Source of the DNA: Diadema setosum
Lineage: Eukaryota; Echinodermata; Echinoidea; Diadematoida; Diadematidae
DNA: 64,000 bases
Reading direction: 5' to 3'
NCBI RefSeq assembly: GCF_964275005.1
Contig: NC_092686.1
Span: 13,550,431-13,614,430, forward strand
Of the stretch, positions 1-64,000 are shown one piece after another. How positions within the stretch are numbered: position 1 is the stretch's first letter; each line of letters opens with the position of its first letter. The translations under genes were made by a program, and so were the position numbers. The notes below the pieces were generated by a model. It was given only the letters and a program-made list of their open reading frames with translations. It did no database searches and was not told the DNA's origin.

Positions 1-368
1 TTGCTAATGCACTGTTCCTGCTGAAAGTACAGCTTGGTTTTGATTTCATTATAATTGTGTTTTGTTAAATCGTGAATTTTGTAATATATATGATTCGATT
101 TATCATGAAATTGTATTGAATATGGAATCAATAAAAGATTATGGAAAAAAAAAAAAAAAAAGTTACCGACGTGGTCCCACACCCTTATATTGGTGTAATT
201 GTTCGTATTTCAACCGTAAGAGGGCAACACACATGGAAAAAATATGTTCATTTGACCAGTTGGTGAAATATAACGAGCTGGGAAAATGTAACATTTGCGA
301 TCCTCGCAAACATGATCATGTGACGAGCTCTCGACCAATCACATACCAGAAACTGTCTAAGCCATCTA

Positions 369-414
<46 letters not shown>

Positions 415-443
415 TGTATGCATACATATATATATACATATAT
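1..443. other. Left flank outside the duplication
   Basis: No gene is recognised here. The stretch is AT-rich with an A run near 145 and ends in a TA/CATA microsatellite. The recognisable match to the second half of the window starts only at about 444, so this is single-copy within the window. Confidence 0.5.
368..440. repeat. (TA)n / (CATA)n microsatellite
   Basis: A TA dinucleotide run changes into CATA and GTATGCA words. It sits exactly at the left edge of segmental copy A, so the duplication breakpoint lies in or beside simple sequence. Confidence 0.85.
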
Positions 444-1345
444 GGTGAACACTTGAGAAGCTTTGTTTGCATGAAGGGTTACGAAGGATTCACTGGGGCA
501 AGAAAGGGGAGTACCCTTTTGATTGTTTGTTTTACAAGTGTGCCGGCATGCTGCCATTTTGCGCCATTTGCCAAGTAGTCAAGACTCTTAAGTTATAGCT
601 GTGTAAGCACAGTGTGTCAGGTGATGAGTCGTACTTCGCTATACTTGGATAGATAAATCTAGTTATTCAAAGAATGTTCTGGAAGACTGGATATAGTAAT
701 AATGTGGGTACAGGATCTTCTGGAAGACAACTGAGAATGACTTCTCCGCAAGGTCCATCCCTGTAACCTGGCACCTTCATTCGAAGCGGCACTATTAAAA
801 TGTCCTATTCTGCGGCGCGATTCGAACCTACCGTTTTCCTATTTAGGCCCACCGACAGGCTGATTCAATGAGTGCCGATTTATGTGTGCTGTCTGATCTA
901 AAGCTTGTCGTGCTATTGACGAATCTGAACCAAGTCTAACAATTCGAAAACGCGACAAGTTATTCAACCTCGAAACCTCGTGGTTGGGAGTTTTTTTCTT
1001 TTCATCTACAATAAAGTCATACAGAAAGAAACAGTGTCAGGCAGATTGTGGCACGAAAATCTATAGCGAGACAAGTAAGTACCTATGCCTACATTGTGAC
1101 AAGTCTCTAGCCGACACGCGATGCAAAGATTTCTGAAATCTGTGAGACAGTCGTTCTTTAATAACAAAAGGCAATCATAACGCTGACACAGTGATGGTTC
1201 ATGGTCAATCTTCAATCTCAAATCCATCACACTTGAAACTCTTGTGAGGATGCATATCAATCTCAATTTCAGTGCTTGTGTTGTCTTTTTTTTTAATTTT
1301 ATCTGCCTCTGTCTTCCTCCTCTCTCTCTCTCTCTCTCTGATCAG

Positions 1346-2056
1346 TTAAAGGGATTGTATAGTTTTGGTTAAAGGTACTGTTTTACATTGGGAGCAGTGA
1401 TTTAAAAAATGTTTGAGATATCACATTTGATGCATATGTGTAGGTCAGTTGTATCACAAAACATCCTGTAAAAAATTTGCAATACAGCCTAAAATATAAG
1501 AAGATAACACTATTTTTCTCATTAAACCGTAACTGTAGACGGTTTAGTCTGGCAAAATTTTTATTATAACTAAGTTTATTTGAACTATTGTTCATATTTT
1601 GTATATTTAACAATACTTAACGTTAATTCAACAAATTCAATTTTTTACATTGGTTGTTCCTTAGGCTTTCCCTAACTAACATTTCAGAACTATTTTGAAG
1701 CACTAAAGCTGTGTTTTGTTTCATCTGCAAAATAAATGGTACATTATGCCTTTAATACCGAACTTCACGTTTCTAACATTTCTTTGTAAGATAGTGAAAA
1801 AAAGTGAGGAATTCAGTATTTATTTGACGAAAATTGGTTTTATGGCTAAGATATAAAAAACAGAGCAATCCTAATAAAATATACATGTACTTTGTTTTTG
1901 GATGTCTCAGCCACTCCATAATCAATTTTCATATAATAAATTTTGAATTCCTCCTAGCAAGGTATGCTCTGTACTATTTCATAAATGGTTTCTTGGTATC
2001 TTGAAAGTGTTAAAAGCCCAATCCTCGTCTCAACCAATACTATACCATCCCTTTAA
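1346..2056. mobile_element. TTAA-flanked MITE, family 1, copy A
   Basis: The ends are inverted repeats beginning TTAAAGGGATTGTATAG and, read from the other end, TTAAAGGGATGGTATAG. TTAA stands at both edges, as expected of Kolobok- or piggyBac-type target duplication. The shorter copy at 52278-52672 lacks the nested insertion found here. No coding capacity is seen. Confidence 0.75.
1369..1755. mobile_element. Nested TTAA MITE inside the family 1 copy
   Basis: TTAA at 1369-1372 and at 1752-1755 bound an insert whose ends read AAAGGTACTGTTTTACATT and, inverted, AAAGGCATAATGTACCATT. The copy B locus has a single TTAA at 52301-52304, followed by the same downstream sequence (ACCGAACTT). That is a clean empty site, so the insert is younger than the segmental duplication or was lost precisely from B. 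Confidence 0.8.
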
Positions 2057-2372
2057 GGGACATTTCGGACGAGTTTCATAATATCATTTCACATCATGGA
2101 GTACATAAACAAACAGCTCCATGTATAGATTTGTGGAATTAATTGTGGTCCTTGATCAGAAAAATAATTACTCTGAAAACCGAAAAAAAAATTACACTGA
2201 ACAAAGCCTCACATACTTCAGAAATGTAGCAATGTAGTCCCATTACAATACCGCGTGCTCAACAAGTTCACCTGTTTAGAATTTATACATGCTTTCTTTT
2301 GTTCTGCTTCCTTGTGAGCCCCTACTCACGCATTCTTATCATGCTTATGACGAGACTACCATCTTGTTCATT

Positions 2373-2686
2373 AGGCGTTTTCACATCAGCCCGATGAAAA
2401 TCCAAGCTCGAGATATTTTTCGCGATCGCAAATTAGCGCGCTATGTCATTTCCTATTCACATCAGCCCGAACATTATCAAATAGCGCGCTAGTTCGCATT
2501 AATTATCCTGCTATTCTGGAAATTTCCCGAGTTGGACTCGAGAAATTTTCTTGATCAGAGCGATACAATTAGCGCGCTAATTTGTTTTTACATTATCAAA
2601 TAGCGCGCTATTTCGTGATCGGGCTAATTTCCCAAGTCAGAAAATAGCGCGCTGTTTCGAAACATCGGGCTGATGTGAAAACCCCT
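2373..2686. mobile_element. 3-bp-TSD MITE with TAGCGCGCTA words, copy 1
   Basis: The terminal inverted repeats read AGGCGTTTTCACATCAGCCC at the left and AGGGGTTTTCACATCAGCCC inverted at the right. ATT is duplicated on both sides (2370-2372 and 2687-2689). The empty site in copy B reads through at 53570. Inside are four exact TAGCGCGCTA palindromes and one variant. A 3-bp target suggests the PIF/Harbinger superfamily, although the usual target is TWA. It is non-coding. Confidence 0.8.
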
Positions 2687-2734
2687 ATTGTTACAATTTT
2701 TACAAACATTTTTATTCTTCATCCCGATTACTAT

Positions 2735-3037
2735 AGGCGTTTTCACATCAGCCCGATAAAAAATCCAAGCTCGAGATATTTTTTGCTATCGCAAATTAGC
2801 GCGCTATTTCATTTCCTATTCACATCAGCCCGAACATTATCAAATAGCGCGCTAGTTCGCATTAATTATCCTGCTATTTCGGAAATTTTCCGAGTTGGAC
2901 TCGAGAAATTTTCTCGATCAATTAGCGCGCTAATTTGTGTTCACATTTCAGTAGCGCGCTATTTCGTGATCGGGTTAATTTCCCAAGTCAGAAAATAGTG
3001 CACTATTTCGAAACATCGGGCTGATGTGAAAACGCCT
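2735..3037. mobile_element. 3-bp-TSD MITE with TAGCGCGCTA words, copy 2
   Basis: Same family as the element 48 bases to the left and in the same orientation. Its end inverted repeats are AGGCGTTTTCACATCAGCCC on both sides, and TAT is duplicated at 2732-2734 and 3038-3040. Copy B shows the uninterrupted site (ACTATAAATTCTG). It carries four exact TAGCGCGCTA palindromes and one variant. Both insertions landed within one older MITE. Confidence 0.82.
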
Positions 3038-3360
3038 TATGAAATCTGAAACTCTCTATCCAGTTTAAGCAATATATATATAAGCAACAACAACAACAAC
3101 AACAAAGAGAAAATATTGAGGATAGTTTGAAGAGGTCTTGCTGGAAAACACTGACATTAGCCTTTGTTACAAAGAAAATAATATTTTCGACTGTCGAAAA
3201 TGACATTTCCCTTCATGCTTGTTCAAAATACACGGTTGGAGATATTTCTGAATTAAAATCTCTGAAACAGGGAAGTTTAACTGTACGTTAATTATCTAAT
3301 TGTAGTTTTCATGCTATATCACAAAACGCCATACAATTAGGAAATGTATGCGTCTATATT

Positions 3361-3590
3361 ATGCGATAACTTTGTTTGTTGTGCATGCGCATGTGTCGGC
3401 TAACTTCAACATGTAATGTGCGTAATAATAGAGGGAGTCATGAAAGCGGAAGTATAGTGCAGATAAACGTCCCGATGACAAGCAGCTGCCATAGTGTAGT
3501 AGCCCGTCGGTTCACAAGCGAGCGTCTCGCATGTTTACCTGATGAATCGATGAGAGCAAGTTCCTGGCGCAAAAAGCACAACATATCACT
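3361..3590 (+). promoter_or_regulatory. Conserved 5' flank and leader of gene 1
   Basis: This stretch is kept between the two duplicates up to the start codon (compare 54665-54907). It includes CATGCGCATGTG at 3384-3395 and 54689-54700, which resembles half of an NRF1-type site. No TATA box stands out. Conservation between recent duplicates is not proof of function, and the transcription start is unknown. Confidence 0.3.
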
Positions 3591-3960
3591 ATGAACAGGC
3601 TAAGTCGAAACCTATCGGCATCAAAGAAGCACAAAACGCCGCAGCTGCATCCTAAACTTACGGATGAGCCGCAGTCTGCAAGACCCGCCGGGCCGCGCTC
3701 GGTTTGCCTTAACTTCAACAAGCTGACAGTTGAGGAGCGAACGTCCAACCTGGCCCGTGTCGTCAGCACGAACACTCTACCCGTCACCATACGTCTGGCA
3801 AAAGACTTCACAATAAAGAATTCCCCGATAGCCTTTCAGAGCGGAGAGCTACTCCTCTTGTGCTTCGTCTTAGACTTGGAAAGAGTTCACGTCACAGTGG
3901 GGAAGAACGCCTACGACCTTCCTATCTATGCCAATCAACTCTACGAAAAATTACCTCTAG
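3591..3960 (+). CDS. Gene 1 exon 1: N-terminus and start of CABIT
   Basis: Encodes residues 1-123 and ends in phase 1 at GTGAGT. The first 60 residues are basic and polar, with no signal peptide. TLPVTIRLAKDF begins the CABIT-like core, followed by SGELLLLCFVLDLERVHV. The paralogous exon at 54908-55276 aligns throughout, including the donor site. Confidence 0.88.
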
Positions 3961-6900
3961 GTGAGTTTTTTTTTTTCTTTTTTATCCGCGATTCCTAAAG
4001 ATTCGGTAAACACTACATCACGAAAACATAATCCAAAGAGAACGCTTATAACAATAACCTTAATGTCAACATGATATGTACGTTATCAACGGATATGAAA
4101 GTATATGTGTTTCCTAATCTACAATCAATTTAGAAGTTTAGAATCAAGATACTAGAACTACAAATTTTATTATTTTTTTGGTCATGACGACACACTCATT
4201 GCGAATTCATTATGCAGTTACGAGAGTGACATATTTGAGTACACAAGTGACAGTTAACAGACTTATGCGTGTTTGCGACTATTTCTAACATGAATCCAGG
4301 AAATACAAATCATTCTGTTCTACAAGGAAGGAAGTCAAAAGCAATCCATACGCTATTTACAAGAAAGTTTCCTGACTTTAATCAACTCGCTATTGTGTGA
4401 ATCAACGAATTTCAAACCATTTTCACGCAACATAAAAACATGATAACATGACACAACCAAAAACGGGTATCACTTCACCGTTACAACTTCTATAGTGATA
4501 GTAGTAATTCACCATTATCTCGGGAAAGATTTTCATTTCATTTTCATTTTACACATGCATGTTCACATGCATGTTTTTTTATTTTCATTTCCAATCAAAC
4601 ACAGGTAATACACTTTGACATGATTACATATATTGAAACATAATAATACATATTGGTTCTTAAAAGAACTTCATGGAAATGGAAATTGAGGGGCTGCTAA
4701 AAAGCGAACTTGTAGATTGCAGTCCCCTCACTTACGTTACATTACTACAATACATTAATTATATATGACTTTATAACACAATACAACGATACATGTACCG
4801 TACAAGCTAATCATTGAAAGTATACAGTTTTCATTCAATCAAATCGGATGGTTACATGAAGTACAGTGTATACGCTTTCACATGTATACACATACACATT
4901 CACATGTATACACATACACATAGACATAGACATACACATACACATACACATAGACATAGACATACACATACACACATACACATAAACATACACATACACA
5001 TACACAAGCACACACACGTACCCACATACACATACGCACACACACGCACGTACACACACATGTATGCATCCACATACATTGTGCACACACAGAAGAGAGT
5101 AGGGAAAGAGAGGGCGGGAGGGGGAGAGGGAGAGTAGAGAGAGCGAAGGGCAGGTCAACATTCTCGATACAGGCAGAAGGAAAAAGAACAACAATTCCAA
5201 ACAGTCAAACTAATCATGGGGTACATATGAGCTAATCAAATATTTCTTTAAATTACTGGAGAATGATTTCAAACTAATGGAATCTTTTATATTTTTCTCA
5301 AGGGAATTCCAAAATTTTGGGCCACTGTAGATAAACGTGGATTTTGTAAATAGAGTTCGGGTAAGGGGCAAATGATATTCATCTGTTTGACGAGTGGGGT
5401 ATTTATGAATATTTTTATTCTTATTAAACATATTTTCAAAAACTGAAGGAAGTGACTTATTATACAAACTGTACATAAATTGACCAAGGTAATAATAATA
5501 CAAATCCCTTACTTTTAAAACCTTATTCTCCACAAATAATCCGTCAGTATGGGAATATTTAGAGGTATTACATATTACTCGAAGTGCTTTTTTTTGTAAC
5601 AAAAATAATCTATCCAAATAAGTTGAATGTGTATTTCCCCATATTATAATTCCATACGTTAAATAAGGTAAAATTAACGTTGAATATAACATTAGCAACT
5701 TTTTAACAGAAAAACAAAACTTTACTTTATAAATTACACCTATGTTACTGGAAATAGTGCGGCATATACAATCTATATGCTGTTTCCAAGAAAGCTTACT
5801 GTCTACAGTCACACCAAGAAATCTGACAGAATAAACCTGTTTTATCACTTCATTTTCAAAAATTATATCATGTGGCAATTTATCAAGGGTATTACTAAAC
5901 AACATCACATTTGTTTTCTGCAAATTAAGCGATAATCTATTTGCTCTTAGCCATTGCATTATCTTGTTCAATTCTATATTCATGACATCAACTAATGTAT
6001 GAGGATTTGAATGAGAAAAGAAAAGATTAGAATCATCTGCAAATAATATAAAAGAAAGAACATTTGAAGATTTTGGAAAATCATTGATGTAGATAATAAA
6101 AAGTAACGGCCCTAGTATACTTCCTTGTGGAACTCCACAATCAACTGAGCGCAAAGAAGATTTTTCATTGTTTATACAAACAAATTGTTTTCTGTCTTTC
6201 AAATAGCTTCCGAACCACTCCAAGGCCTTCCCACGTATACCATAATGATTAAGTTTATAAAGAAGAATGTCGTGGTTAATCGTGTCGAAGGCCTTGGAGA
6301 GGTCCAGGAAGATTCCTGCAGTATGTTGAAACTTATCAATTGCTCGAGATACTTTTTCAGTGAAAGATAATATTGCATGTGCTGTGCTATGTTTCTTGCG
6401 AAATCCAAATTGATATTTTGACAAAATGTCATTTCTATTTAAAAAATCTATAACTCGAGAATATATTATCTTTTCTAATATTTTAGATATATTAGGCAAA
6501 AGAGAAATAGGTCTGTAATTATTCAATTCTTCCCTATTACCCTTTTTAAAAATTGGAACTATTTTTGATATTTTCATAACATCTGGTACCTGCCCTTGTG
6601 ATATTGATAGATTAAAAATGTGAAACAAAGGATCAACAATATAAGGTATTATATTTTTTAACAGTATATTATCAATATCATCATAACCAGAACTTCTTTT
6701 AGAAGGTAAATTATGAACAATATCTAAAATCTCATATACTGTTACAGGGGAAAAAAAGATTGAATTTTGATTACCTACGTCCAGATAATCATAGAATTCT
6801 TTAGTAGACAACGGAATATTTGCACAAAGATTCCGGCCAACAGTTGAAAAATGTGAATTAAATATTTCTGCTATCATACATAAATCTTTTATTTCAAATC

Positions 6901-9900
6901 CATCATTCTTAATTTTAGAAATAACATTTCTTTCCTTATGCTTATTCAATGTTTCATTTATCAATTTCCAAGTATTGCGCATATCATTTTTAAACAAATC
7001 TAATTTTCTCATATGATAATTCCTTTTTTCTCTACGCAATACCATAGTGAGAGTATTTTTATATGCCGTATACTTATCACGGGATTGATGTGTTTTTTTA
7101 GCCTTACTTACATAATACAAATTATTTTTACGATTAATTGAACGTAATAATGACTTTGACACCCATGGCAATCTTGGATCACGTTTGTAACTACCCAACT
7201 TCTTTTTAACGAATGGAATATGTGTATCTAACAAAGTAACAATCTTATTTATAAAAATTTCATAAGCTACATTCGTATCTTGCACCACATATAAGTCAGA
7301 CCAGTCAATTTCCATCAAAGATTCCTGAAACTGGGCTATATTCTGAGGTGTAAACTTACGCCTTCTTTCATAATTCTGAGGTATTTTCGTCTTTAACTGC
7401 AAAGATGAACACATATAAATAGCATAATGATCAGATATATCCGTAAGTATAATAGCAGAATCAGGAAAAGGGTTTACATTACAAAAAATATTATCTATTA
7501 AAGTGGCAGATTGTTCTGTTACACGGGTTGGTTTTGAAGATGTTTGCGCGTGCGATAGTTTTCCTCCCGTTTTATGAATAAATATAACGGATTACTATGT
7601 ATTACGTCGTCATAATATTCTACTTAGATTAACAGTTAATTACTTCTTTTTGTCATTCTGTATAATGGCGAAGTGATTCACTTCGGGACAAATAAATTTA
7701 GATGACGTCTATTCTATATATATATTTTTTTCTTATTCGAAACACTTCTTGTTTGATAGTGTAGTTCTAGTGTATGTCCCGTTTAATGTGACTTTTCATT
7801 TGATCATTTTTATTTTAATGAAAAGTACTCATAATTCTCTCGACTTTTTATTAACATAATTATGTTAAGGGTAATAGCCTTGTTCCCCCTATCTTCTGGA
7901 AGAAGTAAGTCAAGTGCTCTTCACGTTGCTAGAAAGATGAAAATATATTGAATTCTATTTATATTTTCTTTACATCGTTGTCGTATTTTGACGTCGCAAA
8001 CTGTTGGGTAGTCTTCCCATCCAACAACGGCGGCACTGAATCATAACGTTCGAACGGATTGCTGATTTTCTTCAAACTTAACTGATGTGTATTCTATTAT
8101 ATTATGAATATTGCTGTATTCACTCAGTCCACACAAAATAAGAATGAACTTTTATCTTAAAAGCGTTCATGGTGATTTTGCGGACATCGTTCACGTTTTG
8201 AGAAGTCTTGCCAATATGACGACGCTTTTAAAATATTTTTGAGAACAAATCACGAGAACATAAAAAATTGGATAGCAGGAAACATATTAGCGAGCAATTT
8301 ATTTTTCTTTATTTTTCATAAATCCCACCCCCCCCCAAAAAAAAAAAGACGCCGCGAACAATGCAACGACGCTTCCGACAGTCCGAATGCCCGCGTGCTG
8401 GTTTGGCATGAAATGCGAAAGCTGGCCTTTATGCCATATTGCCATATTTCTGCCCTGCGTGCGCAACCAGTCAAATCTACTCCTAGCCTATCAGCTACAG
8501 TCCTTAAATTGGCCTTGACAAGCCTTTCCAATCCGGTCACTGTCAAATCCCGACTAAGGAATTCTTCAACATCAAAATCAGCCATGATAACTACTACGTT
8601 AGTACGACCGTACAAAATGCATACCACCTAATCGAATGTCAAAGCAAACGAAAGGCTAATTGAAACGACCACGAATGGGTTCGGGAGACCAAACAAATAG
8701 ACCTAGTCACTAAACGTCACCTCTGCAACAACTTTGCAGCAAACATGCATACAACCAACTTCAGGTCATAAGGTTTTCACCTTACCCTAGAAAAGGAGGC
8801 AAATTACACCAAACGCCCCATCAAACGATTGCCATGCATACCAGTGACCACAAACGTGACTACAGTCTACTCATCGCATCAAAATGCGTAGCTGATGGGA
8901 CTATGCCAACGTCTCCGCAACGACGACACCGTCTACGAACTTCAACATCCAAACACAGTATGACTTGAATGTCCATGCAGTTCCTGGACAACCCCCCAAT
9001 TATTACGGAACGGTGGGAAATATGGTGGTACGACGTGTCACACATTTCTGACAACAAACAAATCACCACCACCTTACCAAACTTGAGTAAGTTCAACAAA
9101 ACTTTATTCCTCCCCTCGCCTGAAGCGTCGATGATTGTCCACAGTCTCGATCCATCTTTTTCCTCTAATGTGGGCCGAACTGATGACCACACCCACAAAT
9201 AGTTAATGCATATTCATGACAATATAATAATTATGTTTAAAAATCAAATTGCCTTTAGATATGTTTCAATCACAGTTTGTGTTAAGAAGATATGGAAAAT
9301 TGATAACATTGCTGCTAGGCAATGGATCAAATATCAAAGTTGTTTTTTTTTTTTTTTTTACGTTTAGTTATCATTTACTTCTGAGGGTCCTTCATGTTGA
9401 CTAAATCTTAGAGAAGAGAAGTGACGTGTGTGACTGTGTTTATTCAGGCTCTAAAGTTCTAAGCATGAAGTACCAAAACAAATATGACATTTTTGTTTAT
9501 TTACAAGTATATTGGAATAACTGCAGCAAATGTAGGATACAAACGATTGTTATGGAAGTATGATCACTGATTGCAAGCACAATACCCTAATCACTTTTAC
9601 AAACATGTAGCCAAGCCCAATCCTTTCTTTCACCTATAACAATTACTTTACAGATTTAACGAATATTCATGGTATGTGTTCCTCAGCAACGGTTGCAAAG
9701 AAGCAATTATGGAAATTCTCCATAGCATCGTTCACTATATAAGATTGATTGCACTAGGACACGTCTTTCACTGACAAGTGGTTCGTCATCCGATAGGTAC
9801 CTTGTCATATCAAAACTTCTTTTTAAGGCCATCGACCAACGACTTTCAGTTGCAAGGCTTACCGACTTTAGATCTGAACTAAATCAGAATATCCTCAGAA

Positions 9901-12723
9901 TAAACACCCTTGTTTATTTCAGGTCCAAAGTCGGTCAGTCGTGCGATCGGAAGTCGTAGGGTGTATGGTAACGATGGTCTTTACTCTCCATCCCACAAGG
10001 TAAGAAGCCTTGATGGTTCTCATATTAATACGAACTTTCACGTCAAAGAGTTGACGCTTACTGGCCTCTAGCAAGCGTCATGACTATTATTGTATATCAG
10101 CAGCACGCCGTGCTTATCCTGAGATGAGCGGTACTTATCATCATGTATGTCCTACACTGTAGGATCTATATTCAAACAACGTTAACAAGGTGAATGAAGG
10201 GGAAAAAGAACAAAAATAAACAATGCAAATCTCTGGCTTTCATCTTTGACATTTAGATTTGACTGCGTGAGAACTATATTTACCTATGTCTTTGAGATAT
10301 TATTGTATGGTGATAAATATAGAGTTTGAACAATGCACAACTGTAGTTCCCATGACCAATGTATGAATAATTGTATGTATAAATAACGGACTTCAACCGG
10401 CCATCATAAATTCACGAATACAGTTCAGTTCAGTTCAGTTCAGTTTTTTCCATCTGACAAGATGGCTGGATAACCCATATTCAGCTACGTTAAGCTGGTC
10501 TTCCATGGGGTCCAGTTGGATGTGAGGTGGGACCACTTCACCGGGTTAAACACCCTGCTCTTTGCGATGAATGAATGAAGCGGGATCTTTTACGTGCATG
10601 AGTTGTTGCTCTCTCATACACGGGACCTCCATTTTATGTCCTATCCGAGGGACAGAGTGTTTTGCCTCTTGCTAGAGGGGACGGTATGTTTACACACAAC
10701 ATTGCTCAGTCCAGACTCGGGTTCGAACCCGGGCCGCGTGATCGTGAGGCAGACGCGCTACCGACTGAGCCAACTCACCGCCCTAATACATTATTCGCAT
10801 ACTTATAATAATCACTTAAAGGGGCATTCTAGACGATTTTCATAATTTCACATCATTTAGTACATAAATCGACAACTGCATGTATAGATTTGTGGAATTT
10901 ATTGTGGTTCTTAAGCAGAGAAAAATACTTTGAAAAATGTTAAACAAATTACACTGAACAAGGTTGATGACATATAGGAGGCTAACATATTTCAGAAATG
11001 TACCAGTGTAATTCTTTTACAATACTGCTTGCTTGCGAGTTCACCTGTGTATAATCCATGCATACCTTCTTCTTTTGTTCTGCTTCCTTGAGCCCCAAAT
11101 CATGCATTCTTATGGTGACTCTGCCATGTCATCATCCTTGTTCATTGCAATTTGTTCTAAATTTTGAAAATAGTCCTATTCTTAATCCCAATTATCATAA
11201 ATATATTGTGAAACTCTGTCCTCAGTATAACTAATCTATAGTTGTTCAAATGGAAAAATCTGAAAATCATCCGGAGGTCTCCTTTAAGTACCATTTGCGT
11301 CATTTTGCTCTTGGACTTTGCTCTTCGATTGCTCTTGGCGTTGCATACATTGTGTTTAAACAACTGCATTTTACGAACAAAGTAATAATCAGTGCTGAAG
11401 TCTTATCTCTGGAATTGTTCAAGTGTTCTCTTTGGTCTACTTCAGTAAACGATGTAAAAGTTACATGTCTCTATTCCTGCTTATCATTTTTTTTTTTTTT
11501 TTGCAATGAAATGCAATACTTCGACTCGTATATAGGTTTAATGCTTACTGCTTCTAAACTAACGCGTCCATCACATTGACACTATTAGACCGGGGGCCCA
11601 GAGCATTTATTCAGCTGAAAAGGGTCACACTTTTTGATGGTCTCATCATGTAAGGATGTGGCCAAGGGTCAATAAAATGAATTGCTGGCAAGTCACATCC
11701 TGTACCGTAAGCCTAGGGACCACAAAAAGGGACCCCGAAAAATGGATTTATTCAGCCGAAGGGGGTCACGGACAAAAGTTGGTGGATATTGTTCCTTTGG
11801 GTGTACTTATCATGAAAACAGCAATGCCAGCTATTTTATCCTGTACGGGGCCCCAGACAGTAGCCCCAAAGGGCCCCAGAAATATGGTGTTATTCAGCTG
11901 AAAAGGGTCACGGCTAATTTCTTTTGCAATGGAAGTAGTTCCCATCAGAGATATCCAAAACACCAATGCCAGCTATTTTATCCTGTACGGGGCCCTAGAC
12001 AGTAGCCCCAAAGGGCCCCACCCCCCATAGGCCTACGTATAAACACACACAAACATTGATTTTATTCAATTAAAAAGAGTCAGGGCTAATTTCTTTTGCA
12101 ATGGAAGGAATACCAATCAGAGATATCCAAAACACCAAAGCCAGCTATTTTATCCTGCACGGGGCCCCAGACAGTTGCCCCAAAGTGCTCCACCCCCTAT
12201 AAGCCCTACGTACAAACACACACACACATTGACTTTATTCAGCTGATAAGAGTAACGGCTAATATCATTTGCAATGGAAGTAGTACCCATCAGAGACATA
12301 CAAAACACCAAAGCCAGTTATTTTGTCCTGTACGGGGCCCTAGACAGTAGCCCCAAAGTGCCCCCCCCCCCCAACACACATACTCACACAATAGTTTCAT
12401 TCACCTGAAAAAGGGTCACGGCTAATTTCTTTTGCAATGGAATTAGTACCCATCAGAGAAATCCAAAATACCAAAGCCAGTTATTTTATCCTGCATGGGG
12501 CCCAGACAGTAGCCCCAGATAGTAGCCCCAAATTGCCCCCTTACCCCCTCCCCCTCCCCTCCCCCCCCCTCCCACACACACACACATTGATTTTATTCAG
12601 CTGAAAAGGGTCACGGCTACTTTTGCAATCGGAAGTAGTACTCATCAGAGAATAATATCCAAAGCACTAAAGCCAGTTATTTCATCCTGTACGGGGCCCC
12701 AGACAGTAGCCCCAAAGTGCCCC

Positions 12724-12787
<64 letters not shown>

Positions 12788-13123
12788 TGGTTTCATTCAC
12801 CTGAAAAAGGGTCACGGCTAATTTCTTTTGCAATGGAATTAGTACCCATCAGAGAAATCCAAAATACCAAAGCCAGTTATTTTATCCTGCATGGGGCCCC
12901 AGACAGTAGCCCCAGATAGTAGCCCCAAATTGCCCCCTTACCCCCCCCCCTCCCCTCCCCCCCCCCCCCTCCCACACACACACACATTGATTTTATTCAG
13001 CTGAAAAGGGTCACGGCTACTTTCTTTGCAATCGGAAGTAGTACTCATCAGAAATAATATCCAAAGCACTAAAGCCAGTTATTTCATCTGTACGGGGCCC
13101 CAGACAGTAGCCCAAAGTGCCCC

Positions 13124-13171
<48 letters not shown>

Positions 13172-15998
13172 CATATATATGGTTTCATTCAGCCGAAAAG
13201 GGTCACGGCTAATTTCTTTTGCAATGGAAGTAGTAATCCATGGATATCAAAATACCAAAGTCAGATATCTTATCCTGCACGGGGTCCCGTACAGTAGCTC
13301 CAAAGTGTTTTGCTTTATTCTCTTTGTTGTGTGCATCTCTTCTTCTTAGATATGCGCTCCTTCGTCTTCATTTTCGCGACAACGACAACGCGTCCTCCTC
13401 ATCATCATCAGTTTTGCTGTTCTGGCAAACATTTCCAGCGTATCGGCCATACGTTCGATTTTAGAGCGGCGAGAGCGGAAGACGTGCATAATGAGTCCGG
13501 GAAAGCGTAGGAACAGCGAAGCTAAAGCGGCCAACAGCGTTATCGAAGCAGGAATGAAGCGTCGTAGGAACAGGCCTTGATTTTATACGAGAGTAGAGAA
13601 CTATGAGAGCGTCGTTAAAGCGGGAAGGTCGTGCTTTGATCAAGAAAGCGGCGTAGCAGCGGGACCATGTCGTCGGTGTCTAGTTTAGACTATATTTCCC
13701 GTTCTTGTGCCGCTGTTACTACGGTCAGAAAAACCTGGAATTGTTACGCCCATCCCGCGGTATTTACACTGTCACTGCTCTCTCCCCGTTTGAGCTACGA
13801 TTCAAAATAGGTCAATCTTGATGGGGAGATGAGGAAGAAATTTTGAACCAGTTCAAAATTTCTTCCCGATCTGTAAAATTGCCAGATCCAACCCCATCAC
13901 CCAAACGCTGCTGCTACGATGCTCCGGTCCCGTACACTTTTGCCGCTCTCTCCCGATCTGACAGATTGAATAGATCGGGATGCAGATCTTGATAGTGGAA
14001 TTACATGTGGGGACACTTTAGGAACACTGCGTGGGGCCCCGTACAGCTATATAACTGGTTTCGGTGTTTTTGATACCTCCTTGAGTACTACTTCCATTGC
14101 AAAAGAAATTATAGCAATGATTCTTTTCACTTAGAACAAAATAATACGGGAGCACTTTCCAGCTACTGGCTGGGGGCCCCTTAACTGGATGGGTTTGTGT
14201 TTTACGTATCTCAGCTGTTAATTCCACTGCCAAGGAAAATAGGCACACATGACTGTTTTCACCTAAAAACAATTAATTCATATGGGGTGGGAATACCTTG
14301 GGGCTATACCTGTCAAGGGCCCTGTATCCGGGCCAATATCGCACCTCTTTTAATCGAATTCTTTAATGTTGAATTAAATTTAGCAAAATTTCGCCTAGAT
14401 GACATGGTAGTTCAATGTCATATTAATCTCTTCGTTCAAATTTATTTTGAAACATTCACATTACCTCTAACCTTATTCTAAATAACACTTTTTCAAATAA
14501 ATCCATACATAAGACAAGTACCATTCCACTATCCGTTCATTCATAAATTCATAATGATATAGTCACGTGATTACATGCTGCGCTCGTTCATTCAAATTGA
14601 TTTCTGGCCATCTAATTTAACATGTTCTGCAGTCAATTAAACAGATATGTTCATGCTTGGCCTCTTTCCTTATTTTCTTTCGTCGTAGTTATTGTTTTGT
14701 AAGCATCATAGCATTTCATGTTTTCGTATTCGTTTAAGAGACTTTGACACCATTTTTTAACGTGCTTTTTTGAATCCAAAGAAGTAAGAAGCCACAAATT
14801 ATCTGGCCGTTACGAGCGCTTTATTACGAGCGGTCGGCCAGTAACAAGAAGTCATGGTTATGATCCTCAAATGTTTGTTGTTGTTTTTTTTTATAATTCT
14901 TTCTATGTCTTCTAGAGATATACGTCTGTATATATTGTGCTGTATGACTATAAAAAATGAAGTTAAGCTGCATTACTGGTACACGTATAGGCCTATAATG
15001 ACATGTATATGAAAGAGAAGGAGCGTTACCAGTCTGGTTACAGAACAACCAAATCCAGTTATACTAGATAAGAAATATGACACTTTACTGCTTTATAACA
15101 GGAATTTATAGGTGAAACGAAAACACACATAGAAAGACATGTTAAAAAGATCTGAAACAAAGAAATAGCATGATTTGAATTTGAATGAACACGTTTGGAA
15201 TTTGACTGTCTTTCGCGAAATTTAATGACTGAAATACACTTTTCGGCAAGTCAAGGCGAATTTGAATGAACGTAGGGTACCAGCCAATTTGAATACCCAT
15301 TTACGAATTCGAACCTTCTATCAAAATTAATGAACCACAAAAGTGCGAAATTGGCTGGGAAAACCTAACTGGCTTTGATGTTTTGGGTATCTATGATGTA
15401 AACTAAGGCCTACTTCGATTGTTAAAAGAAAAACAACATATGACTCCTTTTCAGCTAAGGAATGATGTCATAATATTATGTGGGGGAGGGGCACTTTATA
15501 GCTACTGTAACCTGGGCCCAGTACAAGATGAAATGACTGGTTTTCGTAATATGGTCATCTTGGTTGTGCACTATACAGAAGTATGCTTCCTTTGCAAATT
15601 TCTTGAGTGTTTTGCTACTGTAACCTATGGGACCCCGTATTCAGGATAAGATGACTTGCTTTAGTGTTTGTGATATCTCTGTTCAGTAGGCCCTGATATT
15701 AACGTTACAAAAGAATTTGTAAGACCATTTTCAGCTGATTCACAGTACATGTATAATGGATGGGACACTGTGGAGCTACTGTCTAGGGCTCTGTGCAGGA
15801 TGAAATAACTAGCCTTGGTGTGGTGAATATCTCTGATAGGTACTTCTTCCAGTGCAAAAGAAATTACCCGTGTTTGGGGCTATACTGTGCGGGGCCCCAT
15901 ACAGGATAAAATAACTGGCTTTGGTATTTTGGATATCTCTGATGGGTACCACTTCCATTGCAAAAGAAATTAGCCGTGACCCTTTTCAGCTGAATGAA

Positions 15999-16054
<56 letters not shown>

Positions 16055-16195
16055 AGAGAGGGGGGCACTTTGGGGCTACTGTCTGGGGCCCCGTTCAGGA
16101 TAAAATAACTGGCTTTGGTGCTTTGGATATCTCTGATGGGTATACTTCCATTGCAAAAGAAATTAGCCTTGACCCATTTTGGCTGAATGAAACTA

Positions 16196-16274
<79 letters not shown>

Positions 16275-19200
16275 GGGGGGTGCACTTCGGGGCTACTGTC
16301 TGGGACCCCGTACAGGATAAAATAACTGGCTTTAGTGTTTTGGATATCTCTGATGAGTATGCCTACTACCAATTGCAAAAGAAAGTAGCCATGACCCTTT
16401 CAGCTGAACAAAATCAATGTGTGTGTGTGGGGGGGGGGGGGAGGGAGCAATTTGGGGCTACTGACTGGGGCCCGTGCAGGATAAAATAGGTGGCTTTGGT
16501 ATTTTGGATATCTCTGATGGGTACTACTTCCATTGCAAAAGAAATTAGCCGTGACTCTTTTCAGCTGAATGAAACTCGTGTGGGTGTGTGTGTCGGGGGG
16601 GGGGGGGGGGGAGCTCCTTTGGGGCTACTGTCCGGGGCCCCGTACTGGATAACATAGCTGACTTTGGTGTTTTTGATATCTCTGATGGGTACTCCTTCCA
16701 TTGCAAATGAAATTAGCCGTGACTCTTCTCAGCTGCACGAATGAAATCAGTGTTTGTGTGTGTTTGTACGTATGGCCTATGGGGGTGGGGCACTTTGGGG
16801 CTACTGTCTGGGGCCCCGTACAGGATAAAATAGCTGGTATTGGTGTTTTGAATATCTCTGATGGGAACTACTTCAATTGCAAAAGAAATTAGCCGTGACT
16901 CTTTTCAACTGAATAAAATCAATGTTTGTGTGTGTTTGTACGTAGGCCTATGGGGGGTGGGGCACTTTGGGGCTACTGTCTGGGGCCCCGTACAGGATAA
17001 AATAGCTGGTATTGGTGTTTTGAATATCTCTGATGGGAACTACTTCAATTGCAAAAGAAATTAGCCGTGACTCTTTTCAACTGAATAAAATCAATGTTTG
17101 TGTGTGTTTGTACGTAGGCCTATGGGGGGTGGGGCCCTTTGGGGCTACTGTCTAGGGCCCCGTACAGGATAAAATAGCTGGCATTGGTGTTTTGGATATC
17201 TCTGATTGGAACTACTATCATTGCAAAAGAAATTAGCCGTGACCCTTTTCAGCTGAATAACACCATATTTCTGGGGCCCTTTGGGGCTACTGTCTGGGGC
17301 CCCGTACAGGATAAAATAGCTGGCATTGCTGTTTTCATGATAAGTACACCCAAAGGAACAACATCCACCAACTTTTGTCCGTGACCCCCTTCGGCTGAAT
17401 AAATCCACTTTTCGGGGTCCCTTTTTGTGGTCCCTAGGCTTACGGTACAGGATGTGACTTGCCAGCAATGCATTTTATTGACCCTTGGACACATCCCTAT
17501 ATGATGAGACTATTAAAAAGTGTGACCCTTTTCAGCTGAATAAATCTTCTGGGCCCCCGGTCTATATACAATGTATCAATACTTTACAATGGGAGGTTTT
17601 GTAACAGGATGTTTCATGTCTATAGAACTTAGGCTTTATAGCTGCGGCTATAACTGTTTCGTTAAACATTTTCGCTCTTGCGCTTAAGGGGCCAGACATA
17701 CATCGCTGTACATTGTGTTCTTGTGTAGTTATAAAACAGCAAACTAGGAACAAAATACAGACAAAATAATCAACAATCAAATTTTTCAGGGATGTGTTGG
17801 TTTTCCCCTTTTTTACTTGATAAAAGCTACGATAATTGTGTATGTCTATATAAGTGTTTTATCTTTCATATAGCAAAAACAAATTCCTGGCGGCACCTTG
17901 AAATGTATATATATATATATATATATATTTAGTAAAGACAATTTTTTGGTTTCGTTAATCATGTGTTTTGATTGTTTGTGTTTTTGTTTGTTTTTTTGTT
18001 TGTTTGTTTTGTTTTGATTTTCCACAATGAGGCCGTATAAGATGGTAGGCCTACTGATGGCAGTGTCAGAGCGTAAATCCCCCCCCCCCCCAAAAAAAAA
18101 AAACTGTATCGCAATTGACAAACCAAATTTTCTTTATTTTGCACGCAATGGCTATTTGATCTGAAGCGAACGTTCGAGAGATGACTAGTGTTCACTGTAT
18201 TATTATCCATCCTGTCGTTACGCCATCTAACTACGACAGCTTCTTTTTGACCAATTTAGCAGAAAACGCATTCAAGCATAGCCATGATGGCTGGAGATGT
18301 ATAGTTCGCGAAAAAGAAAAACCACACACACACACACACACACACGCACACAAACAAGGAAACAAAAAACTAATCGTCGACAAGAAAATCGTGATCATCT
18401 GCCGCAGCAGAAATACTGAAACGGATGCAAATAGATTAACCAAATAAAAATGATATTTTCAGTAATGCACACATCAAAGCCTTAGTATCAGTCTCCATTC
18501 AGAAGTGCCAGCAGCAATCGGTATTTGTGATTTCGTGAAATATTTCTTGAAAAGTAATCTTTTGGGAGTCTTCGAAATATTCCATATCAGGTGAATATAA
18601 CTGCTGTTGTCGATGGTTGTTGTTTTATAATCGTCCATTGTTTGAGCCCGTATCAACAATACTTTAGCGTTTCTCTTTCCATCTTTATGTGCTCCCTCAA
18701 CCACAACACCGGAACTCCAATGTTCACAAGTGCTGTTACTTGTTGTACATTGTTGTTGTACTAATAAAACTTATTTCACTTTGAACTGAATGGATTTTCA
18801 AGTATAGAATGGTTACAATTAGCCATTTCCCCTAAACATTATGCTAACCGAACTATCAAAAAAAAAAAAAAAAAAAAGAGAAATGTCAAAATAGGTGTGA
18901 GGGGTTCAAAAGAGAGATGATAAAGCAATAACACCAGAAACAGAATGTTTCAAAGACACCAAAATGACTTCTGTTACTTTTGAAAAGTGATTATTTTTGT
19001 TCTTTATGTGTGCTCACTCATGCATGACTAAACAAATCACCGTCGTTCTCACTCAGAAGTTAGTCAAGACGTGTATAGAAACACCCTTGCCTAATGGTTT
19101 TGCCAAAGTATTTTCGTTAAAAAGATTTTTTTATTATTATTTTTTTTTCTTTTTTTCATTTATTTTCATTCTTCTTTTTTTTTTTCTTTCAACAAAAACA

Positions 19201-22200
19201 TAACACAAGATAAATCAGGTATTATACATCATAAACAAAAAACATTTGCCTTTGCAATATATAAATGATATCGATAAACATAAGAGCGCATACTGGCAAA
19301 AAAAAAATAATACAAAGTCATGCTTCAGATGAAAAAAAAAGGAAGAAAGAGTAGAGAGGTCCACTAAAAAGCAAAGCTTGTAGATTGTGAACCACTCATA
19401 AAACTTAGGAATTACTTAGTTACAAACACTTGTGATAGATGTGACATACGACAGAACGGGACAAAACAGAAGAAACACAACAACATGACACAACCTGCCA
19501 GAATAGATGAAAAGTATGGAAGGAAAGAAAGAAAAAGAGAGAGAATGAGAGAATGCCTACACGCTGAACAAGGGAAATGGAACAGGGGATGGTAGAGAGT
19601 GTGCTTCATAGAGTTGGCGCTGATTGCAGCTGTGCAAGGATTGTGATGGCTACTGACAGAACGGGACAAAACAGAAGAAACACAACAACATGACACAACC
19701 TGCCAGAATAGATGAAAAGTATGGAAGGAAAGAAAGAAAAAGAGAGAGAATGAGAGAATGCCTACACGCTGAACAAGGGAAATGGAACAGGGGATGGTAG
19801 AGAGTGTGCTTCATAGAGTTGGCGCTGATTGCAGCTGTGCAAGGATTGTGATGGCTACTTCTTTACGTAATAATGAATTCAGTGATTGAATAATTGGTAG
19901 GTGGATGATAAACCGTGAGGTTGACGAAATCTATAGCTAAGGAAAAAAAAAACATATCAGAGAGGATTTAAGAGAAAAGATTTCAACTTGCGCTTAAAAG
20001 AATACAAAGATGGGGAATTTTTTTATTTCACAGCTCAGTGAGTTCCAAAATCTAGGACCGGTGTATATAAATGTATTCTGAGCCAATAAAGTTCTCAGGA
20101 GGGGTAAATGAAACTCATTAGATTGTCTAGTGGGATAATCATGAAAAGACTGGTTCCGTGGGAACATTGAATTGAAAATACTGGGAAGTGCATTTATATT
20201 GTAATTCAACGTAAACTGACCAAGTTGAAAAAAATACAAATCTTTAATTTTCAAAATCTTCAAAATAATGGCTCTGTATTGGAACGTGGCGGGACGCCAC
20301 AAATAATACGAATAACCTTTTTTTTTTTGTAATAACAGTAGTTTATCTAGTAAATTTTGATGGGCACTACCCCACGCTAGGAGTCCGTACCAAGATAAGG
20401 GAAGTTGTAATTCACAGATGCTTCTTTTCCTTCAGCCTAGTAATAACAATTTAATTATGTTGCTCCCAATTATAACAATACCGTTTCTAAGGCAGGAATT
20501 CACTTAATTTGTGCTATAGGTAGTGACGTCTCCAGGAAGCTTTGTGTTTGCTTTTCTGAACAAGGCATGCCTAGAATTCAATACATTACAGAAACGGTCT
20601 ATTATGCATGAAACTTTTATCATATTCTTTTTTATGACTCACATTGCTCATTTTGTTTGCAGAAGCTACAATCCGTATTTCAGCTCTAGCTTATGCATTA
20701 CCCTGGAAATGTTATCATAATGTGATCATACAATATGTACTGGTAAAATGACTCCTTTTACTCACTATATTGCATATTTATCCATAGATATAATGTATGG
20801 ATTTTTGATGTCGATAGTCCCCACCAGGACATTTATGAAGCATTTTGAGTGAAGCAAATCTTAGCGTTGCGCGTTAATCCTATCAATGCATTTTGTTTTG
20901 TTTTTTAATCATATGGTCCACTTTTTGTGATACTCTGACTTTTAATTGATGTTCAGACTGAATGCATGAATATCACAACGATAGCAATAATGAAGGTCAG
21001 CAGTTAGAAGTTACCTTCAGACGGTGATCCTTTACGTAGAGGATAATCTAACTACGACGATAAGCTCTATGGGGTGCCAAGTGTCGCACAGTTGTTTCGT
21101 TTACGAAATCGACCGTGTGACTCGATTGGCGCCCCATAGTGCTTATCCTCGAATTAAGTTATTCTATCCCCGAGGATCACTGTCTGAACGTAACTAATGT
21201 ATCTACTTACAAGTCTACACACTGACTTGCGTCTACACACTGACTTGCATTAACGATACAGATTTCTTGAGGCACAGGGAGAACTAATGATTAGAGATTT
21301 GTGGCAGATATGGTGGAGATTTAGACAAATAATAAATAAGGTAGAGTACACGTATTAACACATCATCTGACACGTGCATGCTAGTCTCACACTGTTTTTG
21401 TTTTATGTTTGCAGATCCTCGTCTGGACGACAAGATATACCGTGGAACGAGAGCCTTGATTGAAGCTAAGCCTCGTCCTTCACAAGTGCGCATCGTTGAT
21501 GCTCAGCTCTTCGCTGATCCAATGGCAAACCAGTCGTCAGGTGACGTCATCACCATTCGAACAGTCGATGTCCAGAACCATCCCGAGAGAGGGAAAGAAA
21601 GGGTAATGATTATAGCTAGAGAGCAGAATGCATTGATATGTGACGTCACACCATGGGGTCCTATCAGATGAATAGCATTTCTGTAAGCCCATACTCATGG
21701 TGTTTTTTTTTTGTTCGTTTGCGAGACTTCATATTTTTAATAGAGGGAAGGATATTTTTTTTTGGACAGATCAGAGGTTCCAGCATATCTCAAGAGCAAT
21801 AAACAAAGTCGGAACGACATAATCTCTCAGTATGTTGCAAGCACCGAGTTGTCCACTGTAAATGTAATATAGGCCTACGTATAAATTTATATATTGAATA
21901 AAGTATGATATCAACGGTAGTTATGTTGGGAAGATTGAAGAAAGGATCAGGAATGCATGTATATATGTATGAGATGGAGATGTTGGCGTTGACGGTGATG
22001 TTCAGTTAGGTGCAGCGGTTTATGAACCACAAGCAGTGAACCAGAGTAAACCATAGCCACGACATGTGGCTGGGGTGATGGCCGGTGATGACATTACATA
22101 CGACGGTGACTTACAAGTGTCTGAAATCCTGCATGAATATCTTGCAGGCATTATTGCCTCCCGCCCTTCAAAAACATGCAAGCAAACAAACAGCTATCAA

Positions 22201-25200
22201 CAGTGATCAATTAAGAATGACGAAAACATGTAAAAAGGATTCATTAGGCCTATAGGGTTAATTGAATTTTAGAGTATCCGTACAAAAGCTAAAGTGTTTT
22301 TTTTTTTTTGCGAAGGAGATATCGAGTAGAATATAAGATGGCACCATAATTTTTTACAACTTCCAATATGTGAATCTTGAAGAGAAATGATCTTGTTTCT
22401 AAAGACAACATAAAGGTGAGAAATTCTAATGTATGTCCAGATTGTGTGTGGATGTCCGATGTGATATGATGTAATCCATTCATACCAATGATTAGTAAGT
22501 AGCTGTAATTGAGTGTTACTAGTCTACCACTGATTGTATGCCCTACTGCACGTGTAAATATAACATACACCACATAAAATTTGATTGTGGACAAGGAACT
22601 ACCCCATAAACAACAGACTTGAATAACCCGGTCAGGTTTTTTGATGAAGGGCAAGACAAAGAGATTTTACAATATATCAAAGAAGGATACTAAGCAGCTT
22701 TTGAAGACCGTGTACTCGAAAGCTACCTTTCAGTTCAATTTTTTATCCCCGAAAACACTACCTTATTCAAAGATCTTTAACGTCCTTCTCAAATATTCTA
22801 TGCACAAGGTAAATATTTGTCTCCAACGTCACATTACAGTAAACCAAATTACACGGTACATAATTGGCACCACACTCTCGATCCATAGCCTTTTATCCGG
22901 TAGGGTTTGCACAATATTAGATCCTGCGACTTAACATTAGGTATCATGCGTATTATTTTTAGTATTGCATTACCCAACCCCGCACGCGCACACACAACAC
23001 ACACACACACACACACACAACAAAATAATGAAAGGTCATTATTTGGTTATCTTCCATATTCCAGGTATTGGTTGGGATCGACGAACAGGGTACCGAGGTC
23101 CGGTTTCCAGAAGCAATGGACATGGCTACATACTCAACCATGACAGCTGATCACCTTCCACTTTCCGCGCTGCTCAAGTATGACATGCCACAGGTGAGAG
23201 ACTGAGGCACCAATTCCCTATATACCTGTGACCAACGTGGTTGAATCCACCGAGACCGCCAAAGTCTTGCGGAAAGCAATTCAAAGTTTTAGTTATCTTC
23301 AAATGGAATACAAATGAAACCAACAGAATTGTCGAAGTTTCATACAAATCAGACATGACATAAGAAAGCCATGACATTTTCAACAGCACTGTGTTTGCGA
23401 CATCGGTAGCAATCACTTAGTCGAACTAGGTAGAGTGATGCATGTTGCCGACATGGTGAGCGTCAAAGCTGTGAACTGTGCGATAACAAAGAAGTCACAT
23501 GTACGGAGCAACTTATCGCAACGGCTACAAAAGTGAACCTAGTTGTTCCTATTGTAAAGTACATGTACTAACAGAATGCCGAATGGAGATGATTAGCATT
23601 ATCTTAAAAGTATTGAAAGTTTAACGCAATTCTTGATGTTTTACCTACACACTACACTTCTCAACCGCTCACCGTGGGTCTTTCCAACTTTCACTATCTT
23701 GTCACAAATACTCACTCAGCGCCTACGCCTTCTCGATACTGACAATACTGACACGGGAAAGATTTCGAAAGATGGAATTTTAATGCTGCATCACCATTAC
23801 ACCGACTATCACGTCATCACTGCACGTGCCAGAGACAACTCCCTTCTCTCAATACCCCTCAGCACGTCCGTGGAATTTCACCTTGTGGAAGCGACGTTTC
23901 CAGAGGTGCGAGCTCTCTTACCGGCCGTATTCAACCGTGTGAACGTCACATGGGATGTGGTAGACATTACCCAACCCAGGTTACCTACTGAAATGCGTCC
24001 AATACCCAAGCCGATACCGGATGTGTTCCAAGAGTGGGCCAAAAGCCACGAAGGTACGTGAGACCACGGTAAAACCGAGGTATGTAAAGGCAGTGTAAAG
24101 TTTATGACCAATAAATATGATACTGAGAATTTACTATTACTAACAGCTTCAAAAGTTCGGCGATGTCTCATTCATAAGCCATCAACACTACGGATAAAAT
24201 GACACCTACCTAGTTAAAATCCAAAATCTATCACAAAACCAACAAAATGTTGCACGCCCTGGTTTTACTTGAGGATTCAAAATAGGTGAAACTAATCAAC
24301 CTACAGTCAATCTTGACTTTTTGACATTTTCTGGTAGAACAATTTCTCTTCTAAACAAATGGAAATTGTGTTTTAATCAGTTATATTTAACATCTGTTTT
24401 ATAGAAAGATGTAGTAATTAGGTATTTAGTAGAGCACCTGCTCCTTTATTAATACCTGCCTTTACACACTCTTCATTTTAAGTCGGCTTAATTTCAGCTT
24501 AATCTAACAATTTCTCCATTGTTGTTGCGAAAGAGTTTTTTTTTTTTTTAATCCTGTTTTGTCTCATTGATTGCACAGAGCTCTGCGCTTGGGTAAACTC
24601 TAAACTTCAAAGCTTCTAATTTCTTTACAGACTTTTCCAGAGTGTCCACACGTTTTCTTTCATGTATTTAGATAGACTAGGAGAGTCCATTTGAATTGAG
24701 TTATACAAAGGTCTAAAGCTTAAAGTCTGCTTTTTTAGAATATACCCTCAACTTAAAATCCATGAGTGGGAATCTTCTGAGTAGTGTGTTTGACTCACGA
24801 TAATATGGATATAATTTATTCTTGTATTATGGTAATATGAATATAGATTAGTCGTGTTTTCTTTCACTCTGAGCTCCTGTTAAACTCTCTTTGCAGGAAA
24901 GGAAGTGACTGGAAGTATTATTCGACAGGAACAGAAGAAGTTGAGGAATATTACCATGAGCAGGGATGTGCAGATTTCCACTCTCAAAAATGTAGCAAGG
25001 CAGGCGTCGGAGACCCCGCGCCCGCCGGTACCGCCCAGGTCTGACAGACCATTGAGGTTAGTGTCCATTTCCTCTTCCATATTAGAGCACGCTATATTCT
25101 ACTGCGTCGTGCACGTTATTAGGGAGCTTTAGATTTTGACGCGCGGACGTCACCGAACTAGAAACGCAGTTCTAGTTCAGTGGCGGACGTTCAGAGGAGA

Positions 25201-26903
25201 AAAAAAAAACTGTTTTGAGCATGCGCAGAAGCTCGTGGCAAGTCGATCTATTTTTAGCTTGCGTCGCCTGAATTTTTCACTATGCTTACTGGGCCATTTT
25301 TACGTCCGCACAGTTTGCAACGTAGAGAACTACTTCATGCACCGATTATATGGGGGCGCCATTTTATTTTTGTATGCGTTGCGCTCCAGCGTAATCTAAA
25401 GCTACTTTTCACCACGATGCAGGGGAGAGGAAAACGTCCAGCGCAAGCGTCGTCTCAAACGTCCGCGCGTCAAAATCTAAAGCTCCCTATTATTGTATTA
25501 CAGAACTCCTGGAGGAATGATTTCCAAGTTCAACACATTTTATCAAAATAGATAGACGGGACTTTTATATCATATTATATGATTGTTTGGTGTATCGTGA
25601 ATCGTATTAGAATTCATCTTTTAAGGAGAATAATTATCATATATAGAGGTATGCAGATTTCCATTCTCAAAAATATTATAGCGAGGCACGCATCATAAAA
25701 TGACGTCATATTGGGTGATTGTAATCTGCTACGAATTCCTATCCAAAACTGTATGGAATAATTCTACTGTAGGCTCTACATTGTGCCAGTATCGTAATTA
25801 CACGTTTGAAAAGACTGTCCCTATAAACCCCCTCAAAAAGTAATAATAATTATAATGATTATGGAAGAGCAATCTTAAGAAACAAGCTAGATAAATATTA
25901 TTACTCTTCATAGAAGTTATAGGCCTACACTGTTCACTGTGTAGTGTTTTTGACTTCTCGGGCTTCTAGAAAGAAAAATGTAGCAAGAAAACACAACAAT
26001 GATGGTTTTCCGTTTGGGCAAAGTCCCCCTACATCATCATTTGGGATAGTTTTGCTGCAAAAAATATGTATATTAGCCATCTTTATAATGTTGGTACTCT
26101 GAATTCTATATTATTGAACTGAACAATTTCATTACAGTTGCACAAAATCTGAAGAAAAAACAACAACAAATTGCCAATTCAAGATATATGGGGACAGGAG
26201 CTCTTTTTTTTTTTTAAAGGACAAGTCCACCTTCATAGACATGTGGATTGAGTGAATGCAGCATTATTACTAGAACACATCAGTGAGGGTTTGAGGAAAA
26301 TTCGACAACCCGTTCAAAAGTTATGAATTTTTTTTTTCGCAAAATAAAAGAACGCTTGACTTGCCTCTTTCAGAAGGCAGGGGATTAATATTACTCGTAA
26401 CATACGTCAGCATACATACATAACAAACATACTTTTGCACTTTTTTAACAAAATAAAAATTTGTGAAATTCTCTTTATATTTTCCTTATATCGTTGTACG
26501 CATGTGACATCATACACTGTAGTAGTCTTCTCATCCAGCAGTGACTGTGCAGAAACTTAAGAAATTCATAACCTTTGAACGGATTGTCTGATTTTCCCCA
26601 TAGTGTTCTAATAATATTGCTGCATTCACTCATTCCACATGTATATGAAGGTGAACTTGTCCTTTAAGTACGATGTCAGTTTTGGAACTAATTATTATGT
26701 TTATCATTTGCTTATTTGTATACTAATTTCACTGATCAGTAACATGACATCTGAGAAGATCAGTGAATTGAATCAGCAAATGAATACACCAAACTGACAT
26801 AATACCTACATACACATTGGTATAAAACAGGGATATAAGACAAACTGATGCATGGGTGCACAAGGCATACGGCAATGGGTATTACATATACTGTCTCACA
26901 CAC

Positions 26904-26940
<37 letters not shown>

Positions 26941-27773
26941 AAGAAACACATTAAAGCAGACACACGAAAATCGAACAACCATTCTTCTACAAATTGCAAG
27001 GCGCAATGTTACAAAATAATCGATTTTGAACGGATTTGTACGTCACAATTACAGAGAACTCTTAAGCGACACGTAAATGGAGACATGTTACAAAAAATAA
27101 TAATCTGCCATATAGGAGAGTAAAAGCTTACTAAGACCAACTAAATTCAATTATCAAATAATTCTGTGGCGATCAATATTTATTGAAATATTTGATGAAA
27201 ATGTATCTCTCTATAAAGGAAAAACAAAATAAGTAATTGGAGCAAACACTCATGATAATATAAAAAAACGAAGTGGTCACTTGAAGATTTTTTTTTTTTT
27301 TTTTTTTGGGGGGGGGCTTAATCTCTGCCTTATGAAACATTAACTGAGAATAATAACTTTTTAAAGATGACACAACACACATACCACAGAAATGTAGTTT
27401 CTGCAACTTCATTGATTAATATAAGAAACAACGCATTCTCTTTTACTAATCCAGATGATGTCAAGTGGTGTTGGTGTCAAAATGAGGAAGGAGAACAAAC
27501 TAATACTATCAAGAATACGCCAACATGATTTTGTACTGACATGTTAATGGATCACAAAGTCATTTCATCTCTCTATGAGACAACAGGAAAAACAATTTTG
27601 TTGACCGGAATTATAGGGTAGTTTTTTTTTTTCCATATTCAGTAAAATTCAGTAAAATTTGATTACAATTTGAACTGTATAGACAATCGCCCGCATTTTT
27701 AATCATAATCCATTTCTATTTTTTTTTTGGCTTTATTACGTTTATATACTTTTTAGCTTATTGTTCGTTCGAT

Positions 27774-27805
<32 letters not shown>

Positions 27806-30789
27806 CGTTTGTGTTTTGAGGAGGAGGAGCTCCTTCACTACCATTTCTAGGTGCTAAATTCATTTCATTTAAATACAAACTAAGAAATTATTTGTTCTCA
27901 ACGTACAACACTTCAACAGATTAAAGTTCTCTTAGTAGTGTCTTTTGGTTGTGATGTTGTAAGTAATATTGTTATCCACACTACATTTAACAGCTTTATT
28001 TTAGCTGTAGAAAGGGTACGTGAATAAATTCTTGATGACACACTTACTTACATTATTATGTATCAAGTGATCCATGTTTTACAAGCCGTACTTTTCAGAG
28101 GACCACTCCATCATTACTCTTACTTTTCTGTCAACCTTGAAAAGGAATTGGCTGTTCCTGGATTGTCAACTTAATTGCACATAATAATGTTTACTTTCTG
28201 GTACACTGCAATATGCATATCCTGCAATTTGAGTTAGTTAAATAAACAACAATATGATTGTGAAATGTATGCTTTGTATTTTGTTTTGCCCTTATGTTGA
28301 ATGGAAAAAATGTTATTGAATTCATTTGAATAGGTAACCATATCATTCCATTGCAAGTCGTATAAACACTTATGAACTGATTTGCCCAACTATAACACCC
28401 TTAAATGCAGTACCGATGTGGCGAACAAACTTGAAACCGCTCAACAGACCATCAAGGAACTGAGGAAAGAGATGAAAGAGAAAGACATCGTAAGTATAGA
28501 TTTAGACATTGGTTTTATTCACTTGTAAGAAATTCTTTCCTGAATTTGCCAGTGAAAAGAGACTTAAAAAAAACCCGTCGCAGAGTGCTTGTGGCAGGTA
28601 CTTTTGAATTGAATAGGACAGGTAGTTTTGATACTTTTTTTTTTTTAAAGAAATGTGGCACGTAGGTTTCATTCTGTTTACAATAACGTAATACCCTGAA
28701 AGCATGTGATTAAAGTCTGTGGCTATAAAATCAAACTAGACGGGATGGGGAAAAAAGTATAGTTATATGAAATAAATTTTAAGCTCTTTGCGTAAGGAAA
28801 CAAAAACATATGTGTGCTGATTTAATTACCAGCACGTCCATAACAAAAAGCTACAAATGCTATCAGCTATCATATATAGCCATAGTTTTTCTCCATAAAT
28901 ATTTGACTTGAACAAAGCATGAAATCAGGCCATACATTTAAGCATTATCGCGTGATACTATAAGATACAGGGATTAGAGAACAGTAATTGGGCGTAACAG
29001 ATATTGGTGGAGCATGAAAACAGTTGCTAACTTCAGGAAACAATGATAGGCCGAAATATATCTTCACTCTCTTATAGCCTGAATTTAATCCAGATTAAGT
29101 ATTATCAAGTGAAGTGATGATGAGTAGACCTTTAGGTTCCTGCAAATATGCTGCCTAAACATTACGAAAATGTTTGTTGGAAATTCGATCACTCATCGGC
29201 ATGTTCTCTAGTATATTTCTCAAAACTAAATGAAACAGACTATACGTGCTTGGTGTAAAGAAATGCTACCTAAAATGACATTGTCTTGATTCGTCATTGC
29301 CCTTTCCACCTCATCCGTCCTACCAATCACTACAGAGGATTATTGAACTACTCAACACCGAGAAAGAGTGTGAACACGAATTAGTGGTAAGTTAAAGTAA
29401 CATGGTATCGAAGTGTTCCACGTCACAGACGTGTATACCGCCTATATCATGGCTTCACTGTCAAATACCTTGACGTAGATGAATGCAGAAAGGGTCAAAT
29501 TCTAGAGTAAACCCAAACATTTCCAACTTTTGATCCTTGATAGTTCGAAAAATATACATCAGATAACAATAAGTTCCGAAATAGGGTTAATGCAGCTTGT
29601 TTGTATTTGCCCCGATTCTCCAGAATGAATTGTGCTTGCTGTATTTTTTTTTTTTCGCAGCAAACCATGCCGGGCTGGCTTCATTTTCGCAGGACATGTC
29701 GCTGCACAATATGTCACACTCGTCCGTACGCTAGTAAGATTCCCTTCTAAATCTCTTGATATGGGGTTCAAAATCCTAAATAATTTCCATCTCTAAAGGG
29801 GTGTCTTTTAAAATGTGGAAAGACCATAAATATGTGTACGGTTGACCGTCTGAAGGGGGAAGGATGGGTCGAAGGGCGGGGTTGTGCTTTAAAACTTACT
29901 TTTACTTTTGTTTTCCAATTTGTCATACCCTGGACTCCCTCACGTCCACGTGGATTGAATGTTTTATCTGCATTCTAATTTCCCCAAGGCTCTAAGAAGA
30001 GAAAGAGATACAATCATCTCGTCACAACAGGCTGATCGTGCTGAGATTGGTAGATTGCAAAGTAGGTTGGACCAAATGCAAAGATACGGTAGCGATGGTG
30101 TCTACGAAGACCTCGAGGGACACGGATACTGCACCCCACTATCCTTAACGAAGAATGTTTCACCGAAGATGACCACTGCTGGTAGGCTCGATCCCAACTC
30201 TCATTATTATTAACCTTCTAGAATATATACATGGCAGAAAATTCAAATCCATTAACTAGCACCCCCTTTTTCATTGTCTATCCACTTTCATGAATTCCAC
30301 CATAACAGTCAACGTGATGAAGGCTTATCAAAAGAAATAAAAATATAAATAAAGAAATAACAAAAAAGAAGAAGAAAAAAATGGGGGTGCCCCCTTAAAT
30401 TTTTGTAAAGGCGCTCCCTTTAAGGAATTTCTGGATCCGCCCCTGTTCATTTTGTTTTTCACTCATTTCCGTTCTTTCTCATTATACTAAATTTCTAAAT
30501 GAAAGAGGACTCACCAAGTCGTCGTTAATTGAAGATGCCGTTTAGTTCTTACTTATTTACCTAGAATATGTGGTTCCTCTTCTATTCTTTTCTGTTTTAT
30601 CTTGAAGACACGGTGGATCTCCTTCGTGACATTGGTCTGTCCGAATACTGCGATATATTCTACAAAGAGGACATCGATGGTCTGATGTTATTGGCCATCA
30701 ACGAAGAGATGATGGTCGAAGATCTGAAGATGAGGAAGCTCGACGCCAGGCGTCTTACAGCACATATCTCAAGACAATCAGAGTCCTGA
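3591..30789 (+). CDS. CABIT + SAM adaptor protein, GAREM/THEMIS-like, nine exons
   Basis: Joining 3591-3960, 21415-21602, 23065-23193, 23720-24053, 24897-25056, 28411-28489, 29336-29386, 29989-30181 and 30608-30789 gives 1686 nt, or 561 residues plus stop. Every junction has GT/AG, and the phases agree (1,0,0,1,2,0,0,1). Residues about 50-325 resemble a CABIT module, including TLPVTIRLAKDF, YRGTRALIEAKP and a second LP...RLRLLD half. PPVPPR (383-388) is a PxxPxR SH3 ligand motif. Residues 395-466 look like coiled coil. A tyrosine motif, YEDLEG, follows, then a SAM domain from about 504 to 557. CABIT plus C-terminal SAM is the known plan of GAREM, a GRB2-binding adaptor of receptor tyrosine kinase signalling. 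That role is inferred here from architecture only, and the family call was not tested by search. The start is the ATG shared with the paralogous exon at 54908. Confidence 0.82.
3961..4530 (+). other. Intron 1, left end shared with copy B
   Basis: Starts with the donor GTGAGT. It aligns with 55277-55850 and contains no recognisable gene. The alignment stops at GAAAGAT, where the LINE is inserted in this copy. Confidence 0.6.
4688..4729 (-). other. 3' UTR hairpin of the CR1-like LINE
   Basis: GAGGGGCTGC pairs with GCAGTCCCCTC (one bulged base) around the loop TAAAAAGCGAACTTGTAGATT. The loop and the stem position recur at 19356-19397 and 48945-48989, with the stem sequence changed but pairing largely kept. 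In sense (minus) orientation it lies about 160 bases from the element's 3' end, a place where LINE reverse transcriptases are known to recognise their RNA. Confidence 0.65.
4878..5075. repeat. CA-rich microsatellite in LINE 3' UTR
   Basis: Interspersed ACACAT, ACATAG and CACACG words. It lies between the LINE stop codon and the 3' hairpin. The reading frames here are low-complexity artefacts. Confidence 0.85.
5210..7536 (-). CDS. LINE ORF2 fragment: endonuclease tail, reverse transcriptase, C-terminus
   Basis: The frame is open from the truncation point to the stop at 5210-5212, about 775 residues, without an internal stop. The first residues contain SATLIDNIF and ISDHYAI, the end of an APE-type endonuclease (the DH pair is catalytic). 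A Met-started reading from 7414 would be artificial, because the true start has been lost. Reverse transcriptase motifs follow in order: NYRPISLLPNISKILEK, FLDLSKAFDTINHDIL, VPQGSILGPLLF and FADDSNLFF with the catalytic DD. The C-terminus has the YPTRQ...YHLPLTRT...GPKFWNSL pattern of CR1/Jockey-group elements. Copying of its own RNA at a nicked target is the known role. The open frame suggests a fairly young insertion, but truncation makes it non-autonomous. Confidence 0.88.
7542..7610 (+). other. Intron 1 segment shared with copy B, right of LINE
   Basis: GTTTGCGCGTGCGATAG continues the match to 55838-55907 interrupted by the LINE. The match ends at about TACGTCGTC, precisely where copy B turns into its inverted arm. 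Confidence 0.6.
7850..8165. mobile_element. Half of an old TTAA MITE (family 3)
   Basis: Shares with 26215-26667, 32473-33038 and 59840-60400 a segment reading CATAACnTTTGAACGGATTG, GATTTTC, CTGATGTGT and CACTCAGTCCACA. Only one half is recognisable and the termini are not seen. Confidence 0.45.
8316..8585 (-). pseudogene. Gag-like N-terminal fossil of a retroelement
   Basis: A short frame starts MADFDVEEFLSRDLTVTGL and continues as a helical, SAP-like N-terminus of the kind seen at the start of Gag-like proteins in invertebrate LTR-type elements. It is a small broken fragment. No LTRs, protease or integrase are recognisable nearby. The family call is tentative, and it could be a fragment of an unrelated helical protein. 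Confidence 0.35.
8600..9235. other. Copy-A-only intron segment, unassigned
   Basis: Base composition is more GC-rich and coding-like than its surroundings. Two overlapping frames near 8860-9200 are open on opposite strands, but neither shows a motif I recognise. It may belong to the same old retroelement as the fragment on its left. Confidence 0.3.
9236..10422 (+). other. Intron 1 block shared with copy B (60740-61795)
   Basis: Matching words include CCAAGCCCAATCCTTTCTTT, GACAAGTGGTTCGTCA and CTCTGGCTTTCATCTTTGAC, in the same order and strand. No coding exon is apparent. It ends at AATACA, the SINE target. Confidence 0.7.
10423..10784 (-). mobile_element. tRNA-derived SINE, copy 1
   Basis: Read on the minus strand, a tRNA-like head carries an A box (TGGCTCAGTCGGTAGCGC, 10755-10772) and a B box (GGTTCGAACCC, around 10719-10730). 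A 250-base body follows, with a (CTGAA)n tail at 10424-10446. AATACA is duplicated at 10417-10422 and 10785-10790. The copy B locus has ATGAATACATTATTCGC uninterrupted near 61792, a clean empty site. These SINEs are copied by a partner LINE, which is not identified here. Confidence 0.85.
10816..11288. mobile_element. TTAA MITE, family 2
   Basis: TTAA at both edges (10816-10819 and 11285-11288), with inverted termini AAAGGGGCATTCTAGACGAT and AAAGGAGACCTCCGGATGAT. The body is like 59175-59639 and 53236-53707. It is non-coding. Confidence 0.8.
11289..11582 (+). other. Intron 1 block shared with copy B, left of foldback element
   Basis: Matches 61815-61900 and 62570-62637 through TTTTGCTCTTGGACTTTGCT and ATATAGGTTTAATGCTTACT. 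It contains a T run and no gene. Confidence 0.65.
11586..13310 (+). repeat. Left arm of foldback element, about ten tandem units
   Basis: The unit landmark ATTCAGCTGAAAAGGGTCAC (or close variants) occurs near 11608, 11747, 11888, 12058, 12231, 12395, 12590, 12787, 12989 and 13182. The outer two units differ from the inner ones. The units at 12390-12780 and 12785-13170 form a nearly identical two-unit block, a higher-order repeat. Long CA tracts lie at 12725-12778 and 13127-13170. Confidence 0.85.
13311..15830. other. Central region of foldback element
   Basis: Not symmetric. It contains a perfect 15-bp stem with a 2-base loop at 13834-13865, isolated inverted units near 14020-14270 and 15360-15800, and otherwise no motif I know. 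The short open frames in both strands show no domain. It may be captured DNA. Confidence 0.5.
15831..17564 (-). repeat. Right arm of foldback element, inverted tandem units
   Basis: The inverted landmark GTGACCCTTTTCAGCTGAAT recurs near 15978, 16171, 16393, 16553, 16722, 16895, 17069, 17238, 17381 and 17523. The units around 16860-17030 and 17032-17204 are almost identical. Long GT tracts lie at 16003-16052 and 16198-16273. The last 500 bases mirror 11586-12100. Confidence 0.85.
17568..19120 (+). other. Intron 1 block shared with copy B (62638-63985)
   Basis: Matches through ACTTTACAATGG, ATTCAGAAGTGCCAGCAGCA, GGTTCAAAAGAGAG and AGTTAGTCAAGACGTGTATA. It holds an AT microsatellite near 17907, a C-run/A-run junction at 18079, and a CA tract at 18324. 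No gene is seen. Confidence 0.7.
19121..20520 (-). mobile_element. CR1-like LINE, 3' end, diverged copy
   Basis: Same family as 4531-7536 and the same strand. The 3' UTR hairpin region is at 19356-19397. A frame at 19994-20302 matches the LINE C-terminus (YPTRQSNEFHLPLLRTL and GPRFWNSL). More degraded reverse-transcriptase C-terminal sequence (WYGLLAWGSAHQNLLDKL in another frame) extends to about 20520. It is 5' truncated and its frame is disrupted. Confidence 0.75.
19450..19859. repeat. 205-bp direct tandem duplication in the LINE 3' UTR
   Basis: GACAGAACGGGACAAAACAG begins at 19450 and again at 19655, and the two 205-base copies are nearly identical throughout. It is absent from the other LINE copies in the window, so it is probably a private event. 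Confidence 0.85.
20521..21004. other. Intron 1, nothing recognised
   Basis: AT-rich sequence without repeat termini, conserved motifs or plausible exons. Confidence 0.5.
21005..21196. mobile_element. Palindromic MITE
   Basis: Two long imperfect arms pair: GTTACCTTCAGACGGTGATC at the left and, inverted from the right, GTTACGTTCAGACAGTGATC. They continue into GAGGATAAnnTAA and TATGGGGNGCCAA. A target duplication is not clear. It sits 220 bases upstream of exon 2. Confidence 0.65.
21415..21602 (+). CDS. Gene 1 exon 2: middle of CABIT
   Basis: Acceptor TTTATGTTTGCAG, donor GTAATG. It enters in phase 1 and leaves in phase 0, encoding residues 124-186. DKIYRGTRALIEAKPRPSQV fits the end of the first CABIT half, and QSSGDVITIRTVDVQ starts a linking strand. 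Confidence 0.88.
21603..23064 (+). other. Intron 2
   Basis: Donor GTAATG to acceptor CCATATTCCAG. It contains T runs and a CA tract at 22989-23018. No mobile-element termini were recognised. Confidence 0.6.
23065..23193 (+). CDS. Gene 1 exon 3: second half of CABIT begins
   Basis: Phase 0 to 0, residues 187-229, VLVGIDEQGTEVRFPEA to LSALLKYDMPQ. The LPLSALLKYDMP segment resembles the LP-containing start of the second CABIT half. Donor GTGAGA. Confidence 0.88.
23194..23719 (+). other. Intron 3
   Basis: Donor GTGAGA, acceptor CAAATACTCACTCAG. No repeat or extra exon is recognised. Confidence 0.6.
23720..24053 (+). CDS. Gene 1 exon 4: end of CABIT
   Basis: Enters in phase 0 and leaves in phase 1, residues 230-340. 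RLRLLDTDNTD, GILMLHHHYTDYHVITA and PLSTSVEFHLVEATFPEVRA carry the CABIT pattern of a hydrophobic strand followed by a barrel-closing segment. It ends in a charged linker, PIPDVFQEWAKSHEG. Donor GTACGT. Confidence 0.88.
24054..24896 (+). other. Intron 4
   Basis: Donor GTACGT to acceptor CTCTTTGCAG. Plain AT-rich intron with one T run. Confidence 0.6.
24897..25056 (+). CDS. Gene 1 exon 5: linker with SH3-ligand motif
   Basis: Enters in phase 1, leaves in phase 2, residues 341-393. It contains RQEQKKLRNITMSRDVQIS and then PRPPVPPRSDRP, in which PPVPPR fits the class II PxxPxR SH3 ligand pattern. Donor GTTAGT. Confidence 0.85.
25121..25488. mobile_element. MITE with 30-bp inverted ends, ATT target
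   Basis: Both ends begin AGGGAGCTTTAGATTTTGAC, followed by GCGCGGACGT. ATT lies on both sides. The 3-bp target again suggests Harbinger-like mobilisation. The body is GC-rich and includes GCATGCGCAGAAGCTC. No coding frame is supported. Confidence 0.78.
26215..26667. mobile_element. TTAA MITE, family 3 variant
   Basis: TTAA at both edges, with inverted ends AAAGGACAAGTCCACCTTCA. Inside is the segment shared with 32473-33038 (GTGGATTGAGTGAAnGCAGC and AGAACACATCAGTGA), although the outermost ends differ from that family. Confidence 0.8.
28411..28489 (+). CDS. Gene 1 exon 6: coiled coil
   Basis: Phase 2 to 0, residues 394-420. The peptide TDVANKLETAQQTIKELRKE is heptad-like and continues MKEKDI. 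Donor GTAAGT. Confidence 0.85.
28490..29335 (+). other. Intron 6
   Basis: Donor GTAAGTA, acceptor CAATCACTACAG. No repeat recognised. Confidence 0.55.
29336..29386 (+). CDS. Gene 1 exon 7: 17-codon coiled-coil exon
   Basis: Phase 0 to 0, RIIELLNTEKECEHELV, residues 421-437. Donor GTAAGT. An exon of the same length and phase stands at 36233-36283, upstream of the second SAM cassette. Confidence 0.82.
29387..29988 (+). other. Intron 7
   Basis: Acceptor AATTTCCCCAAG. Nothing recognised inside apart from a short T run. Confidence 0.55.
29989..30181 (+). CDS. Gene 1 exon 8: coiled coil and tyrosine linker
   Basis: Phase 0 to 1, residues 438-501. A coiled coil (RAEIGRLQSRLDQMQRY) is followed by GVYEDLEGHGYCTPLS. 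The YEDL and YCTP words are candidate phosphotyrosine sites and align with YEDSHEYLTP of the second cassette. Confidence 0.87.
30182..30607 (+). other. Intron 8 with an hAT-like fragment
   Basis: At about 30383-30445, TGCCCCCTTAAATTTTTGTA through CTGGATCCGCCCCTG matches the right half of the element at 47893-48062. The rest is AT-rich. Acceptor TTTTATCTTGAAG. Confidence 0.6.
30608..30789 (+). CDS. Gene 1 exon 9: SAM domain and stop
   Basis: Enters in phase 1, residues 502-561, stop TGA. TVDLLRDIGLSEYCDIFYKE is the first SAM helix pair. It is followed by DGLMLLAINEEMMVEDLKM and a final helix, LDARRLTAHISRQ. SAM domains mediate protein-protein oligomerisation. Confidence 0.9.
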
Positions 30790-31482
30790 TGATAATCTGT
30801 GAAAAAAAAAATGATAAGATCTGACAAATAGACACACACACACACACACGCACACACACAAACCAATCCGGATCTTCAGAAAACGATAGATAACGACATC
30901 GAACATTATTTTGAATTTTCTTCTCGTCCTCTTCTGGACCAGCATCTGGACACTTCTCAACCAAACGGGAGCGTTTTTATGCGTTATACATAGTGGTAGA
31001 ATCGTTGGACTATCAAAATTTTATGTGTGTGTGTTGTTGGGGTTTTTTTTTGTGTGTGTGCGAGCTTGTGTTATGTGGTGAGTGTTGTGTGGGCATGCAT
31101 TACAGTGTTTGCTTTCATCTGTTCCTTCTGCCAAAGGAAACGATACTCTCTTGATGAAATGAAAGAATTGAGAAGCAACATTGAAATGATATATGATGAG
31201 TTTCGAGCAAATGCATAGTTCCACCCCGTATCCAATTTAACTTTAACAAAGTAAAAACAAACAAACAAACAAACTCATGCGCAGAACTTGGAGAATGATA
31301 TCGAGTTAATTTAATTCGTAAAGAATTTCTGGCAATTAGAAACTCCACCACACCCAGCCGCTATTTGGAATGGTGTTAGGAAGAGCATACTTTAAGTGAC
31401 GACCAGGAACCTCGTTCTAACAGTTTTGTCATGTTTGTAGCGTGGTTTAAAAATGCTCTTCTTAGCGGAATAAGTCAGGCTG
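30790..31482 (+). other. 3' flank of gene 1
   Basis: Begins with CA/GT tracts (30834-30861, 31024-31062). Nothing else is assigned. No AATAAA is seen before about 31914, so the 3' UTR may run into old LINE sequence. Confidence 0.4.
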
Positions 31483-32290
31483 ATGTGTACTACTTGCAGA
31501 GTACAGAATGCTGCCTCTAGATTGTGTACCATGTTGGTTTACGTTTGCATGTCACTCCTCTCAGGCATCAACTCCACTGGCTGTAACGCAAAAATATCTT
31601 ACAAACTTCTCGTACTGGTCTGCAAAGAAGTCAGCAATGGATCTTCAGTGTACACTTGGGAGTGTAAGACATTCATTCTTCGACGTTTGTATTTCCCAAT
31701 TCAAAAATTGTCATTCCTTTCAATTTCAATTATCAAGTAAGAATTAATCTCACATCAGCATCTGGGAATCTACACACCACAAGGAATGCTTCTACGTAGA
31801 TTCCTCATATTTCACACGTTAAATTGTCTGAAATGATGTATTTGACAATTCATCCATGCTTTTGTATTGTTATGTTTATGGTTTATTTATTTGTTGAAAT
31901 GTGGAATATGGAACAATAAAAAACAAACAAATAAACATACAAACATGCTCACTCTAGGCGCACTCGTCTTGCACTCAACCACGCACCAACAAACCAGCTG
32001 GTGATACTGTACAGACTTCTCTACTGCTCCCAGGCTATGGAACAGGCTCCCTCCTCATCTGAAATCATAACGAACACTTGCTCACTTGAAACAAAGTTTG
32101 AAGAACTACTTATTTTGAAATCTCTATGTATGCATTGGACGTGTACTGTCGCTGCCTGGAAATCTGTATATGTTAAATTTAGTTTTTGTTTGTTTGTTTA
32201 CTTTAAACTCCTATGGCGACCAGGGGGAACATCTCATAGCTTTGTATCCAGTGGAAAAGGCGCTCAAAAACATTAAATGATTTATTATCA
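31483..32290 (+). mobile_element. Degraded L2-like LINE 3' fragments
   Basis: Broken frames recall the reverse-transcriptase C-terminus: ISYKLLVLVCKEV resembles the usual ISYKLLLLTYKAL, and RRTRLALNHAPTNQ is followed by LYRLLYCSQAMEQAP. The right end, GGCGCTCAAAAACATTAAATG followed by ATT/ATC repeats, fits an L2-type tail. Two pieces are separated by about 180 bases ending in AATAAAAAAC. It is old, with many frame changes. Confidence 0.6.
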
Positions 32291-32472
32291 TCATTGTATA
32301 GTTTTCCACTTCACCTCAAATGGGGTGAAAAGATTACTGTTAAGCCATCTTTTATAAAGGTTATCGCTGACTTGTTTCGTATTAAAAAAAAGAAATGCGT
32401 TCGAAAACATGATTCTACGGAAGGTCATTGCGGAGCTGGAGAGTGGAGAACATCGACAGACAAAAGCCAATT

Positions 32473-33038
32473 TTAAAGGGAAGGTAAACCCAAAAAGCAA
32501 TGTGGATTGAGTGAAAGCACCAACATTAGTAGAACACATCAGTGAAAGTTTGAGGAAAATCGGACAATCAATGCAAAAGTTATGAATTTTTAAAGTTTTA
32601 GTGTTGAAACCGCTGGATGAGGAGACTACTAGAGGATATGACGTATGAGTGGACAACAATACAAAGAAAATATAAAGGAAATTCAACAAAAATTCACTTT
32701 TCTAGAATTATGAAAGAGCAATGGACCAACCTCTTTCAGAAAGCAGGGGGAATAATTGCTACCCCTAACATATATCAATATCAAGTTGATGGAATTTGTA
32801 ATTTTCATGAAAACTGGATTTTTGTAGAATTTTCTTTATATTTTCTTGGTATTGTTGTCCACTCATACGTCATAACCTCTAGTAATCTCCTCGTCCAGCG
32901 GTTCCAACACCAAAACTTTAAAAATTCATAACTTTTGCATCGATTGCCCGATTTTCCTCAAACTTTCACTGATGTGTTCTACTAATGTTGCTGCTTTCAC
33001 TCAATCCACATTGCTCTTGGGGTTTATCTTCCCTTTAA
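32473..33038. mobile_element. TTAA MITE, family 3, long inverted ends
   Basis: TTAA on both sides, with terminal inverted repeats beginning AAAGGGAAGGTAAACCC and, inverted, AAAGGGAAGATAAACCC. The arms extend 200 bases or more, so frames open on both strands mirror each other. A second copy in the opposite orientation is at 59840-60400. Confidence 0.85.
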
Positions 33039-34128
33039 CATTTTGCCGATCACTTCCAACAGATGGCACTGAATTATGGTTTGATCATCAAGTACAATAA
33101 TTCTCTACCAATCTGTAAATTGGATTGTGTAAAGATGTCTTCAACTGATTAATTTCTGTATTCATTCAATCTAAATTCGCGCATGCCAAGATATGCTAAT
33201 GAATTAGGGACAGCGAAAAGTAGCTACCATCAAAAAGAAATATCTTGGCTGCCACCGGCTGCCACTATATATGCAAAGAAACATTTATAAATTGTTTTCA
33301 AATCTTCATAAATATCATATCTTGATCTTCAGATCCAGTTTGACACAAACCTGTGAAGAATAAGTGTGGATATGCTGAAAAGTTAGGTGTCTTGACGCGA
33401 AACTGGATCAGAGCAGGACCCTTTTCGATGAGATAGTTGCAGACCTTAAAACAGAAACAGAAACAAAGAAACAGCTATTTCTCCCTTTGAATATATCAGC
33501 TATATTGATTTCGTTGTATGTGACATCGGATGAGTCAAATGATCTTGAGTCTAAACTGGATACTACCCTTCATTTGTGTCATAAGCTCATAATTTGTTAA
33601 AAAAAAAAAACACTTGTAAAATATAGCAGCTATCCTGGAATAAAATTGTAAATAATTCAAACGTGGAATAGTGCTGCAGTCTCTATTTTGAGTCTCCACA
33701 TGTGACGACTCACATTGTACAGTACCTTGAAGACAACCACTCTTGCATGTAAAACATTCAAGTCCGATGAGTTTCTTATTGTACGTCTAGCAGTTTCTCT
33801 GCAGTTACTGTATTAACTTACTGATCCATTGTAAACACTGGGGGATTTGATCTCTAAACCTGTACATGCCTTGCTGTGGAAAAAAGAGAGAGCCATCATT
33901 AGAAAGGTTTCACTTTAATTTGTCAAAAAATGTAGACGAACACAAGACATCAATATCACTGAGGTGGTCAGTTGGTTAAGGTTTTGTCGAAATCATTACC
34001 CTATAATAACGTAATGAAGTTTCATTTTTAGAATACTGGAAGTCGATTATTGTGAATATTCATGTCCTTATATGCACAAATATCCGTCTTTGTTATTATT
34101 GCATGATCACGGTAATCACAAATGTCAC
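33039..34128. other. Nothing recognised
   Basis: AT-rich, with an A run at 33600. One weak frame around 33380-33600 has no motif or convincing splice sites. Confidence 0.45.
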
Positions 34129-34611
34129 TTAACTCTTCAGTGTGTGCCATGGTGGAAACCCCCGTGTGCCACATTATTCTGAGACACCAGCGTATTCATA
34201 CGTTGAGGAAATAATCTGTTTTTCAAATCAATATAACATTTATAAATTTCTGTTGTAGAAAAAATGCCAAGCTTTGCATTAATGTAAATTCTATGACAAA
34301 TCTATAATTAATTTTCTTTCAAATGCCCGGTAGATACATTACTGTAAATGTATGACTTTTACACACAAACAGTGACAGAAACTTAGAATTTGCACGCAAA
34401 TCCAGTACGAAACACTGCTTGTTAGTCATTCACCACATGAAATGCAAGCTATAGACAAGAGGAACGGAATCGCGTGAAACGCTTTCATTGTACTGTGGCA
34501 TTTGGCGATTTATCATTTGGTTTGGGTGGGTTTGTGCGTTTGAGCGGAATATGCGAAGTTGGCACGCCGTCGACTGAGTCGGACGTGCGAACGTGCCACA
34601 TAAAGAGTTAA
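34129..34611. mobile_element. TTAA MITE with TTAACTCTT ends
   Basis: Left end TTAACTCTTCAGTGTGTGCC and right end, inverted, TTAACTCTTTATGTGGCACG, so the termini match over about 20 bases with changes and begin with TTAA. It is non-coding and differs from the AAAGG-ended families. Confidence 0.65.
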
Positions 34612-35259
34612 AAATGATTACATAGCCGTTTTCAGTTCGTGCTTTTTGCAAAAGTAAGTTTACATTCATGTAGTGTGCGCTACTGGTTAAAAAAAAAAGA
34701 TATTAAAAAGCAGTTCAGATTCTAAGCTGAATTAGTTCTGTAGGCATATTGTCATGTTTGAGAAATATAAAAAAATCAAAACAAGAAAAGAATTGAAATG
34801 CTAAAAAATAAGATGTTTCAAGAAGGAAATTAGTGCTCGATCTCCTCATATCTAGTCATGGATTCAATAACGTCATCTTTATCGTTTGAGTGACAGTTGG
34901 CAATTGATAAAGAAAAACTTAAAGGACTCGACCTTGTACATGTTTTTAACGTTTTGGAACCGTTGTTTACACGTCTTTGACAATCTGATCCTGCCCCACG
35001 TCATTTTGGTTCCGAATACCCCAAAATAATGTGTGTCGTTTAATACGCATTTGTTGACCCATTTTGATGTCATTTAATCGAATCACCAAAAATGTACAGC
35101 ATTACCATAAAAAGTACCGCAACATAGTGCCTGACACAGTGTTATCTTTGTCATCGATTTGTGTGTGTGCGGGGAGGGGGGCTCTCATTTCTTGACTGTT
35201 TTCACGTGGCTTAATGCTATTTTGTCAAACAAGACAGTGGTCATCAAAGCAGTTATATT
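34612..35259. other. Nothing recognised
   Basis: AT-rich with a small G run near 35170. No exon or element ends. Confidence 0.45.
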
Positions 35260-35261
35260 AA

Positions 35262-35416
35262 TTATATAATATTGACTGGCCTCGAGGGCGATGCCAGAAA
35301 ATATTGCCCAAACTGAAAGAATATTGCCCGAGTCGAAGACGAGGGCAATATTCTTTCAGTGCGGGCAATATTTATCTGGTATCTCCCTCAAGGCCAGTCA
35401 ATATCATAATTATTAC
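35262..35416. mobile_element. Short palindromic foldback MITE
   Basis: Left arm ATATTGACTGGCCTCGAGGG pairs with the right arm ending CCTCAAGGCCAGTCAATAT. The arms contain GGCAATATT words and a central GAGTCGAAGACGAG. About 150 bases, almost all of it paired. Confidence 0.75.
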
Positions 35417-35876
35417 CTATCCCCTATGTAAATTAAGAAAATATGTGACTACAGCTATACACTATGATATGGATTAAGCCACATTTGACTACCTGTAGAT
35501 CAACTACAACATGTCGAATGATTGAAAAAAATTGTTCATCAATGGATATCATTCAACTCCAACTTCAAAGATACATATGTAGTTGTAACAGGCGAACTTC
35601 AAACATCTGAACGCTTTTACACTTTATTTTTGCTTCTGTTTCAATTTGGAGAGTTGTAATAACTGATGGTCACTGTGCAGTTATGTTTGACGCGTCGTGC
35701 TGCTGGAACTAGTGGAAGTGGTCGACCTTGTGTGAGTTGATTTATCGGCGTTCTTCTGCGGTGCGTGTAATCGACACGCAGCGACGTCCTTGAATGTTTT
35801 CTCTTCGTGGTCGATCGGAATGTTTACATGAGGTGGGAAGAGAAGGAGTGGAATCTCTCTTCCCACCTCCCTGTTT

Positions 35877-36071
35877 TACAGTGCACTCCCGTTATAACGA
35901 ACACGCGCGGTTATAACAAAATTCTGGTTATAACGAAGTAAAAATTTGGGCTGCAATGTCATCCACTCTATGTATTTCTATCGTTTATTTGTTCGGTTAT
36001 AACAAAATTCCGATATGACGAAAGAATAACTGCCGGTCCCGAGGATTTCGTTATAACGGGAGCCCACTGTA
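35877..36071. mobile_element. pogo/Tigger-like MITE with TA target
   Basis: Starts CAGTGCACTCCCGTTATAAC and ends with the inverted CAGTGGGCTCCCGTTATAAC. TA stands on both sides. CAGTG termini and TA targets are typical of pogo-type Tc1/mariner elements. TTATAAC is repeated internally. 191 bases, non-coding. Confidence 0.82.
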
Positions 36072-36232
36072 TATGTAAAACCCCGGATGCTCGTAATATG
36101 CTCTAATATCGCCCGCTGAACTCCCGACCCTGCAAAATAACAACTGTAATTGCCTCGCAAAACTACCTCGTGTAGGTAATAATTTCTAATATAGTGTAAC
36201 TCGGCACCATCTTTTGCTGTGAAAACCTGCAG
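36072..36232. other. Flank of the second cassette
   Basis: No recognisable element. It ends in the acceptor GAAAACCTGCAG. Confidence 0.4.
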
Positions 36233-36283
36233 GAACTTGTGGACGCCAGGAGGGAAGCTATATTTCTGGATCAGAAATGCGAG
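36233..36283 (+). CDS. 17-codon coiled-coil exon of the second cassette
   Basis: Same length and phase as exon 7 of gene 1 but a different sequence. Splice sites are GCAG and GTCAGT. Its small size makes the call depend on the neighbouring SAM exon. Confidence 0.6.
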
Positions 36284-37312
36284 GTCAGTATTATCATCGA
36301 AAGTCTGACGTAACGTTAACTAAAAACAAGAAAGCACACACGAGGACCACGTATTGTATCAGTGTGTGCAAGAATAATTCAGCTCTGTACTTTGCGTTTG
36401 TGCTAAAAGAAGTTTTATACCTTCTTGGTTTACGCACATGAGACTTGTATTTGAAAGTGACCTAATGTACAAACATAAATGCAGCATAATCTAATTTTAG
36501 GCTGACTACATCATCTCTTAAAATAGGCATGATAAGGGCTGGTCGATTTCGTAGCATTATGAGGATTCTCAAGTCTTTTGTTACTGGCTTTTACACTGTT
36601 TGTAGCAATGAGGTGCTGGAAAAATGATGAGGAATGACTTTTAGCACGATAATGCATAATTGGAAAGCTTAATATGGCCAATAAAAATAAAACTAAGCAT
36701 AACATGATCAGGAACTGTATTAGGTTTGTTTGATTAGGGGTCACATTTATATATACAAAATATTCGTTGATTGTGTGTGATCGATATTGGATGACACCAG
36801 AAAGTCATGCGAAACAATCAAACGGCCCTGAAATTTTGTGTTGAAAGTTCTCATCATAATTTTACATTTGCATTATTGATAGAAACTTGTAAATCACATC
36901 TCACCCATAAAAAGGCTTAGACAGTACTTAAAAGATTTTGTTCCGCCCTCAGTTCTTCTTCAATTTTTAACTGACGAGCATGACGAGATTCAGCTCTAGC
37001 CTTGTATTTCCCGTGGTCTGCCTTTATGATAAGATTAATGAGTTGTTTTATTTGTAGGTCAATATCTTCGAGGCAATACTGTAAAACACGAAATATTCGC
37101 GGCATGAAAATTTCGCGATCGGAGCCGATGGCCTTTCTCACAGCATGACATTTTCGCAAATTTTAACTGGCATCCAATGCACATTGTGTAGGCAAGAACT
37201 TTCGCGTGCATTTTAATTTCGCGAATGTCGGTGCTCGCGAAATTCGCGAAATTAAAATGCACGCGAACATTCCTCGTTTGTTTAATTAACTTTGATGTTA
37301 TGTGCTTTGCAG
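36284..37312 (+). other. Intron of the second cassette with a CGCGAA-rich MITE
   Basis: About 37078-37285 holds an imperfect inverted repeat with ACGAAATATTCGCGGCATG at the left and, inverted, ACGAGGAATGTTCGCGTGCA, and many TTTCGCGA words. The remainder is unremarkable. Confidence 0.55.
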
Positions 37313-37732
37313 AAATTGACAAAGGAAAATCGGGAATTCAAAGACAAGCTATCCAGATCGCCTGCACCTGGGCGATACGTAAATCTCCCCTCTAGAAACC
37401 CTTCCGAGGAGGAGGAGGAGGATGACTACGAAGACAGCCATGAGTACCTCACGCCGATCATACCAGAGAAACGACCTTTGCCCATCGGCTCGTCCAGCAC
37501 GCTTCTCAGGTCGACGAGCAGGCACGACGCAGAATTGCTCAGCTTTGACGGGGTCAGAATCTTGCTTCTGAAGCTCGGGCTTGAACAGTACGCCCAGCGA
37601 TTCGCTGACGAAGTTGTTAACGGCGCCCTACTGGTCCACCTGGAGGAAAAAGCAACATTTCCTGGAACTGGGCATGAGCGCTTTCCACGCACGCAAACTG
37701 AAGGTTAAAATTTCAGGCGGACTGCCTGCCAC
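37313..37732 (+). CDS. Tyrosine linker and SAM exon of the second cassette
   Basis: Codons 1-21 continue the coil. YVNL fits the pYxN consensus bound by the GRB2 SH2 domain. The EEEEEDDYED stretch is acidic. SAM follows without an intron, unlike gene 1, where linker and SAM are in separate exons. The frame is disrupted within SAM, as described for the whole cassette. Confidence 0.72.
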
Positions 37733-38500
37733 ATAGTCTACGAAATTGGCGCAATTTCCCGAAATCTTGATAGCGGAGGTGTCCATGTTATCCCATACAG
37801 TGGAAAACTGACCAGGACTTGTGACAAGGATCAATGTAGATCAACAGCAATCAGTAATTACATGTTGTGACAAACGCGAAGATTTGAATGACTCCTTGAA
37901 TAAGGACGACAGGAATGTGATGCGCGGATGTTCCTACTCAAACCCATTTCCTGGGATTTCTCATAAATGCAACCATCTGCCATAGTATAAATCTTTCATG
38001 GATTTCATCGTTTGACAGAACAAAAAAAGATATTTTATCGTCACCATGTACGCATGCTTAAGTCGTTAATAATGCAAGAGGTAAATTCACTGTAAATGCC
38101 CAAGGGTTCTAGAAGCGCTTTCATACTTGTTGGACATGTTACTCATTAGGTGCAGAGATTGGTCAACGAATGAACCCTCAAAGAATATGAAATGATGAAT
38201 ATAATATAGATAATAGCTTACTTACGTACATAGTCTGCATATCCGTAAGGTTAAATGATAAAGCAAAAGCACTTTGACACAAGTATTTTGCCCAATAAAA
38301 ACTGATGGATCTTGGCAGTTTGAACATAATGCAAACAAAGAACATGCATATAGCTTCTATTCTTAATGCTCTAATAGTAATTTTTCTTCCAGCATTGGTG
38401 TTGTTGAATTCTATTGCTGTGAATTGTAGGATTTTCTACAAATAACTTAAATAGCAGTGTGCTTAATGTGGCATGTTGAAATAAACGTTACTCTTCCTGT
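37733..38500 (+). other. 3' flank of the second cassette
   Basis: AATAAA occurs at 38294-38299 and 38479-38484 and could serve polyadenylation. No repeat is recognised. Confidence 0.4.
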
Positions 38501-40864
38501 TTGTCTGAAGAAACTGATAATATATCATAGTCATATTTACGCAGGGTAGCCGTATGTGTGTCAGCACTACTCTCATTATTAACCAGTTATTACACGACAG
38601 CTCTTTGTCTCCTGTGTCCAACTGTCCAAGGGGGCATCGTAACTAAAACGTCTTGACCGTTGTTGAATGCATCGGTGCTGGACAAGCCAAGGAGGTTCAA
38701 GAGTTGGATTTCCAGCTGGCTATCAAATATTCAAACAGGTGTCAGTTTTCTATGAATGGACAAAGAGATTTCACAGGTACATTAGTGCCTTTGTTGGTGA
38801 TTGAAGTCGTCGTCTTTCTGACCAATGTGAAGGACTATTACATTCGAACGTTAACATAATGTTGAGTACATTTTGCTGGTTTAGTCATTAAATGAAATGA
38901 CATCCTAACAGATAAAACACATATAACAATGCATGTTGGCTCTATCCAGAAATATGTGCAAAATTGTAAATTAGGGCTGTATTTTTTTAAAGTGTTTGAA
39001 ACTGTGCCCATGTTGAAAACCAATGTTATCATCCTTCTGCTTGATTCCGACAAGAGATATATATATATCCAGTATGATTATCAGATTCGTGTCCTGAAAT
39101 GCCAAGTCAAGTAATGTCTTGTCATCTTATTTCTTCAATCTTTGAGCCATTTCTATTAGCGCACGGCCCCTCTCTTAACCTTTTAATGTATCACTCATCT
39201 TTTGTAAGCAGAGATGCAAAAGGTAATACCATCATAAAGACATATATTTCTTTACAGAATGGCTGCATGGTCATACAATGAGATATGATCTGTGAGGCAG
39301 ATCCAATTTGGCATATATTTCGAAATGATATTTTTGAGTGGCGGCTGCGAACATGGGTTAAAATGAATATGACAGTTGTGGCTCTTTCTATCGAACCTCC
39401 TTGGATGGACAAACCAGCTCCTCAGCAATGGTGCTCATCAGAGTCCAAAGTACGACCACTCTTACATTCATTATAGTGCGCCCTCAATAGCGTATCTTAT
39501 TCCTAAAATGCATTTGATTGAATCAAATGGTAAGAAGTGGATACAATACATGGTGTACTTCGTCCACTGAAATTTTACATGTTTCTTTTTCCTGCTGTCA
39601 TGCACGTTTTGCAAATCCAGATGCATTTTTTTTTCAATTGTATGATATGACAGTTGAGAGACACTTCACTGTGTGCCCGAATACTGCTTCGGAAGGGTCA
39701 CTTTAAAGATATTAGCTTTAAAGCTGTCAGATTTTTTCTTTTTTTTTTCTTTTTTGCGTTAGCCATGACCAAATCACAGAAACTGGGTGAAATCTACATA
39801 CCACACATGTATATTCGCTTCTATAATATAATCCTCCTAGCTCTAACCGGAAATGATAATGATTAGTCTACGTCTGTCAAAATCCATTCACTTCAAACAA
39901 TGAATTGAACTGACTTGAATTGAATTGAATTGAATTGAATTGAATTGAATTGAATTGAATTGAATTGAATTGAATTTCAGAGAATCTAAACTGCAATTAA
40001 TGTATATCATAAATCCTATTCATGGATATGGGACTTTGCATATTCCCTGAAGGCTTATTACCACATTACAGCGTATGAATGTGCGTGTTTTAGTTGAATC
40101 TTGAAAATACATTTCGTTAGTCATATTTTGCAAATATTTGTTGTAATTTTTACAGAAAATAACGATTACTGAAATAAACATCACATAAAAGACTGTTATG
40201 TCGAACAACAATGCACGAACTGATTGATTTTGTCCTTAATTGTTAAGGTATAATCACATCTGTTCACAAGTAATCAAAATCTTCGGAAAGAGGTGAAGCC
40301 TGCCAGAGTAAGTGATTGAATACAATAAAAAATTCGAGATTTTGATTCATTTATATCATTAATTTATTCATTTATTCATACAATGTCTATCATACACACA
40401 TGTACTGTTGCTGATGTTTTATGTTCACGAATGAAACGACGGGTTTGATGAGGGTGCCAGACTCGATTAGCTTTATGCTATTTTCTGATACCTTTTTTCA
40501 TTCCATTTCAGTTGTATGAGTGTATTGTGCTATTAAATACCATTAACATATCATTCTGATGTTGATAAACGAAAGTTCGAGATCAAATTGAAGTTCATGT
40601 ACGCACAACACACACACGCACACACACAATGGATGTATTATTGTGTTTGTATTAGAATATTATACATAATTTATGTGAGTATGTAGGTATACGTATGTAC
40701 AGTATATGGTCTCTGCATCACGAAACTTACAAAAAATTGCCAGACATGGAATTTCGGCTTGGGCATATTCTGAAAGAGCAAACTTTAAGGTCTCACATGA
40801 TGTATAACTCAAATGGACTCTCCTAACCAGCCTAGATATTGGAAAGAAAGCATATGTTCTGGAA
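38501..40864. other. Intergenic, little recognised
   Basis: No coding exon or element ends were recognised. Simple repeats are listed separately. Short open frames show no domain or composition bias. Confidence 0.45.
39910..39976. repeat. (TTGAA)n pentanucleotide repeat
   Basis: About a dozen tandem GAATT/TTGAA units, nearly perfect. Each junction contains the palindrome GAATTC-like AATT. Confidence 0.9.
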
Positions 40865-41110
40865 AAGTGATACAGACATATACTTTCACCAAGGCATGTT
40901 GTCTGGATAATTTTCTCCCGATTTAATGGCCTATTTTGCCACTTTTGCTTTTCCCGGAGATTATTTTGGAGATGACTGAATGGACTGTGTAAATCCCTCG
41001 TCATATTGACTTTGATGGAACAAGTGACATTGGACTCAAAAGCAAATAAGTAAGTACTTTTTCTATCGTACATCGCTGTTCTAGTCAAAGCACGTGTGAC
41101 TGACTGTGAA

Positions 41111-41971
41111 ATGGCTGCACAGCATCCTCGCACAGCAAAGCCAGTGGGCTCTACGCCCGCGCCCTCCACTGAAGCTGCGGTGCTGCCGGTGGGCACCGCA
41201 CCTGCGCCCTCCGGCCGCATGCTACACATGCCCAGTGAAAGTTCGATGCTTGCGGACATTTGGTCAAAAATGCCACTTCTTGAATCAGTTTCTTCAAAAC
41301 TTGACAAACTGTGTGATAGAATAGAACAAGTGGAATCTAAGGTGGCTGAAATTGAACACCATGTGTCAGAGATGGATCATGGTTTGAGTCATTTTGAACT
41401 TGATTTGGAGGAACTGAAATGTAAAATTGAATCTAAAGCAGACAAGTCCACCATTGTCAAGCTTGAGACACAGATCGTAGATTTAGTCAATAGAAACAAA
41501 AGGAACAATGTAGTCCTACACAATGTGCCTGAAGGTGCGGAGGAGGATGCCTCAGATTGTAAGGCAGTGGTACATGCCTTTGTGCGCGACGCTCTTGGTA
41601 TCCCGCACTCTATGGAGATCGATCGTGCCCATCGCACTCCGATGAGGATGACGGTACGACCAGATGAACCCAGGGGAAACAAAAGACCGCGCCCCATCCA
41701 CGTTCGCTTTTTGCGTTATGGAGACCGTGAATTGGTGCTGAAGACTGCTATTATCAAACGTGGTGTAGAATTCGGTGGGAACCGTATTTTCGTATCGGAC
41801 GACGTACACAAATCGACGCGCGAAAAACACCAACAGCTGATGAAAAAAGTGAAGCAATTGCGCGAAGATGGCCATTTTGCATTTATTCCTTGGTCTGTCC
41901 CCCGTGTCATCAAGTATAAGGAAGGAGGGAAGGGAGCAGTAGGACCACTCAAGACTATTCGCGATCTATAG
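41111..41971 (+). CDS. LINE ORF1 protein, L1-type RNA-binding protein
   Basis: 286 residues starting from ATG at 41111. An upstream in-frame GTG at 41096 is not used as the start. A proline/alanine-rich N-terminus precedes a long coiled coil (LDKLCDRIEQVESKVAEIE and following, about residues 55-120). An RRM-like core follows, with NRNKRNNVVLHNVPEG and IDRAHRTP, then a basic C-terminal domain (IIKRGVEFGGNRIFVSDDV, HKSTREKHQQLMKKV). This is the transposase_22/L1 ORF1p plan: a trimeric RNA chaperone that coats the LINE RNA. It lacks CCHC zinc knuckles, which some Tx1 relatives carry. It is complete. Confidence 0.88.
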   Translation: MAAQHPRTAKPVGSTPAPSTEAAVLPVGTAPAPSGRMLHMPSESSMLADIWSKMPLLESVSSKLDKLCDRIEQVESKVAEIEHHVSEMDHGLSHFELDLEELKCKIESKADKSTIVKLETQIVDLVNRNKRNNVVLHNVPEGAEEDASDCKAVVHAFVRDALGIPHSMEIDRAHRTPMRMTVRPDEPRGNKRPRPIHVRFLRYGDRELVLKTAIIKRGVEFGGNRIFVSDDVHKSTREKHQQLMKKVKQLREDGHFAFIPWSVPRVIKYKEGGKGAVGPLKTIRDL

Positions 41972-42141
41972 ACAGAGTATAGTTGATGCGGGAAAAGCAT
42001 GGTATTCGTACAAAATGAACGTGTTTCAACACTGGACATTGATTAGGGCCTTTTTGAATGGCAGAGGAAAGTTAATTTTGCGAACATTATTTTGTCCCCC
42101 TGAGTTTCAGAATTTTTTTTTGAGAATTTTGAGAAGAAACA

Positions 42142-42342
42142 ATGGATTGTCATAAGTGCCTAGATGAAAGGTTTCAAAGTAAGACTTTGCTTTGTTTTAA
42201 TTATAAGCACCCTCTATTGGATTTACTACAGAGTTTTGTAGTTTGTATGTATGTAGTTTTGCTTCTTCAGATAAAATGGCAAATTGATTGCATGTACAGG
42301 TCTATGAAAACTAAATTGATGACAAATTTGAACAATGAGTGA
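42142..42342 (+). other. Short frame overlapping the ORF2 start
   Basis: A 66-codon frame (MDCHKCLDERFQSKTLLCFN...) ends in TGA at 42340-42342, eight bases into ORF2, whose ATG is at 42335 (ATGAGTGA). It shows no domain. The arrangement would suit termination-reinitiation, but chance is equally possible. Confidence 0.25.
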
Positions 42343-45300
42343 AAATATAGAGGTTTGGTTATACTCTCTCAATGTCAGAGGTTTAGCTAATGATGTGAAA
42401 CGAAGATGTCTATTTAGTTGGCTTAGAAGGCAAAAATATGATTTATTCTTACTACAAGAGACACACAGTACAGAGAACTGTGAAGCAGTGTGGTCAAGTG
42501 AATGGGGTAATAAAATATATTTTTGTCACGGTCAGTCGGACAGTGCAGGTGTCTGTATTTTATTAAGAGCCAACTGTGGTTTAGATGTTTTGGAAGTACA
42601 CAGAGACAAAGAAGGAAGGTTACTTTTGCTTAATTTGTCTTATGGTGAAACTACAAAGTTTACAGTTGTAAATTTATATGGCCCAAACAAAGATAAGGTG
42701 GATGTATTTCAAAATTTACATGATGTATTAACTGAGTATTGTGAAGAACCTTTGTTCATAGGTGGTGATTTGAACACTGTTCAAAACCCTGTTTTAGATC
42801 GGTATCCAGTTCATGTTCGATATCACCCTCGTTGTTATGATGCATTAGAAACCTTAAAAGATGATTTTGATCTTGTGGATGTTTGGCGTGAAAGAAACCC
42901 CAGTAAGCTACAATTTACTTGGCGCTCCAAACTCTCACGTAGCAGGTTAGACTATTTCTTGGTTTCTAAAAATATTTGTAACTATGTTGAGGATTGTAAT
43001 ATACATTATGGGCACAGGAGTGACCATTCAGCTATTTCCTTAATAGTTATTAAGAAGGTCCCTAAAAGAGGACCAGGGTTCTGGAAGATGAATACATCTC
43101 TTTTGTCACAAGAATACAATCGGGAACAAATAAGAAAAGTTATAATATCTACAATTAAGTTGCACTCTCATATGAGTGTTTGTAACTTATGGGAGTTTGT
43201 TAAATTTAAAGTAAAACAAAAGTGTATTGAATTATCTTCAAAGATTAGACGAGATTTAAAACATAACTTCCAATTATTAGCAGAATCAATAGAAAAACTT
43301 CAAAACGATTTTGATCAAAATCCTGATGATCATGATCTAGAAAAGTTGTTATTGAACAAGAAAGCAGAATTAACTAAAATTCAAGAAGAATTTGTTAGGG
43401 GATCAATGATTAGAACCCGGGCTTCTTGGGTCAGTGATGGTGAAAAAAATACAAAATATTTTTTTAATTTGGAGAAGAGAAATTACAACAAAAAACATAT
43501 TCAAAAACTTCAAAAGAATGACGAGATCGTTTGTGACCCATCTGAAATTTTGATTATGGAAAAGGATTTTTATGAAAATTTATATACATCATGTAAAGTT
43601 GAAGAAAGGGACATTAAAGAAGTTTTTGATAATATTTCAATGCCTACGCTAAAAGAAGAACAGGCAAACCTCTGTGAAGGCATGGTATTTGAAAAAGAGT
43701 GTTTCGAGGCTGTTAAATCAATTCCAAGTGAAAAAACTCCGGGTTGTGATGGCCTTCCTATAGATTTCTACAAGGTATTTTGGCAAGACATAAAAGATAT
43801 ACTATGTCAAGTTTTTAACACATGTTTTATAGATGGAGAGCTGTCTACACTGATGAAGCGGGGTGTCATCACTTTACTGCCAAAAAAGGGTAAAGATAAG
43901 CTCCATTTGAAAAACTGGAGACCTATCACACTTCTGAACAATGATTATAAAATTTTAGCAAAAGTTCTTGCAAATAGACTTAAGAAAGTTCTGCCTTTTT
44001 TAATAGATTTTGATCAGACGGGCTTTTTAAAAAATCGTTATATTGGAGAAAATATTCGACTATTGAAAGATGTGATTCAGTATTGTCAAATGAAACCATT
44101 CAAAGGTTTAGCTGTGTCAATAGACTTTGAAAAAGCATTTGACAATATTGAGTGGAATTTTTTAATAGCTTGCTTAAAAACCTTTGGTTTTAAAGACGAC
44201 TTCATTACATGGATTAGAGTGATGTACTCGGACATATCCAGTTGTGTAATTAACAATGGATATTCTTCAAGCAATTTTAATTTGCAAAAAGGTGTCAGAC
44301 AAGGTTGCCCTTTATCACCCTATTTGTTTTTAGTTGGAGTTGAAATCCTAGGTATCATGTTAAGGCAAAGTAAGAACATTACTGGCATTAAAATTGATGG
44401 AGTCGAACTCAGAGTTAGTCAATACGCTGATGATACGATTGTATATTTATCTGCTAATGAAGTGAACTTAAGAAACACATTTCATTTACTGTCTGCTTTT
44501 CAAAAAATATCTGGGATGAAAGTTAATATTGAAAAAAGCAACATCGCTTGTCTTGGTCCGTGGAGTGGCACTTTGTGTTCAGATATCCAGATGAACTGGG
44601 TAACAGAATATCTATTTTACTTGGGAATATATATACCTTTAAGAGGAAGTGTAGACTGTTTTAACCAGAATTTCCAAATAAGGTTGAAAGAAACGGAAAG
44701 CACACTGAACATTTGGAGACACCGTAACTTGACACTGCTAGGAAAAATTACTATAATTAAGTCACTGGTGATGCCTAAGTTTGTGTATTTATTCAGTAAC
44801 ATACAAGATCCTCCAAAACGTTTTTTTGATGAGTTACAGAGACTCCTGTTCAACTTTGTTTGGAACCAAAAAACTGACCGTATTAAACGTATTATTATGT
44901 ATGATGATTACAAAAATGGAGGCTTGAAAATGCCACATGCAGAAAGTTTTTGTCAGGCATTAAAAGTATCTTGGGTAAAGAGATTTCTCGAGGAAGAAAC
45001 TCAAACAGGAACCAAAAAATGGAAATTGTTCTCTAAATTCTTTCTGGAGAAATGTGGAGGAAAGAGTGTTTTCAGAGGAAACTTTAGTGCACACGATTGT
45101 AACCACTTATCTGTAAATCTCTTTTGGATTGATGTATTAAAGGCTTGGGCCCATTACAGATACTACCACCCTGCTAGATATAAAGATATACTTTGGCAAC
45201 CGATTTGGAATAACTCATTTATTAAGGTAGCAGGCAAAACTGTATTTTACAAAAGGTGGTCCAATGCAAGTATATCTTACGTTAGAGACTTGATACGAGA

Positions 45301-46102
45301 AAATGGTTTTTTTAAGTCTTTTGAAGAATTGCAGGCTGAATTTAATCTTCCTATTTCAAACTATTTAGATTATTTTGCAATTTTATCAGCTATACCTGCT
45401 GAGTGGAAAAGAGCTTTGAAACAAGAACATGTAAATGTTGATGAGCAGCCGGAAGTTTTTGATGACAAGTTGGAAGCATTTGTATGCCATAAATCACCTG
45501 TTAAATTTTGTTACTCACAGTTGTTAAAAAAGATCTGTCCAACCGAGTATTCCCGTGTTTTGTTAAAATGGGAAACAGATTTGCAACAACCCCTTGAGAG
45601 TTTGATTATATGGAGAAAGCGTTTCAATATTTCATTCTTTGCCACATTAGATACAAAAATTAGAACCTTTCAATTTAAGTTTTTGCACCGTATAATTGCA
45701 ACAAACAAATTTCTATTTAAAATTGGTATAAAATCATCCCCAAATTGTAATTTATGCAACACTGAAGAGCAAACATTGCTCCATCTGTTTTTTTACTGTG
45801 ATTATGTACGAACCTTTTGGCAAAACGTTACGAAGTGGCTAGAAAGAACTGCAATACTTTCTTCACCTCTAACCTGTATTGATATCTGTTTTGGTATTGA
45901 CACCCAGAAGACTCTGGTAAACACCATTATTTTATATGCAAAACATTTTATTTTCCGTAACAAATGTCAAGACAAGACCTTAAGTTTTGATCAGTTTAAG
46001 AATGAGATAATTTATCTAGAAAAGGTTGAAAGAGCTATAGCTTATAGAAAAGGAAAATTAACATTTCATAGAACCAAATGGTGTTTGTTACTTGCAGTCT
46101 AA
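42335..46102 (+). CDS. LINE ORF2: APE endonuclease, reverse transcriptase, zinc knuckle
   Basis: 1255 residues. Endonuclease 1-235: SLNVRGL (N13), LLQETHS (E42), NLYGPN (Y115), GGDLNT (D145, N147), SRLDYF and HRSDHSAI (D230, H231), so the usual catalytic residues are present. Reverse transcriptase about 455-760: KTPGCDGLP, NWRPITLLNNDYKILAK, IDFEKAFDNIEW (596-607), KGVRQGCPLSPYLF and YADDT (697-701) with both catalytic aspartates. Near the end C1138-x2-C1141-x8-H1150-x4-C1155 is a CCHC knuckle. Motif order and wording fit the L1/Tx1 clade. It nicks target DNA and copies LINE RNA there. There is no stop or frameshift. Codon use is AT-rich, like the host flank. Confidence 0.95.
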   Translation: MSENIEVWLYSLNVRGLANDVKRRCLFSWLRRQKYDLFLLQETHSTENCEAVWSSEWGNKIYFCHGQSDSAGVCILLRANCGLDVLEVHRDKEGRLLLLNLSYGETTKFTVVNLYGPNKDKVDVFQNLHDVLTEYCEEPLFIGGDLNTVQNPVLDRYPVHVRYHPRCYDALETLKDDFDLVDVWRERNPSKLQFTWRSKLSRSRLDYFLVSKNICNYVEDCNIHYGHRSDHSAISLIVIKKVPKRGPGFWKMNTSLLSQEYNREQIRKVIISTIKLHSHMSVCNLWEFVKFKVKQKCIELSSKIRRDLKHNFQLLAESIEKLQNDFDQNPDDHDLEKLLLNKKAELTKIQEEFVRGSMIRTRASWVSDGEKNTKYFFNLEKRNYNKKHIQKLQKNDEIVCDPSEILIMEKDFYENLYTSCKVEERDIKEVFDNISMPTLKEEQANLCEGMVFEKECFEAVKSIPSEKTPGCDGLPIDFYKVFWQDIKDILCQVFNTCFIDGELSTLMKRGVITLLPKKGKDKLHLKNWRPITLLNNDYKILAKVLANRLKKVLPFLIDFDQTGFLKNRYIGENIRLLKDVIQYCQMKPFKGLAVSIDFEKAFDNIEWNFLIACLKTFGFKDDFITWIRVMYSDISSCVINNGYSSSNFNLQKGVRQGCPLSPYLFLVGVEILGIMLRQSKNITGIKIDGVELRVSQYADDTIVYLSANEVNLRNTFHLLSAFQKISGMKVNIEKSNIACLGPWSGTLCSDIQMNWVTEYLFYLGIYIPLRGSVDCFNQNFQIRLKETESTLNIWRHRNLTLLGKITIIKSLVMPKFVYLFSNIQDPPKRFFDELQRLLFNFVWNQKTDRIKRIIMYDDYKNGGLKMPHAESFCQALKVSWVKRFLEEETQTGTKKWKLFSKFFLEKCGGKSVFRGNFSAHDCNHLSVNLFWIDVLKAWAHYRYYHPARYKDILWQPIWNNSFIKVAGKTVFYKRWSNASISYVRDLIRENGFFKSFEELQAEFNLPISNYLDYFAILSAIPAEWKRALKQEHVNVDEQPEVFDDKLEAFVCHKSPVKFCYSQLLKKICPTEYSRVLLKWETDLQQPLESLIIWRKRFNISFFATLDTKIRTFQFKFLHRIIATNKFLFKIGIKSSPNCNLCNTEEQTLLHLFFYCDYVRTFWQNVTKWLERTAILSSPLTCIDICFGIDTQKTLVNTIILYAKHFIFRNKCQDKTLSFDQFKNEIIYLEKVERAIAYRKGKLTFHRTKWCLLLAV

Positions 46103-46524
46103 GCAATTGGGCTCAGTTACATTCCTAAATTCTAATTACAGTCAATTACACTTTTAACTCAGATTTTCAAACCTCTGCACTTGTCATGATCAGTATGATT
46201 ATAGACTCTGTTTGGACTGGCTTGTTCGGCCTGTAGACAAGTGGGGATGGAAAGTTTTGCAGGGATGATTAAATCATCCCTGAAATATGACTGAGAATAT
46301 GTTGGGGTTGTGGCTGAGCCCAATAAGCTGTGTGGACCCGGTTCTTTGTTTTTGGTATAAATGAGGGAGTTTTTAGCCTCCCCCTTGCATTGTATTACAA
46401 TTTGTTTTTTACCATTGCAAAAAAGAAAACATTATACTGTACTTATATGCAGCAATGTCAAAATTCTGTATCTGTTAATCTGTGAAGAAGCAAAATAAAG
46501 ACGGAAAAAGAAGTGATACAGACA

Positions 46525-46795
46525 AAAGATGCTCCGAAGTAGGCCTATAAAGTCTAGTCAATCGCTTAGTTCTTCCAGGCCGTGCTCTGTGCATTGAATG
46601 GGAAAACAAACAAACAAACAAACAAACAAACAAACAAACAAACAAAATATAATGTAAACTTCCATAGCAATAACACTAAAGAGATTATTAGATAACTGAA
46701 ATGAGCGTGCTCTATTAATACATTCAACCCATCATTAATTTCATTCATTCATTCATTCATTTTTTTAAATATTTTTTCTATCGCAATGAATTAAT

Positions 46796-46835
<40 letters not shown>

Positions 46836-47329
46836 TATGCACCGTGAAAGTAAAGAATTTCAACATATTAAGTAGTCAATAAAAAGGGGGTACATTATGT
46901 TTTAGCAGGGGCTCATACAAATAAGCATTATAATGATAAATAAATCAGAGGATGGAGATCAGGGACCACTGAAAAGCGAAGCTTGTAGATAACACTAATA
47001 CTAACTTTCAACTAACTAACACTAATATTAACTTTTAAGCATAAGCATTATCCTTTCAAAAGTTATTAGAGTTGAAAGTAAAGAGTGTCTAAAAGTGTTT
47101 TTTTTTTTCAATGATGAGAAGGTGAATGTAAGATATACGTAATCGCATTACTAGTATTCTACAACAAAAAAAAAGTTCAAAAAAACTGATAAAAAAAAAA
47201 CAAATTCCCGTTCGTTTTATGCTCGTTTTAACACAAGATTGACTATATAGGTTGACCGTTTTCACCTATTTGAGTCCTCACTTATAATTATTCAGGGCTT
47301 GCGACTTTCAGTTGGTTTTGTGTTTGTTT
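46525..47329. other. Intergenic with microsatellites and a LINE tail
   Basis: Contains (CAAA)n at 46597-46645, CATT repeats near 46741, (TA)n at 46799-46832, A and T runs, and the CR1-like tail listed separately. No gene. Confidence 0.6.
46905..47000 (-). mobile_element. CR1-like LINE 3' UTR tail fragment
   Basis: GGGACCACTGAAAAGCGAAG followed by CTTGTAGAT matches the hairpin loop region of the LINE at 4688-4729. The second half of the stem is absent, and flanking sequence diverges at once, so only a short 3' piece remains. Confidence 0.6.
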
Positions 47330-47330
47330 G

Positions 47331-47680
47331 TTCATTTTCCATCTGAGAAGATGGCTTGATAGCCCATATTCAGCTACACTAAGCTGGTTTTCCATGTGGT
47401 CCAGTTGCATGTGAGGCGGGATCACTTCACCGGGTTAAACACCGTGCTCTTTGCGATTAAATGAAAGAAGCGGGATCTTTTACGTGCATGAGTTGTGACT
47501 CTCTCACACACGGGACCTCCATTTTATGTCCTGTCCGGGGGACTCAAGTGTTTTACCTATTGCTGCAAAGAGGGGACGGTACGATTACACACAACATTGC
47601 TCATTGAAACTCGGATATCGAACCCAGGTCGCTTATTGGGTCGGGGGCAGACGCGCTACCGACTGAGCCAACTCACCGTC
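47331..47680 (-). mobile_element. tRNA-derived SINE, copy 2
   Basis: Same body as 10423-10784 and on the same strand. The A box is at 47653-47670 (TGGCTCAGTCGGTAGCGC). The B box is altered (GGGTTCGATATCC), which should weaken RNA polymerase III use. The tail is CAAA-rich rather than CTGAA. Target duplication is not clear. Confidence 0.82.
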
Positions 47681-47892
47681 ATGTGATGATGCGATGCTCA
47701 GTCACATACATGTAGATGCATGTGGGATAGGCGGCACTGAATGAGATACCTCAAGATATTGTAGGCCTTATATATCAAAGGGCCATTTATAGCTCGTGTT
47801 GAAGATGAGTGCATAACTCTGTGGTCCTTTCAAGGTAAATGCTACATTTTTTTTTTGTTTTTTAGTTCTTGAATTGAAACAGCTCGATACGA

Positions 47893-48062
47893 TTAACAGT
47901 GGCGGATCCAGAGGGGGAGCACCGGGCGAGAGCCCCTCTTTATTTTTTATTTTTTGGTCAAAACAAAAGAAATAAAAAAAAAAACATGTGGGAGTGGGCG
48001 TACGCCCCCCTTTAATTTTTTAAAAGCGCCTCCCCCTTATGGAATTCCTGGATCCGCCCCTG
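47893..48062. mobile_element. hAT-like MITE
   Basis: Begins CAGTGGCGGATCCAGAGGGG and ends CCTGGATCCGCCCCTG, an inverted pair typical of short hAT-type elements. GATTAA flanks both sides if the last G is counted in the duplication. Half of a related copy lies in intron 8 of gene 1. Confidence 0.7.
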
Positions 48063-48114
48063 ATTAATATCTGTATATAGAATGTTTAACGCCTCTGTCT
48101 TAATTTCACCAATC

Positions 48115-48134
48115 CTCCCCCTCCCCCCCCCCCC

Positions 48135-48168
<34 letters not shown>
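48115..48168. repeat. C-run joined to A-run
   Basis: A run of about 13 C is followed directly by more than 30 A. The frames across it are artefacts. Similar junctions occur at 8331, 18079 and, inverted, 27287. Confidence 0.9.
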
Positions 48169-48169
<1 letters not shown>

Positions 48170-48744
48170 AGCAACACAAAGCAACAAACACCAAAACATG
48201 CCGACGGATGTTTAGTTCAGTTCATCAGAGTATAGACGCAGGCTGTATTTTCTGTAATTTCTGGATTCAATTTCATCAAAAAGGTTGTTATGATAGCAAC
48301 CCCAGACAACCCCAACAAAAAATGTCGTCCCCTAGAACAATGCCCCTAAAAAAACACTTATACATCGTCAAACTTGATCATCGATAGAGCCTATATTTTG
48401 GTATAGTTTTTCATTCAAAAAAAATTGAAAGTTCAAGCGCTTCATCTACCATAATATTGGTTGTTTCGATATCATGTTGATGATTCAGCACACAGCGAGA
48501 GCGCATCAGCTTAGCAACTCCTTGTCTTGTTTCCGATAATAACAAAGAACTCCTTGTTGCCTGCACGAGATATAATATCTAATGCTGTCGTCCCTTTGCA
48601 ATACATTTGTACTGGGGAAGGGGAATCTACGTTTAACGGAGAACAGGGTTCTACTTTCTGTAAGGTCCTAGCTTGTACACGGAAAGTAGCTGAAGAGGTT
48701 GCATTAGCATTATCAGCGGGGGTCTAATATCGAGGCAGTGTGGT
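48169..48744. other. Nothing recognised
   Basis: No exon or element ends are seen in this AT-rich stretch. Confidence 0.45.
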
Positions 48745-48990
48745 GGGACATCAAAGTTCAAATTTCTTTTCATTTCCATCAAATAAACAGAGAACATTAT
48801 TATGCAATGTACAAGCAGAACATATTGGTAAAAACATAATTTAGCAAAATTCATGTAATGAGTAACAATATCAAGAAAACATAATTGTATTTTTAATATG
48901 TACATATGCATAGTACAAATTAAATAAGGATGGGAATGGAAATAGAGGGTCCGACTAAAAAGCACAACTTGTATGATAATGGGACCCTCA
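48745..48990 (-). mobile_element. CR1-like LINE 3' UTR fragment with intact hairpin
   Basis: GAGGGTCC at 48945-48952 pairs exactly with GGACCCTC at 48982-48989 around the conserved loop ACTAAAAAGCACAACTTGTA. Relative to the copy at 4688, stem bases have changed on both sides so that pairing is kept. No coding part is left. Confidence 0.65.
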
Positions 48991-49078
48991 ATCTCTGGAT
49001 TGTATTCAAGAGTGTCAAATACTTTGAATCTACATCCCTCCCAGCTCACGAGTATATGCTAGAATCTTGTCTCACCTA

Positions 49079-49180
49079 GCCCCCCCCCCCCCCCGAAAAA
49101 CCCAACCAACCAACCAAACAAACACACAGACACAAAACAAAACACACACACACACACACACACACACCACACACACACAA
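49079..49180. repeat. C-run and CA microsatellite
   Basis: About 14 C, then CAACCAAC and CACACA repeats. Confidence 0.9.
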
Positions 49181-49501
49181 CACGATACACAAAAATACCC
49201 AACAGTGTACTACACATGTATAATTATCCTTTTCAGGCTGTGTCCATGCCTGTACAGTCTGCTGCTAATTATTGTGTCCAAGTTTGCCCAAAGTGAGAAT
49301 GAAGCATGGAACATACACATACAGGGCCTTGCGTGAGTAGTACAATGAAAGGACAATCAAGATGAAGACCGTTTGTTGTTGGTTTGCAGTAGTGAACTTT
49401 CTGCCAAGCATGAAAGCCTACACACTTAATGTGCAATACATACGTTCTACAAGGATGACTCCAGATGGTTTCATGTTTCGCTATTCATATAAGATGATCA
49501 C
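49181..49501. other. Nothing recognised
   Basis: No element ends or exons. Confidence 0.45.
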
Positions 49502-49865
49502 TTAAAGGGATGGCTAGTAACTGATCAGTGGGAATCAGTGGGAATGCCGGGGGATGATTGTTCCAATTCTTGTGGGATTCATTTAAGAGTACATTATATA
49601 TCTATTGTTGTGTGAAAATTACTTGCTTCAGAACGGTCTCATATTCAAGTAATGTGCAGTTTAATGCCCCATTACTGTACAGGCATGCTAGCCTGGAACC
49701 ATTAATCTGCGCATTACTTGAAAATGAGACCATTCTGAAGCAAATAATTTTCACACAACAATAGATATATAATGTACTCTTAAATGAATCCCACAAGAAT
49801 TGGAACAATCATCCCCCGGCATTCCCACTGATTCCCACTGATCAGTTATTAGCTATCCCCTTTAA
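49502..49865. mobile_element. Near-perfect palindromic TTAA MITE
   Basis: 364 bases. TTAA stands at both ends, and arms of about 165 bases start AAAGGGATGGCTAGTAACTG and, inverted, AAAGGGGATAGCTAATAACTG. They pair almost completely around a short centre (CATTACTGTACAGGCATGC). Open frames on both strands are mirror images of each other. Confidence 0.85.
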
Positions 49866-50672
49866 GTAGTATATTCAGTGTACACTGTGCCATGTCTGGC
49901 CGATTGTTATCGTTAATGCGGTTAATGCGAGTAGGATAAGGCAATAGGCGCGTTGTTGGGAGTTCATGAGAGCTAGTATTCCCACCCTTGGATTCACGCC
50001 TTCGTTAATGTCGATGCGTATTCACAACGTAACTTTAGATCTCATTTGCAGCCAGTTTATCCTTGAAGCTCAATGACTTAATCGCCCAGGTCACGTTTTA
50101 TGTAATATTTTCTTGATCTATACGGCTCCTTATTTCAAAGTCGCAATTGTAGTTCAGATATTTTTCTTTCATAGAGGCTTTCTAGCGGAAGCGGATACTA
50201 TTTTGCACAAACAGTGATTAAAAAAAAAATGACGTTTAATGCCGCGCTTGCTTGTATGGATTATCATTTTTTAAAGGCCCTACAACGTCATAGGTTATGT
50301 TAAGGCATAAGGCCGTATTATGTGGTTTTACAACATATAATAGGGCGTTAATGACATACTAATTAAGACTATCATTGCTCCAGTCTTGTTATCTCCTAGG
50401 AGGAACATAGCAAGGGGCGGGGGAGGGGGAGCATCATGGTGCCCATTTGTAGAAAATTCTGTCACCGTAGGTATAATGGTGCTACAGAGCTGGTGCGGTG
50501 CGCTTTTGGACCCGTAGCTTTCGAGTACATACGGTACAGTACGGTACGATTTGGGAGCGTTCGGGGAGCTCCTCTGGCGCGGGTACCGTACGGTACAATA
50601 CGCTCAAGGAGATCAGGGGCACTCGAAGGCATTCAGTGTTTATAAGAATATATTTTTTTTAATGGTTATGGT
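49866..50672. other. Flank of segmental copy B, nothing recognised
   Basis: GC content rises around 50430-50630, with GGTACGGTAC words. No motif or splice structure supports a gene. Confidence 0.45.
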
Positions 50673-51240
50673 GGTGAACACTTGAGAAGCCTTGTTTGCA
50701 TGAAGGGTTATGAAGGATTCACTATAGGGCAAGAAAGGGGAGTCCCCTTTTGATTGTTTGTTTTCATGTGTGCCGGCATGCTGCCATTTTGCGCCATTTT
50801 GCCAAGTAATCAAGACTTTTAAGTCATAGCTGTGTATGCACATTGTGTCAGGTGATGAGTCATACTTTGCTACTTAAATAGATAAATCTAGTTATTTATA
50901 GAATGTTCTGGTAAGACTGGATATAGTCATAATGTGGGTATAGGATCTTCTGGAAGACAACTGAGAATGACCACTTCGCAAGGTCCATCCCTGTAACCTG
51001 GCACCTTCATTCGAAGTGGCACTATTAAACTATCCTATTCTGCGGCGCGATTCTAACCTACCGTTTTCCTATTTAGGCGCACCGACAGGCTGATTCAATG
51101 AGTGCCGCCCGATTTATGTGTGCTGTCTGATCTAAAGCTTGTCGTGCTATTGACGAATCTGAACCAAGTCTAACAATTCCAAAACGCGACAAGATATTCA
51201 AACTCGAAACCTCGCGGTTGGGAGTTTTTCTTTTCATCTA

Positions 51241-51926
51241 AACTCCTCAAAATAAGTTCTACAATTAAAGTTTGATATATCATATTTCTCTTATACCCTC
51301 ATTATCTTCATTAAATATGATGTCATAAGGAAGCCTGATTAATTATCTTTGAAATGACGCCTTACTTGCTATGATTGGGTATTCCTGGAATGCACAGTAT
51401 GACTGAATATGAGGAAAGGTCAAATGTGAAATGTTGCAAAATAGAGCAAACGTGTTATGTCAAACAGTATAATTCCCATTTGCTTTGTCGTTTCAGGGAA
51501 GGAATGTGCTTGAAAAGAATGCATTGTGAGATAATCATTACATTCCAGGCTTCATGCATGAAATAAAAACTGCAGTAGTATTTGCAGATTGAAATTAAAA
51601 ATAAAGGTTGACCAAACAGTCATCTAATGTCTAGGAAATGGGAGTTTTTGAAAGTGCTGTCATTTCAGCATTGCTTATTCCAGTGGCCCTTTTTCATCAA
51701 AACTGTACATTATCAATGACAGAATTGTTGCGACTTTTCACTTTTGATCTGTCCCTGTACTCAGCTGTTTTGCACATTCCAAGAACCCCCAATCATAGCA
51801 AGTGAGGTGTTATTTTAAAGATAATTAATCAAGCTTTCTTATAATGTCATATTTGATGAAGATAATGCGGGTATAGGAGAAATATGATATATCAAACTTT
51901 AATTGCAGAACTTATTTTGAGGAGTT
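51241..51926. mobile_element. TA-flanked MITE with 185-bp inverted ends, B only
   Basis: Ends AACTCCTCAAAATAAGTTCT at the left and the same inverted at the right, with TA on both sides. Arms run from 51241 to about 51425 and from about 51745 to 51926. Copy A is uninterrupted at the equivalent point (CATCTACAATAAAG near 1006), an empty site. A Tc1/mariner-type target is suggested. Confidence 0.8.
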
Positions 51927-52277
51927 TATATTAAATTTGTACAGAAACAAACAACGTCAGGCAGATTGTGGCACAAAAAGCTATAGTGAGACAATAAGTA
52001 TGATGCCTATACTAGTAATTGTGACAACTCTCTAGCCGACACGTGATGCAAAGATTTCTGAAATCTGTGGGACAGTCGTTGTGCAATAACAAAAATAAAT
52101 CATAACGCTGACACAGTGATGTTTCATGTTCAATCTTCAATCTAGAATCCACCACACTTGAAACCCTTGTGAGGACGCCTAAGTATATCACTTTCAATTT
52201 CAGTGCTTCTGTTGTTGTCGTTTTGTTTTTTTAATTCTATCTGCCTCTGTCTCCCTCCTCTTTCTCTCTCTGATCAG

Positions 52278-52672
52278 TTAAAGGGATCGTCTAGTTTTTG
52301 TTAAGACCGAACTTAACGTTTCTAACATTTCTTGGTGAGATAGTGAGAAAAATGTTATGAAGCGTGAAAGAATATGTAATTCCAAGTGGAATTCAATATT
52401 CATTTGATGAAAATTGGTTTTGAAATGACCGAAATATCCAAAACAGTGCAATCCTAATAAAAGGTGGGACCAACCTTTTATTACGATTGCTTTGTTTTGC
52501 TTTTTTTTTTGGATGTCTCATTGCAGCCACTCTATAACCAATTTTCATGTAATAAATTTTGAGTTCCGCCTAGAATGGTATGATCAGTACTATTTTATAA
52601 GTGGTTTCTTGGTATCTTGAAAAATTTAAAAGCCCATTCCTTATCTCAACCAATACTATGCCATCCCTTTAA
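52278..52672. mobile_element. TTAA MITE, family 1, copy B
   Basis: Counterpart of 1346-2056 without the nested insert: TTAA at 52278-52281 and 52669-52672, with ends AAAGGGATCGTCTAG and, inverted, AAAGGGATGGCATAG. Present in both copies, so it predates the duplication. Confidence 0.8.
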
Positions 52673-53235
52673 GAATGGGCCTTCCCTTTTGCATTCCTTC
52701 CCAAATAGCACAGATCATAATATATTCCACCAGAATGACAAAACTATTGTAAAGCTATAACATTTCTGTGATATTTGAAGGTTGTTAGCAGTTCAAATTC
52801 AAATAATGCACCAAACGCTCACCGTAACGTATTTTGTGTACTAGGCACAGCTGCATACATTAATACTCCTGTGGTTGTAATATGATACTTATATTTCGAA
52901 CAAAAGATTTATGCATGCTAAAGCTGTCAGGAAAGAAGAATTCACTAGCTTCCCTTACTTTGTTATCCATGGCAAATAAGAACACACCACTTACACGAAC
53001 TACATGTGCAACTATGTGCATCACACAGGTCTGTAAAACTAGACTAGTAGTTTAGATGTGTAATTTTTTCGTAGTACGAAAAAATTATTCAAATCTTAAC
53101 GGTCAATTTAACTAAACAAATAAAGACCCTCTTGAGTTCAAAATTTACAGGAGGTTTCCAAATAGTGTTTTCTTCAATACCTAAGTGTTCTTACCTATTT
53201 TTCAAAAATTTGCATGCAAAAGGAATTGGCTGTCT
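52673..53235. other. B-only insertion between two MITEs
   Basis: In copy A the flanking MITEs share one TTAA; here 560 bases separate them. The ends show a weak inverted pair (TTCCCTTTTGCATTCC and, inverted, ATTCCTTTTGCATGC). Possibly another TTAA element; no coding. Confidence 0.5.
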
Positions 53236-53707
53236 CTAAGGGGCATTTCAGACGAGTTTCATAATTTTATTTCACATCACGGAGTACATAAATAAACAGC
53301 TCTTTGTGGAATTATTTGTGGTCCTTGATCAGAAAAATCAATACTCTGAAAACCCAAAACAAATTACACTGAACAAGGATGATGACATAAAGCCTCACAT
53401 ATTTTCAGAAATGTAGCAATGTAATCCATTACAATACCACATGCTTAACAAGTTCAGCTGTGTATAATTTATGCATGCTTTCTTTTGTTCTGCTTGCTTG
53501 AGCCCCTACTCACGTATTCTTCAGTGTTCTTGTAGGGAGGCTGTCATGTCATCAACCTTGTTCATTGTGATTTCTTACAAATTTCGAAAACATTTTTATT
53601 TCTCATTCCGATCACTATAAATTCTGAAACTGTGTATCCAGTATAAGCAATTTCTGGTTGTTCATAATTATGTAAAAGTCTGGAAATTATCTTGAGGTCT
53701 CCTTTAG
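53236..53707. mobile_element. TTAA MITE, family 2, copy B
   Basis: Counterpart of the interrupted 2053-3075 element, whole here. The terminal TTAA words are decayed (CTAA and TTAG). It shows the empty sites of the two 3-bp-TSD MITEs of copy A. Confidence 0.75.
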
Positions 53708-54380
53708 TGTAAATCCCATCGCATACTTCACGATCCAACCGGTCGCACGACTCGGGAGTCAAGCCGGATTGCACAATGAGTTGCGCGACCCCCCCCCCCC
53801 CCCCCCCCCGACATCAATGTGATCAGACCATACTGCACATAGCTGTTATGTGGGCTTACGATTGTACTGGCGTCAGTACATGATACTGTAGTGTGATTGG
53901 CTGAAAGCTCCATAATCGGTAGTGAAAACTCAACATGAGACCCAGTCGCAGGACTGGCAAGACTGATGATGTCACACATCTGGAGGCTAGGTCATACTTA
54001 TTATAATGACCGGTAAAACGTGGCAACGTCGTGTAGTGTACACTGGTCTGCATGCACATAATATAATTATCCGCATCTTGTTAACTATGGGACCCAGCAA
54101 TTATCTCCAATCTCCATCAAGACAACAAGCATTGTTTTTCGTCGGGCACCTTTATTCCATTCTTGATCTCTTTTATCTCTTGTTATCTAGCAATTCAATG
54201 GCATGTAATATCGGAAAATCATACTATGTCTTAGTTTTTATCGTCATTATTACTGCTTTTTAGTGTGGAACAACACAAATATATTAAAAGAAATGATATT
54301 ATAAAACAGAAATAGACAGTGAACTAAAATAGCATAAAGCATTCACACATACACACACACATGCACATACACACACACAC
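53708..54380. other. B-only stretch, unassigned
   Basis: Includes a run of about 19 C at 53790-53809 and a CA tract near 54345-54390. No element ends are identified. Confidence 0.45.
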
Positions 54381-54659
54381 ACACACACGAGCGCCCGCAC
54401 ACACAACAACAAAGAGAAACGATTGAGGACAGTTTGAAGAAGTCTTGGAGGACACTGACATTAGCCTTTGTGACAAAGAAAATTATCTTCGAACGCCGAA
54501 AATTACATTTCCCTTCATGCTTGTTCAAAATACACTGTTGGAGATATTTTAAATAATAATATTTTAGATAAGTTTAATTGTACGTCAATTATCTAATTCT
54601 AGTTTTCATGCTATATTCCAAATCGTCATAAAATTAGGAAATCATTTTTTATATGCGAT

Positions 54660-54907
54660 TATATTATACGACAATTATGTTTGTTGCACATGCGCATGTG
54701 TCGGCTAACTTCAGTATGTTCAATGTGCGTAATAATAGAGGGAGTCATGAAAGCGGAAGTATAGTGCAGATAAATGCCCCGGTGACAATCAGCTGCAGTA
54801 GCCTGTCGGTTCACAAGCGAGCGTCTCGTATGGTTTGCCTGATGAATCGGTAGCGATGAGAGCAAGTTCCTGGCGCAAAAAGCACAACATATAATATTAT
54901 TATCACT
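54660..54907 (+). promoter_or_regulatory. Conserved 5' flank of the paralogous exon 1
   Basis: Matches 3361-3590, including CATGCGCATGTG at 54689-54700 and the GAGAGCAAGTTCCTGGCGCA leader. The upstream region of the duplicate is retained, so transcription is possible. Confidence 0.3.
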
Positions 54908-55276
54908 ATGAACAAGCTAAGTCGACACTTCGCGGCCTCTAAGACGAACAAAACGCCGCAGCTGCACCCTCAACTTACGGAGGAGCCGCAGTCTGCAAGA
55001 CCCGCCGGGCCGCGCTCGGTTTGCCTTAACTTCAATAAGCTGAGAGTTGAGGAGCGAGCCTCCACACTGGCCCGTGTCGTCAGCACGAACACTCTACCCG
55101 TCACCATACGTCTGGCAAAAGACTTCACAATAAAGAACTCCCGATAGCCTTTCAGAGCGGAGAGCTACTCCTCTTGTGCTTCGTCTTAGATGTGGAAAGA
55201 GTGCACGTCACGATGGGGAAGAACACCTACGAGCTTCCCATCCATGCCAATCAGTTATACGAAAAATTACCCCTGG
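54908..55276 (+). pseudogene. Paralogous CABIT exon 1 with a one-base deletion
   Basis: Begins MNKLSRHFAASKTNKTPQLH and follows exon 1 of gene 1 to the same donor, GTGAGT at 55277. It is 369 rather than 370 bases. One C is missing in the CCCC run after ATAAAGAA (near 55140), so the frame ends at TAG 55145-55147. After that point the other frame still encodes the conserved AFQSGELLLLCFVLD. ATG and splice donor are intact. Either this copy is a young pseudogene or the missing C is a sequencing or assembly error in a homopolymer. Gene 2 would continue outside the window. Confidence 0.82.
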
Positions 55277-55578
55277 GTGAGTTTTAATTAGCAATTGCCA
55301 AAGATTCAGCAAACACTACCATCATGATAACATAATTCACAAGAGAGATGACTTATAACAATAACCTTTACTTTAACATAATGTCTTTGTTATGAAAGTA
55401 TATTATTTCTTAATTTGCAACCAATTCATGCAAGAACGACGACTTACAAGAAGTTTAGAATGAAGATGGTTACCGTATACTAGAACTATGTTACATTTTT
55501 TTTTTGTCATGACGACACACTCATTACGAATTTCACTGTGCAATTACGAGAGTGACGTATGATGATTTGAGTACACAA
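55277..55578 (+). other. Copy B intron 1, left end
   Basis: Aligns with 3961-4290. No exon or element. Confidence 0.6.
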
Positions 55579-56302
55579 GTGACAGTTATATTACTCATTC
55601 AACCGACTTATACGTGTTTGCGACTTTAAAGTATTCTGTTCTACAAGGAACTAAGTCAAAAGCAATCCATACGCTAGTTACAAGAAAGTTTCCCGACTTT
55701 AATCAACTCGCTATTGTGTGAATCAACATGTTCACCTAACATCAAAACATGATACATGAGCCACACACAACAAAAAAGGGTGTGACTTCACCGTTACAAC
55801 TTCTAGTGATAGTAGTAATTCACCATTATCTCGGGAAAGATGTTTGCTTGTGCGAAAGTTTTCCTCCCGTTTAATGAGAAGAAACGGAATACTATATAAT
55901 ATGTACTACGTCGTTGACAAAAAGGATTTAGCTATTATCTAGCAGAAACAACGTAGTATATAGTATTCCGTTTCTTCTCATTAAACGGGAGGAAAACTTT
56001 CGCACAGGCAAACATCTTTCCCGAGATAATGGTGAATTACTACTATCACTAGAAGTTGTTACAGTGAAGTCACACCCCTTTTTTTGTTGTGTGTGGCTCA
56101 TGTATCATGTTTTAATGTTAGGTGAACATGTTGATTAACACAATAGCCAATTTATTTAAAGTCGGGAAACTTTCTTGTAACTAGCGTATGTATTTCTTTT
56201 GACTTAGTTCCTTGTAGAACAGAATACTTTATATTTCCTTGATTCATATTAGAAATAGTCGCAAACACGTATAAGTTGGTTGAATGATTAATATAACTGT
56301 CA
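55579..56302. repeat. Inverted duplication, arms about 330-350 bases
   Basis: The left arm, 55579-55907, is the ordinary intron sequence shared with copy A. The right arm, 55949-56302, is its reverse complement, separated by about 40 bases. The right arm keeps about 20 bases (TTTCTAATATGAATCAAGG, inverted) that copy A also has but the left arm has lost. The inversion-duplication therefore predates that deletion. Copy A has no right arm. Confidence 0.85.
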
Positions 56303-58058
56303 ATCAGTGGCGTATCGGGGGGGGGGGGGGAAGGGGGGCACGTGCCCCGGGCGCCACTCCTTGGGGCGCAAAAAAAACGAAAAAAAAAAAAAAAACGAAG
56401 AAGAAGAAGAAAAAAAGGGACAAAAAAACGAAGAAGAAAAAGAAAAAAGAAAAGCAGAAGAAAGGGAAAAAAACGAAGAAGAAGAAAAAAAGAAAAAGAA
56501 AAGGAGAAGAAGAAGGGAAAAAAAAAACGCCCGGAAGGGGGGATGGAGAATGGTGGGGGGGGGGGCAGAAAACCAAACAAAACAAGATAAAAACAAAACA
56601 TGATGACGCGGACAAAATGACAATGTTTATTGTGTTCACACAAAAATTCCATGTTCTGTGAGCTGAAATACAAAAATTTTCGGCTCGCTCGCTGCGCTCG
56701 CTCGCCACAATTTATATAAAAAAGAAGGTAAGAACAAAACGTGATGATGACAAAATGACAGTGTCTATTGTGTTCACACATGTCATTTTATATTTAGTAG
56801 GCAAAATGTTTCATGGAGCAGCGGCTGCAATTTCTTTCGTTCTGAAGCGATCGCCAATTGGATCAAAAGAAGGCGCCAACGGTTTCGAACATACGGGGGG
56901 GGGGGGGGGGGCGCAAAAAAAAAACGAATCAAACAAGATAACAACAAAACGTAATGATGACGCGGAAATATACAAATTTCGGCTCACTCGCTCGTACTAA
57001 TTCAGAGTATTTTTTCAAGTCCTCAGTTTGTTGGTATAAATCGTTATCTATAAGGCCGTCACTATATCTCGATTAGAATTGTAAGATTTAATGAGCAAAA
57101 AATGACAAGAGTTTCATGATTTGTAAGCTGAAATACAAAAATTTTCGGCTCGCTCGCTGCGCTCGCTCGCCAAAATTTGTATAAAAAAAGAGAAGAAGAT
57201 AAGAACAAAACGTGACGATGACGCGGACAAAATGATGTCTATTGTGTTCACTCATGTCATTTTATATTAGCAGGAAAAATGTTACACGGAGCAGCGACTG
57301 CAATTTCATTCGTTTTGAAGCGATCGCCGATTGGATCAAAAGAGGACGCCAACGGTTTCGAACATACGGGGAGGGGGGCGCAAAAAAAAGATAAGAAAAA
57401 AACGTAATGAGGACGCAGAAATATACAAATTTCGGCTCACTCGCTCGTACTAATTTAGAGATTTTTTCAAGTCCTCAGTTTGTTGGTATAAATTGTTATC
57501 TATAAGGTCGTCACTATAATTGTGAGATTTAATAAGCAAAAAATGACAAGAATTCCATGTTTTGTAAGCTGAAATACAAAAATTTTCGGCTCGCTCGCTG
57601 CGCTCGCTCGCCAAAATTTATATAAAAAAGATAAGAGCAATACATGATGATGACGAGGACATATACAAATTTCAGCTCACTTGCTGTACTAATTTAGAGT
57701 ATTTTTTTATTTTTTTTATTCATTTTTTTTGTACAGATCGTTATCTATAAGGCCGTCACTATATCTTGATTAGAATTGTAAGATTTGGTAAGCAAAAAAT
57801 GACAAGAATTCAATGTTTTGTATTAAAGCTGAAATACAAAAATTTTCGGCTCGCTCGCCAAAATCTATCAAAATTCATTGCATTTAAATCACCCTCAAAA
57901 GATCCCTTTTAAGTGCTTGAAAAAGCATCATGTGGACTTTGTTTAAAGTCCCTACCGGGATGGTGTTGGGGTTGAACACTTTTTCAGAAATTAGGGGCGC
58001 AATTTTCGTGCTTGCCCCGGGCGCCGTTTTCCCTAGATACGCCATTGCAGCTGTCAAT
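56297..58058. mobile_element. hAT-like composite element with internal tandem repeats
   Basis: CTGTCAAT occurs at 56297-56304 and 58051-58058, an 8-bp direct repeat. The element starts CAGTGGCGTATC and ends with the inverted CAATGGCGTATCTAGG, with GCCCCGGGCGCC near both ends. The inside holds diverged direct repeats of 260-470 bases marked by TTTTCGGCTCGCTCGCTGCG at 56679, 57143 and 57582, and a shorter form at 57841. G-, A- and GA-rich runs at 56320-56560 create long meaningless frames. No transposase is seen. Confidence 0.72.
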
Positions 58059-58715
58059 AATCCCCTCCACAGAACCATCTTAGAACATAAACAGTACATA
58101 AGCATGTTACCAACTTGACCGACATTGTTAATCTCATGTATCCACAATAAAAGTATGCAAGGCTATAGCAAAATTTTATTTGCCTTTTTAGTGTGCTATA
58201 AAGGCGATAGGATGTTCCTCTTTTGCCTCCCTCATGCCACATACAAATATAATAACAATCACTTATCACCTGGTTTCACGTTTTGAGTGCCATCGTGTAG
58301 ATGATGTAATCTATGAAACGGAGAGAATTAGTTAGTCTTTTCATATGTATGAACTGAGATTGATCATTTAACCAAGGACGTACTAGGTGAGCCCGTCACT
58401 CGGTGTAAATGACGTAGACGTAAACCGAGTAATATAGGCGTAATATAATTCCACATTATTACCATCCACACAGTTTCCTGACTGGGCATTATTTCATTGT
58501 GTTTTCTGGTATACTGTGCAAATAGCTTTTGGTTTGTTAGCTTGCCTGCTTCTTTGTTTACTTCGTGGTTGACAGCTCCTTTCTTTTGCAGTTGATCATA
58601 GTTGGTCATCGCTGGTCCTTGGCATAATGTCATCTGTGGCATTCTTCACATTGGCCATGCATACTGCATAATGTGATCTCCATTTCCTATTCTCTATCGC
58701 ACGTTTGGTATTGGT
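58059..58715. other. Nothing recognised
   Basis: A minus-strand frame at 58364-58642 has mixed composition but no motif, and no splice context supports it. Confidence 0.4.
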
Positions 58716-59016
58716 CTCTTCTAATGGGTGCTGTTCGTTATTCCGAAGGTTCGCTGTTCCGAAGGTTCGTTATTCCGAAGGGGCTTTAATCCGAAACACA
58801 CAAATTCCCTATACCTAGAGGTTCGTTAATCCGAAAATGAAAAAGAGTTCGTTAATCCGAACATTTGTGGCGTTATTCCGAAGGTTCGTTATTCCGAAGA
58901 TTCGTTAATCCTAAAATGAAATTCGGAACAATGAACCTTCGGAATAACGAATCTTCGGACTAAAGAGCCTTCGGAATAACGAACCTTCGGAATAACGAGC
59001 TGTAACCTCTTCTAAT
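58716..59016. mobile_element. Foldback MITE of TTCGTTATTCCGAAGG units, 10-bp TSD
   Basis: CTCTTCTAAT is repeated at 58716-58725 and 59007-59016. Between them the word TTCGTTATTCCGAAGG and variants (TTCGTTAATCCGAA) occur in direct array on the left half and inverted on the right half, so the molecule can fold. A target duplication of 9-11 bases points to Mutator-type mobilisation; this is an inference from length alone. Confidence 0.72.
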
Positions 59017-59174
59017 ACACCCGTGTTATTTTGCATTTAGTGTGCCGATGGCTTTAAGAAGTACCATTACACTTCGCTTCTTGGTCAAATGGGATTCAAC
59101 ACAAATCTTTGTATTGAACCATACACTTCGTACATCAAATCTTTTTTTCTTCTGCAAAAAGAGGGATAATGTGA

Positions 59175-59639
59175 TTAAAGGAGCATTCCAGACGATTGTC
59201 ATAATTTCACATTATGTAGTACATAAATCAACAGTTCCATGTATAGATTAGTTGAATGTATTGTGGTCCTTGAGCAGAGAAACCAAAACTTTAAACAAAT
59301 GACCCTGAATAAAGGTGATGATATTGGAGGTTTACATATTTCAGAAATGTAGCAGTGTAATTCCATTACAATACAGCTTGCCTAACAAGTTTACCTGTGT
59401 ATATATCTATGCATGTATGCTTTCTTATTTTGTTCTGCTCCCTTGAGCCCCAACTCATTCATTCTTCTGGTGAGGCTGCCATGTCATCATTCTTGTTCAT
59501 TGCAATTTGTTTTACATTTTGAAAACATTCTTATTCCTCATACCAATCACTATAAATTCTGAAACTCTGCACCCAGTATGGCTAATGTATAGTTGTTCAA
59601 AATGTTTAAGTCTGAAAATCATCCGGAGGTCTCCTTTAA
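59175..59639. mobile_element. TTAA MITE, family 2
   Basis: TTAA at 59175-59178 and 59636-59639, ends AAAGGAGCATTCCAGACGAT and, inverted, AAAGGAGACCTCCGGATGAT. Closely like 10816-11288, but at a different place in the duplication, so it is an independent insertion. Confidence 0.83.
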
Positions 59640-59839
59640 GTGAGTGAACTGTAAAAGGCCCCCCTCCCGCGGAGTTTCTTTCTTTATATTTGGTTTTTGT
59701 GGTCGACGCGTATCATCTTCATGTCATTGTTTACTGACTTTGCACACTCCCTCACACACACGCACACCTACGCACGCACAAAATGAAAAAAAAAATGAAA
59801 TGAAAACAAAAAACAGAAATACGACTCTTGGTGTGACTG
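59640..59839. other. Spacer between MITEs
   Basis: CA words near 59750 and an A-rich stretch. No gene. Confidence 0.5.
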
Positions 59840-60400
59840 AAAGGGAAGATAAACCCCAAGAGCAATGTGGATTGAGTGAAAGCAGCAACATTAGTAGAAC
59901 ACATCAGTGAAAGTTTGAAGAAAATCGGACAATCGATGCAAAAGTTATGAATTTTTAAAGTTTTGGTGTTGGAACCGCTGGATGAGGAGACTACTAGAGG
60001 TTATGACGTATGAGTGGACAACAATACCAAGAAAATATAAAGAAAATTCTACAAAAATCCATTTTTCATGAAAATTACAAATTCCATCAACTTGATATTG
60101 ACATATGTTAAGGGTAGCAATTATTCCCCCTGCTTTCTGAAAGAGGTTGGTCCATTGCTCTTTCATGATTCTAGAAAAGTGAATTTTTGTTGAATTTCCT
60201 TTATATTTTCTTTGTATTGTTGTCCACTCATACGTCATATCCTCTCGTAGTCTCCTCATCCAGCGGTTCCAACACCAAAACTTTAAAAATTCATAACTTT
60301 TGCATCGATTGTCCGATTTTCCTCAAACTTTCACTGATGTGTTCTACTAATGTTGCTGCTTTCACTCAATCCACATTGCTCTTGGGGTTTATCTTCCCTT
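59840..60400. mobile_element. TTAA-type MITE, family 3, inverted copy
   Basis: Inverted ends AAAGGGAAGATAAACCCCAA. The sequence is nearly the reverse complement of 32473-33038, including the frame MLNFLYIFFVLLSTHTSYPL seen in both. The flanking TTAA is not preserved here. Confidence 0.8.
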
Positions 60401-60739
60401 GAATGGTCTAAGCTCCTGTACATGTTCCTGGCTGGTATTATACATGTACTGCGTAAGTACACATGCTATAATAAGTGTGCCGTGCGGTATAAGAGTGTAG
60501 GCAAAAGGAGTATTTAGAAACGATAGCTAAAAGCGAGAATTATACATTGCTCAGTCAGCTCCTTATACAAGCATGGAACCTGTCACTACACTGTTCTTCA
60601 CCTTTCAAAGAAGATCATTTCTAAGAGTGCCTACAATGTCTATCGGAGTACTTCTTCTGCCCGACTTTCGGATTTGCTGGGAAACACTATCATTCTACCA
60701 ACCGGGGACACTTGATTATACTAGTCCCATGTAATGAAA

Positions 60740-61795
60740 CTATGTGGGGGAAAAATAAAAAAATCCAACTGTGTTTCGACAAGCTTGAATCACAGGTTGT
60801 GTCAGGAAGAAACAGAAAATCGATAATTTTGTTGCTATAAGGTTGACAATGATCTTAGAGAAAAGAACTGACCTGTGTGAACGTGTTTGAGCAAGAAGTA
60901 TCCAAACGAATGTAAAATTGTTATTTAGTTACAAGTATGCTGTAAGTACAGGATACAAAATTAATGATTATCGTGCAAGTAATGAACGCTGATTGCAGAA
61001 AGAATCTACCCCAGTCACTTTTGCAAAGTATGCAGCCAAGCCCAATCCTTTCTTTTATACCTGTAACAATTGCTTTACAGATGGAACGAATAATCATGGC
61101 ATGTGTTTCTCAGGAACTGTTGCAAACTTTAGTGATTATGGGATTTCACCTTAAACATCGTTCACAAAAAAAAAACCAAACCAAAAAACAAAAACAAACA
61201 TTAATTAATTAATTGAACGAGGACATGTCTTATACTGACAAGTGGTTCGTCACCCGAATCGTTACCTCGTTGTGTTACCACTTTTTTAAGTCCATCGCAC
61301 ACTAGACGACTTTCGGTTGCACGGCTGACCGACTTTAGATGTGAAATAGATCAGAATAGCTTCAGAATAAACAGGCTTGTTTATCTTAGATCCTTTTACA
61401 ATTTTACGACAGAGAGTAACCAGTGGGGTAGCACCTGGCCTCTGGTAAGCATCCGGACTCTATCGGGACTCTCATAGTATACAATATCAGCACTATCAGA
61501 CAAGCAATGCTTGATCTTGAGATGAGCGGTATTAGTCATCATGACTGTATAGGGTCAATATTCGAACAACATACATGCTGAATGAAGGGAAGAAGGAAGA
61601 GCAATTAATAAACAATGTAAATCTCTGGCTTTCATCTTTGACATCATTTTTTTTTTGTCTGTCTAAGAACTTTATTTACCTATGTCTTTGAGATATTATG
61701 GTAATATACAGTTTGAACATAGCACAACTAGTTCCCAGGACCAATGTATAAATAATCGTATATATATAAATAACGGACTTTAACTTCATCATGAA
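60740..61795 (+). other. Copy B block matching 9236-10422
   Basis: Collinear with intron 1 of gene 1. It contains the uninterrupted SINE target ATGAATACATTATTCGC near 61792. Confidence 0.7.
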
Positions 61796-62034
61796 TACAT
61801 TATTCGCATGCTTATCATTTCGCTCTTGGACTTTGCTTCAATTGCTCTTGGCGTAGCGTACATGCATGACATGTACAATGTACAATAATGTGTGAAACAA
61901 CTGCAGTATACGAACGGACGGAATAATCAGTGCTGAAATTTTATCACTGGAGTTGTTCTCTTTAGTTTATTTCAATATACATTGTACAATGTGAACGTTA
62001 GTCTCTATTCCCCCTTGCCATTTGATGCAATGAA

Positions 62035-62565
62035 ACGTGATCAACTGAATGAAGAAATAACGTAAACCATGCTACCTACAACCTTCGGGGACATTGGTAA
62101 CGCTTTTATAAGCAGGCGTGCTATTATTGACAGATGGAAAGCATCAACGTATTGGATAGAAGCAAATTTCATATCTGCTATGATTTTAATTCCTGTATGA
62201 AGAAAAATTAAACCACTTCGTATGCATTTCTGTTTTGATATGGCAACTGGGGAAAATGTGGGGGGGGGGGGAACTGGGCATGTACCAACCATATGATATC
62301 GAGGTGCAAACTGCAAATGATGCAAATAAGGCAAAATCGAATTTACCCTTTTTAGAGAGGCCTCTACCTAGGCTATTAATGGAGGATTTATGTTTGTCAC
62401 TTTTGCTAAAAAAAAAAAAAAAAAAAAACTGCTAAAATGCCAAATAGTATGCGTGCAATGCCCTTGATTTCTATGAAGGAAATACTGAAAACAAGTGATT
62501 AGTATTATTAGTTATTTAGTATATAATATATATGTATATATAATAAAACGTGCTAGACATTCATG
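62035..62565. other. B-only insertion in the shared block
   Basis: Interrupts the match between 11460-11520 and its counterpart. It contains a G run at 62261, an A run at 62408 and TATATA words. No element ends were recognised. Confidence 0.45.
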
Positions 62566-63990
62566 AGTGTTTGGACTTCGACTCATATATAGGTTTAATG
62601 CTTACTAAGCTAACGCGTCCATCACATTGACACTGCAATGTATTTATACTTTACAATGGAAGGTTTGTTTTTTTTTGTTTTTGTTTTTTTTTGTTTTTTA
62701 CAGGATGTTTCAAGGCTATATAACGGAGGGTTTGTAGCTGAGGCTATACTGTTTCGTTGAACATTGTGTAGTTGTGTAGCTATAGAACACCAAACCTGGA
62801 AAAAATACAGAAAAAAAAAATCAACAATCAATAATTTCTTTCAGGAATATGTTGGAATTTTCCCCTTTTTTTTTTACATGATAAACGTTAGGATAATCGC
62901 GTATATCTATATTTGTGGTGTATATTTCAAAAACAAATTTCTCGCGGCACCTTGAAACGAATATTTTTGATTAAAGACAATTTTCGGTTTACTAATACAT
63001 GTGTTTTGATTGTTTGGGTTTTTGATTTGTTTATTTGTTTGATTGTTTTGTTTTGATTTCCACAATGAGGCCGTATAAAATGGTAGGCCTAGTATACTGA
63101 TGGCAGTGTCAGAGCATAAATCCTTAAAAAAAAAAACCTTTATTACAGTGGACAAACCAAATTTTCTTTATTTTGCACGCAATGGCTATTTGTCATCGAG
63201 AGATGCCTAGTGCCTACTGTATTATTATCCAATTTGTCATTACGCCACCTAAGACAGCTTCTTTTTGAGTAATTTAGCAGAAAATTCATTCAAGCATAAC
63301 CATGATAGCTGGGGACGTAATAATGAATAAAAAAAACTGTATATATTTTCAGTAAAACACACATCAAAGCCATAGTGGCAGTGTCCATTCAGAAGTGCCA
63401 GCAGCAATTGGTATGTGTGATTTCGTGAAACATTTCGTGAAAAGTAATCTTTTGGGGTCTTTGAAACATTCCATATCAGGTGATTAATGCTGTTATTGTT
63501 TTATCATCCATTATTTGAGCCCTCTTATGCCATATCAACAATTCTTTAGCTTTTCTTGTTCCATCTTTATGTGCTCCCTCAACCACAACACAGGAACCCC
63601 TATGTTCACAGTTGCTGTTACTTGTTGTACATCTAATGACACTTATTTCTGAATAATTTTGAAGTCATAGAACGGTTACAATAATGTTAGGCATTTCCCC
63701 GAGACATTGTGCTAACCGAACTATTAAAAAAAGGGAGAACTGTCAAGATATGTGTGAGGGGTTCAAAAGAGAGGTGATAAAGCAATAACACCAGAAACAG
63801 AATGTTTCAAAGACCCCCAAATGAAGTTCTCCTTAGTTTTGAAGTGATTATTCTTGTCTTTCATATGTGCTCACTCATGCACGACTAAACAAATCATTGT
63901 CATTCTCACTCAGAAGTTAGTCAAGACGTGTATAGAAACAACATTGAATAATGGTTTTTCCAGAATATTTTCGTTTTTTTTTTATTATTA
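62566..63990 (+). other. Copy B block, uninterrupted site of the foldback element
   Basis: Collinear with 11510-11582 joined to 17568-19120. At 62628, GACACTGCAATGTATTTA reads through where copy A has the 6-kb foldback element. No exon is seen. Confidence 0.75.
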
Positions 63991-64000
63991 TTATTGGGGA

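Follow-up and report, generated by a model that had tools for sequence, protein, structure and literature searches.

The foldback element found at positions 11586-17564 of the window (the whole stretch of 64,000 nucleotides of Diadema setosum DNA analysed here) is, with high probability, a single insertion of a non-autonomous DNA transposon of the cut-and-paste type, with a foldback architecture. Direct support for this reading comes from the inverted ends, a 3-base flanking repeat, an empty paralogous site, opposed ladders of repeated units, and a unique middle in which no transposase was recognised. Against it count the single copy seen, without transposase or moving partner, and a duplication of just 3 bases for which the margin between models is small. 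No second copy of the element occurs within this window.

The limits of the element were set by its terminal inverted repeats and by the empty paralogous site. The motif TAGACCGGGGGCCC begins at 11586 and GGGCCCCCGGTCTA finishes at 17564, exactly the two positions given by a first-pass annotation made from the letters alone. The mirror likeness of the two ends is far beyond chance, with a local score of 1065 for the outer 600 bases of both ends, whereas none of 200 single-base shuffles scores above 26. Compared without gaps, one end and the other end reversed are identical at 155/164, 290/300, 483/500, and 573/600 positions over the outer 164, 300, 500, and 600 bases, respectively, which bears out the description of the terminal 500 bases as near-perfect mirrors. 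The alignment of whole arms (11586-13304 against 17564-15873) has 1473 identical columns out of 1779, the longest perfect run being 143. In the predicted fold of the plus strand (-3351.5 kcal/mol), position 11586 pairs with 17564, and there are 1417 pairs between left and right. Going by this fold, it is plausible that the arms, if transcribed, would give long double-stranded RNA.

The insertion site can be compared with a paralogous one. Blocks 9396-19144 and 60842-63995 match in several collinear pieces at ~70-80% identity, and the second of them is uninterrupted at 62621-62645 (plus strand), where the element-bearing block is broken. The same annotation had correctly reported that a paralogous locus near 62628 lacks the element and that TAT flanks it: the trinucleotide is present at 11583-11585 and at 17565-17567 (plus strand), a 3-base flank match with a chance probability of ~0.019. 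Among three models of the empty site, the one that counts TAT once scores best (144); a model without any duplication reaches 141, and one that assumes a duplicated TA reaches 139. Given these small margins, the flanking TAT is likely, but not proven, to be a target duplication. GACAC and CAATG occur once each at the empty site, which therefore has space for ~3 duplicated bases and none for 7-10. Given that the paralogous site is empty, that TAT stands at either end, and that a duplication is likely, the element behaves as one inserted as a unit, as do members of the foldback type when this is taken as an architectural class.

Two sequences just outside the tips were considered as parts of the element and rejected. 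The CACTA next to the tip, which might have suggested a CACTA-type transposon, is made of flank bases, since CAC is also found at the paralogous empty site, and the likeness between ACATTG and CAATGT is shared by the empty site and thus belongs to the target. More precisely, at 62624-62641 the empty site is part of an imperfectly palindromic sequence, ACATTG...CAATGT, so a preference for such targets is conceivable. The collinearity of 9396-19144 with 60842-63995, and that of 443-4533 with 50672-55844, probably reflects local segmental duplication. The frame at 3546-3995 has 86% of 80 aa in common with the one at 54860-55144, and neither matches a Pfam family.

Each arm starts with the tip sequence TAGACCGGGGGCCCAGA and a diverged unit-like stretch, and the ladder comes next. 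The left tip, made of the terminal motif and the diverged unit, spans 11586-11747 (plus strand) and is mirrored by the right tip at 17403-17564 (minus strand). Its unit-like stretch scores 51-66, with shuffle maxima of 32-40, and the right counterpart is the one identical to it at 155 of 164 bases. Inside the tips, unit alignment resolves the arms into opposed ladders of one ~130-base unit, which are unequal: units L0-L8 at 11748-13307 (plus strand) and units R14-R0 at 14010-17402 (minus strand), i.e., 9 on the left and 15 on the right, counts that depend on the score cut used. Several inner units of the right arm give only weak matches, with blastn E values as high as 0.002. The earlier figure of about ten units per arm was hence only a rough count, although the ladders themselves are there, and long inverted arms containing tandem repeats are what places the element in the foldback type as an architectural class. 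The exact sequence TTCAGCTGAA occurs 9 times within the element and is absent from the remaining window, and GGGGCCCC occurs 13 times within the element. The arms had also been said to carry microsatellites, and the element indeed holds 8 (CA/GT)n runs of at least six repeats, the longest being 38. The junctions of outer units have a spacer with GGCCTACGTA-like sequence, long CA/GT runs lie between L5-L6, L7-L8, R8-R7, and R7-R6, and the innermost spacers are short.

Between the ladders lies a unique middle of 702 bases (13308-14009), with a palindrome of two 22-nt arms at 13827-13872; it has no match elsewhere in the window beyond short stretches. The right ladder is broken by a ~1-kb stretch at 14335-15353 (ends approximate) that splits unit R12, pieces of which are found on either side, and that is probably a nested insert. 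Its ends, GCCAATATCGCAC and GTGCGAAATTGGC, are complementary at 12 of 13 bases. A longer end-to-end similarity of this stretch scored 80, not above its shuffles (maximum 83).

Frames of at least 40 aa overlapping 11500-17650 number 85 in the list examined, the longest of them (120 aa) lying inside the repeats. Of ten frames from the central part searched against Pfam, nine have no match, and the tenth has a sub-threshold one (E 0.0034) to a family of unknown function. No transposase was recognised among these ten, in agreement with the initial view that no such frame is visible. The unit had not been matched to a named family, and exact-pattern searches gave none either: no match was found in contig collections of viruses or prokaryotes, from which the source organism may be absent, nor for the unit string as exact text in the literature. 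Rfam gave no match on the window.

Other repeats and frames were recorded in the same window. Two near-palindromic short elements, at 32469-33042 and 59841-60400, have inverted halves identical at 217/234 and 219/227 positions, and the two copies agree at 97% across 564 bases. Long open frames at 41054-46099 encode 305 aa and then 1256 aa, the second matching endonuclease, reverse transcriptase, and zf-RVT; we take them to be an L1/Tx1-like element. A 792-aa frame on the minus strand (5210-7588) matches reverse transcriptase (E 2.8e-39), and a related fragment lies at 19997-20431. A perfect tandem duplication of 205 bases occupies 19450-19859, and the frame 37286-37705, looked at for the host gene context, has a SAM domain match below the cut-off (E 0.024) that names no gene.

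Three other explanations of the structure have to be weighed. The one that fares best, and is still improbable, is that two satellite-like tandem arrays were put in opposite orientation by an inversion or by two insertions. It would suit the unequal number of units (9 and 15) and the lack of correspondence between inner units. However, the same tip closes both arms at single positions, and one break in the paralogous block explains the whole. No stretch between the arms matches this block, and together with the one break at the empty site this speaks against separate insertions of the arms.

Helitron/HINE elements are not known to have terminal inverted repeats at their ends or a target duplication, and the element studied here has inverted terminal repeats, so it does not belong with them. 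In the excerpted description of such elements from oyster (PMC7492417), satellite-like repeats combine with a microsatellite, and the unit length of ~170 and microsatellite spacer are similar in kind. Yet there are two arrays here, inverted relative to each other, the element closes at both extremes with inverted tips next to a TAT, and the microsatellite lies between units rather than in one flank as in the oyster excerpt; we thus give this explanation very little weight. An assembly artefact, such as a read folded back on itself, is equally far-fetched: long inverted repeats are a known form of artefact, but the arms differ too much (1473/1779) for a folded read, their unit numbers are not the same, and the paralogous block lacks the structure.

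Within the element, read as a transposon insertion, the history of the arms can be approached through their units. The identity between arms is 99% for L0/R0 and 98% for L1/R1, and only 155/164 for the tip. Units at the same position in the two arms match each other when units 0-8 are considered (p 0.013), and this is lost with units 2-8 (p 0.39). Units R3 and R2 (16787-17088, minus strand) are mutually identical in the unit alignment, and L6-L7 (12795-13123, plus strand) are a recent copy of L4-L5, with unit identities of 100% and 97% and an array period of 396. These local copies, together with the absence of positional matching for units 2-8, indicate that each arm has a turnover of its own, through local duplication.

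Mutual identity averages 88% among the outer 15 units (L1-L7, R1-R8) and 64% among the inner six (R9-R14), a grouping made once the data had been seen. Position and identity to the outer-unit consensus have a rank correlation of -0.72 in the right arm (p 0.0036) and -0.57 in the left (p 0.14); using this consensus favours such a result. So old unit material appears, from these alignments, to stand inside on the right arm. A bolder idea suggested by these figures, which we hold only tentatively and consider rather doubtful, is that the ladder is an age-graded conveyor, in which units form directly behind a conserved cap (the tip with units 0-1) and shift towards the middle as they age.

As for the mechanism, a transposase encoded elsewhere in the genome would recognise the ends of the element and move it in trans. 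The repeated units could provide more sites for such recognition, since block one of the unit (TTATTCAGCTGAAAAGGGTCAC) recurs at the end of the element, immediately behind the tip. In both arms, the tip plus block one is similar to junctions T/0 and 0/1, with scores of 40 and 49 and shuffle maxima of 25-31. This likeness is absent at junction 1/2 (28, shuffle 28), and at junction 2/3 it stems only from the TTATTCAGCTGA block. Among the old units, no block stands out clearly as conserved over 13 windows (chi-square p 0.075), a result that does not support conserved binding blocks in them. By analogy with Galileo, the units may be extra binding sites for the transposase.

The arms would lengthen by separate tandem duplication of a unit resembling the element's own end, and they might grow or shrink separately through unequal exchange or slippage, or through abortive gap repair after excision. 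The outer part could be kept alike by selection on the ends or by gene conversion between arms. A simple view in which the ends are kept identical is at odds with the tip (155/164) being less alike than the next module (L0/R0, 99%).

The sea urchin TU elements have an 8-bp target duplication and short (~15 bp) repeats, and target duplications in the TU and FB families are of 8-9 bp. The likeness to TU/FB elements proposed in the first-pass annotation holds for the architecture, long inverted arms with tandem repeats being shared with TU, but not for the duplication, which does not fit the empty site. The flanks GACACTAT and TATACAAT agree at 5 of 8 positions and the empty site leaves ~3 duplicated bases, so that the one copy read gives no support for membership in TU. 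A TA duplication of the Tc1/mariner type would be conceivable with GACC as the start of the element, a model that scores 139 compared with 144 for TAT.

Our best reading of the published accounts, in the excerpts at hand, is that the closest analogues are Tetris, Galileo, and MtPH-A6-4. Tetris, a foldback element of Drosophila virilis, is described with target duplications of 8-10 bp and arms of up to 1,735 bp (PMC4079207). Like our element, it has a non-coding middle and long inverted arms, in which a flanking domain is joined by tandem units (~220 bp in Tetris) that vary in number; unit and flanking domain have a stretch in common, and the number of units changes when a unit is duplicated (PMC4079207). 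Our element departs from these excerpts on Tetris in its 3-bp duplication, in the unit itself, and in the CA/GT runs that separate many of the units. Tm1, a Mutator-type foldback of root-knot nematodes, also has tandem-repeat arms whose repeat number differs between ends, with repeats of 13-15 bp and duplications of 9 bp in the excerpted report that set it apart (PMC3169594). The 8-10 bp target duplication of these Mutator-type foldbacks (PMC4079207, PMC3169594) is not found at the empty site, as far as one copy tells.

Galileo, of the P superfamily, is reported to hold secondary transposase binding sites in the tandem repeats of its arms (PMC3688188), and it likewise has long arms with internal tandem repeats that are unequal between the two ends (PMC3688188, PMC3573991). 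Its excerpted descriptions give 7-bp flanking repeats and a known transposase, whereas the single copy studied here has no 7-bp duplication and no transposase was seen, so we do not place it in this superfamily. MtPH-A6-4, a PIF/Harbinger element of Medicago, shares opposed tandem ladders, a 3-bp duplication, paralogous empty sites, and nested inserts; it differs, in the excerpted report, by a 60-bp repeat, TTA/TAA duplications, and short terminal repeats (PMC2213677). The TTA/TAA duplication of PIF/Harbinger is not found here: in the one copy available, the duplication is TAT if the tip is TAGACC, and the neighbours are TTA and TAT if the tip is GACC.

The element thus looks like one more family of an architecture known from flies and a plant. 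In flies, foldback elements of such a kind give rise to satellite DNA and to inversions. If other copies agree, it would be another independent case of DNA-transposon arms turned into tandem-repeat ladders. The combination of ladder arms with an apparent 3-base duplication is already in print for MtPH-A6-4 and was not seen in the excerpted accounts of Tetris, Galileo, or Tm1. Were the conveyor to be true, CA/GT runs would expand in middle-aged units and vanish in the oldest, and the element would record its own history of arm growth. Such layered arms would allow reading the order of unit duplications within one element.
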